Source of the DNA: Burkholderia anthina
Lineage (GTDB): Bacteria; Pseudomonadota; Gammaproteobacteria; Burkholderiales; Burkholderiaceae
NCBI RefSeq assembly: GCF_001547525.1
Contig: NZ_LNJP01000004.1
Span: 248,001-312,000 of the forward strand
Direction: 5' to 3'
DNA: 64,000 nucleotides
Shown here: in pieces, positions 1 through 64,000 of the stretch
How positions within the stretch are numbered: position 1 is the first letter of the stretch
Layout: each line of letters opens with the position of its first letter
Position numbers and translations under genes: made by a program
The notes under the pieces: model-generated
What the model was told of the DNA's origin: nothing
What the model saw: the letters and a program-made list of their open reading frames with translations, nothing else
Database searches by the model: none

Positions 1-74
1 GTCTTCGTGACGGTGTAGATGGTACGGCCCGAATCCGGCTTGGCCTTGAGAATCTGCGCGACAGTCGTGCTCAT
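1..74 (-). CDS. CBS-domain protein, N-terminal fragment
   Basis: Only the first 24 codons lie in the window; the gene runs off the left edge. It starts with ATG at 74 (reverse strand) and reads MSTTVAQILKAKPDSGRTIY before continuing TVTK. Burkholderia CBS-pair proteins of about 150 residues commonly begin this way, with a short helix ahead of the first CBS motif. The family senses adenine nucleotides or acts as a regulatory module, but no CBS core is visible here, so the call rests on recognising the N-terminus. It is divergent from ribA across about 180 bp. Confidence 0.6.
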   Translation of the reverse strand, partial: MSTTVAQILKAKPDSGRTIYTVTK

Positions 75-251
75 TCGCTTTCTCCGTATGCAGGTCGATG
101 CAGGGCAGGCGGGACGTGATGCGCGTCACCCGGTGAGCCCAGTATAGCCGGGCGGGCGGCGGCAGTCGCGTGACGTTTCCAGATTAGCGGTAAACTCCCG
201 TCACGCACCATCCACACAACTCCTACATTCCTGAACGTTTCGATTGAATTC

Positions 252-902
252 ATGATGTCTTCGCGTCCCCAATCGCCCTCGCCGGGCAATGGCCAGGCCG
301 ACGAGTGCGTGACGCTCGTCGCCACCGCGTCGCTGCCTACGCGCTACGGTACGTTCACGTCATACGCGTTTCGCGTATCGGGCAGCGATGCCGAACATCT
401 CGCGCTCGTGATGGGCGACGTGACCGGCGAGCAGTCCGTGCTCACCCGTCTGCATTCCGAATGCCTGACCGGTGACGTGTTCGGCTCGTACCGCTGCGAT
501 TGCGGCGAGCAACTCGATCTCGCGTTGCGCTACATCGCCGCCGAAAACCGCGGCGTGCTGCTGTATCTGCGCGGTCATGAAGGCCGCGGCATCGGCCTGA
601 GCAACAAGATCCGCGCGTACGCGCTGCAGGAGCAGGGGCGCGATACCGTCGAGGCGAACCTCGATCTCGGTCTCCCCGACGACGCCCGCGAATACGACTC
701 GGCCGCCGCGATCCTGCGCATCCTCGGCGTGACGTCGGTTCGGCTGATGAGCAACAACCCGAAGAAGTTCGACACGCTCGTGAAGCACGGTATTCCCGTC
801 TGCGAGCGCGTGGCGCTCGCGGTGCCTGTGCGCGAGGAAAACGAACGTTATATCCGCACGAAGCAAACGAAGTTCGGGCATTACTTCGAAGAAAACGAAT
901 AA
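252..902 (+). CDS. ribA: GTP cyclohydrolase II
   Basis: Converts GTP to 2,5-diamino-6-ribosylamino-pyrimidinone phosphate, formate and pyrophosphate, the first committed step of riboflavin synthesis in the cytoplasm. The 216-residue protein carries the family zinc site C71-x10-C82-x-C84 (HSEC, then YRCDCGEQ), the motif GHEGRGIGL and the late segment LMSNNPKK that contacts substrate. Its length matches stand-alone RibA, with no fused RibB domain. Two in-frame ATG codons (252 and 255) are possible starts and neither has a strong Shine-Dalgarno sequence. The first is chosen. A GC-rich hairpin follows the stop directly, so it is probably transcribed alone. No FMN riboswitch is evident in the short leader. 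Confidence 0.95.
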
Positions 903-907
903 CCGGG

Positions 908-930
908 CGGGGCGCGCCAGCGCCCCGTTT
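908..930 (+). terminator. Rho-independent terminator after ribA
   Basis: Perfect 8-bp stem CGGGGCGC / GCGCCCCG with loop GCCA, followed by TTT, beginning six bases after the ribA stop. Confidence 0.75.
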
Positions 931-1183
931 CTCGTCATCTGTTCTTCCGATCGTTGCCGGTACACGCGACGATCGCGATCGTCTTCCGTCATGCATTCCA
1001 GTACCGGGCATGTGACGTCGGCTGCGTTGTGCGCGGCGTCCGTCCGCTCCGTACTCCCGTCATGATCACGCCGCTGAATCGAAACCGAATGCCTGACGCA
1101 GCGTCGCTCGCAACCGGCCGACGCGGAGACGCGACCGCGACGACGGCCACGTCGGCGTGTAACGGCTCACGCGCGTCAGCCCG

Positions 1184-1570
1184 TCAATGCCACGTCCCGT
1201 TCTGCAACACGATCCGGTAGCCGTCGGCATCCTCGAAGGTTTGACCTGATATTTCCCAGTATGGATTGAACGACGTCACCGGCATGAAGCCGTGTTCGGT
1301 CGCGCGCTCGCAGGCGGCTTCCCATTCCGGACGATCGGGCACGTAGAACACGATCAGGTCCTCGGGCGTCGGCGACGGCGCGATCGGATGGTCGGGGCAG
1401 TGCGTGAACTCGAAGTGGTAGTCGAGGCCTTCGCGTCCGAGCATCACGCCGAAAAAGCCGTCGTGATCCTCGAAGCGCGCCAGTACCGACAGATCGAGGG
1501 CGTCGCGATACATGCGCTCGGTGCGGGCGAGGTTGCTGACCGGGCGGGCAATGCGCAGATGGGCGTGCAA
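1184..1570 (-). CDS. VOC (glyoxalase/bleomycin-resistance) superfamily protein
   Basis: A 128-residue single-unit VOC protein if it starts at the TTG at 1570, read as HAHLRIARPVSNLARTERMY. This start gives the usual length and the usual opening beta strand, and a GAGG lies a few bases upstream. A longer reading frame continues to 1783 but that extension looks non-coding. Later segments (DHDGFFGVMLG, FEFTHCPDHP, VLQNGTWH) fit the beta-alpha-beta-beta-beta units of the fold. A conserved phrase near the end, FEDADGYRIVLQ, is the classic C-terminal VOC motif. The substrate is unknown; relatives include glyoxalase-like enzymes and drug-binding proteins. It stands alone, convergent with ribA. Confidence 0.8.
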   Translation of the reverse strand: MHAHLRIARPVSNLARTERMYRDALDLSVLARFEDHDGFFGVMLGREGLDYHFEFTHCPDHPIAPSPTPEDLIVFYVPDRPEWEAACERATEHGFMPVTSFNPYWEISGQTFEDADGYRIVLQNGTWH

Positions 1571-1869
1571 GATGGCCTCGGCGGGAAGTGGTGGGCCGCT
1601 CGATGATAAGCGGCCGATCGCGATTGCGCGAGGCGAGCGAACCGCGCTTCGGGCGATACTTGCCGTATCGAACGATATCGATTCGACGCGGCCAAACGGA
1701 TCGAATTGTCGAGCCACGTTTCGCGCAAGAAAAAACATGACGCTTCTCGATCCAGTGTGTGCACACCGCATTGCAGTGGCCACTCGTCAGCAAGACCTTT
1801 GAAGGCATGCGTTCGGCTGCGCCTGCCGCACGACGTACGGATATGCGCATACCGGGCCGGAGGTGACGA

Positions 1870-2160
1870 ATGGGTAAGCCCGATCTTCGCCGGCCGGTTG
1901 CCGGACCTTATCGCCAGTCGCGATGGGCGGCCGGACTAGAGGTTGCCTTCGGATGGGTGGCAAAAGGGACGTTGGCGCTGGCCGGCCTGACGATGGTCGC
2001 ATTGGCGGCGCTGACGGGCGACGTCGGCGCCGTGACGGACCTGCCGTCGACCAGAAAGGGCTGGTTGTACCTGCTGCTGATACTGGTCGTGGTGGTCGCG
2101 CTGATATTTGCGGTGCATCACTACTGGCTACGCCCGGCCAGCGTGCGTCCAGCGGGCTAG
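1870..2160 (+). CDS. Small two-helix membrane protein, function unknown
   Basis: I do not recognise this 96-residue protein. A textbook ribosome site (GGAGGTGACGA) ends directly before the ATG, which supports translation. Two hydrophobic segments are visible: about residues 31-50 (GTLALAGLTMVALAALTG) and 64-85 (GWLYLLLILVVVVALIFAVH). The N-terminal 20 residues are basic, suggesting a cytoplasmic N-terminus with both ends inside. It points toward the cepI operon but is separated from it by a terminator that serves the opposite strand. Confidence 0.65.
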   Translation: MGKPDLRRPVAGPYRQSRWAAGLEVAFGWVAKGTLALAGLTMVALAALTGDVGAVTDLPSTRKGWLYLLLILVVVVALIFAVHHYWLRPASVRPAG

Positions 2161-2202
2161 CCTGACGTGGGGCTGGATATGGCCCCGAAAACCGTTCAGG
2201 CA

Positions 2203-2230
2203 ATAAAAAAGCCCGCTGCTTGAGCGGGCC
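2203..2230 (-). terminator. Terminator of the cepI operon
   Basis: Stem GCCCGCT / AGCGGGC with a 5-base loop. On the reverse strand it is followed by a six-T run, so it ends leftward transcription from cepI and its downstream gene. Confidence 0.8.
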
Positions 2231-2367
2231 GAATCCATGTTTGGAGACATGGAGGAGACAGACGTAAATTTAAGGGAAAACCCGGACGTTTGCAAGCGCT
2301 TGTTGTATCCGCACAACCTGCCGCCGCCCCAGCCCGCCCGGATGGCGGCGCGCTGCACGGGCTTCGT

Positions 2368-3132
2368 TCACACGCCGCCGGCTCGTGCATGCGCCGCAAA
2401 CGCGCCGAACCGCCGTTGCGCGACGGGCAGCGCATATTTGCTGCGCATCTCCGTCTCGATCCATGCGCACGCCTCGCGCGCGCAGTCGGTCAGTGCGTGC
2501 CGCGTCGCATGCCCATCGATGTCGTAGACGAAACGCACGCCAACCTCGTCCTCGTCGACCTGTCGTTCGAGCTGATTGAGCTGCAGTTGCGGCCCGTGCT
2601 GTTGCGACAGCGCGCGAAGTTCGTCGAAGTGATATTCGAGCCAGTCGGCGAAGAACAGCGCGTCGCTGTGGCAGGGCAGGCGAAAAGCCGCGCTGCGCGA
2701 CGGGCGTGACGCGATTTCGCCGGCCGCCGCATGCGGTTCGCCGTCGACGGCGACCGGCCGATCGACCGGCGCGAGCGGGTGCCGGATCCGCCGGTACGGC
2801 GCCCGATCGCGCAATGCGTGCCACAGCAGTTCGTCGCCGGCGGCGCCGGACGGCTGCATCGTCAGGTCGTGCCGGCCGTCGCCGGTCGCGGCGATGTCGC
2901 GGATCACGAGGCGCAGCGAGCACAGCGGTTCGTCCGCGACCAGCAGGGTTGCCGGGCGCGGCAGCCCGCACACGAGCGGCGCGGCGCCGGCGGCGCGAAA
3001 CACGAGCCCGCGGCGGTCGAGCCGCACGAGCGGCAACGGCCTCGGAAACGACGGATAGGCGACCGTGATGCGGGCGCCGCCGGCGCCCGTCAACCCGGGC
3101 ATCATCGCGCGAAAGACCTGAGACTGGTCCAC
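2368..3132 (-). CDS. DUF4902-type protein, second gene of the cepI operon
   Basis: A 254-residue protein starting at GTG 3132, preceded by AAGGAG at ideal spacing. It lies 51 bp downstream of cepI on the same strand, with a terminator after it, so the two are probably co-transcribed. From memory, the gene in this position in B. cenocepacia (downstream of cepI) is a conserved hypothetical of the DUF4902 type reported to affect acyl-homoserine-lactone levels. The sequence itself shows no signal peptide, membrane segment or catalytic motif I can name. The C-terminal third (FFADWLEYHFDELRAL, then EDEVGVRFVYDIDGH) looks like a compact alpha/beta domain. The biochemical role is unknown. Confidence 0.8.
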   Translation of the reverse strand: MDQSQVFRAMMPGLTGAGGARITVAYPSFPRPLPLVRLDRRGLVFRAAGAAPLVCGLPRPATLLVADEPLCSLRLVIRDIAATGDGRHDLTMQPSGAAGDELLWHALRDRAPYRRIRHPLAPVDRPVAVDGEPHAAAGEIASRPSRSAAFRLPCHSDALFFADWLEYHFDELRALSQQHGPQLQLNQLERQVDEDEVGVRFVYDIDGHATRHALTDCAREACAWIETEMRSKYALPVAQRRFGAFAAHARAGGV

Positions 3133-3183
3133 GTTGGTTCTCCTTCGTTACGATGCCGCCTGGACGGAAACGCGCGTTCCGGC

Positions 3184-3792
3184 TCAGGCGGCGATAGCTT
3201 GCCGGGCGACCTGCCCGGGCTCGATTCCCAGTGCGGCAAACGTTTGCGGATCGATGTCGATCCAGCACGCGACCACCAGACGCCCGTCCACCTGCTTCGG
3301 CGGGCCTGCGCGGTGCGCGTGGATGCCGATCCGGCGGAACAGCCGCTCCATGCTCGCGAACGTCACGCCGATCAACTGCCGCGCGCCGAGCTGCGCCGCA
3401 CACTCGACGACGGCCGCGAGCATCGGGCGTACGGCCCATTCGGCGTTGCCGGGCCCGCCTTCGTCGTCGGTCGCCGCGAATCGGGACAGTTCCCAGACGG
3501 CGGCAGACTGCGGCAGCGGCATGTCCTCGGCGACCAGGTCGGCGAACAGCGACTTCAGCAGGTACGGGCGCGTCGTCGGCAGCAGGCGCGCGCATCCGCA
3601 CATGTCGCCGGCGGCGTTTCGCGCGAACACGTAGACGGTATCGTCGCGATCGAACTGGTCGCGCTCGAAACTTTCGTTCGCCGACGGGAGCGCCCAGCCG
3701 AGCTGTTCGACGAACACACGGCGCCGATAGCGCCCTAGATCCGCCGCGAGTTCGTGTGGCAACCGCCCTTCCTCGTGAACGAAGGTCTGCAT
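3184..3792 (-). CDS. cepI: N-acyl-homoserine lactone synthase CepI
   Basis: Makes acyl-homoserine lactone signals (mainly C8-HSL in the known enzyme) from S-adenosylmethionine and acyl-ACP. The 202-residue protein starts at ATG 3792 (MQTFVHEEGRLP). An upstream in-frame ATG at 3843 would add 17 residues but would put translation close to the promoter operator. LuxI-family landmarks are present: RYRRRVFVEQLGW near residue 25, FDRDDTVYVFARN, CARLLPTTRPYLL, and WELSRFA with its catalytic-region Glu and Arg. A lux-type palindrome lies about 58 bp upstream, consistent with activation by CepR. The sequence matches my memory of CepI of the B. cepacia complex almost residue for residue. Confidence 0.97.
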   Translation of the reverse strand: MQTFVHEEGRLPHELAADLGRYRRRVFVEQLGWALPSANESFERDQFDRDDTVYVFARNAAGDMCGCARLLPTTRPYLLKSLFADLVAEDMPLPQSAAVWELSRFAATDDEGGPGNAEWAVRPMLAAVVECAAQLGARQLIGVTFASMERLFRRIGIHAHRAGPPKQVDGRLVVACWIDIDPQTFAALGIEPGQVARQAIAA

Positions 3793-3849
3793 GGATGTCC
3801 TCGGATCTGTGCTTTTGTATGCGTGCATTACAGCGCGCGGCACGAGGAG

Positions 3850-3873
3850 CCTGTAACTGGTAACTCTTACAGG
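3850..3873. promoter_or_regulatory. cep box (CepR operator) upstream of cepI
   Basis: Imperfect dyad with outer arms CCTGTAA and TTACAGG around an asymmetric core, centred about 70 bp upstream of the cepI start. The arms match the CTGTAA/TTACAG lux-box consensus used by CepR. Confidence 0.85.
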
Positions 3874-4001
3874 GTGGCGTCGATGGACGCCATTGGGGAC
3901 GTGGCAACGGTTTCTTGATCGACGGGATTGAAAACCGGGCCGCTTTTGCTTATAAAGAGCGCCAGTCTTGCAATATCGTCAGAGGAATGCGCAGCCAGTT
4001 G

Positions 4002-4445
4002 TCACTGGAGCGTCGGACCGGCATGATAGGCGTCGTTGTGTCCGAGGAGGGCCGATGCGACCGCGGCGGGCCAGTCGATGGCGGCGAGCCTTGCGGCGAG
4101 CGCGGCGGCCGTGCGGAACATGCCGATGTCGGCACCCTTGGCGTCGATGGCCATCACGTTGCTGCGGACATCGCCGCCCGCGATCACGAACGTGCCCGTC
4201 GCGCGTTCGAGATACCAGTCCCAGCCGACCGTCACGTACGCGACGCCGGCACCGGCCGCGCGATGCCATTCGGTATAGCCGGCGAGGCGCGCGTCGATCG
4301 CGTTGTCGCGCAGTTCGGCCAGCAGCGACGGGTCGAGGCCGCTCTCGACATGGTCGAGCACGAGGGCGGCCAGTGCGCTTTCTGACAGGCGTACGTAGCC
4401 GTCCGGGGACGGGCCGGCGACAGGGTGCAGCAAGGGTGAAGTCAT
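4002..4445 (-). CDS. rsaM: RsaM-like quorum-sensing modulator
   Basis: A 147-residue protein between cepI and cepR, where B. cepacia-complex genomes carry an RsaM homologue. RsaM-type proteins dampen or balance AHL signalling; the mechanism is unsettled and no DNA-binding motif is apparent. Visible features are an alpha-helical N-terminus (SESALAALVLDHVESG), the WDWYLERATGTF segment and a conserved VRSNVMAIDAKGADIG stretch. It is transcribed leftward, divergent from cepR across about 73 bp, and reads toward cepI. The identification rests on position plus recognition of the family. Confidence 0.88.
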   Translation of the reverse strand: MTSPLLHPVAGPSPDGYVRLSESALAALVLDHVESGLDPSLLAELRDNAIDARLAGYTEWHRAAGAGVAYVTVGWDWYLERATGTFVIAGGDVRSNVMAIDAKGADIGMFRTAAALAARLAAIDWPAAVASALLGHNDAYHAGPTLQ

Positions 4446-4518
4446 GCGCGGAATGTATCAGCCTCGAAAGGGTGCTGGAACCTGACAAGTATGACAGCGT
4501 GACGTTGTCGGAGAAAGA

Positions 4519-5238
4519 ATGGAACTGCGCTGGCAGGATGCCTACCAACAATTCAGCGCCGCGGAAGACGAGCAGCAGCTCTTCCAGCGGATTGCTGCCT
4601 ATTCCAAGCGGTTGGGATTCGAATACTGCTGTTACGGCATTCGCGTACCGCTGCCCGTTTCGAAGCCGGCGGTCGCCATCTTCAATACCTATCCGGACGG
4701 CTGGATGGCGCACTACCAGGCGCGGAACTATATCGAGATCGATTCGACGGTTCGCGACGGCGCACTCAGCACCAACATGATCGTCTGGCCGGACGTCGAC
4801 AACATCGACCCGTGCCCGCTGTGGCAGGACGCGCGCGATTTCGGGCTGTCGGTGGGCGTCGCGCAGTCGAGCTGGGCGGCGCGCGGTGCGTTCGGTCTGC
4901 TGAGCATCGCCCGTCATGCCGACCGGCTGACGCCGGCCGAGATCAACATGCTGACGCTGCAGACCAACTGGCTCGCGAACCTGTCGCATTCGCTGATGAG
5001 CCGCTTCATGGTGCCGAAGCTGTCGCCCGCGGCGGGCGTCACGCTGACCGCGCGCGAGCGCGAGGTGCTGTGCTGGACGGCCGAGGGCAAGACCGCGTGC
5101 GAAATCGGCCAGATCCTCAGCATCTCGGAGCGGACTGTGAACTTCCACGTGAACAACATCCTCGAGAAGCTCGGCGCGACCAACAAGGTCCAGGCGGTCG
5201 TCAAGGCGATCTCGGCCGGGCTCATCGAAGCACCGTGA
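4519..5238 (+). CDS. cepR: LuxR-family quorum-sensing regulator CepR
   Basis: A 239-residue AHL-responsive transcription factor. The N-terminal half is the autoinducer-binding domain with the expected aromatic/acidic pocket residues (YPDGWMAHYQARNYIEID, then VWPDVD). The C-terminal domain has the LuxR helix-turn-helix LTAREREVLCWTAEGKTACE followed by ISERTVNFHVNNILEKLGA. The start at 4519 is preceded by GGAGAAAG. It is divergent from the RsaM-like gene, and the short shared promoter region may allow joint control. CepR with its ligand activates cepI through the cep box; in the known system it also controls secretion, siderophore and virulence genes. Confidence 0.97.
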   Translation: MELRWQDAYQQFSAAEDEQQLFQRIAAYSKRLGFEYCCYGIRVPLPVSKPAVAIFNTYPDGWMAHYQARNYIEIDSTVRDGALSTNMIVWPDVDNIDPCPLWQDARDFGLSVGVAQSSWAARGAFGLLSIARHADRLTPAEINMLTLQTNWLANLSHSLMSRFMVPKLSPAAGVTLTAREREVLCWTAEGKTACEIGQILSISERTVNFHVNNILEKLGATNKVQAVVKAISAGLIEAP

Positions 5239-5286
5239 CGTGACGTTGCGCGACGGCGCCGCCGGAGGCGGCTGCCGCCACGCGGC

Positions 5287-5994
5287 TCACTCCATCATCG
5301 GTTCCACTTCCTTCGCCGTCCAGCTCACGCTGGAAATGCTTTTCTCCATGCTCATCCGGCTCGCGATCTGCTCGAGTTTCTGCTGATCCTTCGGATGCAG
5401 CTTCAGCGTCGCGGTGACCTTCAGCCGGTCCGGCTGGTCGGGCACGTCTTCGCTCGTGAGGCTCTGGAACGACAGCGGCTTCGCATACATCGCGTTCGAC
5501 AGCAGCGTGCGGATGTGGACTTCGTCGGCCGCGAGGCAGATCACGGTGATCTGGTATTCGCGCACGAGGTCGGCGTTCGAGACGGGCGTCGCGTTGATCG
5601 CCTGGCTGACGCCGCGCAACACCGTATTGGTGAGCAGCACGACGCCCGTGCCGGCAAGCGCGGGCACGTAGTGGCCGGAGCCGGCCAGCACGCCGACGGC
5701 GGCCGAGCACCACAGCGTCGCGGCCGTGTTGATGCCCTGGATCGAGCCCTTGTCGCGCATGATCACGCCGCCGCCGAGAAAGCCGACGCCGGACACGACG
5801 TAGGCGGCGATCTGCGTGACGCCCGCCACGCCGTTGCCGGTCAGCACGCCCAGCGTGACGAACAGGCATGCGCCGCTCGCGACGAGCGTGATGGTGCGCA
5901 GGCCGGCCGTGCGCTGGCGCATCTGGCGCTCGAGGCCGATGGCGACGCCGCAGGCGAACGCGGTGAAAAGACGGAGTGCGAAATCGAAAGTCAT
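5287..5994 (-). CDS. MgtC/SapB family membrane protein
   Basis: A 235-residue inner-membrane protein starting at ATG 5994 (MTFDFALRLF). The MgtC signature is clear: FACGVAIGLERQMRQRTAGL, then TLVASGACLFVTLG and GVGFLGGGVIMRD, across about five hydrophobic segments in the first 140 residues. A soluble C-terminal ACT-like domain (EYQITVICLAADEVHIRTLL to the end) follows, as in longer MgtC proteins. Characterised MgtC proteins support growth at low magnesium and survival in macrophages and can inhibit the F-type ATP synthase. Convergent with cepR. The leader contains a strong hairpin (listed separately). Confidence 0.9.
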   Translation of the reverse strand: MTFDFALRLFTAFACGVAIGLERQMRQRTAGLRTITLVASGACLFVTLGVLTGNGVAGVTQIAAYVVSGVGFLGGGVIMRDKGSIQGINTAATLWCSAAVGVLAGSGHYVPALAGTGVVLLTNTVLRGVSQAINATPVSNADLVREYQITVICLAADEVHIRTLLSNAMYAKPLSFQSLTSEDVPDQPDRLKVTATLKLHPKDQQKLEQIASRMSMEKSISSVSWTAKEVEPMME

Positions 5995-6296
5995 GGTTGT
6001 CCTGCCGTGCAAGAAGCGCGTGCCGGCTCGCGTCGCCGCGGCGCAAGGCCGAAGGCGACGCGGCGTCAGCCGTCATCGCGCGGTACTGTACCGCGCGAAT
6101 GCGTCATTCAAATGTGAAACGGATGGCGTGCGGCTCGCGGAACGCGAGCCGGGGCAGGAGAACTGCGGCGGACAGGCGTTCAGGCGGCAAGCGGCGCACG
6201 CAACGGAGTGCTGCAACTGTCCACGATGGTTCCTGAAGGAAGAATGGGCGGCATTCTAGTAGGCGGCGCGCGGCCGCGTCAACCGCCTGGGCGGTG
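5995..6296. other. Intergenic region between the MgtC-type gene and the efflux operon
   Basis: About 300 bp without a gene. It must hold the promoter and 5' leader of the MgtC-family gene. Apart from the inverted repeat at 6077-6097 I see nothing recognisable in it. Confidence 0.6.
6077..6097. repeat. Perfect inverted repeat in the leader of the MgtC-type gene
   Basis: Arms CGCGCGGTAC and GTACCGCGCG flank a single unpaired central base, about 83 bp upstream of the start codon. It could form a hairpin in the mRNA or act as a protein-binding palindrome. There is no T-run, so it is not a standard terminator. Confidence 0.6.
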
Positions 6297-7841
6297 CTAC
6301 TGCGCCGAGCCGATCGTGCCCGTCGCGAGCGCGAGCGCGGCGGCGGCCGACAAGGCGCCGGCATAGCTGTCGACTTCCGCGTTGCGCGCGGCGAGCAACT
6401 GGCTTTGCGCGATCGTCGCGTCGGTGACCGAGCCGACGCCGTTCCGGTACGCGGTCAGCGCCGCATCGTAGCTCGTTTGCGCGGCATCGACGAGCGCCTT
6501 CGCGGCGTCGTGCGACGCGAGGCTCGTCTGCACCGCGTTCTGCGCGGCGACGATCTGGCGCACCGCTTCCTCCTTGGTCCGCGTGAGGCGCGCGGATGCG
6601 CTTTCCGCGTCGTTGCGCGCCTGCATCAGCACGGCCGAGCGCAGGCCGCCGTCGTACAGCGGGATCGTCACGCCGAGGAACACGCCGCCGCCGTAGCGGC
6701 TGCCGTTCAGGTTGACGGTCGGCGCCTGGTCGCCGATCGCGGGCAGCGCGGAGATGGACGTGCCGCCGCTCGCATACGACGTCGACGCGGACAGGAAGAT
6801 CTTCGGCATGAACGCGGCTTGCGCCGCCTTGATCTTCGCGCGATTGGCCTTTTCGAGCGCGAACGCACCCTGCAGGTCGGGGCGGCGCGCGATCGCGTCC
6901 GACACGATCGCGTCGACGGACGAACCGAGCGCAGGCGGCAGCGGCCGCTTCGGCAACGCGGCGATCGCCGGCTTCGACAGCGGCGAGATGCCGAGCGCGG
7001 AGACGAGCGCGAGGTAACCGTCGCTCTCGGCGCCGTTGGCCTGCACGAGCGCGAGGTTCGCCTGCGCGCGGTTCTGCGTCGCCTGCGCGAGCTCCACGAC
7101 CGTGCCGACGCCGTGCTTGAGCCGCGCGCGGGACGCCGCGAGAATCGCATCCGCGTTCGCGAGGCCCTGTTGCGCGCTCAGGGCGCGCGAGCGAGCGGCT
7201 TCGTAGCGGTAGTACGAGACCGTCACGTCGTGGATCACCTGCTGGTGCACGGCCGTGAACGCGACGTTCGATGCGATCGACGCCTGTTCGGCCGCTTCGA
7301 CGCGTGCCGCGCGGCCGCCGAAATCGAACAGCAGCCATTGCAGCGACAGCGCCGAAATCGTTCCGTGCACGCTGGTGTTGCTCGACGAATCGCCTAGGAT
7401 CGTCGACGTCGAGCCGTGGTTCGCCTGGTACGCACCCATTGCCGTCGCCGACAGGCGCGGCAGGTATGCGGACTTGGCGAGGCCGACCGCCAGCGCCGCG
7501 TTGCGCGCGTCGTTCCATGCGATGCGGGTCAGCGGATTGGCCGATTCGGCGAGATCGATCAGTTCCGGCAGCGTGTACGCATGCGCGGCATCGAGCGCGG
7601 CCGGCGGCGGCACCGACGCGAGCGCCGGCGACGCGGGCAGCGTGTAGTCGTGCGCACCTTGCACGGCGGCGTGTGGCGGCGCCGCCACGATGTCGCCCGC
7701 GGCCGACGTTTGCGGCTGCCACGGGCGGTCGGACGCCTCCGGCGCCAGATCGATCGACGACGTCGCGCAGCCGGCCAGCGCGACGGCGGTCGCGAGCGCG
7801 GCGGCGGCGATCGGGGCGGCCGGCGGTTCAGGTACGCGCAT
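6297..7841 (-). CDS. Outer-membrane efflux lipoprotein (TolC/NodT-type)
   Basis: Forms the outer-membrane channel of a tripartite pump. The 514-residue protein begins with a lipoprotein signal whose lipobox LAGC ends at about residue 24. It then shows the duplicated outer-membrane-factor pattern: long coiled-coil helices rich in Ala, Gln and Arg (ARVEAAEQASIASNVAF; QARNDAESASARLTRTKEEA), each followed by a beta-strand segment. It is the last gene of a four-gene leftward operon and overlaps the end of the FUSC pump gene by 14 bases. The family exports drugs and aromatic acids; the specific substrate here is not known. Confidence 0.9.
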   Translation of the reverse strand: MRVPEPPAAPIAAAALATAVALAGCATSSIDLAPEASDRPWQPQTSAAGDIVAAPPHAAVQGAHDYTLPASPALASVPPPAALDAAHAYTLPELIDLAESANPLTRIAWNDARNAALAVGLAKSAYLPRLSATAMGAYQANHGSTSTILGDSSSNTSVHGTISALSLQWLLFDFGGRAARVEAAEQASIASNVAFTAVHQQVIHDVTVSYYRYEAARSRALSAQQGLANADAILAASRARLKHGVGTVVELAQATQNRAQANLALVQANGAESDGYLALVSALGISPLSKPAIAALPKRPLPPALGSSVDAIVSDAIARRPDLQGAFALEKANRAKIKAAQAAFMPKIFLSASTSYASGGTSISALPAIGDQAPTVNLNGSRYGGGVFLGVTIPLYDGGLRSAVLMQARNDAESASARLTRTKEEAVRQIVAAQNAVQTSLASHDAAKALVDAAQTSYDAALTAYRNGVGSVTDATIAQSQLLAARNAEVDSYAGALSAAAALALATGTIGSAQ

Positions 7842-9870
7842 GAGGGGCAGGCTCCTTCGGTGTGGCTTGACGGGCGGCGTCGGCGATGTGCGCGAGCCGC
7901 GTGTCGATCAGGTTCAGCAGCGCGTCGCGTGCGGGGTCGGTATGGGCTGTGCTCGATGGCGCCGCCGGGGCATTCGCGCGGGGCGCGGTTTCGTCATCGC
8001 CCGGCGCGGTCACGCGCGCGAGTTGCTCGCCGATCGCCGCGTCGCCGGGTTTGCGTTCGGCGAGCAGGAACAGCGGGCCTTCGAGCGCACCGAGTTCCGC
8101 GAGTGCGCGCCGTCGCGTGGCGAGCCACGCCGCGGCCGGCCGCACCCACGACGGCTCGTAATGGATCAGGCCGAGCTCCTGCGAGATCGCGCCGTGCCGG
8201 GCGAACGCTTCGGCGGCCAGCGCGCGCCGTTCGGCCGGCTGCGCGATCTGCGCGATGCGTCGCCACTGGTCGAGCAGCGCCGCGAGCGCCGTGTCGATCT
8301 GCTTGCCGATGCTGACGGGCCAGATGCGCGTGAACACGAGATACACGACGACGTTGCCGAGCAGGATGCCGATCGTGCGATCGCGCGCGAGCGTCAGGTC
8401 GAAGCCGGGGCCGGCGCCCTGGATCACGCACAGGAAGAACGCGAACGCGACCTGGAAACCCGCGTACGCGATGCGCGGCGAGCCGAATGCGACCCACGCG
8501 GACAGCCACGCGCCGGCGAAGACGAGCGCCATCAGTTCGCCGATCGACGACAGCGACGGGACGACGAACACGAGCGCGGCGGTGCCGATCAGCGCGCCGA
8601 CGATGCAGCCGGCGATGCGCAGCGTGAGTTTCTCGACCGTTTCCGCGGTCGAGCCGAGCGACACCATGTAGCAGGTGATGAAGCAGGTATGGATGCCCGA
8701 CCAGTCGAGTTGCGAGTACAGCAGGTAGCAGAACATTGCCGCTGCCGTCGTTTTCAGCGCATAGCGGACGTGGTCGGGATTGGTGCGCGCGTCGGGCAGG
8801 AAGAAGCCGCCACGCGGGGCGGGCGGTGCGGCGGGTTCCGCCGGTTTGTCGGCGGCGGTATCGGTTGATGAGGCCGATACGGCCGGTGCGTCGGTTGCCG
8901 GCGGCTGCGCGAACTGCGTGATCGCGATGTGCAGGTCCGCCGCGACGACGCGTGCGAGCGGCGGCAGTGCATCGGGCGCCGGCAGCGCGAGCGTCACGTC
9001 GACCGGATAGCCGCCCTGTTCGAGGATCGCGGCCATCTCGTCGAGCGTCGCCGCGATCGGCGTGGCGAATGCGTCGGGCAGCCGCGCCGCCGGTTCGCGA
9101 TCCGCAAGCGCGACCGCGACGAGCAGCGCGGTGCTCGACGCGACGGCCTGCCGCAACGCGACGACATCGGCACTGGGCGACGAACCTTCGAATTTCGACA
9201 GCTTGAGCCACGTGAGCAACTGCTTGTCGCCTTCGCGCAGGCTGGCATCGAACGCGTCGCGCGCGCTGTCGTCGCCGCGCAGCCGCCGCGCGGCGAGCCG
9301 CAGCCGCTTCGCGAGCTGCGCGTGCGCAAGCTTGCGCGGCGACGGTGCGATCAGCAGGTTGACGACGATCGCGACGCCGACGGGGATCGCGACCATCAGC
9401 CACGCATAGAGCAGCGCGCGCGTCGCGGCTTCGCCGACCGGCGCCAGGCCCAGCTCGTCGAGTCCGAAGCCGACGATCATCGCGAGAATCGCGCCGACCG
9501 GGCGCAGCTTGCTGGCGGACGTCAGGTAGAGCAGGCCGACCGACAGCACGGCCATGCACGCGACGCGCAGCACCGAATACTCGATGCTGAAGATCGCGAC
9601 GCCGATCACGAGCGCGATCACGAGCGTGACGAGCAACAGCATCGCGACCGCGAGCACGGCGCTCGTCACGCGATCGGCGCGGTTCAGGAAGAAGACGACA
9701 TACGCGGAAATCGCGGCTTCGGGTGTGCCGTATCCGCTCGTCACGAGCACGACGAGCGCACAGATCAGCGCGACGCGCACGGCCATGGCCGCGCGCCCCG
9801 GAAACGGCGCGAGCAGCCGCAGGACTTCGCGCGGGCCCGGCGAGCGGACGTCAGCGGCAGGCTGAGCCAT
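7828..9870 (-). CDS. FUSC-family inner-membrane transporter (AaeB/fusaric-acid-resistance type)
   Basis: A 680-residue pump subunit with the FUSC architecture: an N-terminal block of about six membrane helices (from VALICALVVLVTSGYGTPEA to about 180), a soluble middle region (180-370), and a second helix block (FCYLLYSQLDWSGIHTCFIT to about 510), then a soluble tail. The phrase WSGIHTCFITCYMVSLGS is a family hallmark. Known members export p-hydroxybenzoate or fusaric acid together with a membrane fusion protein. The start overlaps the upstream fusion-protein gene by 20 bases and the end overlaps the outer-membrane gene by 14, so the proteins are likely made in fixed ratio. Confidence 0.93.
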   Translation of the reverse strand: MAQPAADVRSPGPREVLRLLAPFPGRAAMAVRVALICALVVLVTSGYGTPEAAISAYVVFFLNRADRVTSAVLAVAMLLLVTLVIALVIGVAIFSIEYSVLRVACMAVLSVGLLYLTSASKLRPVGAILAMIVGFGLDELGLAPVGEAATRALLYAWLMVAIPVGVAIVVNLLIAPSPRKLAHAQLAKRLRLAARRLRGDDSARDAFDASLREGDKQLLTWLKLSKFEGSSPSADVVALRQAVASSTALLVAVALADREPAARLPDAFATPIAATLDEMAAILEQGGYPVDVTLALPAPDALPPLARVVAADLHIAITQFAQPPATDAPAVSASSTDTAADKPAEPAAPPAPRGGFFLPDARTNPDHVRYALKTTAAAMFCYLLYSQLDWSGIHTCFITCYMVSLGSTAETVEKLTLRIAGCIVGALIGTAALVFVVPSLSSIGELMALVFAGAWLSAWVAFGSPRIAYAGFQVAFAFFLCVIQGAGPGFDLTLARDRTIGILLGNVVVYLVFTRIWPVSIGKQIDTALAALLDQWRRIAQIAQPAERRALAAEAFARHGAISQELGLIHYEPSWVRPAAAWLATRRRALAELGALEGPLFLLAERKPGDAAIGEQLARVTAPGDDETAPRANAPAAPSSTAHTDPARDALLNLIDTRLAHIADAARQATPKEPAPHART

Positions 9871-10900
9871 GCCGGACCTCGACGATCGCGCTCGCGCCGA
9901 CGCGCACGAGCTTGCCGTCGGGTTCGTCGAGCTTCACGCGCACGGGGAAGCGCTGCGCGACGTGCACCCAGTTCACCGAGCGCTGCACGATCGGCAGCGA
10001 GCGCGGCAGGTTGATGCGCTCGCTGTCCGCGATGCCCGCGCCGATGCCGACGACCTTGCCCGTCATCGGGCGGTCGCGGTCGATCATCGAATAGACGGTC
10101 GCGCAGTCGCCCACCGCGATGCGATTGAGCGACGTTTCGCGGAAATTGCCGACCGCGAACCATTCGCTCGCGTCGATCAGCGTGAAGATCGACTGGTTCG
10201 GCGCAAGCGTTTCGCCGGGGAGCACGCTCAGGCCCGTCACGAGCCCGTCGTGCGGCGCGCGCACGACCGTATCGTCGAGCGCATGCCGTGCGCGGGCCAG
10301 CGCCGCTTCGCGCGCGTGCAGCGTCGCGATCGCGTCGGCGTCGTCGCCGATCGTCTGCGCGGACGCGCGCTGTTGTTCCCGTGCCTGTGCGAGCGAGACG
10401 GACGCGTCGCGCTGGCGCACCTTCGCCTGGTCGAACTGCTGCGCGCTGACGTAGCCCTGCGCGGCGAGCGGCGCGAGCCGGTTCACGTCGCGCGTCGCGA
10501 GATCGTAGTTCTGCGTCGCGCGCTTGACCTGCTCGGCGGCGACGGACGCGTTCGAACGCTCGCCGATCAGCGAGCGGCGGCGTGTGTCGAGCGACGCGCG
10601 CGCGAGTTCGAGATCGGCCTGCGCCTGCGCGACGGTCAGCCGGTACGGGACGGGATCGATCACGTACAGCAGGTCGCCTTTCGCGACGCGCTGGTTTTCA
10701 TGCACCGCGAGCTGCACGATGCGGCCGCCGACCGGCGACGCGACGTGCACGACGTCCGCGTCGATCGACGCGTCGTCGGTGGACGGGTAGGCCGTCGTGC
10801 GGTGGTACGCGTACGCGAGCGCCGCGATGCCGAGCGCGACGATCGCGAGCGCGATGACGCGGCCTTTCACGGAGGGGCGGGCGATGCCGGCGGCCTTCAT
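9851..10900 (-). CDS. HlyD/EmrA-type membrane fusion protein
   Basis: The periplasmic adaptor of the pump, 349 residues from ATG 10900. One N-terminal membrane anchor (VIALAIVALGIAALAYAY) is followed by the lipoyl/biotinyl-like half-motif VASPVGGRIVQLAVHENQRV, a coiled-coil hairpin (residues about 95-200), and the second half-motif VRAPHDGLVTGLSVLPGE. The start overlaps the stop of the DUF1656 gene as ATGA. The order DUF1656, fusion protein, FUSC pump resembles aaeX-aaeA-aaeB, with an outer-membrane channel gene added. Confidence 0.93.
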   Translation of the reverse strand: MKAAGIARPSVKGRVIALAIVALGIAALAYAYHRTTAYPSTDDASIDADVVHVASPVGGRIVQLAVHENQRVAKGDLLYVIDPVPYRLTVAQAQADLELARASLDTRRRSLIGERSNASVAAEQVKRATQNYDLATRDVNRLAPLAAQGYVSAQQFDQAKVRQRDASVSLAQAREQQRASAQTIGDDADAIATLHAREAALARARHALDDTVVRAPHDGLVTGLSVLPGETLAPNQSIFTLIDASEWFAVGNFRETSLNRIAVGDCATVYSMIDRDRPMTGKVVGIGAGIADSERINLPRSLPIVQRSVNWVHVAQRFPVRVKLDEPDGKLVRVGASAIVEVRHGSACR

Positions 10901-11190
10901 GCGAACGGCCCCGTGCCGGTGAGCCAGACGAGCACGGCGACCACGAGCCCGATCGCGGTGCAGACGGCGAGTTGGTAGGGCACCGTCGCGGCCCAGCCGG
11001 TCGCGACGAACACGCGGTGCGCGACGATCGCGCCGACGATGCCGACGATTGCGCTGACGAGCCACAACGGGAAGTACGCGCCGAACAGCACGTAGGACGG
11101 CGCGCCGCGCGATGCACAGCCCGCGAGCGGCAGGGCGGGCGCGAGGACGGCGGCGATACGCAGCGGCGCGCGCGGCGTTGTTGTTCTCAT
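10897..11190 (-). CDS. DUF1656 (AaeX-like) small membrane protein with a lipobox-like N-terminus
   Basis: A 97-residue first gene of the efflux operon. The C-terminal 70 residues (SYVLFGAYFPLWLVSAIVGI onward) are a typical two-helix DUF1656 protein, a small companion of FUSC pumps whose exact role is unknown. The odd part is the first 27 residues: a positively charged start, a hydrophobic stretch and the sequence LPLAGC, which reads as a lipoprotein signal. Typical relatives are about 65-70 residues and lack this. No better internal start is evident, so either the family member is lipidated or the annotated start is too early. Confidence 0.82.
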   Translation of the reverse strand: MRTTTPRAPLRIAAVLAPALPLAGCASRGAPSYVLFGAYFPLWLVSAIVGIVGAIVAHRVFVATGWAATVPYQLAVCTAIGLVVAVLVWLTGTGPFA

Positions 11191-11566
11191 GGTGTGACGA
11201 GCTCGACGTTGGGGGTGGATGCCGGGCGCGGCGCAATGCGGATCGTCGCAACCGGCCGGGCCGCGACGACGATTTCAGGATACGGGGCCGATCATAAATC
11301 AGCGTAATGCGGATCGCCAGCGATCCGGCGCGCGTTCACGGCAGGGGCGAGGCTGACCGCGGCCGCGCCATCGGTCATGCCGGACGGTCCGGCAGTGCGT
11401 GTCGGCAGCGATGATCGGACCGCCGCGATTCTGCCAGCACCCGCTCGTGCAGGGTTGCGAATGGACTGTCAAGGATCGTCAGACGAAATCGTGCAGCGGA
11501 GTTTGCCATGTCGACGCAGCGGCAATTGGCGCGCAAACCGCCGATTGCCGCTCGAACGCATGCGAA
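11191..11566. other. Intergenic region upstream of the efflux operon
   Basis: About 375 bp that must contain the promoter of the efflux operon. I see no gene and no clear operator. It lies between the operon and a degraded LysR gene that may once have been its regulator. Confidence 0.5.
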
Positions 11567-11940
11567 TCAGTCCGGCTGGCCGCGGCCGTCCTCGACGAGC
11601 AGGCCGGTGAAATCGCGCGCGAAACGCGGAGGCGCATCGAGATCGGCGACGCAGATCTGCAGCCGGCGCTCGGCCCAGTCGTCTTCGAGCGCGACGAGGC
11701 GCGGCGCCATCGTCTTCGCATGACGGCGCGCGGTGCCTTCGGGCAGCACGCGACGTTTGCTTCGATCATTCGGCAGGCCGTCTCGAAGTTGCCGACCTGG
11801 ATGCGCCTGCGCAGCATGCGCAGCACGTCGCCGGCCACGATGCCGGCGTCGATCAAGCCTGCCTGCGCAGCGCGCACGATGTCGGGGCTCACCCGTTCCT
11901 GCATGTCGATCGTCACGTGCGGATGATCGACGAGACAGCG
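11567..11940 (-). pseudogene. LysR-family regulator remnant
   Basis: Fragments of a LysR co-inducer domain can be read in two reverse frames. One frame has VDHPHVTIDMQERVSPDIVR and AGLIDAGIVAGD, which runs directly into RRRIQVGNFETACRMIEANV. In an intact regulator these blocks are tens of residues apart, so an internal deletion is evident. The other frame then continues LPEGTARRHAKTMAPRLVAL up to GLLVEDGRGQPD and a stop, which requires a frameshift around 11755-11775. The helix-turn-helix domain is missing entirely. The remnant sits beside the FUSC efflux operon, where aaeR/LysR-type regulators are normally found. Confidence 0.8.
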
Positions 11941-12082
11941 GCGCCGCACCGCCGGCCGCGACCCGTCGTCGCGGCCGGGATCTGTGTACCATCGTGCGTA
12001 GGGTGCGACGCGCGGCACCGGGCATCACGGCCCGATGCGGCGCGCGTCGCGGAAGCGGTCGTGCAACGAAGGTGAGCGTTCC

Positions 12083-13228
12083 ATGCGAAGTTTCTTTGTC
12101 CGGTTCATTGCGATCGGCGTGCTGTTCCATCTGTACGTCGGGATGCGGATCATTCCCGATGCGTTCGTGTCGCCGCTCGCGCGCACGATCGCGGCGCTCG
12201 TGCTGGCGAGTTTCGTCGTCTTGATTCCGGTCGGGATGTTCTCGCGCCGCTTCGACGAAGGGTGGGCGGCGACGCTGCTCGGCTGGGCGGGCGCGCTCGC
12301 GATGGGCTTCTTCTCGTCGCTGCTGGTGCTGACGTTCCTGCGCGACATCGTGCTGCTCGGCGTGCTCGCGTGGCGGCATCTCGGGCATGACGGCGCATGG
12401 AGCGGCGCGGCGCCCGACACGGCGCTCGGCGTGCTGGCGGCCGCGGTGCTCGTGACGGCGATCGGGTTCGTCGGCGCGCGCCGCACGGCGGCGGTCAAGC
12501 GCGTGTCGATTCCGGTCGCCGGCCTGCCGGCCGCGCTCGACGGGCTGACGATCGTGCAACTGTCCGACATCCACGTCGGCCCGACGATCAAGCGGCCCTA
12601 CATCGAACGGATCGTGCGCGCGGTCAATGCGCTCGACGCCGACCTGGTGGTCGTGACGGGCGACGTGGTGGACGGTTCGGTCAAGCGCCTGCGCGAACAT
12701 ACGGCGCCGCTCGGCGAGATGCGCTCGCGGCACGGCACCTTCCTCGTGACGGGCAACCACGAGTACTACGCAGGTGCGCATGCGTGGATCGACGAATTTC
12801 GTCGTATCGGGCTGACCGTGCTGCTGAACGAGCATGTGCTGATCGAGCGCGGCGGCGCGCGGGCGGTGCTCGCGGGCGTGACCGACTTCACGGCCGGCGG
12901 CTTCGATCCCGCCCATCGCAGCGATCCCGAGCGGGCGTTGGCCGGTGCGCCGCCCGATGTCGGCACGAAGATCCTGCTCGCGCACCAGCCGCGCAGCGCG
13001 GAAGCGGCGAACCGCGCGGGCTTTACCGTGCAGTTGTCGGGGCACACGCATGGCGGCCAGTTCCTGCCGTGGCCGCCGTTCGTGCGTCTGCAGCAGCCGG
13101 TGATCGGCGGGCTGAACCGCATCGGCGACATGTGGCTGTATACGAGCCGCGGCACTGGGTACTGGGGGCCGCCGAACCGCTTCGGCGTGCCGTCCGAGAT
13201 CACGCTGATTCGGCTGACACGCGGGTAG
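12083..13228 (+). CDS. Membrane-anchored metallophosphoesterase (YkuE-like)
   Basis: A 381-residue protein from ATG 12083 (MRSFFVRFIAIG). The first 140 residues hold about four membrane helices. The rest is a calcineurin-like phosphoesterase with all metal-site motifs: LSDIHVG (D-x-H), VTGDVVDG (GD), VTGNHEYY (GNHE), LAHQPR and SGHTHGGQF (GHTHGG). This arrangement is that of bacterial YkuE/YaeI relatives, which hydrolyse lipid-linked or UDP-linked pyrophosphates at the inner membrane; the exact substrate cannot be deduced. The nearby AlkB-like gene follows after about 150 bp on the same strand. Confidence 0.9.
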   Translation: MRSFFVRFIAIGVLFHLYVGMRIIPDAFVSPLARTIAALVLASFVVLIPVGMFSRRFDEGWAATLLGWAGALAMGFFSSLLVLTFLRDIVLLGVLAWRHLGHDGAWSGAAPDTALGVLAAAVLVTAIGFVGARRTAAVKRVSIPVAGLPAALDGLTIVQLSDIHVGPTIKRPYIERIVRAVNALDADLVVVTGDVVDGSVKRLREHTAPLGEMRSRHGTFLVTGNHEYYAGAHAWIDEFRRIGLTVLLNEHVLIERGGARAVLAGVTDFTAGGFDPAHRSDPERALAGAPPDVGTKILLAHQPRSAEAANRAGFTVQLSGHTHGGQFLPWPPFVRLQQPVIGGLNRIGDMWLYTSRGTGYWGPPNRFGVPSEITLIRLTRG

Positions 13229-13382
13229 CCGGTGGCCGAGGACGGCCGTTATGCGACGCGAACGCGCATCGCGCGCCCCGCGGTTTCCTTTCGTCGGGAA
13301 TGACAGCGCATGGCGGCGTGCGGCGCCGTTGGCTAGTATGCAGACATGCGCGTTCGCTCCGTTCCTTGCCCGTTCCGCCGAC

Positions 13383-13982
13383 ATGTCGACGCCCGATCTC
13401 TTCGCTGATACGCCCGTGCCCGACGTGGACTGGTACCCGGACTGGCTGGCGCCGCCCGACGCCGATCGCGCGCTGGCCGCGCTGATCGACGAGGTCGCGT
13501 GGCGGCAGGACACGATCCGTACGCCGCGCGGACGCATTCCGCTGCCGAGGCTCACCGCGTGGCAGGGCGAACCGGATGCCGTGTACGTGTACTCGGGAAT
13601 CCGCAACGTGCCGGAGCCATGGACGCCGGCCGTGCTCGGCCTCAAGCATGCGGTCGAGGCGACGTGCGGCGTGCGTTTCAACAGCGTGCTGCTCAATCGC
13701 TATCGCAACGGGCTGGACAGCCTCGGCTGGCATGCGGACAACGAACCCGAACTCGGCGATGCGCCGGTGATCGCGTCGGTGAGCCTCGGCGCGATGCGGG
13801 TGTTCGATCTTCGCCATCGCGCGACCGGCGTCACGCATGCATACCGCCTCGTGCATGGCAGCCTGCTCGTGATGCGCGGACGCACGCAGGCCGAATGGCA
13901 GCACCGCGTGCCGAAGGCGCCCAGCGTACAGGGCGAACGCGTCAACCTGACCTTCCGGCGCGTGTCGATGGCGGCCGAATAG
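13383..13982 (+). CDS. AlkB-like 2-oxoglutarate/Fe(II) dioxygenase
   Basis: A 199-residue enzyme from ATG 13383 (MSTPDLFADTPVPD). The Fe(II) triad is visible as H117-x-D119 in LGWHADNEPELG and H174 in WQHRVPK, followed by the 2-oxoglutarate arginine in RVNLTFR. NSVLLNRYRNGLDSLGWHAD is the signature of the short ALKBH2/3-like bacterial group, which removes methyl lesions from nucleic acids by oxidative demethylation. It is not in an ada operon here and no Ada gene is nearby. The first 20 residues are variable in the family and the start could be slightly different. Confidence 0.92.
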   Translation: MSTPDLFADTPVPDVDWYPDWLAPPDADRALAALIDEVAWRQDTIRTPRGRIPLPRLTAWQGEPDAVYVYSGIRNVPEPWTPAVLGLKHAVEATCGVRFNSVLLNRYRNGLDSLGWHADNEPELGDAPVIASVSLGAMRVFDLRHRATGVTHAYRLVHGSLLVMRGRTQAEWQHRVPKAPSVQGERVNLTFRRVSMAAE

Positions 13983-14285
13983 GTCGCACCCCGTTTCCGC
14001 GATTCGCGAAAGGCCAACGCAAGCCATCGCGCGTGCGGCACGTTGCCGCACGAACGCGATGTCGGGCCGGCCGACGTGTCGCTCAGCCCCGCCCCGCAAG
14101 GCTTTGAGTCAGATTCGATCGAACGGGCGGTTCCGATAGATGAGTGAAACCTCTGATGGTGCGTCGCAACAATCGCTGATTAGACTGTGGAATGGCAGAA
14201 GCGCGTCGGCACACCGGCGCGCCCCCTTTTCGACATGCCTCCGTGCGTTGCCGATGCAGCGCGCGACGGGGCAGGAGCACAACGC
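13983..14285. other. Intergenic region, nothing recognised
   Basis: About 300 bp between the AlkB-like gene and a small hypothetical gene. No convincing reading frame, repeat or terminator was found. Promoter elements for the small gene downstream are presumably here. Confidence 0.4.
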
Positions 14286-14492
14286 GTGACCGTATTCGAC
14301 CCTTCCTTCGAACCCTCGCTGCACGTCTTCGAGCAAGACGGCGGATGGCAATGGGCGCTGACGGTGAAGCGGGCGACCGGCGTCGGCGTGAAAGTCGTGG
14401 CGTTCAGCCGCGAAGGCTTTCGCGGCGAAGCCGAGGCATACGCCGCTGGCCAGCTTGCCCGCGCCGAATATGACGCCGCCGTGACGGCCTGA
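14286..14492 (+). CDS. Small hypothetical protein
   Basis: A 68-residue protein read from GTG 14286, which has AGGAG eight bases upstream. An ATG at 14187 would add 33 residues of non-coding character. The sequence TVFDPSFEPSLHVFEQDGGW opens a beta-rich N-terminus and a short Ala-rich helix (EAEAYAAGQLARAEYDAAV) ends it. I do not recognise a family and see no signal or membrane segment. Cytoplasmic location is inferred. Confidence 0.6.
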   Translation: MTVFDPSFEPSLHVFEQDGGWQWALTVKRATGVGVKVVAFSREGFRGEAEAYAAGQLARAEYDAAVTA

Positions 14493-14857
14493 CGTCGTCG
14501 CGGGGATCCGGCGCGGGGATCGCCTTCCTCTGTGCCGTCCGTTGCCGGACGGCGCTTTTCCGACTGCTTCCGTTTTTTTCTCCAGGCGCGAAATGCGACC
14601 GTTTGCCGGCGTTCGCTGTGCCAAATGGTCCGTGCCGTTCGACACAGGCATGCCTATGCCGCCTCCGATGCGCGGGCATCGCGTCGACGATGCGACACGC
14701 GTAGCGAAAGTCTGCACGCAGGCTCATGACCTCCCGAGCAGGTGCAACCACGTATCGCACGAGGGAGCGTGGAAAACGCCGATTCATATCGTAATAAGAT
14801 ATGAGGTTATTGCATCGGCGAGACAATGACGTCCCGCTTTCCTGAAAGGAGCTATCC
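14493..14857. other. Intergenic region with an AT-rich structured leader
   Basis: About 365 bp. Most of it is unremarkable, but the last 80 bp drop sharply in GC and contain the nested inverted repeats listed separately, directly before the next gene. Confidence 0.5.
14777..14820. repeat. Nested inverted repeats before the gene at 14858
   Basis: Inner arms CATATC (14785-14790) and GATATG (14798-14803) surround a 7-base AT loop. Outer arms CGCCGAT (14777-14783) and ATCGGCG (14814-14820) enclose them. Together they could form a bulged hairpin in the mRNA leader or an operator, ending 37 bp before the start codon. Confidence 0.55.
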
Positions 14858-15337
14858 GTGCAACTGACCCAGTTAGGCGGGCATGTCGCCCAATCCGGCA
14901 TCGCCGAACGGCAAAAACACGCGCAGGCGCTGATGTTCGGGATGGCGAACATCGACGAGTACATGTCCGGCGGCGTCTGCTACGATGCCGCGGCCTACGT
15001 GCGGTATCTGCTGCGCGCGGACGCGATGATCACGCCCGCGGCGCTGCTCGACACGATCGGCCAGTCGTGGAGGACGCGCTTCAACTTCGAGACCGGCACT
15101 CAATGGGACGGGCGCGCGAGCATTCCGGCGGGCACCGCGGTCGGCTTCGCCCGCGGCGCGAATGTCTTTCACGCGGCGATTGCCGTCGGCGGCACCCGGA
15201 TCCGCGGGATCAACGGCGGCCTGCTGGGCGCCGGCTGGCTGCATCCGGTCGATCTGGCACGCGTGCTGCAGCCGGATCCGGCCGGCGGTTTTACGTACGA
15301 CCGCACGACCATTCGTGTCTATCTGTCGCGCCTGTAG
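14858..15337 (+). CDS. Hypothetical protein with possible Cys/His peptidase-like core
   Basis: A 159-residue protein from GTG 14858, with AAAGGAG well placed upstream. I do not recognise a named family. The pattern is suggestive of a papain-like (NlpC/P60-like) fold: a Cys at the start of a helix (SGGVCYDAAAYVRYLL, C41), then a strand beginning with His (NVFHAAIAVGGTRI, H105), then a turn GINGG that could give a third polar residue. That reading is inference only. No signal peptide or membrane segment is seen. The gene has no operon partner and an unusual AT-rich leader, so it may be separately controlled or horizontally acquired. Confidence 0.6.
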   Translation: MQLTQLGGHVAQSGIAERQKHAQALMFGMANIDEYMSGGVCYDAAAYVRYLLRADAMITPAALLDTIGQSWRTRFNFETGTQWDGRASIPAGTAVGFARGANVFHAAIAVGGTRIRGINGGLLGAGWLHPVDLARVLQPDPAGGFTYDRTTIRVYLSRL

Positions 15338-15623
15338 GCGGTCCGACGTCAAGTTCCGTGCTGCTGGCCGTCGTCCGACCGCGCCGTGGGCGGGCGCCGT
15401 GCGGTCAGCGCGCTGGCGTCCGGCGATTTCTGCATGGCGTCGCGCGGTCCAACGCTGCTATCCTCTCGACCTTGAATGACGCGTCATGGTGGCGTGGACG
15501 CGCATGCTGCGTCGCGGCGCCGCGCGCCGGTGCGAGCCCACGCGCGCACTGAGGTAGCATGACTGAATATCCACGACGATCGATGACCTGTTTCGTGACC
15601 GATTTCCTTCCGTCCATGTCCAC

Positions 15624-16517
15624 ATGGTCAAGACAACGATGAGCGGCGCACCCGATCCGGCGGCGCCCGGCGACGAAGAATCGTCGGGCGGCGCTTCGTC
15701 CTATCTGGTGCCGGGGCTCGAACGCGGGTTGCGGATCCTCGCCGAATTCTCCGCGCGCGAACCCGTGCTCGGTGCGCCGGAACTGTCGAAGCGCATCGGC
15801 ATTCCGCGCACCACGACGTTCCGCCTGCTGCAGACGCTCGAGGCGCTTGGTTTTCTCGAACGCGTGAACGGCGATCGCTATTTCCGGCTCGGCGTCGGCG
15901 TGCTGCGGCTCGGCTTCGAATACCTGAATTCGCTCGAACTGACCGATCTCGGCACGCCCGTGCTCGAACGGCTGCGCGATTCGACCGGCCTGTCGACGCA
16001 CCTGCTGATCCGCGACCAGCGCGACGTGGTGTTCGTCGCGAAGGCGCAGAGCAATGCGTCGATGTTCGGTTCGGTGAAGGTGCACGTCGGCACGCGCCTG
16101 CCCGCGCATGCGACCGTGCACGGCCACGTGCTGATGGGGGACCTGACGCGCGATGCGATGCGGCAGCTCTATCCGGAGAAAAAACTCGAACAGTTCACCG
16201 AGCGCACGCCCGGCACCGTCGACGAACTGTACGAACGCGTGCGTCACTACGCTCGGCTCGGCTATGCGGTCAGCGAGGCGGCGTTCGAGAGCGGCATTTC
16301 GGCCGTGACCGCACCCGTGCGCGATCATTCGGGCTCGATCGTCGCGGCGATCACCGCGACGGTGCCACGCTCGGAGATCGGCGAGGCCGGCGAGAAGGAG
16401 CGGCTCGTCGAGGCCGTGTGCGGTGCGGCGGTCGACCTGTCGCAACGGCTGAACTATCGTCCGCTCGAAAGCGACCCGACGTTCGCGCATGCGCGTCACA
16501 AGGTCGCGATGTTCTGA
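15624..16517 (+). CDS. IclR-family regulator, copy 1
   Basis: A 297-residue regulator. The winged helix-turn-helix is at residues about 28-88 (VPGLERGLRILAEFSAREPV, then IPRTTTFRLLQTLEALGFLE). The C-terminal effector domain carries the IclR signature VGTRLPAHATVHGHVLMG and a late TAPVRDHSGSIVAAIT. It is closely similar to the second IclR gene at 22148, with nearly the same recognition helix, so both should read the same operator. It is convergent with the porin gene and ends in a strong terminator. The likely target is the porin/Rieske region, where palindromes of IclR type occur. An internal ATG at 15639 is an alternative start. Confidence 0.93.
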   Translation: MVKTTMSGAPDPAAPGDEESSGGASSYLVPGLERGLRILAEFSAREPVLGAPELSKRIGIPRTTTFRLLQTLEALGFLERVNGDRYFRLGVGVLRLGFEYLNSLELTDLGTPVLERLRDSTGLSTHLLIRDQRDVVFVAKAQSNASMFGSVKVHVGTRLPAHATVHGHVLMGDLTRDAMRQLYPEKKLEQFTERTPGTVDELYERVRHYARLGYAVSEAAFESGISAVTAPVRDHSGSIVAAITATVPRSEIGEAGEKERLVEAVCGAAVDLSQRLNYRPLESDPTFAHARHKVAMF

Positions 16518-16557
16518 CGCTCGCGTATCGATCCGGCCGCCGCGCGCGGCATTGCAG

Positions 16558-16594
16558 ACGACAAGAGCGGCCCGTGGGCCGCTCTTGTCGTTTT
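16558..16594. terminator. Strong bidirectional-looking terminator between IclR copy 1 and the porin
   Basis: Perfect 16-bp stem with arms ACGACAAGAGCGGCCC and GGGCCGCTCTTGTCGT around a 2-base loop, followed by TTTT on the plus strand. It lies between two convergent genes. Confidence 0.9.
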
Positions 16595-16624
16595 CGGGCG
16601 CCGAAGCCCGGTGCCCGAACGCGT

Positions 16625-17704
16625 TCAGAACGAATGATGAATCCCGGTCAGTACGATCACCTGGTTCGCGGTGCTCGACACGCCGGCCGTGAAGAACGCG
16701 GCCTTCGCGCCGCCGGAAGCGTGTTCATAAAGCACGTTCGCATACAACTGCGTGCGCTTGGACAGCGCGTAGATGTCGCCGAGTTCGACCTGCGTCCAGC
16801 GGCGGCCGGCCAGCGTCGTGGTCGCCGCGCCGCCCGCGATCGTGTTGAACGCGCTGCTGCGGTAATTCACGCCCGCGTCGTAGCTCTGGAACGTGTCGGA
16901 AAACCCGTTCGACTGCATCTTCACGCGCGTGTAGAGGCCGTGCACGAGAAAGTCGCCGATCTGGTAGGACGCGCCCGCGCCGATGTTCTCGACCTTGCTG
17001 GCGAGATAACCGTTCGCGGTGTTCTGCCCCTGGAACGACGTGATGCCCGTCTGGCCGATCAGGAGCGAGCGATCGTGCTCGTTCGAGTAGACGGCCGACG
17101 CCTTGAACGGCCCGTTCGCATAGTTCAGTGCGACGCCGACCGATTTGCCGGTCGAGAAGTTCGTCGTGTTGCCGAGCGCGAGCGTCGCCGCGGCCGAAAA
17201 GCCCGCGAAGGTCGGTGAACGATACTTGATCGAATTGTTGTACGGCACGTTGCCGGTCGCGGCGAGCCCGTCGATGTTGCCCGGATGGAACGCGTACCAG
17301 CTCATCGCGAGGTACGCGGTGCTGAGCGGGTCGAGATAGTCGAACGCCAGCGGCGTCTGGCGGCCGAGCGTCAGCGTGCCGTAGCGCTCGGCGCCGAGGC
17401 CGACGAACGCCGCGCGATTCCAGATCGTGTTCGCGGTCGCGAACTGGCCGTTGTTCGTATAGAAGCCGTTTTCCAGCTGGAAGATCGCCGACAGCCCGCC
17501 GCCGAGATCTTCCTTGCCTTTCAGGCCCCACCGGTCGGGCTGCGTATTGCCCTGGATCATCGCCCACTTCGCGTGGCCGCCGACGTTGTTCACGTATGCG
17601 ACACCCGCGTCCATGCTGCCGTACAGCACCACGCTGCTCTGCGCCCACGCGCCCGACGCGGCACCCATTCCGATGACTGCCGCTGCTACCGCATGCTTGA
17701 CCAT
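16625..17704 (-). CDS. Gram-negative general porin (OmpC/Burkholderia type)
   Basis: A 359-residue outer-membrane porin from ATG 17704, which has GGAG six bases upstream. The signal peptide ends AWA before QSSVVLYGSMDAGVAYV, the typical first strand of Burkholderia trimeric porins. Many alternating beta-strands follow, with the glycine-rich family phrases RWGLKGKEDLGGGLSAIFQL and LTLGRQTPLAFDYLDPL. It ends in HHSF with a terminal phenylalanine, as required for outer-membrane insertion. The gene is divergent from the Rieske operon and shares its operator-bearing intergenic region, so it probably admits the pathway substrate and is co-regulated. Confidence 0.95.
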   Translation of the reverse strand: MVKHAVAAAVIGMGAASGAWAQSSVVLYGSMDAGVAYVNNVGGHAKWAMIQGNTQPDRWGLKGKEDLGGGLSAIFQLENGFYTNNGQFATANTIWNRAAFVGLGAERYGTLTLGRQTPLAFDYLDPLSTAYLAMSWYAFHPGNIDGLAATGNVPYNNSIKYRSPTFAGFSAAATLALGNTTNFSTGKSVGVALNYANGPFKASAVYSNEHDRSLLIGQTGITSFQGQNTANGYLASKVENIGAGASYQIGDFLVHGLYTRVKMQSNGFSDTFQSYDAGVNYRSSAFNTIAGGAATTTLAGRRWTQVELGDIYALSKRTQLYANVLYEHASGGAKAAFFTAGVSSTANQVIVLTGIHHSF

Positions 17705-17803
17705 TTGATCTCCTGACTCTCCAACCTGATGAAAACGTGTTGCGACGGCCTGCGCGGGGACGGCCGGCCGTCGCGCGGGTGCATCGTCGAGTGGGCATTT
17801 GTA

Positions 17804-17821
17804 TGTTCCATATAAGGAACA
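17804..17821. promoter_or_regulatory. Candidate IclR operator, porin side
   Basis: Palindrome TGTTCC-ATATAA-GGAACA, about 100 bp upstream of the porin start. The same spaced dyad recurs at 18089, and both share an A before TGTTCC. Confidence 0.7.
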
Positions 17822-18042
17822 TCGTGCCTCTGATGGAATGGAGTATAGGGGCGCGGAGCGTTCGATCAAAAATAAATTTTTCGGGACGGATGAGTGCCTC
17901 CGTGAGGCCGTACAACAAGGCCTGATGCCTTTGAAAAACCGATAAACCCGCGTCAAACAACAAAAAATTACATTCGATAAGGTAGGCGAAGGGGGCGGTC
18001 GAACTGCGCGTCGGTGTTTTCCCTAGGACATGCAGCTTTTTA

Positions 18043-18071
18043 TTTTGCTCGCGGACAGTCGCTCCTATAAT
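18043..18071 (+). promoter_or_regulatory. Sigma-70-type promoter of the Rieske operon
   Basis: A perfect TATAAT at 18066-18071 with a weak -35 (TTTTGC at 18043, 17-bp spacing). Transcription would start near 18078, just before the operator at 18089. Confidence 0.6.
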
Positions 18072-18088
18072 CACCATCCATAAACTGA

Positions 18089-18106
18089 TGTTCCTGATAT
18101 GGAACA
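18089..18106. promoter_or_regulatory. Candidate IclR operator, Rieske side
   Basis: Palindrome TGTTCC-TGATAT-GGAACA, followed by an extra half-site GGAACA at 18111. It lies about 10-30 bases after the predicted transcription start, a position that favours repression. Confidence 0.7.
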
Positions 18107-18148
18107 AAACGGAACAAACCGAGAGTCGATCAGAAGGAAGGGTGCGAG

Positions 18149-18466
18149 ATGTCTGAGCAATGGATTTGTGCCGGTCACGCCGGCGCGCTGTCGGAAGACA
18201 CGCCGATCGAGTTCAAGCGGACCGACGGCGTGGAAATCGGGATCTACCGCGTCGGCGACGACGTGTATGCGCTCGAGAACGTATGCCCGCATGCGTACGC
18301 GCTGCTGACGCAGGGGTTCGTCGACGAAGGCACGGTCGAATGCCCGCTGCACGAGGCCGTGTTCGACATCAAGACGGGCGAATGCCTGAAGGGCCCGGGC
18401 GGGCGCGCGCTGAAGCAGTACGCGGTGCGCCTCGCCGGCGAGGAAATCCAGATCAAGGTGGACTGA
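18149..18466 (+). CDS. Rieske [2Fe-2S] ferredoxin of a ring-hydroxylating system
   Basis: A 105-residue soluble electron carrier. It has the Rieske ligands in CPHAYALLTQGFVD and ECPLHEAVFD, that is C-x-H then C-x2-H. There is no membrane anchor, so it is the biphenyl-dioxygenase-type ferredoxin rather than a cytochrome bc1 Rieske protein. It should pass electrons from the FAD reductase at 28903 to the oxygenase at 18841. It is the first gene of the long rightward operon, directly behind the promoter and candidate IclR operator. Confidence 0.93.
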   Translation: MSEQWICAGHAGALSEDTPIEFKRTDGVEIGIYRVGDDVYALENVCPHAYALLTQGFVDEGTVECPLHEAVFDIKTGECLKGPGGRALKQYAVRLAGEEIQIKVD

Positions 18467-18468
18467 AC

Positions 18469-18780
18469 ATGAAAGAAGCGACCGTCAACTTCAATCCCTT
18501 CCTGAAGCCGTGGGTGGCGCCGCAGCCGAACAACGTCGCGGGCAAGGGGCAGATCGAGATCCCCGGCCAGGTCGAGAACCTGGTCTGGCAGAACCGCAAG
18601 GCGGAACCCACCCAGTACGAGAACGACCTCGGCGATGCGCTCGAACGCGTGTTCGAGAGCGGCGCGATCGAGCTGGACGATGTCGTCGCGGGGCTGAACC
18701 GCATCGGCTTTCGCGCGCCGGACGGTACGGTTTGGACACCTGAGCGTTTCCGCGCCGAAATGGCCTCGCTGGCGGAATGA
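18469..18780 (+). CDS. Recombinase-like helix-domain protein
   Basis: A 103-residue protein two bases after the ferredoxin stop. The C-terminal half (DALERVFESGAIELDDVVAGLNRIGFRAPDGT, then WTPERFRAEMASL) resembles the small helical domain found at the end of serine recombinases, but no recombinase catalytic domain is present. From memory, databases name such proteins recombinase-like helix domain proteins and they recur beside Rieske oxygenases. The N-terminal 40 residues (NFNPFLKPWVAPQPN) are Pro/Asn-rich. The role is unknown: possibly a small regulator or an accessory to the oxygenase. Confidence 0.75.
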   Translation: MKEATVNFNPFLKPWVAPQPNNVAGKGQIEIPGQVENLVWQNRKAEPTQYENDLGDALERVFESGAIELDDVVAGLNRIGFRAPDGTVWTPERFRAEMASLAE

Positions 18781-18840
18781 ACGCGCCGACCGCGCCGCGC
18801 GCCTGAGCGCCGACCCGACAACCGCATCCGGAGCACACTG

Positions 18841-19911
18841 ATGACGTCCCCCGACCAACACGAAACCCAACACGACCCGGTCCGCGACTACCTCGATCGC
18901 GGCATCAAGAACTACTGGTATCCCGTCGCGCCCAGCTGGCAGGTGTCGAACGCGCCCGTCGGCCTCACGCGCCTGTCCGAGCAGATCGTGCTGTGGCGCG
19001 ATCACGACGGCAAGGTCCACGCGCTGGAAGACCGCTGCCCGCACCGCGGCGCGCGCCTGTCGCTCGGCTGGAACCTTGGCGGCAACATCGCGTGCTGGTA
19101 TCACGGCATCGAAGTCGACGGCGGCGGCACGGTCAACCGCGTGCCGGCGGTATCGAACTGTCCGCTCGAAGGCACGAAGTGCGTGAAGTCGTATCCGGTC
19201 GAGGAGAAGGCCGGCGCGATCTTCCTGTGGTTCGGCGACGAAGCGCACGGCGAGCCGGCGCCGCTTAATCTGCCGGAAGAACTGGTCGCCGACGAATACG
19301 CGCACTTCCTGTGCGTGTCGAACTGGAAGTGCAATTACCAGTACGCGATCGACAACGTGATGGACCCGATGCACGGCGCGTATCTGCACGCGACGTCGCA
19401 CTCGATGGCCGAAGGCGACAAGCAGGCCGACATGCGCGTGCGCAAGACGGACACGGGCCTGATGTTCGAGAAGATCGGCCAGCGCGACGTGAACTTCGAC
19501 TGGGTCGAACTCGGCGAAACCGGCTGCCTGTGGATGCGCCTCGCGATTCCGTACAAGCAGAAATTCGGCCCGGGCGGCAACTTCGGGATCATCGGCTTCG
19601 CGACGCCGGTCGACGGCGACCACTGCCAGGTCTATTTCTGGCGTACCCGCAAGGTCGGCGGCTGGCAGCGCGACGTGTGGCGCTTCATGTACCGCAACCG
19701 CCTCGAAGGCCTGCACTGGGACGTGCTCGAGCAGGACCGCTACGTCCTCGAAAGCCTCGCGCCGCATGCGCGCGATCACGAATACCTGTACCAGCACGAC
19801 GTCGGCATCACACGTGTGCGCCGGATGCTGCGCCAGCGTGCGCAGGAACACCTGTCCGCGCTCGACGCGCATCGTGCGGCGCATGCCGCCTCGGAGCACG
19901 CGAATGGCTGA
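18841..19911 (+). CDS. Rieske non-heme iron oxygenase, alpha subunit
   Basis: The terminal oxygenase component, 356 residues. The Rieske centre is C66-x-H68 (CPHRG) and C85-x2-H88 (CWYHG). The mononuclear iron site is D175-x2-H178-x4-H183 in NVMDPMHGAYLHATSH. It hydroxylates or O-demethylates an aromatic ring using electrons delivered by ferredoxin. No beta subunit follows, so this belongs to the alpha-only branch (VanA, toluenesulfonate and phenoxybenzoate types). Its stop overlaps the start of the next SDR gene. The substrate cannot be read from the sequence. Confidence 0.94.
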   Translation: MTSPDQHETQHDPVRDYLDRGIKNYWYPVAPSWQVSNAPVGLTRLSEQIVLWRDHDGKVHALEDRCPHRGARLSLGWNLGGNIACWYHGIEVDGGGTVNRVPAVSNCPLEGTKCVKSYPVEEKAGAIFLWFGDEAHGEPAPLNLPEELVADEYAHFLCVSNWKCNYQYAIDNVMDPMHGAYLHATSHSMAEGDKQADMRVRKTDTGLMFEKIGQRDVNFDWVELGETGCLWMRLAIPYKQKFGPGGNFGIIGFATPVDGDHCQVYFWRTRKVGGWQRDVWRFMYRNRLEGLHWDVLEQDRYVLESLAPHARDHEYLYQHDVGITRVRRMLRQRAQEHLSALDAHRAAHAASEHANG

Positions 19912-20674
19912 GTTCGCTCCGGTCGTGGCATTGCCCGGTCGCCGCGTGCTCGTCACGGGCGGCGCGCGCGGTCTCGGCGCGGCGTTCGTGAAGGCGCTGG
20001 TCGAAGCGGGTGCACAGGTCGCGTTCGGCGACGTGCTCGCGGAAGAGGGCCGCGCGCTCGCCGCGCAGCTCACGCAAGCCGGCCACGCCGCGCATTTCTT
20101 CGCACTCGACCTTGCCGATCCGGCCAGCATCGACGCTTTCGTCGCGCAGGGCGCGGCGGCGCTCGGCGGCATCGACGCGCTGATCAACAACGCGGCGATC
20201 ACGAACTCGGGCGGCAAGCTGTCGACGGAGCTCGACGTGGCGACCTGGGACGCCGTGATGAACGTGAACGTGCGCGGCGTGTGGCTCGTCAGCAATGCAG
20301 CGCTGCCGCACCTCGCTCAGTCGGGGCGCGGCGCGATCGTGAATCTTGCGTCGGATACCGCGTTGTGGGGCGCGCCCAAGCTGCTCGCGTACGTCGCGAG
20401 CAAGGGCGCGGTGATCGCGATGACGCATGCGCAGGCACGCGAGTTCGGCGCGCACGGCGTAACGGTCAACGCGATCGCGCCGGGGCTCACCGAAGTCGAG
20501 GCGACCGCCTACGTACCGGCCGAGCGCCATGCGTTCTACCTGCAGGGCCGTGCGCTGACGCGCGCGCAGGTGCCCGGCGACGTGACGGGCCCCGTGCTGT
20601 TCCTGCTGTCGGACGGCGCGCGCTTCGTCACGGGTCAACTGCTGCCGGTCAACGGCGGCTTCGTAATGAACTGA
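19904..20674 (+). CDS. Short-chain dehydrogenase (possible dihydrodiol or alcohol dehydrogenase)
   Basis: A 256-residue SDR starting inside the end of the oxygenase gene (8-base overlap). The coenzyme motif is VTGGARGLGAAF. NNAAITN marks the central strand. The catalytic set is the Ser in LASDTALW and Tyr-Lys in YVASKGAV. In Rieske pathways an SDR often re-aromatises the cis-dihydrodiol or oxidises a side-chain alcohol; here that is inference from position. Confidence 0.88.
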   Translation: MAEFAPVVALPGRRVLVTGGARGLGAAFVKALVEAGAQVAFGDVLAEEGRALAAQLTQAGHAAHFFALDLADPASIDAFVAQGAAALGGIDALINNAAITNSGGKLSTELDVATWDAVMNVNVRGVWLVSNAALPHLAQSGRGAIVNLASDTALWGAPKLLAYVASKGAVIAMTHAQAREFGAHGVTVNAIAPGLTEVEATAYVPAERHAFYLQGRALTRAQVPGDVTGPVLFLLSDGARFVTGQLLPVNGGFVMN

Positions 20675-20708
20675 ATTGAAGTTTTCACTCGGAATGAAGG
20701 AGAGGACG

Positions 20709-21236
20709 ATGGCGGACGCCGATCTCGAACGCAAGTCGTGGGACCAGCCGGAAGGCGCAAGCTTCAACGACTGGATGGAAGGGCGCGTCGCGCGCTACGC
20801 GACGCGGCGCTACGACTGGGACGCGCTGAAGTTCCAGGCCGACTACGACCCGAAGTACCGCCGCGCGCAGATGCGCTACGTCGGCACGGGCGGCACGGGC
20901 GTCGCGAAGGACGTCAACACGGTGCCGGCCGGCAACTTCACGTTCTCGACGATGGTCATCCCGGCCGGCAACATCGGCCCGAGCCACATCCATATCGACG
21001 TCGAGGAAATCTTCTTCGTGCTGCGCGGCAAGATGAAGGTGATCTGCGAGCGCGACGGCGAGACCTGGGAAGCGATCCTCGGCGAGCGCGACCTGATCTC
21101 GGTGCCGCCGGGCGTGTATCGCACGGAAATCAACATCGGCGAGGAAGATGCGCTGATGTGCGTGATGCTCGGTTCGCCGAAGCCGATCACGCCGACGTAT
21201 CCGCCCGATTCGCCGCTCGCGAAGATCAAGCGCTGA
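20709..21236 (+). CDS. Cupin-domain protein
   Basis: A 175-residue single-cupin protein from ATG 20709 with AAGGAG upstream. Metal ligands of the first cupin motif are seen in GPSHIHIDVEEIFFVLRG (H-x-H and Glu). The second motif is around VPPGVYRTEINIG, where the expected His is replaced, so the metal site may be incomplete. Cupins in aromatic catabolic operons can be dioxygenases, isomerases or sugar-type binding domains; which applies here is unknown. It sits between the SDR and a hydrolase gene in the operon. Confidence 0.85.
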   Translation: MADADLERKSWDQPEGASFNDWMEGRVARYATRRYDWDALKFQADYDPKYRRAQMRYVGTGGTGVAKDVNTVPAGNFTFSTMVIPAGNIGPSHIHIDVEEIFFVLRGKMKVICERDGETWEAILGERDLISVPPGVYRTEINIGEEDALMCVMLGSPKPITPTYPPDSPLAKIKR

Positions 21237-21254
21237 GGCGGGGCGGGCGAAGCA

Positions 21255-22151
21255 ATGAGTGTCATCGACAAACGTGAACGCGACCGCACCGCGGTGTTCG
21301 CCGCGCTGCTCGGGCAGTTTCCCGAACAGCGTTGCGTAGCCGGCGCGGCGGGCACGATCGGCTACCGTGAGGCCGGCGCGCGGTATGCGGGCCGCGCGCT
21401 GCCCGCCGTGCTGCTGCACGGGATCGGCTCGGGCGCCGCATCGTGGGTGTGCCAGCTCGACACGCTCGGCGCATCGCGCCGCGTGCTCGCGTGGGATGCG
21501 CCCGGTTACGGCGTGTCGACGCCCGTGCACGGCGCGTCGCCTGCCGCCGCCGATTACGCGGCATCGCTGAACGCGTGGCTCGAGGCACTCGGCATCGAAC
21601 GCTGCGTGCTGGTCGGCCATTCGCTCGGCGCGATCATCGCGGGCGGTCTCGCCCGTGTGATGCCCGCGCGGATCGCCGGCCTGCTGCTGGTGTCGCCCGC
21701 CGGCGGCTACGGCAGCGCACCGGCCGACACCCGCGAATCGCGCCGCGACGCGCGGCTCGCGATGCTCGCGGAACTCGGTCCGGCCGGGCTCGCCGAGCAG
21801 CGCAGCGGCAACATGCTGTCCGGTTTCGCGAACGAGGAGGCGCGGGCGTGGGTGCGCTGGAACATGGCGCGCATCGTGCCGGCCGGCTATGCGCAGGCCA
21901 CGCATCTGCTCGCGAACGCCGATCTCGCGGCCGATCTCGCCGGCTTTCGCGGCCGCACGGCCGTGGCCGTCGGCGCGCACGATGCGATCACGCCGCCCGC
22001 CGCGTGCGAGCGGATCGCCGCGGCCGCGCACGTCGGGCTGCAGGTGATTCCGCAGGCCGGGCATGCGGGTTACGTGGAAGCGCCGGCCGTCTATTCCGCA
22101 TTGATCGAAGGTTTCTGCCGGCAGTGCGAGACGCAGTGGGGGCTGGCATGA
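21255..22151 (+). CDS. Alpha/beta hydrolase, possible meta-cleavage product hydrolase
   Basis: A 298-residue hydrolase with oxyanion-hole motif LLHGIGSGAASW, nucleophile elbow GHSLGAI, the acid in AVGAHDAITP and the catalytic His in QAGHAGYVEAP. Its size and motifs match the C-C hydrolase group that cleaves ring-fission products (BphD/MhpC-like). The presence of an extradiol-type VOC enzyme in the same operon makes that role reasonable, but an esterase is possible. It ends in ATGA with the second IclR gene. Confidence 0.85.
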   Translation: MSVIDKRERDRTAVFAALLGQFPEQRCVAGAAGTIGYREAGARYAGRALPAVLLHGIGSGAASWVCQLDTLGASRRVLAWDAPGYGVSTPVHGASPAAADYAASLNAWLEALGIERCVLVGHSLGAIIAGGLARVMPARIAGLLLVSPAGGYGSAPADTRESRRDARLAMLAELGPAGLAEQRSGNMLSGFANEEARAWVRWNMARIVPAGYAQATHLLANADLAADLAGFRGRTAVAVGAHDAITPPAACERIAAAAHVGLQVIPQAGHAGYVEAPAVYSALIEGFCRQCETQWGLA

Positions 22152-23005
22152 GCGAACCGCTGCAACAAAACGAATCCGACAACGCGAAGGCCGAGGCCAA
22201 CTATGTGGTGCCGGGCCTCGAACGCGGGCTGCGGATTCTCGCCGAATTCTCGCCGCGCGAGCCCGTGCTCGGCGCGCCCGAACTGTCGAAACGGCTCGGC
22301 ATTCCGCGCACGACGGTGTTCCGTCTGCTGCAGACACTCGAATCGCTCGGCTTTCTCGAACGCGCGGACAAGGATCGCAACTACAAGCTCGGCATCGCGG
22401 TGCTGCGGCTCGGCTTCGAATACCTGAGCTCGCTGGAGCTGACCGATCTCGGCCTGCCGGTGATCGAGAGCCTGCGCGATGCGACCGGCTTCACGACGCA
22501 CATCGTGATCCGCGACGGCCGCGACGTGGTGTTCGTCGCGAAGGCGCAGAGTCAGTCGCCGGTGTTCAGCTCGATCCGCGTGAACGTCGGCACGCGGCTG
22601 CCCGCGCATGCGACGACGCACGGCCACGTGCTGATGGGCGACCTGTCGCTGAAGGAACTGCATGCGCTGTATCCGGAACGCGTGCTGAACCGGATGACGA
22701 GCGCGACGCCGGAAACGGTCGACGCGCTGTACGACGTGATCCGCGAGGACGCACTGCGCGGCTACGGCGTCAGCAATTCGTCGTTCGAACGCGGGATCTC
22801 GGTCGTCACGGCGCCGGTGCGCAACGAGACGCAGAAGATCGTCGCGTGCATCACGGTGACGGTGCCGAGGCCGGAGATCGACGCGGCGCTGATCGCGGAC
22901 GGGCTGATCGACAAGGTGCAGCGCGCGGCGGCGGAATTGTCGCGGCGGCTCAATTACCGCTCGGATGACGAGCACACGTTCATGAAAGCTTTAGGACTGA
23001 AATGA
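22148..23005 (+). CDS. IclR-family regulator, copy 2 (inside the operon)
   Basis: A 285-residue regulator whose ATG overlaps the hydrolase stop by four bases, so it is translated from the operon message and should feed back on it. The helix-turn-helix (VPGLERGLRILAEFSPREPV; IPRTTVFRLLQTLESLGFLE) is nearly identical to that of copy 1 at 15624, and the effector domain keeps VGTRLPAHATTHGHVLMG. Differences concentrate in the effector pocket (residues about 110-220), which suggests the paralogues may sense different compounds while binding the same DNA. The prime candidate operators are at 17804 and 18089. Confidence 0.93.
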   Translation: MSEPLQQNESDNAKAEANYVVPGLERGLRILAEFSPREPVLGAPELSKRLGIPRTTVFRLLQTLESLGFLERADKDRNYKLGIAVLRLGFEYLSSLELTDLGLPVIESLRDATGFTTHIVIRDGRDVVFVAKAQSQSPVFSSIRVNVGTRLPAHATTHGHVLMGDLSLKELHALYPERVLNRMTSATPETVDALYDVIREDALRGYGVSNSSFERGISVVTAPVRNETQKIVACITVTVPRPEIDAALIADGLIDKVQRAAAELSRRLNYRSDDEHTFMKALGLK

Positions 23006-23084
23006 GACCCCAACGCATGCTTCGCACGCTGCCCCCCGACGGGGCGGTCAATCTTCTTGGGGCGGCCCGGCGAGGACCGACGAC

Positions 23085-23874
23085 ATGATCGAGATCGATC
23101 TGACCGGGCAGGTGGCGGTGGTGACGGGCGGTTCGTCCGGCATCGGCCTCGCGACCGTCGAACGGTTCCTGCAGGCCGGCGCGTCGGTCGCGATCTGCGG
23201 CCGCGACGGCGAACGCCTCGCCCGCGCCGAAGCGATGCTGCGCGACAAGTACGCAGGCGCACGACTGCTGGCCGCGCGCTGCGACGTGCTCGACGAAGCC
23301 GACGTGACCGCATTCGCGCAAGCGGTGTCCACGCGTTTCGGCCGTGCCGACATGCTGGTCAACAATGCAGGCCAGGGCCGCGTGTCGACTTTCGCCGATA
23401 CGACCGACGACGCCTGGCGCGAAGAACTCGAATTGAAGTACTTCAGCATCATCCGTCCGACGCGCGCCTTCCTGCCGCTGCTGCGCGATGCGGCCGCACC
23501 GACGATCACCTGCGTGAACTCGCTGCTCGCGCTGCAGCCGGAGCCGCACATGGTCGCGACGTCGTCGGCGCGCGCCGGCGTGCTGAGCCTCGTGAAATCG
23601 CTCGCGACCGAACTGGCGCCGCAGCGCATCCGCGTGAACTCGATCCTGATCGGCATCGTCGAGTCGGGGCAGTGGCGCCGCCGCTACGACACGCAGGCGC
23701 AGCCCGGCGAAAGCTGGGAAGACTGGACGGGCGCGCTCGCCCGCAAGAAGAACATTCCGCTGAATCGCTTCGGCAAGCCCGACGAGGCCGCCTGGGCACT
23801 TTTTTATCTCGCAACGCATCTGTCGTCCTACACGACGGGCAGCCATATCGACGTTTCTGGAGGCTTTGCACGCC

Positions 23875-23882
<8 letters not shown>
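23085..23882 (+). CDS. SDR-fold protein lacking the catalytic Tyr/Lys
   Basis: A 265-residue protein with an intact coenzyme-binding motif VTGGSSGIGLAT and the NNAGQG strand. The active-site Ser is present (S146 in CVNSLLAL). At the position of the catalytic Tyr, 13 residues further, there is Thr159, and four residues later Arg163 replaces the Lys (ATSSARAG instead of Y-x3-K). It therefore may not be a normal dehydrogenase. It could bind cofactor for regulation, or use an altered mechanism. The end overlaps the TPP-enzyme start by eight bases. The 80-bp gap before it contains no terminator. Confidence 0.85.
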
Positions 23883-26362
<2,480 letters not shown>

Positions 26363-26434
26363 CCGGACCATCGAGCGTCCGCCCGCGCCACGGCGAGGGC
26401 GGATGCGCAGAGACAGATTTGTGGGATAGGTGAC

Positions 26435-27925
26435 ATGACTTCTTTCGATACGAGCCTCGTGCCCGACGGCAACATCCTGGTCGGCGGCGAGTGGCGGCGC
26501 GGCCGTGGCGCGCCTTACACGAGCATCTATCCGGCCGACCAGACGGTGAACATGGAAGTGTCGACGGCGAACGCGGAAGACGCGGCCGACGCCGTCGTGG
26601 CCGCCGACGCCGCATGGCGCCGCGCCGACTGGGCCGGGCTCAAACCGCATCAGCGCGCGCAGGTGCTGTACCGCGTCGCCGACCTGATCATGCAGCGCCA
26701 CGAAGCGCTCGCGCACCTGCAGCGCCGCGACAACGGCAAGCCGATCGGCGAGACGCGCGTGCTGGTGGCCAGCGCCGCGAACACGTTCCGCTATTTCGCG
26801 GCCTGCCTCGAGACGCTCGACGAAGAACTGACGCCGTCGCGCGGCGATTACCTGACGATGAGCGTGTACGAGCCGATCGGCGTGATCGCGGCGATCACGC
26901 CGTGGAATTCGCCGATCGCGTCCGACGCGCAGAAGCTTGCGCCGGCGCTGGCCGGCGGCAACGCGGTGGTGCTCAAGCCGGCCGAGGTCACGCCGCTCGT
27001 GTCGCTCGCGCTGGCGCGCATCTGCGAGGAAGCCGGCGTGCCGAAGGGCGTGCTGAGCGTGCTGCCGGGCAAGGGTTCGGTGATCGGCGACGTGCTCGTG
27101 CGCCATCCGCTGGTGAAGAAGGTGTCGTTCACCGGCGGCACCGAGGTAGGCCGCGGCATCGCGCGCATCGCGGCCGAGAAGCTGATGCCCGTGTCGCTCG
27201 AACTGGGCGGCAAGTCGCCGACGATCGTGTGCGACGACGCCGATCTCGATCATGCGGTCAACGGCGTGCTGTACGGGATCTTCAGCTCGTCGGGCGAGGC
27301 GTGCATCGCCGGGTCGCGGCTGTTCGTGCAGCGCGCGGTGTACGACGCATTCATGCAGCGCCTGGTGGCCGGCGCGCGCGCGCTGCGCGTGGGCGACCCG
27401 GCGCGGCCCGACACGCAGATGGGCCCGCTGATCACCGCGAAGCATCGCGAGTCGGTGGAACGCTACGTCGTGCTCGGGCTGGAAGAAGGCGGCCGCCTGC
27501 TGTGCGGCGGCGAGCGGCCGACGGGCGACGGGCGCGAGCACGGCTTCTTCTATCAGCCGACGATTCTCGAAGGCTTGCCGAACAGCGCACGCATCTGCCA
27601 GGAGGAAATCTTCGGGCCGGTGCTGGTCGCGATGCCGTTCGACGACGAAGCGTCGCTGATCGCACAGGCGAACGACAGCGTGTTCGGCCTCGCGGCCGGC
27701 ATCTGGACGCGCGACTACAAGCGTGCGTGGCGCATCGCGCGGGCGCTGGAGACGGGCACCGTGTGGATCAACACGTACAAGCTGTTCTCGATCTCCACGC
27801 CGTTCTCGGGCTGGAAGGAGAGCGGGATGGGGCGCGAGAAGGGGCGTCTCGGCATCCGCGAATACATGCAGCAGAAGAGCCTCTACTGGGGCTTGAACGA
27901 CGCGCCGCTGCCGTGGGCGAACTGA
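26435..27925 (+). CDS. NAD(P)-dependent aldehyde dehydrogenase
   Basis: A 496-residue ALDH with all core motifs: ITPWNSPIASDAQKLAPAL (Asn in the active site), FTGGTEVGRGIA (coenzyme loop), LELGGKSP (general-base Glu) and SSGEACIAGSRLFV (catalytic Cys), then EEIFGPV and ESGMGREKG near the end. It oxidises an aldehyde to an acid. Following the TPP enzyme it probably oxidises the aldehyde that enzyme releases. About 70 bp separate it from the gene before; no terminator is seen, so it stays in the operon. Confidence 0.93.
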   Translation: MTSFDTSLVPDGNILVGGEWRRGRGAPYTSIYPADQTVNMEVSTANAEDAADAVVAADAAWRRADWAGLKPHQRAQVLYRVADLIMQRHEALAHLQRRDNGKPIGETRVLVASAANTFRYFAACLETLDEELTPSRGDYLTMSVYEPIGVIAAITPWNSPIASDAQKLAPALAGGNAVVLKPAEVTPLVSLALARICEEAGVPKGVLSVLPGKGSVIGDVLVRHPLVKKVSFTGGTEVGRGIARIAAEKLMPVSLELGGKSPTIVCDDADLDHAVNGVLYGIFSSSGEACIAGSRLFVQRAVYDAFMQRLVAGARALRVGDPARPDTQMGPLITAKHRESVERYVVLGLEEGGRLLCGGERPTGDGREHGFFYQPTILEGLPNSARICQEEIFGPVLVAMPFDDEASLIAQANDSVFGLAAGIWTRDYKRAWRIARALETGTVWINTYKLFSISTPFSGWKESGMGREKGRLGIREYMQQKSLYWGLNDAPLPWAN

Positions 27926-27943
27926 GCGAAGGGGAATGACGCA

Positions 27944-28906
27944 ATGAGCATCTTGGGAATCGAGCAGATCACGTACGGTGTCGACGACCTCGCCACCTGC
28001 CGGCGCTTTTTCGCCGACTGGGGCTTGAAGGAAGTCGCGCACGACGACACCCGCGCCCGTTTCGAAACGCTGAACGGCTGCACCGTGCTGGTCGTGCGGG
28101 CCGACGATCCGTCGCTGCCGCCCGCATTCGAAGCCGGCCCGACGCTGCGTGAAGTCACGTGGGGCGTCGCGACGCGGCAGGAACTCGACGCGCTGCGCAC
28201 GAAGCTCGCCGGCCAGCCCGGCTATTACGCGCAGGAGGATGCGGTCGGCTGCATCGATCCGAACGGGATGGCGATCCGCGTCGAAGTCACGCGCAAGCGC
28301 GCACTCGACATCACGGGCTCGCCGTCGAACGTGTGGGGCCAGACGCTGCGCGTCGACCAGCCGAGCCCGATCTATGCGCGCGCGGAGCCGGTCGAGGTCG
28401 GGCACGTCGTGTTCTTCACGAACTGCCTCGACGCGCAGGAAACGTTCTATCACGAACTGCTCGGCTTCGAGACGTCGGACCGTTACCCGGGCCGCGGTGC
28501 GTTCATGCGCTGCGCGCCGCACGGCGGCCATCACGACCTGTTCCTGCTCGCGCTGCCGAATGGAAAACGCGGCCTGAACCACGTCGCGTTCACCGTGCGC
28601 GACATCCACGAAGTGTTCGGCGGCGGCATGCACATCGACCGCTGCGGCTGGCAAACGCAGCTCGGCCCGGGGCGTCATCCGGTGTCGTCCGCGTACTTCT
28701 GGTACTTCCAGAACCCGGCCGGCGCATTGATCGAGTACTACGCGGACGAGGACGTGCTCACGCCCGAGTGGCAGCCGCGCGAATTCGAGCCGGGCCCGAC
28801 CGTGTTCGCCGAATGGGCCGTCGACGGCGGCCTCGACGGCAACACGCGCCGGCAGAAGAACGCGAAGGCGCCGGAAGGCAAGTTCATGACGGAGCGGAAA
28901 TCGTGA
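27944..28906 (+). CDS. Two-domain VOC dioxygenase, type I extradiol-like
   Basis: A 320-residue protein made of two VOC modules (about 5-120 and 150-270), the layout of catechol 2,3-dioxygenases. Candidate Fe(II) ligands lie in the second module: H153 (VGHVVFFT), H213 (LNHVAFTV) and E264 (LIEYYAD), with a spacing close to that of BphC. It should open a catechol-like ring next to the hydroxyls, completing the Rieske-initiated route. The acidic, lysine-rich C-terminal tail of about 40 residues extends beyond the fold. The stop overlaps the reductase start as GTGA. Confidence 0.88.
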   Translation: MSILGIEQITYGVDDLATCRRFFADWGLKEVAHDDTRARFETLNGCTVLVVRADDPSLPPAFEAGPTLREVTWGVATRQELDALRTKLAGQPGYYAQEDAVGCIDPNGMAIRVEVTRKRALDITGSPSNVWGQTLRVDQPSPIYARAEPVEVGHVVFFTNCLDAQETFYHELLGFETSDRYPGRGAFMRCAPHGGHHDLFLLALPNGKRGLNHVAFTVRDIHEVFGGGMHIDRCGWQTQLGPGRHPVSSAYFWYFQNPAGALIEYYADEDVLTPEWQPREFEPGPTVFAEWAVDGGLDGNTRRQKNAKAPEGKFMTERKS

Positions 28907-30147
28907 GCGAAACGAACTCGCAGGAATCGGCCGCGCCGGGCACGGTCGTCGTGATCGGCGGCGGCCAGGCGGCCGGCTGGGTGCTGAAGACGCTGCGCGC
29001 GGAAGGCTTCGCGGGCCGCCTGGTGATGATCGCCGACGAGCCGCATCTGCCGTACGAGCGCCCGCCGCTGTCGAAGGCCGTGCTGGCCGGCGACGCCGAC
29101 ATCGAAACCGTGCGCGTCGTGCGCCCCGACGAATTCGATGCGCTGAACGTCGAAGCGTGGCAGCCGGAACGCGCGGCGTCGATCGATCGCGCGCGCCGCG
29201 TGGTGAAGACCGAAAGCAGCCGCGAGATCGCATACGACCGGCTCGTGATCGCGACCGGCGGCACGTCGCGCCGCTTGCCCGATGCGCTCGTCAACACGCC
29301 GAACCTGCATTACCTGCGCACGCTCGACGAAGCGGCCGCGCTCGGCGAGAAGCTGCGCGCGAGCCGGCGCGTGCTCGTGATCGGCGGCGGCTGGATCGGC
29401 CTCGAAGTCGCGGCAACGGCGCGCAAGCTCGGCGTCGATGCGATCGTGGTCGAAGGTGCGCCGCGCCTGTGCGGCCGTTCGGTGCCGCAGATCGTGTCGG
29501 ACTTCCTGCTCGACCTGCATCGTTCGAACGGTGTCGAGGTGCGCACGGGCGCGGCGCTCGCGTCGCTCGACCCGCAGCCGGACGACGCGTCGAAGGTACG
29601 CGCGACGCTTGCCGACGGCACGACGATCGACGCCGATTTCGCGGTGGCCGGCATCGGCCTCGCGCTGAACGTGTCGCTCGCGAGCGACGCGGGGCTCGCG
29701 ATCGACGACGGCATCGTCGTCGACGAATACGGCGCGACCAGCGATCCGGCGATCTTCGCGTGCGGCGACGTCGCGAACCATCACAACGGCTGGCTGAAGC
29801 GGCGCGTGCGGCTCGAATCGTGGGCCAACGCGCAGAACCAGGCGATCGCGGCGGCGAAGGCCGTGCTCGGCGTACGCGCGCCGTATGCGGAGATTCCGTG
29901 GTTCTGGTCCGATCAGTACGACGTGAACCTGCAGATCCTCGGCGATCTGCCGGCCGATGCGCAGCTCGTCGTGCGCGGCGATCTCGCCGCGCGCCGTGCG
30001 ACGCTGTTTTTCGTTGGCGACGGGCATGTGAGAGGTGTCGTCGCGGTGAACAACGCGCGTGAGTTGAAGCTCGCGCGCAAGTGGATGAACCAGGGCCGGG
30101 CGGTGGATACGGAAGCTCTGGCAGACACGACCCAGGCGCTTGCCTGA
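28903..30147 (+). CDS. FAD-dependent ferredoxin reductase
   Basis: A 414-residue flavoprotein from GTG 28903. Motifs: FAD-binding VVIGGGQAAGWV, the NAD(H)-binding VLVIGGGWIGLEVAATA, the ATG hinge (VIATGGTSR) and the second FAD motif AIFACGDVANH, with a C-terminal reductase domain (RLESWANAQNQAIAAA; SDQYDVNLQILG). This is the BphA4/putidaredoxin-reductase family that transfers electrons from NADH to Rieske ferredoxins. With the genes at 18149 and 18841 it completes a three-component oxygenase, although it is encoded 10 kb downstream of its partners. Confidence 0.93.
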   Translation: MSETNSQESAAPGTVVVIGGGQAAGWVLKTLRAEGFAGRLVMIADEPHLPYERPPLSKAVLAGDADIETVRVVRPDEFDALNVEAWQPERAASIDRARRVVKTESSREIAYDRLVIATGGTSRRLPDALVNTPNLHYLRTLDEAAALGEKLRASRRVLVIGGGWIGLEVAATARKLGVDAIVVEGAPRLCGRSVPQIVSDFLLDLHRSNGVEVRTGAALASLDPQPDDASKVRATLADGTTIDADFAVAGIGLALNVSLASDAGLAIDDGIVVDEYGATSDPAIFACGDVANHHNGWLKRRVRLESWANAQNQAIAAAKAVLGVRAPYAEIPWFWSDQYDVNLQILGDLPADAQLVVRGDLAARRATLFFVGDGHVRGVVAVNNARELKLARKWMNQGRAVDTEALADTTQALA

Positions 30148-30185
30148 CCGGTCCAACCCGGAAAGAGATCCAGGAGATACCCCGC

Positions 30186-31586
30186 ATGAGCACTTTCGAC
30201 AACGTCGTGGCCGGCAGGGCCACGATGGAAGCTGCCGCCGCCACGCCCGGTGCGATCATCGCGCGGCTCGAGCGGTTGCCGGCCAACGCGATGCAGATCC
30301 GTGCGCGCGTGCTGATCGGCACCGCGACGTTCTTCGACGGCTTCGACGTGATCACGATCGCGGCGACGCTGCCGCTGCTGATTCATAAATGGGGGCTGTC
30401 GCCGACGCAGATCGGCATGCTGATCGCGTCCGGCGCGATCGGCCAGTTGATCGGCGCCTTCCTGTTTCCCGCGCTCGCGGAAAAGCACGGCCGCGTGAAG
30501 GCGATCGCGTGGAGTTCGGCGGTGATCGGGATCACGAGCATCGCGTGCGGCTTCGCGCCGACGTTCGAGGTGTTCGTGCTGCTGCGGATCCTGCAGGGGC
30601 TCGGGCTCGGCGGCGAATTGCCGGTCGCCGCGACGTACATCAACGAGATCACGCGCGCGCATGGCCGCGGCCGCTTCGTGCTGCTGTACGAGATCGTGTT
30701 CCCGATCGGCCTGCTCGTGTCGATGGCGCTCGGCGCGTGGCTCGTGCCGCGCTTCGGCTGGGAGATCATGTACTTCGTCGGCGGGCTGCCGCTGCTTCTG
30801 TCGCTCGTGCTCACGCATCTCGTGCCGGAGTCGCCGCGCTGGCTCGCGTCGCGCGGGCGGCTCGCGGAGGCCGGGCGTGCGGTCGGCGCGTTCGAGGAAT
30901 CGGTGCGCGGCGAGTTGCCGCCGGCCACGCAGGCGGCCGCGTTCGACGAGATGGTGCGTCAGCATCCGAAGCGCAGGATGAGCGACCTGTTCAGCGCCGC
31001 GTATCGCAAGCGCACGCTCGCGGTGGCGACGCTGTGGGCGACCTGCGGGTTCATCCAGTACGGGCTGTCGACCTGGCTGCCGACGATCTACAAGAACTTC
31101 TATCACGCGCCGCTGCAGCTCGCGCTGAACCTCGCGGTGATCGGCTCGGTGATGGGCGTGCTCGGGTCGCTGGCCTCCGCGCTGCTGGTCGACAAGCTCG
31201 GCCGCAAGCCGGTGATCGTGTGGTCGTTCGTGCTGTGCGCGCTGTCGCTGGCGTTCGCGGGCATCTATCACGCGTCGTCGGTGTATGTGGTCGCGACTTT
31301 CTGCTCGCTGTCGCTCGGGCTGATGGCGTCGGGCTTCATTACCGCGTACGTCTATACGCCGGAGCAGTATCCGACGAGCATCCGCGCGTCGGGCTGCGGG
31401 CTCGGCAGCGCGTGGCTGAAGATCGCGTCGTTCGCGGCGCCGATGATCGTGCCGCACGCGATCATCGGCGGGAACCTCGCGCCGGCGTTCTACCTGATCG
31501 GCATCGTGCCGCTGATCGCGGCGGCGACCGTGCACTTCGTCGGGATCGAGACGAAGGGGAAGGTGCTGGAGGCGCTCGAGGCGTAA
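30186..31586 (+). CDS. MFS transporter, aromatic acid:H+ symporter (AAHS) type
   Basis: A 466-residue, 12-helix inner-membrane transporter from ATG 30186 with GGAG upstream. The first helix has the family Asp motif TATFFDGFDVITIAATLP. The loop 2-3 motif is LFPALAEKHGRVKAIAW, and VPESPRWLASRGR follows helix 6, as in sugar/aromatic-acid permeases. It likely imports the aromatic substrate after passage through the porin at 16625. It is the last gene of the operon, followed by a strong terminator. Confidence 0.93.
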   Translation: MSTFDNVVAGRATMEAAAATPGAIIARLERLPANAMQIRARVLIGTATFFDGFDVITIAATLPLLIHKWGLSPTQIGMLIASGAIGQLIGAFLFPALAEKHGRVKAIAWSSAVIGITSIACGFAPTFEVFVLLRILQGLGLGGELPVAATYINEITRAHGRGRFVLLYEIVFPIGLLVSMALGAWLVPRFGWEIMYFVGGLPLLLSLVLTHLVPESPRWLASRGRLAEAGRAVGAFEESVRGELPPATQAAAFDEMVRQHPKRRMSDLFSAAYRKRTLAVATLWATCGFIQYGLSTWLPTIYKNFYHAPLQLALNLAVIGSVMGVLGSLASALLVDKLGRKPVIVWSFVLCALSLAFAGIYHASSVYVVATFCSLSLGLMASGFITAYVYTPEQYPTSIRASGCGLGSAWLKIASFAAPMIVPHAIIGGNLAPAFYLIGIVPLIAAATVHFVGIETKGKVLEALEA

Positions 31587-31617
31587 GCGTGGCCGGCAGT
31601 CACAGTTCAGGTACTCG

Positions 31618-31646
31618 GGCCCGGGGATGTTCCCCGGGCCTTTTTT
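31618..31646 (+). terminator. Terminator of the Rieske operon
   Basis: Stem GGCCCGGGGA / TCCCCGGGCC, three-base loop, followed by six T. About 30 bp after the transporter stop. Confidence 0.92.
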
Positions 31647-31755
31647 ATTTCGCGGCGGTCCGTCGTTCCATGTCGAGCGCTGCCAACGGGCGCCATGGTT
31701 ACCGCACGGCTCACGTGTTCTAATTCACGGTCCCGATTTTCATCAGACCGTTGCC

Positions 31756-32307
31756 ATGCCCCTGTTCGAACCCGTCACGCTGAATACGTCCCGCCTCGTC
31801 CTGCGGCCCCTTCGCGACGCCGACGCACATGCTTTCTTCGAGATCTGGTCCGATGCGGAGGCGATGCGCTACTTCTCGTTCTCGCCGATGACGCAGCTCG
31901 AACAGGCCGAGGCGCGCGTCGCGCGCAACGTGCAGACCGCCGCGAGCGGGGAGAGCCTGACCTGCGTGCTCGAACTGCGGGAGACTGGCGAAGCGCTCGG
32001 CGAATGCGCGCTGTTCCATGCGAACGCGCAGTGCCGGCGCGCGGAGATCGGCTTCAGCCTGCGGCGCAGGTTCTGGGGCGGCGGCTACATGCGCGAAGCG
32101 GCGTCGGCCATGATCGATCATGCCTTCGCCACGCTGCGACTGAACCGCCTCGAAGCCGATATCGATCCGCGCAATGCCGCGTCGGCGCGGCTGCTCGAAC
32201 GGCTCGGCTTCGTGCGGGAAGGGCTGCTGCGCGAACGCTGGATCGTCGGCGACGAAGTGTCGGACAGTGCGCTGTACGGGTTGCTGGCGCGCGAGCGTCG
32301 CGCGTAA
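31756..32307 (+). CDS. GNAT N-acetyltransferase (RimJ/RimL-like)
   Basis: A 183-residue acyltransferase from ATG 31756 (MPLFEPVTLNTSRLVLRPLR). RimJ-type landmarks are the opening LVLRPLRDADAHAFF, the acetyl-CoA loop region RRRFWGGGYMREAASAMIDH and the C-terminal NAASARLLERLGFVREGLLR. It may acetylate a protein N-terminus or a small molecule; the substrate is not evident. Independent of the upstream operon, as a terminator intervenes. Confidence 0.9.
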   Translation: MPLFEPVTLNTSRLVLRPLRDADAHAFFEIWSDAEAMRYFSFSPMTQLEQAEARVARNVQTAASGESLTCVLELRETGEALGECALFHANAQCRRAEIGFSLRRRFWGGGYMREAASAMIDHAFATLRLNRLEADIDPRNAASARLLERLGFVREGLLRERWIVGDEVSDSALYGLLARERRA

Positions 32308-32381
32308 ACGGCCGGCTTGCCGGATTCACCGGGCGAACGTACGCTTGGTCGATATCACGGTCCACCCACCGGTTATCGACC

Positions 32382-32783
32382 ATGCAAGCTCATCCTCTGC
32401 GTCTTTCCCCCGGCGACGATTTGCGCGGCGCGATCGAGCTGGCGTTGCGCCGCCACGACTCGCACGCGGCCTTCGTGATCCAGGGCATCGGCAGCCTGAA
32501 CGTCGCGCAGTTGCGTTTCGCCGGCGCCGATCAGCCGACCGAACTGCGCGGCGACCTCGAAATCCTGACGCTGGCCGGCTCGGTGTCGCCGGACGGCGCG
32601 CATCTGCATATGTCGATCTCGGATGCAGCCGGCCGCGTGACGGGCGGCCACGTCGCGAGCGGCTGCTTGGTGCGCACGACGGCCGAGATCCTGCTCGCGC
32701 TGCTGCCCGCGCATCGTTTTTCGCGCGAGCCCGATGCGGACACCGGTTTCAACGAACTGGTGATTCGGAGCGCGCCTTCGTGA
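32382..32783 (+). CDS. PPC/DUF296-domain DNA-binding-like protein
   Basis: A 133-residue protein from ATG 32382. It fits the single-domain bacterial PPC (DUF296) family: VIQGIGSLNVAQLRF, the central LEILTLAGSVS, then DGAHLHMSISDAAGRVTGGH with clustered His residues that may bind a metal, and the C-terminal FSREPDADTGFNELVI. Bacterial members form trimers and their function is unclear; in plants the domain accompanies AT-hooks, which are absent here. It shares direction with the GNAT gene 75 bp upstream. Confidence 0.85.
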   Translation: MQAHPLRLSPGDDLRGAIELALRRHDSHAAFVIQGIGSLNVAQLRFAGADQPTELRGDLEILTLAGSVSPDGAHLHMSISDAAGRVTGGHVASGCLVRTTAEILLALLPAHRFSREPDADTGFNELVIRSAPS

Positions 32784-32846
32784 GCGGGGTGGCGACGCCG
32801 CATCGACACCGCGATGCGCCGATCGCTGCGTCCTTTCCGCCCGCAT

Positions 32847-32883
32847 AAAAAAGGCGCCGCGGCCATTCGGCCCGCGGCGCCTT
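32847..32883 (-). terminator. Terminator of acnB
   Basis: Stem AAGGCGCCGCGG / CCGCGGCGCCTT around a short loop. The reverse strand ends in a run of T, so it terminates acnB transcription. Confidence 0.88.
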
Positions 32884-32929
32884 GCGGTGCGCGGCGACGT
32901 CGACCACCCGCCGCCGCCCGGTTGCGCGC

Positions 32930-35515
32930 TTAGATCTGCACGGTGTCGGCGACTTCCTTGAAGTCCTCGATCTGGTCGAAGTTCATGTACTGATAGATCT
33001 TGTCGCCGTTCGCGGTGAGCACGCCCATGTCGGCCATGTACTCTTCCTTGGTCGGGATCTTGCCCAGACGCGAGCAGATCGCCGCCAGTTCCGCCGAGCC
33101 GAGGTACACGTTCGTGTTCTTGCCGAGGCGGTTCGGGAAGTTGCGGGTCGACGTCGACATCACCGTCGCGCCTTCGCGCACCTGCGCCTGGTTACCCATG
33201 CACAGCGAGCAGCCCGGCATTTCGGTGCGGGCGCCGGCCGTGCCGAACACGCCGTAGTGGCCTTCTTCCGTCAATTGCTTCTGGTCCATCTTGGTCGGCG
33301 GCGCGACCCACAGCTTGACCGGAATGTCGCGCTTGCCTTCCAGCAGCTTCGACGCGGCGCGGAAGTGACCGATATTGGTCATGCACGAGCCGATGAACAC
33401 TTCGTCGATCTTCGCACCGGCGACGTCGGACAGCGTCTTCACGTCGTCCGGATCGTTCGGGCACGCGACGATCGGCTCGTGGATGTCGGCGAGGTCGATT
33501 TCGATGACGGCCGCGTATTCGGCGTCGGCGTCCGGCGCGAGCAGTTGCGGGTCGGCCAGCCACTGTTCCATCGCCGCGATCCGGCGCTGCAGGCTGCGCG
33601 GATCCTGGTAGCCCTGCGCGATCATCCACTTGAGCAGCGTGATGTTGCTGTTCAGGTATTCGATGATCGGCTCCTTGTTCAGGCGCACCGTGCAACCGGC
33701 AGCCGAACGCTCGGCGGACGCGTCGGACAGCTCGAACGCTTGCTCGACCTTGAGGTCGGGCAGGCCTTCGATCTCGAGAATGCGGCCCGAGAAGATGTTC
33801 TTCTTGCCTTGCTTCGCGACCGTCAGCATGCCTTGCTTGATCGCGTACAGCGGAATCGCGTTGACGAGGTCACGCAGCGTGACGCCAGGCTGCATCTTGC
33901 CCTTGAAGCGGACCAGCACCGATTCCGGCATGTCGAGCGGCATCGTGCCGGTGGCGGCCGCGAATGCGACGAGGCCCGAGCCTGCCGGGAAGCTGATGCC
34001 GATCGGGAAGCGCGTGTGCGAATCGCCGCCGGTGCCGACGGTGTCGGGCAGCAGCATGCGGTTCAGCCACGAGTGGATCACGCCGTCGCCCGGGCGCAGC
34101 GCGATGCCGCCGCGCGTGCTGATGAAGTTCGGCAGCGTCTGGTGCGTCTTCACGTCAACCGGCTTCGGGTACGCGGCGGTGTGGCAGAACGACTGCATCA
34201 CGAGGTCGGCCGAGAAGCCGAGGCACGCGAGGTCCTTCAGTTCGTCGCGGGTCATCGGGCCGGTGGTGTCCTGCGAGCCGACCGAGGTCATCTTCGGTTC
34301 GCAGTACGTGCCCGGGCGCACGCCCTGGCCTTCCGGCAGACCGCATGCGCGGCCGACCATCTTCTGCGCGAGCGAGAAGCCCTTGCCGCTGTCGGCCGGC
34401 TGGTGCGGCAGGCGGAACAGCGTCGACGGCGGCAGGCCCAGCGCTTCACGCGCCTTCGCGGTCAGGCCGCGGCCGATGATCAGCGGAATGCGGCCGCCGG
34501 CGCGCACTTCGTCGAACAGCACGTCGGACTTCACCTGGAATTCGGCGATGACCTTGCCGTCCTTCAGCGCCTTGCCTTCGTACGGGCGCAGTTCGACCAC
34601 GTCGCCCATGTTCATCTGCGACACGTCGAGCTCGATCGGCAGCGCGCCGGCGTCTTCCATCGTGTTGTAGAAGATCGGGGCGATCTTGCCGCCGAGGCAC
34701 ACGCCGCCGAAGCGCTTGTTCGGCACGAACGGGATGTCCTCGCCGGTGAACCACAGCACCGAGTTGGTGGCCGACTTGCGCGAGGAGCCGGTGCCGACCA
34801 CGTCGCCGACGTACGCGACCAGGTGGCCCTTTTCCTTCAGCGATTCGATGAACTTGACGGGGCCGCGCTTGCCGTCTTCTTCCGGCGTGATGCCCGGGCG
34901 CGCGTTCTTCAGCATCGCCAGCGCGTGCATCGGGATGTCGGGGCGGGTGGTGGCGTCCGGCGCAGGCGACAGGTCGTCGGTATTGGTTTCGCCCGTGACC
35001 TTGAAGACGGTGATGGTCAGGCTTTCCGGCACTTCCGGACGGCTCGTGAACCATTCGGCATCGGCCCAGCTCTGCAGCACGGCCTTCGCGTGCGCGTTGC
35101 CCTTGTCGGCGAGTTCCTTCACGTCATGGAACTGGTCGAACATCAGCAGGGTTTTCTTCAGCGCGTCGGCGGCGACCGCGGCGACGGCTTCGTCGGACAG
35201 CAGCTCGATCAGCGGCTGGATGTTGTAGCCGCCGAGCATCGTGCCGAGGAGTTCGGTCGCGCGCGCCCGCGAGATCAGCGGGCAGGCGGTCTCGCCCTTG
35301 GCCACGGCGGCCAGGAAGCCGGCCTTCACGCGGGCGGCTTCGTCGACGCCGGCCGGCACGCGATGGGTGATCAGGTCGAGCAGCGTCTGCTCTTCGCCGG
35401 CGGGCGGGTTCGTCAGCAATTCGACCAGTTCGGCGGTTTGCTGAGCCGTCAGCGGCAGGGGAGGAATACCGAGCGCGGCGCGGGCGGCCACGTGAGCACG
35501 AAAGTTTTCAAGCAT
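32930..35515 (-). CDS. acnB: Aconitate hydratase B
   Basis: A TCA-cycle enzyme that interconverts citrate and isocitrate through cis-aconitate, and in many bacteria also 2-methylisocitrate. The 861-residue protein is the AcnB type with an N-terminal HEAT-like domain ([20 protein letters not shown] onward). Cluster and active-site signatures include [33 protein letters not shown] and [14 protein letters not shown], whose Cys residues bind the 4Fe-4S cluster. Length and ends match the family. It is monocistronic, with a terminator behind and a marked repeat operator about 110 bp upstream. Confidence 0.97.
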
Positions 35516-35907
35516 GGGGAGACCTGCTGATATTGCGTTGGAGGGGAAGGCCTTGCCGGCACTCCGGGGCTATTCCAGGCACTGCTTTGAGCGGGATTCT
35601 AGTCTCAATGGTCTGGAACGTCAAATGTCTTATGTCTTATATAAGACTTGGAGGTGTGAAAGACGGGGCGCGGCCGTATCGCGCAGCCGGCCTTGTCGGG
35701 CGGATGCTGGGGCGTCGGTTCAGGTCCGCCGGTGTCGCACATATCTGCACAAGCGCGCAGGAAACGGTACACACCGGGCGCGTTCGGGCCGCTACGCTTG
35801 CTGTCACGCGGCTTGCATCGAGTGTCGGAACGGGAGGCGGAGGTCGTCGCGCGCCTGTCGATCCGGCCCGGGCGGCAGCGATTCCCTTGACTCCGGCGAT
35901 CCACCAC
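35516..35907. other. Intergenic region upstream of acnB
   Basis: About 390 bp between divergent genes. It contains the GTCTTAT repeat array at 35627-35647; the rest shows nothing I can name. Confidence 0.6.
35627..35647. promoter_or_regulatory. Candidate operator upstream of acnB
   Basis: Two tandem copies of GTCTTAT (35627-35633, 35634-35640) followed at once by the inverted copy ATAAGAC (35641-35647). The last two form the perfect 14-bp palindrome GTCTTATATAAGAC. Likely a regulator site, GntR-type in appearance. Confidence 0.65.
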
Positions 35908-36672
35908 ATGCGCTCCAGAGACGCGATTTTCCTGATGATGGCGATCGTCGCGTCGCCGGCCGTTCACGCGGCCATGCCCGGCGACGAAACGCGGGATGCG
36001 GCGAGCCGGCCGGTCGCGCTGGTCTATCGCGGTCCTGCCGCGTGCGACGGGTGCGCCGAAACCATCGCCAGGCGCCTGCGGGAATCGGACCACCGGTTCC
36101 GGGTGATCTACGTGGGGCCGGCGGAAAAGCTCAAGATCACGCCCGCGGCGCTGGCCGGTGCGGCGCTCTACGTGCAGCCCGGCGGTGGGCAGGACATTCC
36201 CGGCGCGGCAGCCAGCATCGGCCGAAACGAAATGCGGGCCGTGCGGCGATACGTAGCGAACGGCGGCCGATATCTCGGACTGTGCATGGGCGCCTACCTG
36301 GCCGGCGCGCAGGGTTTCGGGCTGGTTGCCGGCGATATCGATGCCGAGGTCGGCCGGCCGGGTTCGACGCTTCACGGCATCGCCGACACGGTGACGCCGG
36401 TCGTCTGGCGCGGGAAAAAGCGCTGGATCTACTTTCAGGACGGCGCGAGGCTCCCGGTCGCGCCGATCGGTTCCGGCGGGATCGTGCTGGCGATCTACCC
36501 GAACAAGGACATCGCGGCGGCCACGTACCGCTACGGCAAAGGGCGCGTCGGCCTTGCCGGCCCGCATCCGGAGGCCGATGAAAGCTGGTATCGCCAGAAT
36601 GGTCTCGCGAACCCGGACGGCGTGGCGCCGGACCTGGCCTACGACCTGATCGACGCGACGATGAAGCCTTAG
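35908..36672 (+). CDS. Secreted BPL_N-like (class I glutaminase-fold) protein
   Basis: A 254-residue protein with a signal peptide (SRDAIFLMMAIVASPAVHA, cleavage about residue 22). The mature part resembles the N-terminal domain of eukaryotic biotin protein ligase, a relative of class I glutamine amidotransferases: VALVYRGPAACDGCAETIAR, then VQPGGGQDI and GGRYLGLCMGAYLAG with candidate nucleophile C126, and GPHPEADESWY with a possible catalytic His/Glu. Export of such a domain is unusual. The function is unknown; a periplasmic amidase or ligand-binding role are guesses. Confidence 0.8.
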   Translation: MRSRDAIFLMMAIVASPAVHAAMPGDETRDAASRPVALVYRGPAACDGCAETIARRLRESDHRFRVIYVGPAEKLKITPAALAGAALYVQPGGGQDIPGAAASIGRNEMRAVRRYVANGGRYLGLCMGAYLAGAQGFGLVAGDIDAEVGRPGSTLHGIADTVTPVVWRGKKRWIYFQDGARLPVAPIGSGGIVLAIYPNKDIAAATYRYGKGRVGLAGPHPEADESWYRQNGLANPDGVAPDLAYDLIDATMKP

Positions 36673-36696
36673 CGGAGTGGCCGCGGCGCGCGCGGT

Positions 36697-37170
36697 TTAT
36701 CGCCGTTTGGCGCGATACGCGTCGAGATTCTTCCGCGCCTGCGCGCGGATCGCGCGCTGCATGAAAGGCGTCCAGCCGAGCAGCGCGCCTTTCATCCCGA
36801 GCGCCTGACGCGCCCAGCGCCACAGGTCGAAATGGTCGCGATGCTCGACGATGCGTCCGTCGCGAAACCGGAAGCGCGCATCGATCCGGTTGACCACCAT
36901 TCGGCCGGTCGCGGCGAACCGGTAATGCGCGCTCCACTGCGCGCGCCCGGCCTGGCCGTCCGCGGCGACTTCGCCGAACGTCAGCGAGAATTCCTGCGCC
37001 CGCGCGACCAGCATCCGCCACATGTCGCGCGCGAGTTCGCCGCGCAGTTCGCTGAACGCGGGATCGCTGAACACGATGTCGTCGGCATAGCACGCGAGCA
37101 TCGCGTCGATGTCGCGCTGCTGAAAGGCCGTGTAGAAGCGCTGGATCAATGCGGTGTTCGGATCGGTCAT
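36697..37170 (-). CDS. NTF2-like/SnoaL-type protein
   Basis: A 157-residue protein from ATG 37170 (MTDPNTALIQRFYTAFQQRD). The cone-shaped NTF2-like fold is recognised from the opening helix, DAMLACYADDIVFSDPAFSEL, and the late strands RIDARFRFRDGRIVEHRDHFD. Members include isomerases, limonene-epoxide-hydrolase-like enzymes and binding proteins. The substrate is not known. A basic C-terminal helix (RAIRAQARKNLDAYRAKRR) extends past the domain. Confidence 0.85.
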   Translation of the reverse strand: MTDPNTALIQRFYTAFQQRDIDAMLACYADDIVFSDPAFSELRGELARDMWRMLVARAQEFSLTFGEVAADGQAGRAQWSAHYRFAATGRMVVNRIDARFRFRDGRIVEHRDHFDLWRWARQALGMKGALLGWTPFMQRAIRAQARKNLDAYRAKRR

Positions 37171-37321
37171 GTCGGGTATGAGTGCGCGGGGAGGCGGGTG
37201 GTGACGTTCGTCGAAACGTCGAACGGAAAAGCGGCGGCGGGCAGCGCGAGCCGACACCCGCGCGAGCCACGTCGAGCGCGGCCGGCTCGGGCGCGGCTGG
37301 TTTGCCGCCGGATGATACGCG

Positions 37322-37570
37322 TCAGCGGGCCGCCATCGCAACGTCCTGGCTGCTGCGTCCCGTCACCAGGCAGCCCGACATGAAGGCCTCGCTCTGGCTG
37401 CCGGCGGCGGCTTCGCCGAAGCCGCGGCCGAGCGCATCGGCCTTCACTTGCGCGGCGCCTTGCTCGCATGCGAGCGGGCTGGCGTCGCGGCCCTGCGCGT
37501 GCAGGATCGCGCGATCGCCGATGAGATAGGCCAGCAGTGCGAAAACGGCGATATGTACGGCTCGTCTCAT
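37322..37570 (-). CDS. Small secreted or membrane-tethered protein
   Basis: An 82-residue protein whose ATG is preceded by GAGGAG. A hydrophobic N-terminal segment (AVHIAVFALLAYLIGDRAIL) could be a signal peptide or anchor. The mature region has two Cys residues (LACEQG, MSGCLV) that could form a disulfide in the periplasm. I do not recognise a family. It is on the same strand as the NTF2-like gene, about 150 bp upstream of it. Confidence 0.65.
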   Translation of the reverse strand: MRRAVHIAVFALLAYLIGDRAILHAQGRDASPLACEQGAAQVKADALGRGFGEAAAGSQSEAFMSGCLVTGRSSQDVAMAAR

Positions 37571-37884
37571 GGTTCGTCTCCTCGTCGCTCAAGCGTAACG
37601 CGGACACGTTCGACGAAGCACTTGGGGCTTCCCCCGGTAAACGTCTGCTGAAAGCGGTGGCGGGGCAGGGCGATCCCGTCCTGTTTTTCCGCCGTTGCTG
37701 GAGAGGCGGGCAATGCGCGCGAGTTTGACGAATGTCAGGGTACGGGCGGGCGACGGCGGTCGCGCGGCCGTTCAAAGCGATAGCATGAATGCATGATTTG
37801 ACGGAACGCGATGCGGCGTCGACCCATCGGGTCCGGCAAGCAGGCAAATGTTGAATATCGCTGTCGAAATAGTGAGGAATCCAA
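37571..37884. other. Intergenic region, nothing recognised
   Basis: About 310 bp between divergent small genes; presumably both promoters. No repeat or operator stands out. Confidence 0.4.
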
Positions 37885-37995
37885 ATGTTGAACGTCTCTT
37901 CCGTCCTGATCAGTCTTGCCCCGATGTGGGCCATCCTGCTGCTGGCTTCTTCGGCGGCCGCCTATTTCGTGTTCTGGCGCAAGGCCATCAAATAA
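37885..37995 (+). CDS. 36-residue single-helix membrane protein
   Basis: A short open frame with a plausible ribosome site (GTGAGGA) before its ATG. It encodes MLNVSSVLISLAPMWAILLL followed by ASSAAAYFVFWRKAIK: one hydrophobic helix of about 22 residues and a basic C-terminus that should stay in the cytoplasm. The composition (single helix, Trp at the interface, RK at the end) is that of a real small membrane protein rather than random frame. I do not know a family or function. Confidence 0.55.
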   Translation: MLNVSSVLISLAPMWAILLLASSAAAYFVFWRKAIK

Positions 37996-38046
37996 ACGCT
38001 GCGCGACAGCGTGCGCCGGGGGCGCACGCGTGACGCGCCGTTGCCG

Positions 38047-38481
38047 TCATTGCACCGCCGTCACCGGCACATTCGAGATCCGCATCAGCCGGCCCATCAC
38101 GCTGCGCCGAAACACCGACATCAGCGCGTGCAGCGGATCGTGCCGCGGCGCGACCACCACGATCTCGTCGCAACCGGTCTCGGCCGCCACGGCCGCGATC
38201 GTGTCGGCCACCGGGCCGACCTTCACCTCGACGGTGTATTTGACGCCGGCTTCCTTCAGAATCCGCTCTGCCATCGCCAGATCGCCGGCCGCGAATTTTT
38301 CTTCGATCGCGCGCAACCGCGACAGCGGGTGATAGGCCTCGAGCCGCGTGGATTCGAGCGGCGCCTGCACGTTGATGAGCACGACCTCCGATGCGCAGCG
38401 CTCGCGATACAGGAATGTCGCGTGGCGAACCGCCTGAAGCGAGCGCGGCGAATGGCCGACCGGAACCAGCAGCTTGAGCAT
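38047..38481 (-). CDS. Universal stress protein (UspA family)
   Basis: A 144-residue protein from ATG 38481 (MLKLLVPVGHSPRSLQAVRH). It has the Usp alpha/beta fold: the first strand LLVPVGHS, the middle helix ERILKEAGVKYTVEVKVGPV, ETGCDEIVVVAPRHD, and SVMGRLMRISNVPVTAVQ at the end. The ATP-binding G-x2-G-x9-G(S/T) loop is replaced (APRHDPLHALMSVFRRSVMG), so nucleotide binding is doubtful. Usp proteins help survival in stress and stasis. Confidence 0.9.
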   Translation of the reverse strand: MLKLLVPVGHSPRSLQAVRHATFLYRERCASEVVLINVQAPLESTRLEAYHPLSRLRAIEEKFAAGDLAMAERILKEAGVKYTVEVKVGPVADTIAAVAAETGCDEIVVVAPRHDPLHALMSVFRRSVMGRLMRISNVPVTAVQ

Positions 38482-38841
38482 GAGCGATATCCAGGAAACG
38501 GGATGCTTCCAGCGTAGCGCGCGGCCGGGCCAGGCCATCTAAAGAGATCGCGCGGCCGCGTAAAAATGTCGTTAACGGGCGCCGGCACATGACGCGTCTA
38601 TGAGAAATATAAGAAATTTAAATTTATGCGCATAAACGATTTCATCGGGCGTGGCGGCCTGGGCAGCGCGGCGTCGGGCGCCCGGATTTAGTCGAATCCT
38701 CAATGAATCGCGACGGAAAATATCGGAGGTCGAGCATCCGGCGTCACGTAGAGTAGAGCATCGGCCGCGGCGCGACCGTCTCCCGGCTGGCATGGGAGCG
38801 AGCGCCGTCGAGCCTTCCATTCCGATTCCAGGAGACCTCGC
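38482..38841. other. Divergent intergenic region with an AT-rich island
   Basis: About 360 bp between the universal stress protein and the amidase. It contains an AT-rich patch at 38600-38640 with two palindromes, one listed separately. AAATTTAAATTT spans 38614-38625. Confidence 0.6.
38623..38636. promoter_or_regulatory. Palindrome TTTATGCGCATAAA
   Basis: Perfect 14-bp palindrome within the AT-rich island between the divergent stress-protein and amidase genes. It looks like a regulator half-site pair; the regulator is unknown. Confidence 0.5.
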
Positions 38842-40326
38842 ATGCCGCACGGCGCCCCGCAGTTTCTCGCTCCCGCTTCCATTTCCGTCGATCCGATCGT
38901 GCGCCTGTCGGCCGGCGAGCTCGCGGCGGCGATCCGCAGCAAGGCGGTTTCGTGCGTCGAGACGATGCGTGCGTATCTCGATCACATCGAGCGTGTGAAC
39001 GGCGCGGTCAACGCGATCGTCGCGCTGCGCGAGCCCGATGCGCTGCTGGCCGAAGCCGCGGAAAAGGATGCGGCGCTGGCGCGCGGCGAGTACCGCGGCT
39101 GGCTGCACGGGATACCGCAGGCGCCGAAGGATCTGGCGATGACGAAGGGGTTGCGGACGACCTACGGCTCGCCGATCTTCCGCGAGAACGTGCCGCAGGC
39201 CGATTCCGTCGGCGTCGCGCGAATGCGCGCGGCGGGTGCGATCTTCATCGGCAAGACCAACACGCCGGAGTTCGGCCTCGGTTCGCACACGTTCAACGAG
39301 GTCTACGGCGCGACGCGCAACCCGTACGACCTGACGAAGAGCGCGGGCGGCAGCAGCGGCGGCACGGCGGCCGCGCTCGCGTCGCGGATGCTGCCGGTGG
39401 CGGACGGCAGCGATTTCGGCGGATCGCTGCGCAATCCGGCCGCGTTCTGCAACGTCTACGGCTTCCGTCCGTCGCAGGGCCGCGTGCCGCGCTGGCCGGG
39501 CGTCGACGTGTTCATGCAGCAGCTCGGCATCGAAGGGCCGATGGGGCGCACCGTCGGCGACGTCGCACAACTGCTCGCGATCCAGGCCGGCTACGACCGC
39601 AACGATCCGCTGTCGCTCGCCGAGGATCCGGCCGTGTTCGCGCAGCCGCTCGACGCGGATCTGCGCGGCAAGCGCATCGCGTGGGTCGGCGACTGGAACG
39701 GCTATCTCGCGACCGAGGCCGGCGTGCTCGCGCAGTGCGAGCATGGGCTGGCGGCGCTGCGCGAGATCGGCTGCGACGTCGATGCCGCGCTGCCGGCGTT
39801 CGCGCCCGACCGGATCTGGCGCCTGTGGCTCACGCACCGGCACTTGCTGTCGGGCGGCGGGCTGCTCGCGCACTATCGCGACCCGGCGCGCCGCGCGCTG
39901 CTGAAGCCCGAGGCGATCTACGAGGTCGAAGGGCTGCTCGCGATGCAGGGCGCGGCGGTATTCGACGCGAGCGTCGAACGCACCGCGTGGCATCAGGCGG
40001 TGCTGGGCTTCTTCGACCGTTACGACTTCATCGCGGCGCCGACCGCGCAGGTGTTCCCGTTCGACGTCGAACAGCGCTGGCCGCAGGAGATCGCGGGGCG
40101 CGCGATGGACACGTACCACCGCTGGATGGAAACGGTCGTGCCGTGGACGCTCGCCGGCTGCCCGGTGATCAACGTGCCGGTCGGCTTCAACGACGCGGGG
40201 TTGCCGATGGGGATGCAGCTGATCGGGCGTCCGCGCGCCGATCTCGCGGTGCTGCAGCTTGCGCACGGCTACGAGCAGGCGGCCGACTGGGTGGCGCGGC
40301 GCGTGCCGGCATGGATGGCGGCGTGA
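38842..40326 (+). CDS. Amidase-signature-family amidase
   Basis: A 494-residue amidase. The Ser-cisSer-Lys triad is visible as Lys in [13 protein letters not shown], the cis-Ser in [14 protein letters not shown] and the nucleophile Ser in [14 protein letters not shown]. It hydrolyses a carboxamide to acid and ammonia; substrates in the family range from aromatic amides to Glu-tRNA. It is not GatA, since no gatB or gatC neighbours exist. It is followed by a good terminator and seems monocistronic. Confidence 0.92.
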
Positions 40327-40653
40327 CACCGCGGGCGGCAGGCAGCCGGTAGCCGGGTAGGCGGGTGACGAAACGGGCGGCGGCGAGCTGCCCGTTTCGT
40401 TTTGCATCGTTCGACGTGAAGCGCGCCGGCGCAGGCTGGAACCGGCATCCATTGATGCAACCGGAGAAAGAATCGCAACGCGTGCACGGCATCGCGCGGC
40501 AAACGTACGCGAATCCGCGCGACGGGACCCGTCGGTTGCCGAATTGCAAGCGGCGGCGCGGCGTGATTTCGTTTCGATGTGTTTCAGTCGTTGCGGCGGC
40601 GCGCGACGCGCTTCGACAATATTGCCTCGATCATTCGGGCACGAGGGAAACAC
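40327..40653. other. Intergenic region after the amidase
   Basis: About 325 bp. It starts with the amidase terminator (listed separately); the remainder holds no recognised element besides the presumed promoter of the secreted protein gene. Confidence 0.5.
40369..40403 (+). terminator. Terminator of the amidase gene
   Basis: Stem CGAAACGGGC / GCCCGTTTCG with an 11-base loop and TTTT. Confidence 0.85.
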
Positions 40654-41343
40654 ATGAAGCACATTCGCGCGACGGGCCGGTATCTGGCCTCGGCAGGCAT
40701 CGCATTCGGCATCCTGGTGAGCGGCACCGCCCACGCGCAGCTCGACCTGCAGTCGATCGGCGCGTCGCTGCTCGGCGGCGGGCAGCAGCAGGCGGCAGCG
40801 CCGGCGCAGGGCGGTGTCGCGCAGTTGCTGCAGGCCTATGTCGGCGCGAACCAGCAGGTGCTGAACGGCCAGTCGTCGCTCGCGTCGGCGATGGGGCTGA
40901 CGGGGGCGGCCGGACAGGCGCAGCAGGCCGCGAGCCAGTTGTCCGGCGGCGACGCGCTGTCGCCGGCCGTGCTGTCGCAGATGGGCGGTGCGCAGCAATC
41001 GGTGTCGCAGGCGCTCGGCCAGGCGTTCGCGAGCGGCGGCGCCACGCACGGCCAGATCGACAAGCAGGCGTTCAGCAACGGGCTTGCATCGCTCGGGCAG
41101 GGGCTCACGCAGTATTCGCAACTGCAGTCGGGGCTCGGCAATCTCGGCTCGACGAGCGCCGCGTCGCTGCTGCAATCGGGCCTGAATCCGCAGAACATGC
41201 AGGCCGCGTCGTATATCGCGCAAAGCGCGCCGAGCCAGTTGCAATCGCTCGCGGCGACGCTCAGCCAGGCCGTGCAGTTCGCGACGAGCCAGGGCATTTC
41301 GGTGCCGTCGGTTGCGTCGTCCGCACTGAAGCTGCTGCCGTAA
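40654..41343 (+). CDS. Secreted Gln/Ser/Ala-rich low-complexity protein
   Basis: A 229-residue protein with a clear signal peptide (GIAFGILVSGTAHA, cleavage before QLDLQS at about residue 29). The mature protein is rich in Gln, Ser, Ala and Gly, with recurring short phrases (LGQ, QAAS, SLGQGL), and no Cys, so it is likely an extended or helical periplasmic or secreted protein. I do not recognise its family and cannot assign a function. A putative ribosome site (GAGGGAAAC) precedes the ATG. Confidence 0.7.
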   Translation: MKHIRATGRYLASAGIAFGILVSGTAHAQLDLQSIGASLLGGGQQQAAAPAQGGVAQLLQAYVGANQQVLNGQSSLASAMGLTGAAGQAQQAASQLSGGDALSPAVLSQMGGAQQSVSQALGQAFASGGATHGQIDKQAFSNGLASLGQGLTQYSQLQSGLGNLGSTSAASLLQSGLNPQNMQAASYIAQSAPSQLQSLAATLSQAVQFATSQGISVPSVASSALKLLP

Positions 41344-41469
41344 CGTCGCGCGGATGCGTGCGCGATGCGTCGCCGGCATCGCGCGCGCCGGCCACGAACG
41401 ATCGTCCCGCCCAACATGGGGATTTCGCGCGATGCTATCGTGGCGGGTCCCTCTTATCGGTGCCGGTTC

Positions 41470-42300
41470 ATGACTGACTCGTTCGACCTCTCGCGCTACT
41501 TCTCCCGCATCGGCTACGACGGCCCGGCCGAGCCGACGCTCGACGTGCTGCGCCGGCTGCACCTGCTGCATCCGCAGGCGATTCCGTTCGAAAACCTCAA
41601 CCCGCTGACCGGCGCGCGCGTCGCGCTCGACCTGCCCGCGATCGTCGACAAGTTGATCGAGCGCCGCCGCGGCGGCTACTGCTTCGAACTCAACAAGCTG
41701 TTCTACACCGCGCTCACGACGATCGGCTTTCGCGTGACGCCGCTGATCGCGCGCGTGCGCTGGATGCGGCCGCCCGAAATCGTGACCGCGCAGACGCACA
41801 TGCTGCTGCGCATCGACGTCGACGGCGCGGCGTGGCTCGCGGACATCGGCTTCGGCAGCGCGACGCTGACCGCGCCGCTGCGCTTCGCGCCGGGCGAGCG
41901 GCAACTGACGCCGCACGGCGCGTTTCGTGTGGTCGACGCACCGGTCGACGGCGAATTCGACATGCAGTTCGAAATTCCCGACGGCTGGCAGACGACTTAC
42001 CGCTTCTCGCTGAAGCCGGCCGAATGGATCGATTACGAAGCCGCGAACTGGTTCACGTCGACGTATCCCGAATCGATCTTCGTGAACGACCTGATCGCGT
42101 GCCGCGTGCTGCCGGACGGCCGCGCGGCGCTGCTCAATACCGTGCTGACGCTGCGCGACGCGGCGGGGGCCGGGCGCACGATCGCGTTCGACAATACAGC
42201 CGACTGGGCCGCGTGCCTGCGCGACACGATCGGCATCGATACGGCGGGATTCGATCTCGACGCGCTGTTCGTGCGGCTTGCGGCGCGCAGCGCGAGGTAA
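41470..42300 (+). CDS. nat: Arylamine N-acetyltransferase
   Basis: Transfers acetyl from acetyl-CoA to arylamines and hydrazines, in some species including drugs. The 276-residue enzyme has the Cys-His-Asp triad in C71 (RGGYCFELN), H110 (QTHMLLRID) and D125 (ADIGFG). The opening FSRIGYDGPAEPTLDVLRRL and PFENLNPL are typical of bacterial NATs. The start at ATG 41470 gives the standard length. It is alone on its strand, followed by the RHH operon after 100 bp. Confidence 0.94.
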   Translation: MTDSFDLSRYFSRIGYDGPAEPTLDVLRRLHLLHPQAIPFENLNPLTGARVALDLPAIVDKLIERRRGGYCFELNKLFYTALTTIGFRVTPLIARVRWMRPPEIVTAQTHMLLRIDVDGAAWLADIGFGSATLTAPLRFAPGERQLTPHGAFRVVDAPVDGEFDMQFEIPDGWQTTYRFSLKPAEWIDYEAANWFTSTYPESIFVNDLIACRVLPDGRAALLNTVLTLRDAAGAGRTIAFDNTADWAACLRDTIGIDTAGFDLDALFVRLAARSAR

Positions 42301-42365
42301 CGCGGACGCACGACATCCGACGGCGGCTCGCACATGGGCCGCGATCATCCCGCCATCGTCCTCCG

Positions 42366-42398
42366 TTGACTTTTGCTAGATTACTAGCATACTAGTAT
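42366..42398 (+). promoter_or_regulatory. Promoter with TACTAG repeats before the RHH gene
   Basis: TTGACT (42366) and an overlapping -10-like CATACT (42388). TACTAG occurs twice (42383 and 42391), eight bases apart, the second forming ACTAGT. The arrangement suggests autoregulation by the RHH protein encoded just downstream. Confidence 0.55.
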
Positions 42399-42400
42399 CC

Positions 42401-42577
42401 ATGACCGACGAAGAAGTGAAGCAATTCAACGTGTACCTGCCGCTCGGCCTGATCCGGCAGGTCAAGCATCGCGCCATCGAGACGGAGCAATCGCTGTCCG
42501 CGCTGGTGGCCGACGCGTTGCGCGCGTATCTGGCCGCGCCGCCGCCCGGCGCGGAGCCGTCCAACAAGGAGGAGTGA
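42401..42577 (+). CDS. Ribbon-helix-helix (CopG-type) regulator
   Basis: A 58-residue protein that starts at ATG 42401. The sequence [20 protein letters not shown] and [20 protein letters not shown] is a textbook RHH domain: one short beta strand (FNVYLP) and two helices, with an unstructured Pro-rich tail. Such proteins are often antitoxins or local repressors; no toxin gene follows here. The stop is two bases before the VOC gene (TGACATG), and GGAGG inside its end provides that gene with a ribosome site, so the two are translationally linked. Confidence 0.8.
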
Positions 42578-42578
42578 C

Positions 42579-42929
42579 ATGTCGTCCGAGCGGATCGAAG
42601 CTGTGTACCTGACCACGCACAACTGGGGCAAGTCGGCGAAGTTCTTCCAGGCGCTGGGCTTCAGGCTGGAGTTCGAAACCGATCACCACTCGGGCCAACT
42701 GCGCAGCGGCGATGGTCCGTTCCTGTTCATCGCCGAAGTGCCGCCGACCGAAAAGCCCGACATGCAGGTCGTGCTCAAGGTGCCCGACGAGCAGGCGGTG
42801 CAGCCTCAGCCGATCGTCGATGTCGTCACGCCGTTCGAGGACACGCACTGGGGCACGCGCGACATGACCGTGCGCGATCCGGACGGCCGCGTGTGGCGTC
42901 TGCAGGCGCCGGGCAAGCAGCCGGAGTGA
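42579..42929 (+). CDS. VOC-family protein
   Basis: A 116-residue single VOC module: RIEAVYLTTHNWGKSAKFFQ, GFRLEFETDHHSGQLRSG, then WGTRDMTVRDPDGRVWRLQA with the usual terminal D-P-D-G phrase. It resembles glyoxalase-like resistance proteins. The first metal ligand appears to be in TTH. It lies between the RHH regulator and a methyltransferase, and probably forms an operon with them (gaps 1 and 7 bp). Confidence 0.87.
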   Translation: MSSERIEAVYLTTHNWGKSAKFFQALGFRLEFETDHHSGQLRSGDGPFLFIAEVPPTEKPDMQVVLKVPDEQAVQPQPIVDVVTPFEDTHWGTRDMTVRDPDGRVWRLQAPGKQPE

Positions 42930-42936
42930 GGCCGAC

Positions 42937-43797
42937 ATGACCGCTATCCGCGAAGACGCCCCGGACAGCACGGCCGCGCGCGTCGCGCTGTGGCGTGCGC
43001 TGCACGTCGAGCTCGACGCGCCGCCGCATGTGTTCACGGACGAAATCGGGTTGCAACTGCTCGCGCCGGAACCGGGCTGGCAGCGGCGCGGCGACATGGA
43101 TCCGCAGTTCACGCGGCCGTTTCGCGCATCGATCGTCGGACGGGCGCGCTTCATCGAGGATCTCGTTGCCGAGCAGGCCGCGCGCGGCGTGAGCCAGTAC
43201 GTGATCCTCGGCGCGGGGCTCGACAGCTTCGTGCAGCGCCGGCCGGACATGGCGTCGTGCGTGACGGTATTCGAAGTCGACCAGCCGGCGCCGCAGCGCT
43301 GGAAGCAGCGGCGCCTCGTCGAACTCGGCTTCGGCGTGCCCGACTGGCTGCGCTTCGTGCCGGTCGATTTCGAAGCGAAGCAGTCGTGGCGCGACGCGCT
43401 CGTCGGCGCGGGCTTCGATGCGGGCAAACCGGCGGTCGTGGTGTCCACCGGCGTCAGCATGTACCTGACGCGCGAAGCGAATGCGGCCGCGCTGCGCGAA
43501 GTCGCATCGCTCGCGCCCGGTTCGACGTTCGCGATGACGTTCCTGTTGCCGCTGAACAATGCAGATTCGGACGTGCGCCCGGGGATGGAAATGGCCGCGA
43601 AGGGCGCGCACGCGAGCGGCACGCCGTTCATCAGCTTCTTCATGCCGGACCAGATCCAGGCGCTCGCCCTGGAGGCCGGCTTCGCGAAGGCGGAACACGT
43701 GTCGGCCGCCGAGCTGACGCGGCGTTATTTCGCCGCGCGCACGGACGGCCTGCGGCCGCCGAACCGCGCGGAAGAATTGCTCGTCGCGACGGTCTGA
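42937..43797 (+). CDS. SAM-dependent methyltransferase (LCM/PPM-like)
   Basis: A 286-residue enzyme of the leucine-carboxyl-methyltransferase-like family. The SAM site is QYVILGAGLDSFVQRRPD and the acidic loop VFEVDQPAPQRWKQRRL. VVSTGVSMYLTREAN is a further family motif. The bacterial relatives methylate small molecules or polyketide intermediates and the substrate is unknown. Seven bp after the VOC gene and presumably part of the same operon under RHH control. Its end is convergent with the glutamate dehydrogenase gene, 22 bp apart. Confidence 0.88.
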   Translation: MTAIREDAPDSTAARVALWRALHVELDAPPHVFTDEIGLQLLAPEPGWQRRGDMDPQFTRPFRASIVGRARFIEDLVAEQAARGVSQYVILGAGLDSFVQRRPDMASCVTVFEVDQPAPQRWKQRRLVELGFGVPDWLRFVPVDFEAKQSWRDALVGAGFDAGKPAVVVSTGVSMYLTREANAAALREVASLAPGSTFAMTFLLPLNNADSDVRPGMEMAAKGAHASGTPFISFFMPDQIQALALEAGFAKAEHVSAAELTRRYFAARTDGLRPPNRAEELLVATV

Positions 43798-43819
43798 CCC
43801 GTCGCGCCCGTCGTTGCCG

Positions 43820-46800
43820 TCACGCGCGTTCGAGCACGGCCATTTCCCGCACGACCACGAGCAGCACCGCGAGGCTCGCGCCGCCCGACGCACGCAGATC
43901 CGCGAGCAGGTGCTCGTAACGCGCGAGCGCGGCCTCGCGGCGCGCGCGCCACGCACCGACGATCGTGTCCGGCGTGGTCGAGTCCGGCGATTCCGCGAGC
44001 GCGCTCGTCGCGAGCGTGCGCTTGAGCCGCGCGACTTCCGCGAGTGCGGCGGCGCGCGCGAGCATGTCCCAGTGCGTCGGCGTCGGTAGTGTCGCCGCGC
44101 GTTCGCCGATCCATCCGTAATTGAGCAGCGTGCCGAGCGAGAAATAGACGCCCGCGACGAGTTCGAGGCTGCGGTTGCAGGTCGCGGCCACTTCGGCGAT
44201 GTCGAGCAGCGCGGCCGAGATGTCGCCGCTCGCGACGCGTACCGCGAGCGCGCTGTCGACGCCGGCATCCACAAGCACGCGCTGGCGCTCGGACAGCGCA
44301 TCGAGATCGTCCGCCGGCAGCAGCGACGGCAGTTGCGGCGCGAGCCGCTGTGCGGCGTCGCGGCAGCGCGCGATCAGCTCGGCGACGCCGCCGTCGGCCA
44401 CCGCGCCCGCTTGCAGGTGACGCAGGAACCACAGCGCCGCGCGCTCCAGCAGCCGCGCGACGTCGACGAACATGCGCGCCTGCACGTCGTCGGCGACGCG
44501 GTTGTCGAGCGCGTCGATGTCGCGCCACACCGCATCGAGGTCGAACACGTCGCGCGCCATGATGCATGCGCGCACGATGTCGCCGGGCTTCGCGTCGGTT
44601 TCCTCCATCAGCCGGTGCACGAATGCGCAGCCGACGCGGTTCACGAGCGCGTTGGTCAGGTGCGTCGCGAGAATCTCGCGGCGCAGCGGATGGCGGCGCA
44701 TCGGCTCGCTGAAGCGCTGCTGCAGCGGCTTCGGGAAGTAGTCGACGAGCATCGCCGCTACCAGCGGATCCTCCGGCACGTCGGATTCGAGCAGCGCGTC
44801 GTAGAGCCACATCTTGCTGTACGCGAGCAGCACCGCGCGCTCCGGCGACGTGAGGCCGAGCTTCGCGGCCTGCCGCTCGGCGACTTCGTCGTCGGTCGGC
44901 AGGAATTCGATCACGCGGTTCAGGCGGCCCGCGCGTTCGAGCCAGCGCATCAGGCGCGCCTCGGCGTCGAGCAGCTCGACCGCATGGCGGCCCGCGATCG
45001 ACAGCGCCTGCGTCTGGTAGTAGTTGTCGCGCAGCACGAGCAGCCCGACTTCGTCGGTCATCTCGGCGAGCAGCGCGTTGCGCTGCTTCTCGGTCATCTC
45101 GCCGTCGGACACGACGAGCCCGAGCAGGATCTTGATGTTGACTTCGTGATCCGAACAATCGACGCCGGCCGAGTTGTCGATCGCATCGGTGTTGATGCGG
45201 CCGCCGCGCTGCGCGAACTCGATGCGGCCGAACTGCGTGCAGCCGAGATTGCCGCCTTCGCCGACGACCTTGCAGCGCAGGTCCGCGCCGTTCACGCGCA
45301 CCGCGTCGTTCGCGCGGTCGCCGACCTGCGCGTGGGTTTCGCGCGCGGCCTTCACGTAGGTGCCGATGCCGCCGTTGTACAGCAGGTCGACCGGCGCCTG
45401 CAGGATCGCGCGGATCAGCTCGGTCGGCGGCAGCGCGTGCGCGTCGATGCCGAGCGCGGCCTGTACCGCCGGCGACAGCGGGATCGTCTTCGCGGTGCGC
45501 GGATACACGCCGCCGCCCGGCGAAATCGCGGCCGCGTCGTAGTCGGCCCAGCTCGAGCGTTCGAGCGCGAACATGCGCTGGCGCTCCGCGAAGCTCGTCG
45601 CCGGGTCGGGGTTCGGGTCGAGGAAGATGTGCCGGTGATCGAACGCGGCGACGAGCCGGATATGCGGCGACAGCAGCATCCCGTTGCCGAACACGTCGCC
45701 CGACATGTCGCCGACGCCGACCACGGTGAAGTCGGTCGTCTGCGTGTCGATGCCCATCTCCCGGAAGTGCCGCTTCACCGATTCCCACGCGCCGCGCGCG
45801 GTGATCGCCATCTTCTTGTGGTCGTAGCCGACCGAGCCGCCGGACGCGAACGCATCGTCGAGCCAGAAGCCGTATTCGTGCGAGATCGCGTTCGCGTAGT
45901 CGGAGAAAGTGGCCGTGCCCTTGTCGGCGGCGACGACCAGGTACGGATCGTCGGGGTCGTGGCGCACGACGTCGGGCGGCGGCACGATCGCGTTGCCGGC
46001 GAGGTTGTCGGTGAGGTCGAGCAGCCCGCGCAGGAACGTCTGGTAGCACGCGATGCCTTCGCGCATCCAGGCTTCGCGATCGGTCTGCGGCGGCGGGTTC
46101 TTCACGACGAAGCCGCCTTTCGAGCCGACCGGCACGATCACGACATTCTTCACCATCTGCGCCTTCATCAGCCCGAGCACCTCGGTGCGGAAATCCTCGC
46201 GGCGATCCGACCAGCGCAGGCCGCCGCGCGCGACGCGCCCGCCGCGCAGGTGCACGCCCTCGACGCGCGGCGAATACACCCAGATCTCGAACATCGGCTT
46301 CGGTTCGGGCAGGCCGGGCACCTTCGCCGGGTTGAACTTGAACGACAGGTACGGCTTCGATTCGCCGTTCGCGTCGGCGAGGAAATAGTTCGTGCGCTCG
46401 GTGGCGTTGATCACGCCGAGGAACTGGCGCAGGATGCGGTCCTCGTCGAGGTTCGGCACCTGGTCGAGCGCGCCTTCGATCGCCTTCAGCAGCCTTTCGG
46501 CCTGCACGTCGCGCGTGTCGCCGATGCGCGGGTCGAAGCGCAGCAGGAACAGCTCGACGAGTTGCCGCGCGATCGCCGGATTGCCGGTCAGCGCGCGTTC
46601 GATATACGCGTCGCTGAAGGTCGAGCCGACCTGACGCAGGTATTTCGCATACGCGCGCAGGATCGTCACTTCGCGTGCGCTCAGGTGCGCGCGCAGCACG
46701 AGACGGTTGAAGTCGTCGTTTTCGATCCGGCCGCTCCAGATCCGGTCGAACGCGTCCTCGAACAGGCCTTTCACGCGCTCGATGTCGAACTCGGTATCGT

Positions 46801-48661
46801 CGGCGAGCTCGAGGCCGAAATCGTGTACCCATGCATGCGCGGTGTCCTGCGTCTGGATCCGGTACGGCCGCTCCTCGTCGACGCGCACGCCGAGATGTTC
46901 GAGCATCGGCAGGCTGCGCGACAGCGCGATCGGGTCGCCCGCGCGATACACCTTGAAGCGGAACGCGCGCGGCTCGGCCTCGATCGGGCGGTACAGGTTC
47001 ATCGCGAGCTGGCCCGAGTCCTTCACGCGCTCGATCAGCTCGATGTCGCGCACGGCCGTGCGCGCCGGGTAGTCGTCGCGATAGCCGGCGGGGAACGAAT
47101 CGACATAGCGCTGCAGCAGGCGGTTGCCTTGCTCTTCGCCGAATGTGTCGAGCAGCGCGTCGGCGAGATCGTCCTGCCACCGGCGCGTGACCTGCACGAG
47201 CCGCGTTTCGAGCTCGCGCGTGTCGACGTCGGGCATCGTGCCCGGTTCCGCATGCACGACGAAATGAATGCGCGCGAGCGCCGATTCCGACAGCAGCGGC
47301 GTGAACTCGACGTTCACGCCGTTGTACGCATCGACCAGCAGCTTCGCGATGCGGCGGCGCAGATCGGTGTTGTACTTGTCGCGCGGCACGAACACGAGAC
47401 ACGACACGAAGCGGTCGAAGCGGTCGCGGCGCACGAACAGCCGCGTGCGCTGGTGCTCCTGCAGGCGCAGGATGCCGAGCGCGATGTCGTAGAGCCGGTC
47501 TTCGTCGGCCTGGAACAGTTCGTCGCGCGGATAGGTTTCGAGCACCGTCACGAGCGATTTGCCGAGGTGCCCCTTCGGCAGGAAGCCCGCACGCCGCACG
47601 ATGTTCGCGCACTTGCGGCGCACGATCGGGATCTCGGTGAACGAACCGAAATAGGCGGTCGACGTGTAGAGGCCGATGAAGCGGCGCTCGCCGGTGACCT
47701 TGCCGTCGGCACCGACGAGCTTCACGCCGACGTAGTCGAGATAGCCGGGCCGGTGCACGGTTGCGCGCGAATTCGCCTTGGTCAGGAAGATCGGCCAGGG
47801 GCCGGTGATGATCTCGGCCGCCGCCGGCGGCAGCGGCGTCACGTCGGGCGCGCCGGACGTGCGCAACGATTCGCGCAGGATGCCGAAGCCCGAGCCCTCG
47901 ATGCCGCGCAGGCCGAAACCCGTGCCGTCCGATACGAGCGCGTAGTCGCGCTGGCCGAGGAACGTGAAGTGATCGGCGGCCATCCATTCGAGGAACGCGC
48001 GCGCTTCGATGTCCTCCGCGGTCGATTCGCGCGCCTTCATCTCCTTGATCGTCGCGCGGGCGATGTCGACGATCTTCGGCCAGTCTTCCACCGACGCGCG
48101 TACGTCGCCGAGCACGCGCGCGATGTCCTCGCGCAGCGTGTCGAGCAACGCGGCGTCGCCGCAGCGGTCGACTTCGAAATGGATGAACGACGCGAGTTGC
48201 GACTGGCCGTCGCCGGACGTCGCGCCGCCCGCGTCGACCCGCTCGATGCCGCCGCCGGCGCCGCGCCAGATGCGGAACACCGGATGCAGCGCCGAATGCA
48301 GCGCGAGCCCGAGACGGTTGATGGCCATCGTCACCGAGTCGACGAGGAACGGCATGTCGTCGTTGACGATCTCGATCACCGTGTGGTCGGAATGCCAGCC
48401 GTGCTGTTCGAGGATCGGGTTGTACACGCGCAGGCGTTCGCTGCCGGGCACGAATTTCTGGGCGGTCTGCCAGTGCGCCATCGCGGCGCCGTACAGGTCG
48501 GCGATGCCGCGGCTCTGCAGATCGTCCGCATCGACGAAGTCGTAGTAATGACGCAGGAAGGGTTCGACGATCCGGAACGTGGCGTCGGGCAGGCGAGCGC
48601 GCGCGAATTCGACGACATCGGAGAGCAGGTGTGCGACGACTTCCTCGTTCTTCGCTTCCAT
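43820..48661 (-). CDS. Large NAD-dependent glutamate dehydrogenase (GDH-180 type)
   Basis: Oxidises glutamate to 2-oxoglutarate and ammonia in amino-acid catabolism. The 1613-residue subunit begins at ATG 48661 (MEAKNEEVVAHLLSDVVEFA) behind GAGGAG. The long N-terminal regulatory half has ACT-like domains. The catalytic core is near the middle to C-terminal third, with VPVGSKGGFVVKNPP (Lys of the active site), YVVGV-type coenzyme region VVGVGDMSGDVFGNGMLL and AFDHRHIFLDPNPDPATSF. The length matches the family. It is monocistronic; the 200 bp before it contain a perfect 10-bp hairpin but no T-run. Confidence 0.95.
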   Translation of the reverse strand: MEAKNEEVVAHLLSDVVEFARARLPDATFRIVEPFLRHYYDFVDADDLQSRGIADLYGAAMAHWQTAQKFVPGSERLRVYNPILEQHGWHSDHTVIEIVNDDMPFLVDSVTMAINRLGLALHSALHPVFRIWRGAGGGIERVDAGGATSGDGQSQLASFIHFEVDRCGDAALLDTLREDIARVLGDVRASVEDWPKIVDIARATIKEMKARESTAEDIEARAFLEWMAADHFTFLGQRDYALVSDGTGFGLRGIEGSGFGILRESLRTSGAPDVTPLPPAAAEIITGPWPIFLTKANSRATVHRPGYLDYVGVKLVGADGKVTGERRFIGLYTSTAYFGSFTEIPIVRRKCANIVRRAGFLPKGHLGKSLVTVLETYPRDELFQADEDRLYDIALGILRLQEHQRTRLFVRRDRFDRFVSCLVFVPRDKYNTDLRRRIAKLLVDAYNGVNVEFTPLLSESALARIHFVVHAEPGTMPDVDTRELETRLVQVTRRWQDDLADALLDTFGEEQGNRLLQRYVDSFPAGYRDDYPARTAVRDIELIERVKDSGQLAMNLYRPIEAEPRAFRFKVYRAGDPIALSRSLPMLEHLGVRVDEERPYRIQTQDTAHAWVHDFGLELADDTEFDIERVKGLFEDAFDRIWSGRIENDDFNRLVLRAHLSAREVTILRAYAKYLRQVGSTFSDAYIERALTGNPAIARQLVELFLLRFDPRIGDTRDVQAERLLKAIEGALDQVPNLDEDRILRQFLGVINATERTNYFLADANGESKPYLSFKFNPAKVPGLPEPKPMFEIWVYSPRVEGVHLRGGRVARGGLRWSDRREDFRTEVLGLMKAQMVKNVVIVPVGSKGGFVVKNPPPQTDREAWMREGIACYQTFLRGLLDLTDNLAGNAIVPPPDVVRHDPDDPYLVVAADKGTATFSDYANAISHEYGFWLDDAFASGGSVGYDHKKMAITARGAWESVKRHFREMGIDTQTTDFTVVGVGDMSGDVFGNGMLLSPHIRLVAAFDHRHIFLDPNPDPATSFAERQRMFALERSSWADYDAAAISPGGGVYPRTAKTIPLSPAVQAALGIDAHALPPTELIRAILQAPVDLLYNGGIGTYVKAARETHAQVGDRANDAVRVNGADLRCKVVGEGGNLGCTQFGRIEFAQRGGRINTDAIDNSAGVDCSDHEVNIKILLGLVVSDGEMTEKQRNALLAEMTDEVGLLVLRDNYYQTQALSIAGRHAVELLDAEARLMRWLERAGRLNRVIEFLPTDDEVAERQAAKLGLTSPERAVLLAYSKMWLYDALLESDVPEDPLVAAMLVDYFPKPLQQRFSEPMRRHPLRREILATHLTNALVNRVGCAFVHRLMEETDAKPGDIVRACIMARDVFDLDAVWRDIDALDNRVADDVQARMFVDVARLLERAALWFLRHLQAGAVADGGVAELIARCRDAAQRLAPQLPSLLPADDLDALSERQRVLVDAGVDSALAVRVASGDISAALLDIAEVAATCNRSLELVAGVYFSLGTLLNYGWIGERAATLPTPTHWDMLARAAALAEVARLKRTLATSALAESPDSTTPDTIVGAWRARREAALARYEHLLADLRASGGASLAVLLVVVREMAVLERA

Positions 48662-48764
48662 GGCGGTCTCCTCGTCGGGTGGCCATCGGCTGCTGCGTCT
48701 GTCCCGCATTATGCGCCGATTGCGTGACGAAGCGATGTGCGGGCGCACAACGGCGGCGGGCGAA

Positions 48765-48796
48765 GGCGCCCGCGTGCGGCGCCTGTCGCGGGCGCC
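48765..48796 (-). repeat. Perfect hairpin between the tautomerase and the glutamate dehydrogenase gene
   Basis: Arms GGCGCCCGCG and CGCGGGCGCC with a 12-base loop. It lacks a T-run, so it is a weak terminator candidate for the tautomerase or a structured leader of the dehydrogenase. Confidence 0.5.
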
Positions 48797-48858
48797 GTGA
48801 GGTAGGGTTAGGGTGCGGCACCGGGCAGACGGCGCCGAAGCGACGCCGCCCGTGTCGC

Positions 48859-49047
48859 TCAACCCTGATCGCTCCACAGCTTCCCGGCCGTCGCCCAGTT
48901 CTCCTTCTTCACGTCGGTGAGAATGATATCGACCGAGTCCGGCGCGCACCCGAGCGTCTCGCACGTGACGCGCGTGATTGCTTCGACGAATGCGCGCTTT
49001 TGCTCGACGGTGCGGCCTTCGAACAGCTGGATATTGAAAGTCGGCAT
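48859..49047 (-). CDS. 4-oxalocrotonate tautomerase family protein
   Basis: A 62-residue protein. After Met removal the catalytic Pro is first (PTFNIQLFEGRTVEQKRAFV), followed by the conserved Arg region. TETLGCAPDSVDI-like segment and KKENWATAGKLWSD complete the typical tautomerase unit. Members convert 2-hydroxymuconate or related enols to ketones, often in aromatic pathways. The nearby aldolase and transporter are upstream on the same strand. Confidence 0.92.
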   Translation of the reverse strand: MPTFNIQLFEGRTVEQKRAFVEAITRVTCETLGCAPDSVDIILTDVKKENWATAGKLWSDQG

Positions 49048-49112
49048 GACACATGCTCCGGTTGGGATTGAACGATTGAAGACGAGCGATTCGGCACGGT
49101 GCGGATGCGGCG

Positions 49113-49886
49113 TCAGTCGCGATACGACGGATCGATCCGGTCGAGCCGGCGCAGCAGCGCCGGCCATTCCAGTTCACCTTCGATCGCGCCGCCGTCGCGC
49201 AGTTGTTCGGCGGTGCGCTCGGCGATGGCCGGTTCCGGCAGCACGAGCCGCCCGCCGCCTGCTTGCGCGCGCAACTGGATGTCGCACGCCTTGATCAGCG
49301 TATCCATCAGCACGTACGCTTCGGCGACGGTCCGGCCGACCGTCAGCGTGCCGTGATTGCGCAGCAGCATCGCGGATTTCGCGCCGAGGCTCGCCGTCAG
49401 CCGCGCGCCTTCGTCCGGCGAGAACGCGAGCGCCTCGTAGTCGTGGTACGCGAGATCGCCATGAAAGCGCAGCGCGTGCTGCGACGCCGGCAACAGCCCG
49501 TCGCGCTGGATCGACACGGCGATGCCGGCCGCATTGTGCAGGTGCATCACGCAGACGGCGTCCGCGCGCGCGGCGTGCACGGCCGCATGCAGCGCGAAGC
49601 CCGTCACGTTGACCGCGTGCTCGCCGTCGCCGATCCGGTTGCCGGCCAGATCGATCTTGACAAGGTTCGATGCGCGGACCTCGTCGAAGGTCAGGCCGAA
49701 CGGGTTGATCAGGAAGTGGCCCGGCTCGCCCGGCACGGTTGCGGACAGATGCGTGTAGATCAGATCGTCCCAGCCGTTCAGCGCGACGAGCCGGTACGCG
49801 GCGGCGAGGTCGACGCGCAGCTTGCGTTCGGCGTCCGAGATCGGGCCGCCGGGCTTCACGGCATCAGGACGGTGTGCGAATGACAT
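49113..49886 (-). CDS. Class II aldolase/adducin-domain protein
   Basis: A 257-residue protein of the L-fuculose-phosphate aldolase/adducin fold. Zn ligands are recognisable in CVMHLHNAAGIAVS (H-x-H) and LLRNHGTLTVGRTVAEAYVLMDTLIKA with a later His, and the segment WDDLIYTHLSATVPGEPGHFL opens the fold. Bacterial members cleave sugar phosphates or catalyse decarboxylation. The substrate is unknown. It ends 65 bp before the tautomerase and begins 23 bases inside the end of the upstream transporter gene. Confidence 0.9.
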   Translation of the reverse strand: MSFAHRPDAVKPGGPISDAERKLRVDLAAAYRLVALNGWDDLIYTHLSATVPGEPGHFLINPFGLTFDEVRASNLVKIDLAGNRIGDGEHAVNVTGFALHAAVHAARADAVCVMHLHNAAGIAVSIQRDGLLPASQHALRFHGDLAYHDYEALAFSPDEGARLTASLGAKSAMLLRNHGTLTVGRTVAEAYVLMDTLIKACDIQLRAQAGGGRLVLPEPAIAERTAEQLRDGGAIEGELEWPALLRRLDRIDPSYRD

Positions 49887-50754
49887 CGGGTTCTCCGAGG
49901 GTGAGGCGGCGCGCGACGGCTACGGTCACCCATGACGCGAGCGCGAACGGGGCCGTGAACAGGGTAATGCCTGCGCGCATCGCGAGCCACTGGATCAGCG
50001 CGGCGAGGGCGGCGGCCGCGAGCGCCGCACGCGGCCCGCGCGACATCAGCGCGAGCGCGGCGAGCGCGCCGTTGAAGCCGAGCAGGCCATCGGCGAGCGA
50101 TGCGTCGCTCGCGCCGAGCGCGACGAGCAGCACGGTCGACGCAATCGCACCGCCGAGCGCGAACGCGGCCGCGCGGCGCGACGCGACGGCGAGACCGGCG
50201 ACGACCAGCGCGCCGGCCCAGGCGCCTTGTGCGAAGGCGGTCTGAGCGACGCCCGACAGCAGCGCGTCGGTTGCGGAAGCGAGCGTCGGCACGGGGCCGG
50301 CGCTCGCGCCGTCCGCATGCTGCGACGCGACAAACGGCAGCCACAGCGCGGTGACGGCCAGGCACGGGCTCGAATACGGGCACTGGCGCCAGCGGGCGAG
50401 CGGCGCCCGCATCGCGCGTTGCACGAGCGCCGCGCCGATCGCGAGCAGCGGCACCAGCGCGACGGCGGCGAGTTGACCGGGCGCGAACAGGACGGCGATC
50501 AGCGCGGCCAGCGCGCCGTTGAAGCCGTGCAGCCCCTGTTCGACGTCGCGGCGTTCGGCGCCCGCCAGCACGGCCGTCATGCTGGCGGCAGCCGAGCCGA
50601 CCAGCGCCGCGCATGCGAGCCGCAGGTCGGTCAGCGCCAGCGCGGCGAGCAGCAACGTACCGGTGAGCGCATTCGCCTGCAGCACGATCTGCCCGATACC
50701 GCGCAGCAGGATGCGCAGGTCGATCGACGGCGAGGCGGGGCGGGCGGTAGGCAT
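49864..50754 (-). CDS. Urea-transporter family membrane protein
   Basis: A 296-residue protein with about ten hydrophobic helices and an internal duplication. LRILLRGIGQIVLQANALTGTLL opens the first half. The phrase GFNGALAAL occurs twice (residues about 79 and 226), the hallmark of the two urea-channel halves. It conducts urea or a similar small amide. No urease genes are in the window, so its role here is open. The start is uncertain: ATG 50754 lacks a good ribosome site and other starts upstream are possible. It overlaps the aldolase start by 23 bases. Confidence 0.83.
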   Translation of the reverse strand: MPTARPASPSIDLRILLRGIGQIVLQANALTGTLLLAALALTDLRLACAALVGSAAASMTAVLAGAERRDVEQGLHGFNGALAALIAVLFAPGQLAAVALVPLLAIGAALVQRAMRAPLARWRQCPYSSPCLAVTALWLPFVASQHADGASAGPVPTLASATDALLSGVAQTAFAQGAWAGALVVAGLAVASRRAAAFALGGAIASTVLLVALGASDASLADGLLGFNGALAALALMSRGPRAALAAAALAALIQWLAMRAGITLFTAPFALASWVTVAVARRLTLGEPDVIRTPS

Positions 50755-51212
50755 GATGGCGGCGGAGCAGGACAAGCCGCGAGCATAGGGCACGTTTCGA
50801 TGCACCGGAATAGGGAATTCTGGATAGTCGGGATTTGTGGCGAATGCGCTGATGTGGGGCATGGTCGGTGTGTATTCCGCGCGGGTGTAGTCGATTTCGC
50901 CGAGCGGCTCAGCGCCCCGGTCATGTTGACCACGACGACCCAACGTTGGACGAAATCGCGTATCGCTCCGAGAGCCCGACCAGGCTGTGATCTCAAGGCG
51001 ATATGGTTGCGGTTCGACCACGCTCGCCGGACGCGGACCGAAGCTCGATAGCGAGGTCTGCTCTCGCGAATGCGCTGTTGTAGAACCGTGCGGCAAGGGG
51101 ACTCTGGGTCTCGACTCGCCCACGAAGCCCACCACGTTCAGCCATTCGTTCTCGCACCGGGCATTGAATGCGTATAATACGTACAATACGTATTACTCGT
51201 CCCGGAGACGCC
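50755..51212. other. Intergenic region between urea transporter and toxin-antitoxin pair
   Basis: About 460 bp. The last 50 bp hold the antitoxin operator repeats; the rest contains no gene or motif I can support. Confidence 0.5.
51172..51196. promoter_or_regulatory. Operator repeats of the toxin-antitoxin operon
   Basis: AATACGTA occurs at 51176-51183 and 51185-51192, nine bases apart. The second copy is part of the palindrome AATACGTATT (51185-51194). This is the expected location for antitoxin autoregulation, with GGAG just before the antitoxin ATG. Confidence 0.65.
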
Positions 51213-51467
51213 ATGGTCACCATTACCGCAACTGAACTGGCCCGCCATACTCGCCAGATCCTCGATCAGGTCGCCCAACGCCGTGAGACGATCGTGGTCG
51301 AACGCAACCAGACCGTGATCGCGCGGCTGGTCCCGGCCGAGCCCGTTATGGACGCCGCACAAGCGCTCGAAGGCCTGCCTGCAAGTTTCGACGCCGAGGA
51401 CGCAGCCCGTTGGCTGCGAGATAGTCGCAGCGGCTTCGAAGACGGAGTTCGTGATCCGTGGGCATGA
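51213..51467 (+). CDS. Phd/YefM-type antitoxin
   Basis: An 84-residue protein from ATG 51213. The N-terminal dimerisation/DNA-binding part (MVTITATELARHTRQILDQV, then VVERNQTVIARLVPAEP) is Phd-like. The C-terminal half (SFDAEDAARWLRDSRSGFEDGVRDPWA) is acidic and should wrap the toxin. It binds the repeats at 51172-51196 and neutralises the PIN toxin. The stop overlaps the toxin start as ATGA. Confidence 0.9.
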   Translation: MVTITATELARHTRQILDQVAQRRETIVVERNQTVIARLVPAEPVMDAAQALEGLPASFDAEDAARWLRDSRSGFEDGVRDPWA

Positions 51468-51868
51468 TCATCGACAGTTGCGTGTGGGTGGGGCTGGCCG
51501 GCGGCACGATCGAATCGCGTGCCGTGATCGACACGGCGGGCGATGCGCCTGTGTTCATCTCGACGATTTCGTTGGGCGAACTGGCATTCGGCGTGCAGGC
51601 TTGCGCGGACGCTGCCGAACGCGCGCGGCGCGCCGCCCATTTGCGCCAACTTGAGCGCCGACCTGTGCTTGAAGTCACGCGCCACACTGCGGCCGCTTTC
51701 GGGGTGCTGGCTGCTGCTGTCAAGCAGGCGGGCCGCTCGCCGCGGCCGCGCTACAACGATCTGTGGATTGCAGCGCAGGCGATTGAGCACGGCTATGCGC
51801 TGATGACGCTGAACGTCGCGGATTTCGCTGATTTGCCAGGGCTAACCGTGCGCGTGCCACATGCTTGA
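51464..51868 (+). CDS. vapC: VapC-type PIN-domain toxin
   Basis: A 134-residue PIN ribonuclease. The acidic metal-binding residues are present: Asp in MIIDSCVW, Glu in STISLGELAFG, Asp in YNDLWIAAQA and the last pair in LNVADFADL. VapC toxins cleave tRNA or rRNA when the antitoxin is degraded. The start at ATG 51464 overlaps the antitoxin stop; a GTG two codons earlier is less likely. All catalytic residues are intact, so the module is probably functional. Confidence 0.9.
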   Translation: MIIDSCVWVGLAGGTIESRAVIDTAGDAPVFISTISLGELAFGVQACADAAERARRAAHLRQLERRPVLEVTRHTAAAFGVLAAAVKQAGRSPRPRYNDLWIAAQAIEHGYALMTLNVADFADLPGLTVRVPHA

Positions 51869-52120
51869 ACGTGAACGAGTGGCGAGCGTGAATCTGGACT
51901 GAACCTTGGACGGTGCGCCAGCCACCGGGTGGACCGCGTTCGCCGTTCGAGGATGAGCGCGGAGCGGCGCGAGTCGTGGAAGCTATCCGATCGGCGTTCG
52001 AGGGGCTGGCAATAGCCGCCGAACACGAATGACGCGCGCTGGACTCGTCGACGGCGGCATTCTCGATAGCCGCGATTTGTGTGACGATGCCTCGATGTGC
52101 GGTGACAAGGAGGCAGCAGA

Positions 52121-52675
52121 ATGCGCGAACTGCGGTGGGCGTCGCTCGAGGGCGACGGAATCGAACATCTGACGTTTGACCGGAATGATTCCGGCATCGT
52201 CGTCGAAAGCGCGGTGGTCGGCCAGCGGTACGGCCGTGCATACGGGCTGGCGTATCGCGTCGAGTGCGATGCGCAATGGCGCGTGACCTACGCGGTGCTC
52301 AAGGTGATGGGCGGCGGCACGCTCGAACTGCGCGGCGACGGGGCCGGGCACTGGCGCGACGGTTCAGGCCGCGAACTGCACGAGCTCGACGGCTGCATCG
52401 ACATCGACATCGCGGCGACGCCGTTCACGAATTCGCTGCCGATCGGCCGCCTCGGCCTCGCGCGCGGCGAGCGACGGCCGATCGACGTCGCGTACATCTC
52501 GACGCCGGATCTGAAGGTCACGCCGGTCAAGCAGGCTTATGCGTGCATCGAACCGGGCCGTCGCTACCGATACGAAGGCATCTTCCGGAATTTCACGGCG
52601 GAGATGGACATCGACGACGACGGGCTCGTGATCGACTACGAAACGTTGTTCAAGCGTTTGCCGCCGCTGCGCTGA
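52121..52675 (+). CDS. Putative glycolipid-binding-domain protein
   Basis: A 184-residue protein of the DUF1089 (glycolipid-binding) family. It is mainly beta: IVVESAVVGQRYGRAYGLAYRVE, VLKVMGGGTLELRGDGAGHW, then FTNSLPIGRLGL and VKQAYACIEPGRRYRYEG. The Arg/Tyr-rich late segment and TAEMDIDDDGLVIDYETLF are characteristic. The biochemical role is not well known. The last 40 bases overlap the end of the convergent hydrolase gene. Confidence 0.85.
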   Translation: MRELRWASLEGDGIEHLTFDRNDSGIVVESAVVGQRYGRAYGLAYRVECDAQWRVTYAVLKVMGGGTLELRGDGAGHWRDGSGRELHELDGCIDIDIAATPFTNSLPIGRLGLARGERRPIDVAYISTPDLKVTPVKQAYACIEPGRRYRYEGIFRNFTAEMDIDDDGLVIDYETLFKRLPPLR

Positions 52676-53574
52676 ATGGCCGCTCCCGTCCGCATGGCCG
52701 GCGTCGCCGCCGGTACTGCCGCGACCGCGGCCCCTTCATGCGCCGACGCGAACCGGTCGATCCGCGACGCGATCAGGTCCGGATGGCGCAGCACGATCCA
52801 GTGCGCGCCGTCGATTTCCTCGCGCACGTGCTCGCCGAGCCAGCGGTCGAGGTCGGCCGACATCTCGGGCGTCACGTAGCGGTCGCGCACGGGCACCAGG
52901 ATCTGCACCGGCGCCTGCGCATACCGTTCACGCGGCTTGCGGGCCCGCGCGATGAAATTCGCGCGGTACATCTGCATCCCGTTCAGCGCGTTCTTCAGTT
53001 GCGCGGGATCGCGCTCGGCGCGCACGCGCTCGGTGATCTGCAGCCAGCGCGGCCACAGCGCGGCGCCGCCGAGCCGCCACACCAGCGACGGTACGAGCGG
53101 CAGATGGAAGAACGCGATGTACCACGATTTCAGGCTCTGCTTGAGCCGCATCTTCGCGCGGAACACGTGATCGAGGCACGGGCCCGAGATCGACGTGTAC
53201 GACGCGATGCGGCCGCGCAACGCAGGGTCGGTCACGGCCTCCCAGCACTGGATCGAGCCCCAGTCGTGGCCGACGAGGTGGAACGGCCGGCCGCCGCAGG
53301 TCGCGTCGGCCACCGCCTTCAGGTCGCCGGCGAGCCGCTCGAGCGTGTAGTCGGCGCGGCGGCGCGGCGCATCGGATGCGCCGGCACCGCGCACGTCGTA
53401 CGCGATCACGCGGTAGCGCTTCGCGAGCCGCGCGCGGATCGGCGCCCACACGGCTGCCGAGTCGGGGTAGCCATGCACGAGGATCAGCGGCGGCGCGCGA
53501 CGCGGCCCGCTGACGTAGACGGCGAGTTTCACGTCGCCGGACGGGACGGTCAGCATCTCGTGAGGGGGCGCCAT
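52636..53574 (-). CDS. Alpha/beta hydrolase (epoxide-hydrolase-like)
   Basis: A 312-residue hydrolase from ATG 53574, four bases after the upstream gene's stop. Motifs: ILVHGYPDSAAVW (oxyanion hole), YDVRGAGASDAP, the nucleophile elbow VGHDWGSIQCW with an Asp nucleophile (epoxide/haloalkane type) and the late His in GAHWIVL. It is the last gene of the monooxygenase operon and could open an epoxide or hydrolyse the ester product of a Baeyer-Villiger reaction. Confidence 0.88.
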   Translation of the reverse strand: MAPPHEMLTVPSGDVKLAVYVSGPRRAPPLILVHGYPDSAAVWAPIRARLAKRYRVIAYDVRGAGASDAPRRRADYTLERLAGDLKAVADATCGGRPFHLVGHDWGSIQCWEAVTDPALRGRIASYTSISGPCLDHVFRAKMRLKQSLKSWYIAFFHLPLVPSLVWRLGGAALWPRWLQITERVRAERDPAQLKNALNGMQMYRANFIARARKPRERYAQAPVQILVPVRDRYVTPEMSADLDRWLGEHVREEIDGAHWIVLRHPDLIASRIDRFASAHEGAAVAAVPAATPAMRTGAAIQRSGGKRLNNVS

Positions 53575-53578
53575 CGCG

Positions 53579-54484
53579 TCATGCCTGCGCAACCGGATGC
53601 AGCGGCACGCGGCGCGGCGCTGCCTGCGCCGCATAACGCGCGTTGGTCGCGTCGATGTTGGCGAGCAGCGTGTCGAGCCCCTGCAGATACTGATGGTTGT
53701 CGTGGTCCCACGGATGGAAGCCCGGGCGGAAGTAGTCGAGCCATTCTCGCGCGATGCTCGGGAACACGCCATTCCTCGGGCTGTACAGATACTTCACGAG
53801 GCGCCACATGCCGCCGAACTTGCCATGCTTGCGACGGTGTGACAGCATCAGCCGCACGTGGAAGTCGAACACGATCGTCCAGAACATCACGGTCGTAAGC
53901 AGCATCGTGCCGGTGCGCAGCAGGTAGCTGCCGAGGCCCGGCTTCATCACGACGTTCCACACGTCGTACGACACCGCCTTGTGCTCGGTTTCCTCCATCG
54001 CGTGCCACATCCACATCTGCTGATAGCCTTCGACCGACCCGTCGATCCGGTGCTCGTGGCCCGACAGCAACTGGTTCGCGAGGATCGCCGTGTAGTGCTC
54101 GAGCGCGATCGTGATCGCGAGCTGCATCGAATGCGGCAGCGTCTTCTTGAAGAAGCCGAGGATCGTCCACAGCCGCTTGTCGAGCTTGTGCGCGGGCAGG
54201 CCGGACGCCTGCAGCAGGTCGTTGTACTCGATGTGCTCGCGCGTGTGCATCGCTTCCTGGCCGATGAAGCCGAGCACCTGCTTCTTCAGCTCGGGATCCT
54301 CGATCCGGTCGCGGTAGTGGCGCACCGAATCCATGAAGAAGCGTTCGCCGGCCGGAAACAGCAGCGACAGCGCATTCATGAAGTGCGTGACGGGTACGCC
54401 CTGCACATGCCAGTCCTTCGCGCGTTCGGGCGGCAGCGCGAAACGGATGTCGCGCCGCACGGGCATCATGTTCGGTGTCGTCAT
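53579..54484 (-). CDS. Metal-dependent hydrolase (PF10118 type)
   Basis: A 301-residue protein of the predicted metal-dependent hydrolase family. His-rich helices contain the candidate ligands: GQEAMHTREHIEYN, EHYTAILANQLL and WMWHAMEETEHKAVSYD, with more His near the end (HPWDHDNHQY). The family, common beside flavin monooxygenases in actinobacteria and Burkholderia, has little experimental work. It overlaps the SDR gene upstream as ATGA. Confidence 0.88.
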   Translation of the reverse strand: MTTPNMMPVRRDIRFALPPERAKDWHVQGVPVTHFMNALSLLFPAGERFFMDSVRHYRDRIEDPELKKQVLGFIGQEAMHTREHIEYNDLLQASGLPAHKLDKRLWTILGFFKKTLPHSMQLAITIALEHYTAILANQLLSGHEHRIDGSVEGYQQMWMWHAMEETEHKAVSYDVWNVVMKPGLGSYLLRTGTMLLTTVMFWTIVFDFHVRLMLSHRRKHGKFGGMWRLVKYLYSPRNGVFPSIAREWLDYFRPGFHPWDHDNHQYLQGLDTLLANIDATNARYAAQAAPRRVPLHPVAQA

Positions 54485-55404
54485 GATTGTTCTCCCTGAT
54501 TGCCTGCATTGTTGTAGGTGGCGTGCACCGGCGCCGGCGTGCCGCGTGCGGCGCGGCGGGCCTTCGCGGCCTCGCGGCGCGTCGCGAGCACGACGAGCGC
54601 CTGGTAGGCGGCGGGCAGGATGCGCGCCATCCAGTCCGCGCCCTTCGCGTCGCGGCCGATCAGCACGCGGCGCTTGTTCTTGCGCACGCCGGCGAGGATC
54701 GTGCGCGCGGCGTCGTCGGCGCTCGTGATGAAGAATTTCTCGAAGCTGTCCTTGCCTTGCTGTTCGCTCTCGACGATGAAGCCGACCATGTTTTTCGCGA
54801 CGCGGCTCGACTGCGCGATGTTCGTGCGGATGCCGCCCGGATGCACGCACGTGGCCGACACGCCGCACTTCATCATGTCGAGTTCCTGGCGCAGCGATTC
54901 GGTGAAGCCGCGCACCGCGAACTTGGTCGCGTTGTAGCCGCTCATGCCCGGCTGCGCGAAGATCCCGAAGATGCTCGACGTGTTGATCACGTGGCCTTCG
55001 CCCGACGCCTTCAGGTGCGGCAGGAACGCCTTGGTGCCATGCACGACGCCCCAGAAGTTGATGTTCACGATCCACTCGAGATCGCCGTAGTCCATGCCTT
55101 CGATCGTGCTCGACAGCGCGACGCCCGCATTGTTGAAGATCAGGTTGACCTTGCCGTGCTCCCGCGCGGTGTCGTCGGCCCACGCGAACATCGCGTCGCG
55201 ATCGCCGACGTCGAGCACGCGCGTCGACACGCGCACGTTCGGCGCGATCGCGCGGACGATCCGTTCGGTTTCCGCGAGGCCGACGCCGTTCTTGTCGGCG
55301 AGCGACACGTGGCAGCCGGCCTGCGCGAGCTGGATCGCGAGCGCGCGGCCCATGCCCGAGCCGGCGCCCGTGATCGCGGCGACCTTGTTGGCGAAATCTC
55401 TCAT
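54481..55404 (-). CDS. Short-chain dehydrogenase
   Basis: A 307-residue SDR with coenzyme motif ITGAGSGMGRALAIQ, NNAGVAL, catalytic Ser (NTSSIFGI) and Tyr-Lys in YNATKFAV. The extra C-terminal 50 residues are basic and may contact a membrane. It probably oxidises or reduces an alcohol or ketone of the substrate handled by the monooxygenase. It lies 21 bp after the monooxygenase stop and overlaps the next gene. Confidence 0.9.
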   Translation of the reverse strand: MRDFANKVAAITGAGSGMGRALAIQLAQAGCHVSLADKNGVGLAETERIVRAIAPNVRVSTRVLDVGDRDAMFAWADDTAREHGKVNLIFNNAGVALSSTIEGMDYGDLEWIVNINFWGVVHGTKAFLPHLKASGEGHVINTSSIFGIFAQPGMSGYNATKFAVRGFTESLRQELDMMKCGVSATCVHPGGIRTNIAQSSRVAKNMVGFIVESEQQGKDSFEKFFITSADDAARTILAGVRKNKRRVLIGRDAKGADWMARILPAAYQALVVLATRREAAKARRAARGTPAPVHATYNNAGNQGEQS

Positions 55405-55425
55405 GTCGGTGGCTCCTTGTCTGGC

Positions 55426-57006
55426 TCAGGCCGCTTCGGCGGACGTGGAAGCGGAAGCGGCCGGCGCGGCGGCGGGCCGCGCGGTCGTGTCGTGCGGTGC
55501 GCGATACGCGTGGTAATCGGCGATCGAGAAGCGCGCGGTCGCCTGGCGGAAGCGCCACGTGAAGCCCGGCCACAGCGTCGTGTTCTTGCCGGTGCGCGGG
55601 TCGAGGTACCAGCTCTTGCAGCCGCCCGTCGACCAGATCGCCTTTTTCAGCTTGCCCTGCAGATCGTTGTTGAACTGGGCCTCGACGAGCGGGCGCACCT
55701 CGATCGCATCCGCGTGCTCGCGGCGCATCGCCTGCAATGCGCCGAGGATGTATTCGATCTGCGACTCGATCATGAACACCATCGAGTTGTGGCCGAGGCC
55801 CGTGTTCGGGCCGACGATCATGAAGAAGTTCGGGTAGCCGGGCAGCGTCGTGCCGAGATACGCGTGCGCGCCGTCGCGCCAGGCGTCGACGATGTCGAGG
55901 CCGCCGCGGCCGACGATCGCGCCGCGCGGATACGGGTCGGCCACCTGGAAGCCGGTGCCGTAGATCAGGCAATCGACTTCATGGCGCTTTCCGTCGGTCG
56001 TCACGACCGCGTCGGCTTCGATATGGTCGATGCCGGTCGTGATCACGTCGACGTTCTTGCGCGACAGCGCCGGATAGTAGTCGTTCGAGATCAGCACGCG
56101 CTTGCAGCCGAGCGTGTAGTTCGGCGTCACCACCTTGCGCAGTTCCGGATCGGGAATCTGCTTGCGGATGTGGCGCAGCGCGAGCTTCTGCACGTTCTTC
56201 ATCAGCGACGGATGGATCGCGAAGCCGAGCACGCGCGATTCGAGCATCCAGTAGATGCCGCTGCGCACGACCTTCTGCGTGAACGGCAGCGTGCGGAACA
56301 GCCATTTCTCGAAGCCGGTGAGGTTGCGGTCGGGCTTCGGCATGATCCACGGCGGCGTGCGCTGGAACAGCGCGAGCGACTTCACGCGCGGCGCGATCTG
56401 CGGCACGAACTGGATCGCGCTCGCGCCGGTGCCGATCACCGCGACGCGCTTGCCTTCGAGCGGGTAGTCGTGATCCCACTGCTGCGAATGGAACGCGCGG
56501 CCCTGGAAGGTTTCGACGCCGGGGATCGCCGGCAGCGCGGCGCGCGACAGCCCGCCCATTCCCGACACCAGCACGCGCGCGGACAGCCGCTTCCCGTTCG
56601 CGAACGTGAGGCGCCAGCGTTGCGCGGCTTCGTCGTACTCGGCGCGCTGCAACTCGTGATTCAACCGCAGGTACGGGCCGATGCCGAAGCGCTGCACGCA
56701 GTCTTCCAGATACGCGCGGATCTCCGGCTGCGGCGCGAACATGCGCGTCCAGCGCGGGTTCGGCGCGAACGAGAACGAGTAGACGTGCGATTGCACGTCG
56801 CATGCGCACCCGGGGTAATGATTGTCGCGCCATGTGCCGCCGACCGACGCGGCCTTCTCGAGGACGACGAAGTCGGTCACGCCCGTTTGCTTCAGGCGGA
56901 TCGCCATCCCGAGGCCGGCAAAGCCGGTGCCGATGATGGCGATGTCGATGGTTTCGTCCAGGCCGTCGTGGCCGGGTGGACCGAAAGGCAACGTGCGAGC
57001 ATTCAT
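55426..57006 (-). CDS. Flavin-containing (Baeyer-Villiger-type) monooxygenase
   Basis: A 526-residue flavoprotein from ATG 57006, chosen because GGAGGC lies at good spacing, whereas an in-frame ATG at 57030 has none and would sit in the operator region. It has two Rossmann motifs (IIGTGFAGLGMAIRL and VIGTGASAIQFVPQI) and the BVMO fingerprint FQGRAFHSQQWDHD (F-x-G-x3-H-x3-W-D). It inserts oxygen into a ketone or oxidises a heteroatom. It is the first gene of a four-gene leftward operon, preceded by a TetR-like palindrome, and no regulator gene lies beside it. Confidence 0.92.
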   Translation of the reverse strand: MNARTLPFGPPGHDGLDETIDIAIIGTGFAGLGMAIRLKQTGVTDFVVLEKAASVGGTWRDNHYPGCACDVQSHVYSFSFAPNPRWTRMFAPQPEIRAYLEDCVQRFGIGPYLRLNHELQRAEYDEAAQRWRLTFANGKRLSARVLVSGMGGLSRAALPAIPGVETFQGRAFHSQQWDHDYPLEGKRVAVIGTGASAIQFVPQIAPRVKSLALFQRTPPWIMPKPDRNLTGFEKWLFRTLPFTQKVVRSGIYWMLESRVLGFAIHPSLMKNVQKLALRHIRKQIPDPELRKVVTPNYTLGCKRVLISNDYYPALSRKNVDVITTGIDHIEADAVVTTDGKRHEVDCLIYGTGFQVADPYPRGAIVGRGGLDIVDAWRDGAHAYLGTTLPGYPNFFMIVGPNTGLGHNSMVFMIESQIEYILGALQAMRREHADAIEVRPLVEAQFNNDLQGKLKKAIWSTGGCKSWYLDPRTGKNTTLWPGFTWRFRQATARFSIADYHAYRAPHDTTARPAAAPAASASTSAEAA

Positions 57007-57038
57007 CCGGGTGCCTCCGATCTGGCTCATTTTTTAAT

Positions 57039-57058
57039 GTTACATTGGTTGATGTAAC
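57039..57058. promoter_or_regulatory. TetR-type palindrome before the monooxygenase operon
   Basis: Arms GTTACAT and ATGTAAC separated by six bases, 33 bp upstream of the chosen start. Placement and form suit a TetR-family operator. Confidence 0.7.
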
Positions 57059-57252
57059 GATAGTGGGTGAACCCGGAAACCGCAAGAGGCTAGAGGCGGC
57101 GCTCTAAGGGCCGGAAGCCAGACGGGAAAAGGCTGAGCGGGGTTTGGAACGGTCCGGCTTCCGCAATGCGGGATGAGCGGAAAAGGCCGTCGGCAGGGCA
57201 AGACAGGGGAACACCGGGGCCGCCCACGCGCGGCGGCCCGTTTGAAACGGTA

Positions 57253-57924
57253 TCAGGGGCTGATCGACCGGCCGGCGATCTCATGGAAAACCCCGGCCAC
57301 GATCGTGACCTGCGCGAGCGCATAGAGGCCCCAGATCAGATAGTCGATGCCCGGAAAAACGCCGAGGAAGCGGCCGACGCCGATCAGCGTGTCGGAGCCG
57401 ACGAAGATCAGGCTGCCGATGGCGACCAGCGGGTCGCGCGTGCGGGCGGCGAGCGCGAAGCTCGCCATCACGCACAGCACGAGCATGTAGACGGCGACCG
57501 GCGCCAGCAGCTCGCCGAGGTGCGGGAAGAACGCCGCATAGAACCCCGGCGCGGCGATCCACAGTCCGACGAGCGCAACGATGCGCCAGCCGTGCGGCCG
57601 CGCGCGCCATCGAAAGAAGATCGCGCAATAACACGCGTGCGTGAGCAGGAATGCGCCGAGGCCGAGGACGAACGACAGCGGCCAGTCGGGCAGCGCGAGC
57701 AGCACGTCGCCGAGCACGGCGGCCGCGAGCGCCGCGCACAGCCATGCGCGTTCGCGCGGCGCGCCGCAGGTGCTGCCCGCCGCGAGCAGCAGGAGGCCCA
57801 TCGCGGCTTTCGCGGCGGCCTGGCCCGGATAGGGAGCGGCGGCGAGCGACAGCCCGTACAGCAGCGCTGCGGCGATGGCGAGCGGGCAGAGCCGGCGGTA
57901 GGTGGCGGGAAGCGTGGCGATCAA
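57253..57924 (-). CDS. YhhN/TMEM86-type membrane protein (lysoplasmalogenase-like)
   Basis: A 223-residue protein with about eight membrane helices. YhhN motifs: AAKAAMGLLLLAAG, LGDVLLALPDWPLSFVLGLGAFLLTHACY and IGSLIFVGSDTLIGVGRF with the Asp/Ser/Asp residues of the family active site. In vertebrates TMEM86 hydrolyses the vinyl-ether bond of lysoplasmalogens; in bacteria the substrate is unclear. Orphan gene. A GC hairpin (GGGCCGCC...GGCGGCCC) at about 57217-57241 follows its stop and may terminate it. Confidence 0.88.
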   Translation of the reverse strand: MIATLPATYRRLCPLAIAAALLYGLSLAAAPYPGQAAAKAAMGLLLLAAGSTCGAPRERAWLCAALAAAVLGDVLLALPDWPLSFVLGLGAFLLTHACYCAIFFRWRARPHGWRIVALVGLWIAAPGFYAAFFPHLGELLAPVAVYMLVLCVMASFALAARTRDPLVAIGSLIFVGSDTLIGVGRFLGVFPGIDYLIWGLYALAQVTIVAGVFHEIAGRSISP

Positions 57925-58281
57925 GGCGGTGTCTCCGTTTGTTGTCGTCTGCGGTGGACGACGCGCCGTCGGGGGCGCGGCTGCCGGCCATTATCCGGAA
58001 GAACGGGCACGCCAAAACCGGCGAATCCTTCTAGTAAACGACGGCGGCGGCCCGCGCTGCGGCACCGGATTTTTCCGCGCGTTGCCCCGGCGGAACCGGG
58101 GCAACGGCTGCGATTCGGCTTGCTATGATCGCTGCGGTATTGCCGTTGTCGCTGTCGATGTCCCGCGTCGCCTCGCGACTGAATGCGCGAGCCGATGCAT
58201 GCCCGATGAATCCCCGCCGTGCCCGGCCTGCGCGCTCGTTCGAAGCGGGGCGGCGCGGCCGCCACGAAAACAGGTCCGACC
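57925..58281. other. Divergent intergenic region, nothing recognised
   Basis: About 355 bp between the YhhN and agmatinase genes; presumably contains both promoters. No repeat or operator stands out. Confidence 0.4.
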
Positions 58282-59250
58282 ATGACCGAACTTCTCCACG
58301 GCGACGGCGCGATCCGTCGCACGACGCCGTACGGTTCCTCGATCGAAAACACCTATGCGGGCGTGCTGTCGTTCATGCGCCGCAATTACTCGCGCGCGCT
58401 CGACGGCGTCGACGTCGCGATCTCCGGCGTGCCGCTCGATCTCGCGACGACCTATCGCTCCGGCGCGCGGCTCGGGCCGGCCGCGATCCGCGCGGCGAGC
58501 GTGCAGCTCGCGGAGCTCCATCCGTATCCGTGGGGCTTCGATCCGTTCGACGATCTCGCGGCCGTCGACTACGGCGACTGCTGGTTCGACGCGCACAACC
58601 CGCTGTCGATCAAGCCGGCGATCGTCGAGCATGCGCGCACGATCCTGCGCTCGGGCGCGAAGATGCTGACGCTCGGCGGCGACCACTACATCACGTATCC
58701 GCTGCTGGTCGCGCACGCGGAGCGCTACGGCAAGCCGCTGTCGCTGATCCATTTCGACGCGCACTGCGATACGTGGGCCGACGACCACCCGGACAGCCTC
58801 AATCACGGGACGATGTTCTACAAGGCCGTGAAGGAAGGGCTGATCGATCCCGCGACGTCGGTGCAGGTCGGCATCCGCACGTGGAACGACGACTTTCTCG
58901 GGATCGAGCGGCTCGATGCCGCGTGGGTGCATGACCAGGGTGCGCGGGCGGCGGTCGAGCGCATCGTCGAGATCGTCGGTACGCGGCCTGCATACCTGAC
59001 GTTCGATATCGATTGCCTCGATCCGGCGTTCGCGCCGGGAACGGGGACGCCGGTCGCGGGCGGGTTGTCGTCCGCGCAGGCGCTGGCGATCGTGCGCGCG
59101 CTCGGGGCGGTGAATCTGGTCGGGGCGGACGTCGTGGAGGTGGCGCCGGCGTACGATCACGCGGACATCACGGCGATCGCGGCCGCGCATGTGGCGTGCG
59201 ATCTGCTGTGTCTGTGGCGGCAGAAGAAGGTGGCGGCGGCGTTGCGTTGA
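58282..59250 (+). CDS. speB: Agmatinase/ureohydrolase
   Basis: Hydrolyses agmatine to putrescine and urea, or a related guanidino substrate. The 322-residue protein (ATG 58282, MTELLHGDGAIRRTT) has the manganese motifs GGDHYITYPLL, FDAHCDTW and TFDIDCLDPAFAPGTGTP, with the substrate loop DLATTYRSGARLGPAAIRAA. The close relation to guanidinobutyrase and other ureohydrolases means the exact substrate is not certain. No arginine decarboxylase gene is nearby. Confidence 0.88.
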   Translation: MTELLHGDGAIRRTTPYGSSIENTYAGVLSFMRRNYSRALDGVDVAISGVPLDLATTYRSGARLGPAAIRAASVQLAELHPYPWGFDPFDDLAAVDYGDCWFDAHNPLSIKPAIVEHARTILRSGAKMLTLGGDHYITYPLLVAHAERYGKPLSLIHFDAHCDTWADDHPDSLNHGTMFYKAVKEGLIDPATSVQVGIRTWNDDFLGIERLDAAWVHDQGARAAVERIVEIVGTRPAYLTFDIDCLDPAFAPGTGTPVAGGLSSAQALAIVRALGAVNLVGADVVEVAPAYDHADITAIAAAHVACDLLCLWRQKKVAAALR

Positions 59251-59336
59251 GCGCGTGGCGCGTGGCGCGCGGCACGCGACAGCGGCCGGCGGGGCATCGC
59301 GCCCGGCCTGCCTGCCGATGGAGGGGGCCGCGCGCG

Positions 59337-60317
59337 TTATTTCGCCGCCAGCGCACCCGCCACGCTTTTGTCGACCCAGGCGTTTTCGGCCACGCTCAGT
59401 TTCTGCGGAATCAGCTTCGCCGCGTGGAACGCATCGGCCACACCTTGCTGCGCGGCGACGATGCGTTCGTCGATCGGCACCGCACCGAACGGCACGCGCT
59501 TGATCCACGTCTCGACGAGCGCCTGCGGCAACCCGACCTTCGGCGCAAGCAGCGCGGCCGTGTCGGCCGGATGCGCGTTGACCCACTGGCCCGTTTCCCG
59601 CGCCTGTTTCAGGATCGCGCCGACCACGTCGGGATGCTGTTGCGCGAAACTCCGCGTCGCCTCGTAGAAATTGTTGGTCGCGGCGAGCCCCGTGTAGTCG
59701 GACAGCGTGCGCACCTTCAGCGCGCTTTGCGCGGCCGCGTAGTACGGATCCCACACGGCCCACGCGTCGACGTTGCCGCTTTCGAACGCGGCGCGCGCAT
59801 CGGCCGGCGGGAGATACACCGGCTGGATTTCGTCATAGCGCACGCCGGCTTTCTTCAGCGCCTCGAGCAGCAGGTAGTTCGCGCTCGAGCCTTTCTGCAA
59901 TGCGACCTTCTTGCCGCGCAGGCCGGCCACCGTCCGGATCGGCGAATCGGCCTTCACGAACACCGCTTCGTTGTGCGGCGCCGGCGGTTCCGCGCCGACA
60001 TAGACGAACTGCACGCCGGCCGCCTGCGCGAACACGGGCGGCGGCGCGCCCGTGTAGCCGAAGTCGATACTGTTCGCGTTCAGCGCCTCGAGCAGTTGCG
60101 GGCCGGCCGGGAATTCGAACCATTGAACGCCATAGCCGAGCGGCTTGAGCCGCGCTTCGAGCGCGCCCTGCGCCTTGACGACCGACAGCAGGCCGGCCTT
60201 TTGATAACCGATGCGCACGATCTTGTCGGCGCCGCCTTGCGCGAACGCCGACGCGGCGGACAGGGCAACGAGCGAGACGGCGGCGGCGCGGGCGATCCAG
60301 CGGGTGAAACGAATCAT
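59337..60317 (-). CDS. Periplasmic sulfonate/nitrate-type ABC substrate-binding protein
   Basis: A 326-residue protein with a signal peptide (AAAVSLVALSAASAFA, cleaved about residue 27) and the SsuA/NrtA-type fold: IRIGYQKAGLL-type opening (VRIGYQKAGLLSVVKAQG), FGYTGAPPPVFAQAAG, and GSSANYLLLEALKKAG. It binds an aliphatic sulfonate, taurine or similar anion. No permease or ATPase gene accompanies it, so it must work with a transporter encoded elsewhere. A MerR regulator gene lies 124 bp upstream on the same strand. Confidence 0.9.
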   Translation of the reverse strand: MIRFTRWIARAAAVSLVALSAASAFAQGGADKIVRIGYQKAGLLSVVKAQGALEARLKPLGYGVQWFEFPAGPQLLEALNANSIDFGYTGAPPPVFAQAAGVQFVYVGAEPPAPHNEAVFVKADSPIRTVAGLRGKKVALQKGSSANYLLLEALKKAGVRYDEIQPVYLPPADARAAFESGNVDAWAVWDPYYAAAQSALKVRTLSDYTGLAATNNFYEATRSFAQQHPDVVGAILKQARETGQWVNAHPADTAALLAPKVGLPQALVETWIKRVPFGAVPIDERIVAAQQGVADAFHAAKLIPQKLSVAENAWVDKSVAGALAAK

Positions 60318-60440
60318 CGAACGAACTCCATGCGAGGCATCTTCGGGGAGCGGCTGGCGCCGCTCGGTTGGAAGAATCGTCGCATGGGAGATCGCACCCG
60401 CAAACGAAGCATTGCCGATATGGATATGACGGCGTCGGGC

Positions 60441-61289
60441 CTATGCTTTGTCGCCGCCGCCCGCCGGATCGGGCGTGTCCGTCGTGCCGGACTGCCGCGC
60501 TGCTTCGTCGCTGAGCTTCTTGTCGAGGATCGTCGCGACCCGCCCGCCGAGATATGCGCCGGCCGCGGTTTCGAGCGCGCGGTTCGTCTCGCCTTCGACG
60601 AACACGGCCGCGAGCGGGCGCAGGCGCCAGATCGCGTCGACCAGTTGGGGCACGTCGGTGGCCGGCGGCAGCGTGCCGGCGTCGTAGCGGTCGAGCCGCT
60701 TCACGACGAGGTCGACGAGCAGCCGCGCGATCGCGTCGAAATGCGGCCGCGCGAGGCTGATCACGTCGAGCAGCTCGCGCGGCGGAATCCCTTCCTTCGT
60801 CATCGCGGCCGCCGCCTCGAGCAGCGCGGGGCTCTTCGCGACGAACGACAGGCCGCGCCGTTCGAGCAGCCCGAGCTCGGTCACGCGCGACAGTTGCGTG
60901 GTCGCCTGCGGGCCGAACATCTGCGCGAGTTGCGCGAGCGAGTAGGTTTTCGGCAACTCGTGCGACCAGCGGCCGCCGATCGCGTTCTCGAGGCCGAGGA
61001 TCGAGCGCAGGTCGTGGCCTTCGTCGATCGCCTTGATCAGGTCCTGGATGTTCGACAGCGTGTAGCCGCGCGCGAGCAGATGGTTGATCAGCTTCAGACG
61101 CGCGACGTGCGTGTCGTCGTAGATGCCGACGCGCCCGCGTTTCTCCGGCGGCGCGAGCAGCCCGCGATCCTGGTAGGCGCGGACGTTGCGCACGGTGGTG
61201 TCGGACACGCGCGCGAGCTCGTCGACCGTGTACTCGTTGCGGGAATCCGGCGCGGCCTCGTCGGGCGTGGAATGAGTCTGTTTTGACAT
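60441..61289 (-). CDS. MerR-family transcriptional regulator
   Basis: A 282-residue regulator. The winged helix is at residues about 18-90: EYTVDELARVSDTTVRNVRA, YQDRGLLAPPEKRGRVGIYD and LINHLLARGYTLSNIQDLIK. The long C-terminal part is alpha-helical with the ligand-binding-like segment LYRLGPLDAL-type absent; no Cys metal site is seen, so it is not a metal-sensing MerR. It may control the binding-protein gene downstream or more distant genes. The start is clear. Confidence 0.92.
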   Translation of the reverse strand: MSKQTHSTPDEAAPDSRNEYTVDELARVSDTTVRNVRAYQDRGLLAPPEKRGRVGIYDDTHVARLKLINHLLARGYTLSNIQDLIKAIDEGHDLRSILGLENAIGGRWSHELPKTYSLAQLAQMFGPQATTQLSRVTELGLLERRGLSFVAKSPALLEAAAAMTKEGIPPRELLDVISLARPHFDAIARLLVDLVVKRLDRYDAGTLPPATDVPQLVDAIWRLRPLAAVFVEGETNRALETAAGAYLGGRVATILDKKLSDEAARQSGTTDTPDPAGGGDKA

Positions 61290-61298
61290 GCGGCCATT

Positions 61299-61859
61299 CT
61301 AGCGCGCCGCGGCAGGCTCGGGCGAGGCGGGGCGCGTGTTCGCGCCGTCGCCGAGCGGGCGCTGCAGCAACGCCGTGTCGATCCAGCGGCCGTGCTTGAA
61401 GCCGACCGCTTTCAACAGGCCGGCCGGCTCGAAACCGAACGCGCGATGCAGCGACGTCGAGCCGCCGGTGCCGCCGTCGGCGATCACCGCGATCATCTGC
61501 CGCCACGGGCCGCCTTCGCAGCGCGCGATCAGCGCCGCGAGCAACGCGCGGCCGATTCCGCGCCCGCGTTGCGCATCGTCGATGTAGATCGAATCCTCGA
61601 TCGTGAAGCGGTACGCGCTGCGCGTGCGGTACGGCGTCGCGTACGCGTAGCCGGCCACGCGGCCGTCGCATTCGGCGACGAGGTACGGCAGCCCGTGGTT
61701 CAGCACCGCATCGCGGCGTGCGCGCAGTTCGGCGACGTCGGGCGGCGTTTCCTCGAACGACGCGACGCTGTGGCGAACGTGGTGCGCATAGATCGCATGG
61801 ATGGCATCGAGGTCGGCGTCGGTCGCGTCACGCACGACGCAGGCGGAGGCGGTGGACAT
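61299..61859 (-). CDS. GNAT acetyltransferase, phosphinothricin-acetyltransferase-like
   Basis: A 186-residue GNAT protein. Similarity to the PAT/Bar group is visible in VRDATDADLDAIHAIYAHHV, VASFEETPPDV, YATPYRTRSAYRFTIEDSIYI and the acetyl-CoA loop QRGRGIGRALLAALIARCE, then GFKHGRWIDTALLQRPLG. Such enzymes acetylate amino-acid analogues such as methionine sulfoximine. The stop is nine bases upstream of the MerR start and both are on the same strand, so they may be co-transcribed. Confidence 0.92.
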   Translation of the reverse strand: MSTASACVVRDATDADLDAIHAIYAHHVRHSVASFEETPPDVAELRARRDAVLNHGLPYLVAECDGRVAGYAYATPYRTRSAYRFTIEDSIYIDDAQRGRGIGRALLAALIARCEGGPWRQMIAVIADGGTGGSTSLHRAFGFEPAGLLKAVGFKHGRWIDTALLQRPLGDGANTRPASPEPAAAR

Positions 61860-61939
61860 GGCGGCAGGGCGAGTGAAGTGAAAGCGCTACTATGCCGGCC
61901 GCCGACGCGCGTGGCAAAGCCGTTTGCGGTTTCGGCGGC

Positions 61940-62812
61940 TTACAGCCGGCCGTCCGCCGCATGCACCGCGTCGGCGATCGCGTCGGCGACGCGCTGCACG
62001 CGCGGCGATCGGCGCACGTCCGGATGAACCACGAGCCAGATCTCGCGCTCGATGTCGCAACGCGGGGCGGCCGTCAGCTCGACGAGCGGCGCGCCGGCGT
62101 GCGCCGTTGGATCGTCGACGAGAAAGCGCGGCAGCAGCGCGACGCCGGCCCCGGCTGCGCACGCGCGATGTTGCGCGGCCAGATCGTTGGCGATGAACGC
62201 GAAGCGGCGCCCGGCCGCGAAGCGTTCGAGCCACTGCTGCTGCGGCGTTTGCGCGAGCGCGTCGTCGTAGCCGACGAACGGCCAGGTGTCGGGCGGCGCA
62301 TCCGCCCATTCCGGTGCCGCGCACAGCGCGAAGCGCATCGTGCCGAGCCGGCGCGCGGCGAGCCCCGGCTCGCTCGGCCGCGACAGCCGCACCGCGAGAT
62401 CGGCTTCGCGCGCATACAGGTTCGCCGCATGCATCTCGCCCATCAGGTCGATCCGCAGCGCCGGCCACGCGCGCTGCGCACGGGCCAGGCGCGGCGCGAG
62501 GAAATGGCTCGCGAACACCGGCGACGCCGATACGCGAACGACGCCGTCGAGCGCGCCCGCGCCCTGCGCGGCGCGCGCGAACGCATGCGCGTCGGCTTCG
62601 AGGCGTGCGGCGTGCTCGGCGAGGTGCAGCCCTTCGTCGGTCGGCGGCCATCCGCGCGGCAGCCGATCGAACAGCCGGATCCCGAGCGCCGATTCCAGCG
62701 CGTCGATGCGCCGCGCGACCGTCGAATGCTGGACCTGAAGCGCGCGGGCGGCGGCCGACAGGCTGCCGCCGCGCATCACCGCCAGAAAGTAGCGGATGTC
62801 GTCCCAGCTCAT
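61940..62812 (-). CDS. LysR-family transcriptional regulator
   Basis: A 290-residue regulator. The winged helix-turn-helix begins right at the chosen start ATG 62812 (MSWDDIRYFLAVMRGGSLSA, then RALQVQHSTVARRIDALESA). A GTG at 62860 would add 16 residues but overlaps one copy of a direct repeat in the promoter. The co-inducer domain is typical (LRIDLMGEMHAANLYAREAD; GVALLPRFLVDDP). It is divergent from the quinone oxidoreductase gene and likely controls it. It belongs to the CrgA-like/AaeR-like branch common in Burkholderia. Confidence 0.93.
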   Translation of the reverse strand: MSWDDIRYFLAVMRGGSLSAAARALQVQHSTVARRIDALESALGIRLFDRLPRGWPPTDEGLHLAEHAARLEADAHAFARAAQGAGALDGVVRVSASPVFASHFLAPRLARAQRAWPALRIDLMGEMHAANLYAREADLAVRLSRPSEPGLAARRLGTMRFALCAAPEWADAPPDTWPFVGYDDALAQTPQQQWLERFAAGRRFAFIANDLAAQHRACAAGAGVALLPRFLVDDPTAHAGAPLVELTAAPRCDIEREIWLVVHPDVRRSPRVQRVADAIADAVHAADGRL

Positions 62813-62846
62813 GGGCAGCACGGGCGAGACGGCAGGATCGCGGTCG

Positions 62847-62860
62847 GTCGAATTTTGCAC
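62847..62860. repeat. Direct repeat copy 1 (LysR/oxidoreductase promoter)
   Basis: GTCGAATTTTGCAC; the second copy at 62888 differs at one base, 41 bp away. Confidence 0.7.
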
Positions 62861-62887
62861 AGTAGGTGGGCGTTCAACGTGAATTCC

Positions 62888-62901
62888 GTCGAATTATGCA
62901 C
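62888..62901. repeat. Direct repeat copy 2 (LysR/oxidoreductase promoter)
   Basis: GTCGAATTATGCAC. Together with copy 1 it spans the divergent promoter; the small dyad TTCA-N3-TGAA (62873-62883) lies between them. The spacing fits binding by a LysR tetramer. Confidence 0.7.
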
Positions 62902-62944
62902 GATGGGATGATCGTGTCACTTCCACTCGATAGCGAGGAACGTC

Positions 62945-63943
62945 ATGTCCCAAACCACCCAAGCCATCCGGATCGGGATCGACCGTTACGGCGACGCCGG
63001 CGTGCTGCGGCGCGTCGACGCGCCTGTCGCGCCGCCCGGCGCCGGCGAAGTGCGGATTCGCCAGACCGCCATCGGCGTGAATTTCGTCGACATCTATTTC
63101 AGAACGGGCGCGCATGCATTGCCTGCGCTGCCGGCGGCGCTCGGCGTCGAGGCGGCCGGCGTGATCGACGCGGTCGGGCCGGGCGTGCCGGATCTCGTGC
63201 CCGGTCGGCGCGTCGCCTATGCCGGCATGCCGACCGGCAGCTATGCGAGCCTGCGCACGATGCCGGCCGAGCGCGTACTGCCGATTCCCGACGGCCTGAG
63301 CGACGAAGCCGCTGCCGCCGGGCTGCTGAAGGGGATCACCGTGTACATGCTGCTGCATCGCGTGCGGCAGGTCGGCGCCGGCGATACGGTGCTCGTGCAT
63401 GCAGCGGCCGGCGGCGTCGGGCTGCTGGCGACGCAATGGGCGCGTGCGCTCGGCGCGCGGGTGATCGGCACCGTCGGCTCGGCCGCGAAGGCCGCGCTCG
63501 TGCGCACGCACGGCGCCGAAGCGGTGGTCGATTATCGCGAGGAGGATTTCGTCGCGGCGGCGCGTGCGTTCGGCGGCGGTGCGGGCGTCGACTACGCGAT
63601 CGACGGCATCGGCGGCGACGTGCTGACCCGCACGCTCGGGGCGATTCGTCCGTTCGGGATGGTCGCGAGCATCGGGCAGGTGGCCGCGATCGGCGCGCGA
63701 CAGACGTTCGATCTCGACGAGTTGGGCCCGGCGCGTTCGATCGCGCTCGCGCGGCCGAGCGTGCTCGGTTTCATCGCGCGCGACCCCGGCGCGTATCGCG
63801 ACGCCGCGCGCGCGACGCTCGACCGGCTGGCGGGCGGGATGCACGTCGAGATCGGCGCGCGGCTGCCCTTGGAGCAAGCGGCCGATGCGCACCGGTTGCT
63901 GGAGTCGCGCGCGACCACGGGCGGCGTCGTGCTGCTGGCGTGA
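62945..63943 (+). CDS. Quinone oxidoreductase (zinc-free MDR, Qor-like)
   Basis: A 332-residue NADPH:quinone reductase-type protein of the medium-chain dehydrogenase family. No zinc ligands are seen. Family motifs: GEVRIRQTAIGVNFVDIYFR, the coenzyme motif VHAAAGGVGLLATQWARALG and VDYAIDGIGGDVL. It reduces quinones by one or two electrons. It is divergent from the LysR gene, with which it shares a promoter region marked by a 14-bp direct repeat. Confidence 0.94.
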   Translation: MSQTTQAIRIGIDRYGDAGVLRRVDAPVAPPGAGEVRIRQTAIGVNFVDIYFRTGAHALPALPAALGVEAAGVIDAVGPGVPDLVPGRRVAYAGMPTGSYASLRTMPAERVLPIPDGLSDEAAAAGLLKGITVYMLLHRVRQVGAGDTVLVHAAAGGVGLLATQWARALGARVIGTVGSAAKAALVRTHGAEAVVDYREEDFVAAARAFGGGAGVDYAIDGIGGDVLTRTLGAIRPFGMVASIGQVAAIGARQTFDLDELGPARSIALARPSVLGFIARDPGAYRDAARATLDRLAGGMHVEIGARLPLEQAADAHRLLESRATTGGVVLLA

Positions 63944-64000
63944 CGGCGGGCGGGGGCGGCTTGCCTGCCCGAAAAATTGACGACGATCAGCCGCGAAGCA

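Follow-up and report, generated by a model that had tools for sequence, protein, structure and literature searches.

A conserved, probably locally regulated catabolic operon in Burkholderia anthina with a gene content suggestive of kynurenate breakdown

The window, the whole 64,000-nucleotide stretch of Burkholderia anthina DNA that was analysed, carries a putative inducible operon, under local regulation, for the catabolism of kynurenate (4-hydroxyquinoline-2-carboxylate) or of a quinoline-2-carboxylate that closely resembles it. The substrate and the reactions were read from the sequences of the predicted proteins, and we place the probability of this reading at about one half. Kynurenic acid is a product of tryptophan breakdown, and its own degradation by Pseudomonas was described biochemically in the 1960s (EC 1.14.99.2, 1.3.1.18, 1.13.11.10 and later steps). 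The order of steps proposed for the operon is presumably that of the kynurenate pathway in KEGG map00380. To our knowledge the EC numbers of this pathway are orphan and no sequence of a proven kynurenate enzyme is available. They were not named in the main text of a survey of orphan enzymes.

Results

Layout of the locus

The operon proper (18149–31586) comprises fourteen genes on the + strand, the first encoding a Rieske ferredoxin and the last a transporter of the aromatic-acid type, with overlaps of up to 8 bp or gaps of no more than 79 bp between neighbours. Every component named in the original prediction was located, these being the Rieske ferredoxin, oxygenase and reductase, an extradiol-like VOC protein, a hydrolase, a TPP enzyme, an aldehyde dehydrogenase, an aspartate-dehydrogenase-like protein, an MFS transporter and a porin. 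That inventory omitted an HTH_62 (PF20552) protein, two short-chain dehydrogenase-type (SDR) proteins, a cupin and two IclR regulators, and of the island that it outlined the operon core stands, while IclR1 sits upstream of it and the porin gene is read in the opposite direction. A terminator-like hairpin of 11 pairs, nine of them G-C, precedes a T-run after the last gene (31617–31641, + strand). The hairpin scan as a whole was not above shuffled sequences (7 sites, shuffle mean 9.7) and a weaker terminator-like hairpin lies inside the operon between IclR2 and SDR2 (23028–23048), which makes a single transcript no more than a possibility.

Operator and regulators

A palindromic operator, GTTCC-N6-GGAAC, is common to the operon and the divergent porin (16625–17704, − strand; PF13609, E = 6.3e-47; the start is our own reading and is uncertain). 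The site on the porin side, GTTCCATATAAGGAAC, occupies 17805–17820 and that on the operon side, GTTCCTGATATGGAAC, 18090–18105. The operon-side site was kept in 56/56 related loci and, in another count, in 57 of 65; the exact porin-side site was found in 14/56. Of 41 loci that are rearranged or more distantly related, only L082, L099 and L128 had the exact operator. Within its own genome the 12-base form of the operator is confined to this locus and no further regulon members were found there, four other exact sites falling in coding-like frames. The shared operator, together with conserved synteny, supports the earlier suggestion of a co-regulated porin.

Both regulators, IclR1 (15624–16517, + strand; PF01614 and PF09339) and IclR2 (22148–23005), belong to the IclR family by Pfam and are 62% identical to one another. 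They fall outside the PcaR/PcaU/PobR subfamily model TIGR02431, scoring 167.2 and 162.9 bits respectively with a cut-off of 284.75. One or both of these proteins would control the operon and the porin through the predicted sites.

Conservation of the gene set

Of 61 genomes sampled from the genus, 56 carry the gene set, which was also detected in Klebsiella, Acinetobacter and marine bacteria; rearranged versions occur in Streptomyces and among the alpha-, beta- and gammaproteobacteria. The non-pathogenic Paraburkholderia xenovorans LB400 has the cluster as well (L032). The persistence of a syntenic or regrouped set in distant taxa, with the tight gene spacing, indicates that the grouping is more than chance. 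Six of 50,697 records in a phage collection matched the oxygenase, all of them Acinetobacter 'phage' contigs.

Annotated syntenic records carry generic names only and no close match to a published pathway was found among them. A search of the accessible literature that used no kynurenate terms found no published pathway for the gene set. The locus tags of AB5075, ATCC 17978, J2315 and PAO1 (tentative tags for the last two) led to none either, those of J2315 retrieving no paper and the passages found for PAO1 naming no pathway. The original description of a catabolic operon unassigned to any described pathway is thus upheld by the conserved synteny, the operator shared with the porin and this search.

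Enzymes of ring attack

The putative three-component oxygenase consists of the ferredoxin (18149–18466; PF00355; 88.8 bits with the AndAb model, below its cut-off), the oxygenase alpha subunit (18841–19911; PF00355 and PF19112) and an HcaD-like reductase (28909–30147; PF07992 and PF14759; HcaD model 383.5 bits, cut-off 450). The oxygenase ligand residues were conserved in 98 loci, with one of the eight differing in one locus; the AF2 model has a mean pLDDT of 77 and is poor at residues 176–192 and 290–319, which hold ligand residues. The nearest solved relative is the dicamba O-demethylase DdmC (1.3e-25).

SDR1 (19904–20674) has the Asn-Ser-Tyr-Lys tetrad of a classical SDR in 96/96 loci and is a candidate dihydrodiol dehydrogenase. 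It was present in 102 of 104 loci with the Rieske gene, and all five complete loci lacking the Rieske gene also lacked SDR1 and all five carried a flavin monooxygenase (hydroxylase). Seven cluster-bearing loci fetched after this rule was framed obeyed it. The HTH_62 protein (18469–18780; 103 aa; PF20552, 99.1 bits) gave an AF2 model of mean pLDDT 74 in which the three-helix C-terminal half is confident.

Ring-cleavage and downstream enzymes

Type I (VOC) extradiol dioxygenases, after BphC, use two His and one Glu as ligands with a catalytic His and Tyr. By sequence, the VOC protein (27944–28906; PF00903) carries this set, with His154 and His197 in 94/94 loci and His213, His245, Tyr254 and Glu264 in 93/94, one locus being unaligned, and it is a proposed extradiol dioxygenase.

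SDR2 (23085–23882; NF005468, 485.1 bits, cut-off 266) departs from the Asn-Ser-Tyr-Lys pattern, having Lys118, Ser146 and Thr159 each in 94/95 loci and Arg163 in 95/95. Its residues 4–264 match the short-chain oxidoreductase Q9HYA2 (PDB 3lf1/3lf2, E = 1.1e-107), in which the Thr and the Arg recur at the aligned positions. Q9HYA2 we take to be PA3507 of P. aeruginosa, and its catalytic centre has reportedly been called atypical.

The TPP enzyme (23875–25542; NF005470, 975.2 bits, cut-off 495) is a proposed 2-oxo acid decarboxylase and is accompanied by an aldehyde dehydrogenase (26435–27925; PF00171, 572.7 bits). The protein at 25535–26362 is a member of the L-aspartate dehydrogenase family (NF009826, 568 bits, cut-off 479); its His228, conserved in 93/93 loci, aligns with that of the solved enzyme 2dc1, and catalysis is predicted.

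The alpha/beta hydrolase (21255–22151; PF12697) has a Ser-Asp-His triad, Ser123 being found in 98/98 loci and Asp243 and His270 in 97/98, with one locus unaligned. Its best solved relatives are esterases, and BphD/HsaD/MhpC-type enzymes rank behind, so that the designation 'C-C-type hydrolase' is a possibility only. The cupin (20709–21236; PF07883) had weak matches only when relatives were sought; a cupin, the two-domain form included, was present in 98/110 loci. The transporter (30186–31586), previously called an AAHS transporter, does have the AAHS model TIGR00895 as its best match, yet at 223.8 bits it lies below the cut-off of 418.55; we do not claim membership, and it probably works like the AAHS type.

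Genes near the clusters

RidA, aspartate dehydrogenase, NMT1-type ABC transporters and Mo-hydroxylase recur near the clusters. RidA lies beside the HTH_62/Rieske block in 5/110 loci, one of these under the same operator, and in Caballeronia NK8 a Mo-hydroxylase follows a second Rieske-TPP-VOC set. A Caballeronia locus also has a sulphite-exporter neighbour. Across 126 loci no match to kynureninase or to two adjoining frames, read as other kyn genes, was found beside the clusters. At 44% identity or above, no SDR2 was found in L075, L082, L088, L089 and L090, five loci whose sequence extends beyond the TPP gene, and no aspartate dehydrogenase was found in L090 and L168.

Discussion

In the proposed pathway, kynurenate would enter through the porin and the MFS transporter and be converted by the oxygenase, ferredoxin and reductase to the 7,8-cis-dihydrodiol, which SDR1 would oxidize to the 7,8-diol. 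The VOC enzyme would then cut C8–C8a to yield a 4,6-dihydroxypicolinate that bears a carboxy-oxopropenyl side chain. The atypical SDR2 may reduce the side-chain double bond, a reductase role that is a guess, the TPP enzyme would decarboxylate the 2-oxo acid to an aldehyde, and the aldehyde dehydrogenase would oxidize this to the 2-carboxyethyl compound. The hydrolase, perhaps with the cupin, would open the dihydroxypicolinate ring; in retrosynthesis, hydrolysis at N1–C6 and C4–C5 would give glutarate and iminosuccinate, the latter handled by the aspartate-dehydrogenase-type enzyme (to aspartate or oxaloacetate). The original prediction saw a hint that the ring carries a side chain of the amino- or oxo-acid kind. 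The TPP enzyme and aldehyde dehydrogenase do suit the removal of an oxo-acid side chain, but in the kynurenate model this chain would arise when the ring is cleaved, and the ring nitrogen and 2-carboxylate, rather than a side chain of the starting compound, would be the source of the amino acid.

The operon encodes together, at the level of enzyme class, dioxygenation, diol dehydrogenation, extradiol cleavage, reduction, decarboxylation and aldehyde oxidation. The kynurenate ('quinoline') pathway of Pseudomonas runs through the same steps and leaves a nitrogen ring, a likeness at the level of enzyme class and order. The kynurenate model is further favoured by what family membership and active-site residues indicate for each enzyme, by the pairing of SDR1 with the Rieske gene and the flavin monooxygenase where both are missing, and by RidA beside the HTH_62/Rieske block in some loci. 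The Mo-hydroxylase of Caballeronia NK8 also favours it, as conversion of quinaldate to kynurenate would need such an enzyme, as do the absence of a benzenoid meta-pathway hydratase or aldolase from the 14 operon genes and of another regulon member from the genome.

The kynurenate model is weakened by the lack of any proven kynurenate enzyme to which a sequence could be matched, by the absence of kynureninase near the clusters, by a demethylase as nearest solved Rieske enzyme, and by the loci in which SDR2 or the aspartate dehydrogenase was not found. It leaves the HTH_62 protein and the cupin without explanation. Nor does it account for the expression of the probable A. baumannii orthologues, which rise along with sulphur-acquisition genes on vitamin B12.

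A broader form of the kynurenate model, which we hold somewhat more tentatively, is a gene set with interchangeable entries feeding one ring-cleavage core, a core that would include the atypical SDR and the aspartate dehydrogenase recovering the ring nitrogen. The Rieske enzyme and SDR1 would admit kynurenate and a Mo-hydroxylase quinaldate; a flavin hydroxylase would replace the Rieske enzyme and SDR1 for an already hydroxylated substrate, for which xanthurenate (8-hydroxykynurenate) would fit. RidA may assist imine hydrolysis.

Another N-heteroaromatic 2-carboxylate (picolinate, dipicolinate, quinolinate or indole-2-carboxylate) is an unlikely substrate, although the recurrent RidA, aspartate dehydrogenase, NMT1-type ABC transporters and Mo-hydroxylase would suit nitrogen heterocycles generally. 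By the same logic, after hydroxylation and extradiol cleavage an amide would be hydrolysed to yield a 2-amino or 2-imino acid, which aspartate dehydrogenase or RidA would deaminate before decarboxylation by the TPP enzyme and aldehyde oxidation. A single pyridine ring, however, would leave less material to be reduced, decarboxylated and oxidized as an aldehyde in separate steps. We know of no described route with this gene set.

A benzenoid substrate, either an amino acid or the corresponding oxo acid, for instance with a dihydroxyphenylalanine-type ring, is less probable still. Rieske enzyme, SDR, extradiol enzyme and hydrolase form a classical set, and in our retrosynthesis hydrolysis of the VOC cleavage product would release aspartate for oxidation by the aspartate dehydrogenase; however, the operon lacks a hydratase or aldolase that would deal with the other fragment, and oxaloacetate would need no dedicated TPP decarboxylase and aldehyde dehydrogenase.

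The LigX-LigZ-LigY route comprises O-demethylation, extradiol cleavage and C-C hydrolysis. A similar route for a methoxylated lignin-type acid appears very improbable: DdmC as nearest solved relative and the PF19112 domain would fit a Rieske O-demethylase, but the presence of SDR1 in 102 of the 104 Rieske loci suits a product oxidized by SDR1 and not a demethylated phenol, and the flavin hydroxylase swap and the aspartate dehydrogenase are left without explanation.

The operon resembles benzenoid meta-cleavage (hpa/mhp) operons in that its VOC protein matches the HpaD model (1.2e-17) and its aldehyde dehydrogenase the HpaE model (1.7e-140), both below the cut-offs. Unlike HpaD/MhpB-type operons, it has no hydratase or aldolase among its 14 genes and has an aspartate dehydrogenase, a TPP enzyme and a second SDR in their place. 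A sulphonate or other sulphur compound, hinted at by the A. baumannii expression and the Caballeronia sulphite exporter, was set aside as the conserved set has no sulphur-specific enzyme. The lumichrome operon of Nocardioides simplex, in the portion of the report available (PMC12746152), likewise combines a TPP decarboxylase, a Rieske system and an extradiol dioxygenase acting on a nitrogen heterocycle, but it was ruled out because its enzymes differ: it has a P450, several hydrolases, a Rieske oxygenase with both alpha and beta subunits, and a TPP enzyme made of two proteins (20 and 23 kDa), none of which occurs here.

If the kynurenate model is true, genes would be tied to a pathway known biochemically since the 1960s, and a gene set of the genus, Klebsiella, Acinetobacter and marine bacteria would be explained. 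Microbes that clear kynurenic acid, a tryptophan metabolite active in the host, could then also be recognized by a marker. Should the substrate differ, there would still be a widely kept pathway with a defined operator, a searchable inducer and an unusual SDR that has a relative of solved structure.

Organization of the operon

All genes of the catabolic operon (window 18149-31586, + strand) lie on the same strand, in the order ferredoxin, HTH_62 protein (PF20552; 18469-18780, +), Rieske oxygenase, the canonical SDR1 (19904-20674), cupin, alpha/beta hydrolase, IclR2, the atypical SDR2 (23085-23882), TPP enzyme, aspartate dehydrogenase (AspDH), aldehyde dehydrogenase (ALDH), VOC protein (the proposed extradiol dioxygenase), ferredoxin reductase and MFS transporter. 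Overlaps between genes are at most 8 bp and gaps at most 79 bp. A terminator-like hairpin is located 3' of the transporter gene and a second, weaker one between IclR2 and SDR2; owing to this internal hairpin, and to a scan total (7 sites) not above that of shuffled sequences (9.7), a single transcript is only what we infer. IclR1, 62% identical to IclR2, and a divergent porin lie upstream. NCBIfam cut-offs were passed by generic models only (SDR, TPP-binding and aspartate dehydrogenase).

A TecA family gene (T6SS effector deamidase; 14858-15334, +; NF040972, 322 bits against a cut-off of 220) adjoins the operon. Elsewhere the window contains a match to RF02278, a Betaproteobacteria toxic small RNA (2203-2260, -; 59.7 bits), and a tRNA-Ser (cga) (60100-60198, -).

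A conserved operator

The palindrome GTTCC-N6-GGAAC, presumably bound by an IclR protein, occurs on the porin side (17805-17820) and the operon side (18090-18105). A string search located TATAAT ending 18 bp before the operon-side site; the sole promoter-like match of the scan on the porin side (1 found, 1.2 expected) ends 21 bp before the other. The operon-side site was kept in all 56 loci having both porin and ferredoxin, and the exact porin-side site in 14 of them, counts that are not independent because the loci are related. Among the 65 loci with a ferredoxin gene 57 carry the operator, the eight exceptions being seven more distant loci and L098, a partial copy on a Caballeronia plasmid. 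Both arms, the last spacer base and a few flanking bases were invariant in 58 operator sequences, while the other spacer bases varied. In Caballeronia M1242 the operator precedes the porin, the SDR1 operon and an MFS-HTH_62-Rieske-RidA-VanB block.

The genome carrying the window (7.27 Mb) contains six exact sites, compared with one for a control pattern; the four outside the operon-porin region are all in coding-like frames. Both genomic copies of the strict form, TGTTCC-N6-GGAACA, are at the operon-porin locus. This form was present in nine of 11 sampled genomes of the genus (control, none of the 11), on the contig of the TPP gene and ∼6 kb from it. Genome G417 has neither motif nor TPP gene, and G403 has the TPP gene without the motif. 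Across the family the motif was present in 38/120 genomes, a presence count in which each place was checked within the genus.

Distribution of the cluster

The TPP family NF005470 was detected in 56/61 sampled genomes of the genus, 15/398 of the phylum, 9/198 of one further family (eight above the cut-off; the nine include L172, which has no cluster) and 1/274 of one further class. A scan of GTDB contigs yielded at least 581 oxygenase relatives, of which the best 80 were retained; the nearest loci among the matches listed were from Burkholderia (98-99%). Annotated carriers of the cluster include Acinetobacter baumannii, Klebsiella pneumoniae, Novosphingobium, Caballeronia, Nitratireductor, Pseudosulfitobacter, Paracoccus and Vibrio nigripulchritudo, and Streptomyces is an unannotated carrier. 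The gene set is mostly kept and the gene order is variable.

Several loci had individual features. The cluster of L069, from a MAG of a Paraburkholderia symbiont, appears decayed: no IclR1, hydrolase, TPP, ALDH, VOC or reductase gene was detected there, and other genes are shortened or diverged. Rieske oxygenase genes also occur on contigs filed as Acinetobacter phage MD-2021a (hits H56-H61), in two cases with 63% identity to the gene of the window; these contigs are probably host DNA. A TauE/SafE sulphite-exporter-family gene adjoins IclR1 on Caballeronia NK8 pNK83 (L012, 5058-5921). In Novosphingobium resinovorum (L011, 11957-13936) a GH3-type glycosidase, for which all models scored below cut-offs, lies between a TonB receptor and the TPP gene, immediately 5' of the latter, and could indicate a glycosylated form of the substrate in this organism.

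Modular gene content and active sites

Gene content was tabulated for 110 loci, some truncated, omitting L101 and L172, which have a TPP relative but no cluster, as well as the short loci that genome searches had yielded. The Rieske gene was present in 104, accompanied by SDR1 in 102; the two exceptions are L073, at a contig end, and L098. The six loci without a Rieske gene comprise a 4.4-kb fragment (L117) and five others (L096, L119, L120, L122 and L168) that all lack SDR1 and the HTH_62 protein and have a flavin monooxygenase. The HTH_62 protein tracks the Rieske gene and is missing from all six. Of seven cluster loci retrieved after the Rieske-SDR1 rule was set, six had both genes and L168 had neither. 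Both oxygenase systems occur together in six loci. For the flavin monooxygenases scanned (L096, L119, L122, L013 and L099) the top model was 3-hydroxybenzoate 6-monooxygenase, below cut-off. Our reading is that Rieske/SDR1 and the flavin monooxygenase lead by separate routes to a single dihydroxylated intermediate.

The Rieske redox partner varies: 63 loci have an HcaD-like reductase, 15 a VanB-type one and nine a flavodoxin, and in 17 loci, several of which are truncated, none was seen. The remaining genes were found in most of the 110 loci (VOC 101, SDR2 102, TPP 106, AspDH 98, ALDH 96, hydrolase 105, cupin in either form 98), the gaps being mostly contig ends. SDR2 at ≥44% identity was not found in L075, L082, L088, L089 and L090, nor AspDH in L090 and L168. 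L098 (13137-22368), on plasmid pNK84 of Caballeronia NK8, is a second Rieske-TPP-VOC set that lacks SDR1; after it come a three-subunit Mo-hydroxylase, which matches generic models only and all below cut-offs, and an SRPBCC protein.

Active sites were checked in 103 submitted loci, with catalytic roles taken from the enzyme families. The VOC and Rieske ligands, hydrolase triad, TPP motif residues, AspDH His and SDR1 tetrad were conserved. SDR2 keeps the TGGxSGIG motif in an alignment of six sequences, and its tetrad positions hold Lys, Ser and Thr (each in 94 of 95 loci) and Arg (95 of 95). A relative of solved structure is Q9HYA2 (PDB 3lf1/3lf2), which we take to be P. aeruginosa PA3507. As some C=C reductases of the SDR fold are without the usual Tyr-Lys pair, our guess is that SDR2 is an enone reductase.

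Kynurenate as a candidate substrate

Kynurenate degradation (EC 1.14.99.2, 1.3.1.18 and 1.13.11.10, with the 4,6-dihydroxypicolinate intermediates of KEGG map00380) acts on a nitrogen ring with a dioxygenase, a diol dehydrogenase and an extradiol cleavage step, after which the side chain is reduced, an oxo acid decarboxylated and an aldehyde oxidised; it is the one pathway that, to our knowledge, needs this combination. These EC numbers are not known to have genes assigned to them (orphan enzymes), a status that the orphan-enzyme survey PMC1940265 does not document: its main text contains neither 'kynuren' nor 1.13.11.10, and 1.14.99.2 only within longer numbers. No description of the cluster was found in the open-licence literature by queries without a kynurenate term.

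Several points count against kynurenate. Kynurenine-pathway neighbour genes were not found in 126 loci, the Rieske subfamily is nearest to a demethylase, SDR2 and AspDH are missing from some loci, and the model gives the cupin and HTH_62 protein no explanation. Nor do expression data point to kynurenate: A. baumannii ABUW_2942, 2943 and 2946, which gene order suggests are orthologues of operon genes, are listed as up on B12 (log2 1.97, 2.09 and 2.26), along with sulphur genes (PMC12892962), and A1S_0956-0958 are among the genes tabulated as changed on mucin (PMC5757984).

In the proposed route, Rieske oxygenase, SDR1 and VOC would perform dihydroxylation, rearomatisation and extradiol cleavage, and AspDH, the TPP enzyme and ALDH would convert an amino acid through an oxo acid and aldehyde to an acid. 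Hydrolysis of the remaining nitrogen ring can yield iminosuccinate, a product that would account for the aspartate dehydrogenase. Entry of xanthurenate through the flavin hydroxylase would explain why Rieske and SDR1 are lost together, and entry of quinaldate through the Mo-hydroxylase would fit L098. Since the operon encodes neither a hydratase nor an aldolase, and its own genome yielded no further regulon member, the end products should be near central metabolism. On the argument of these pathway fits, we put the probability that the operon degrades kynurenate or a close quinoline-2-carboxylate at roughly one half.
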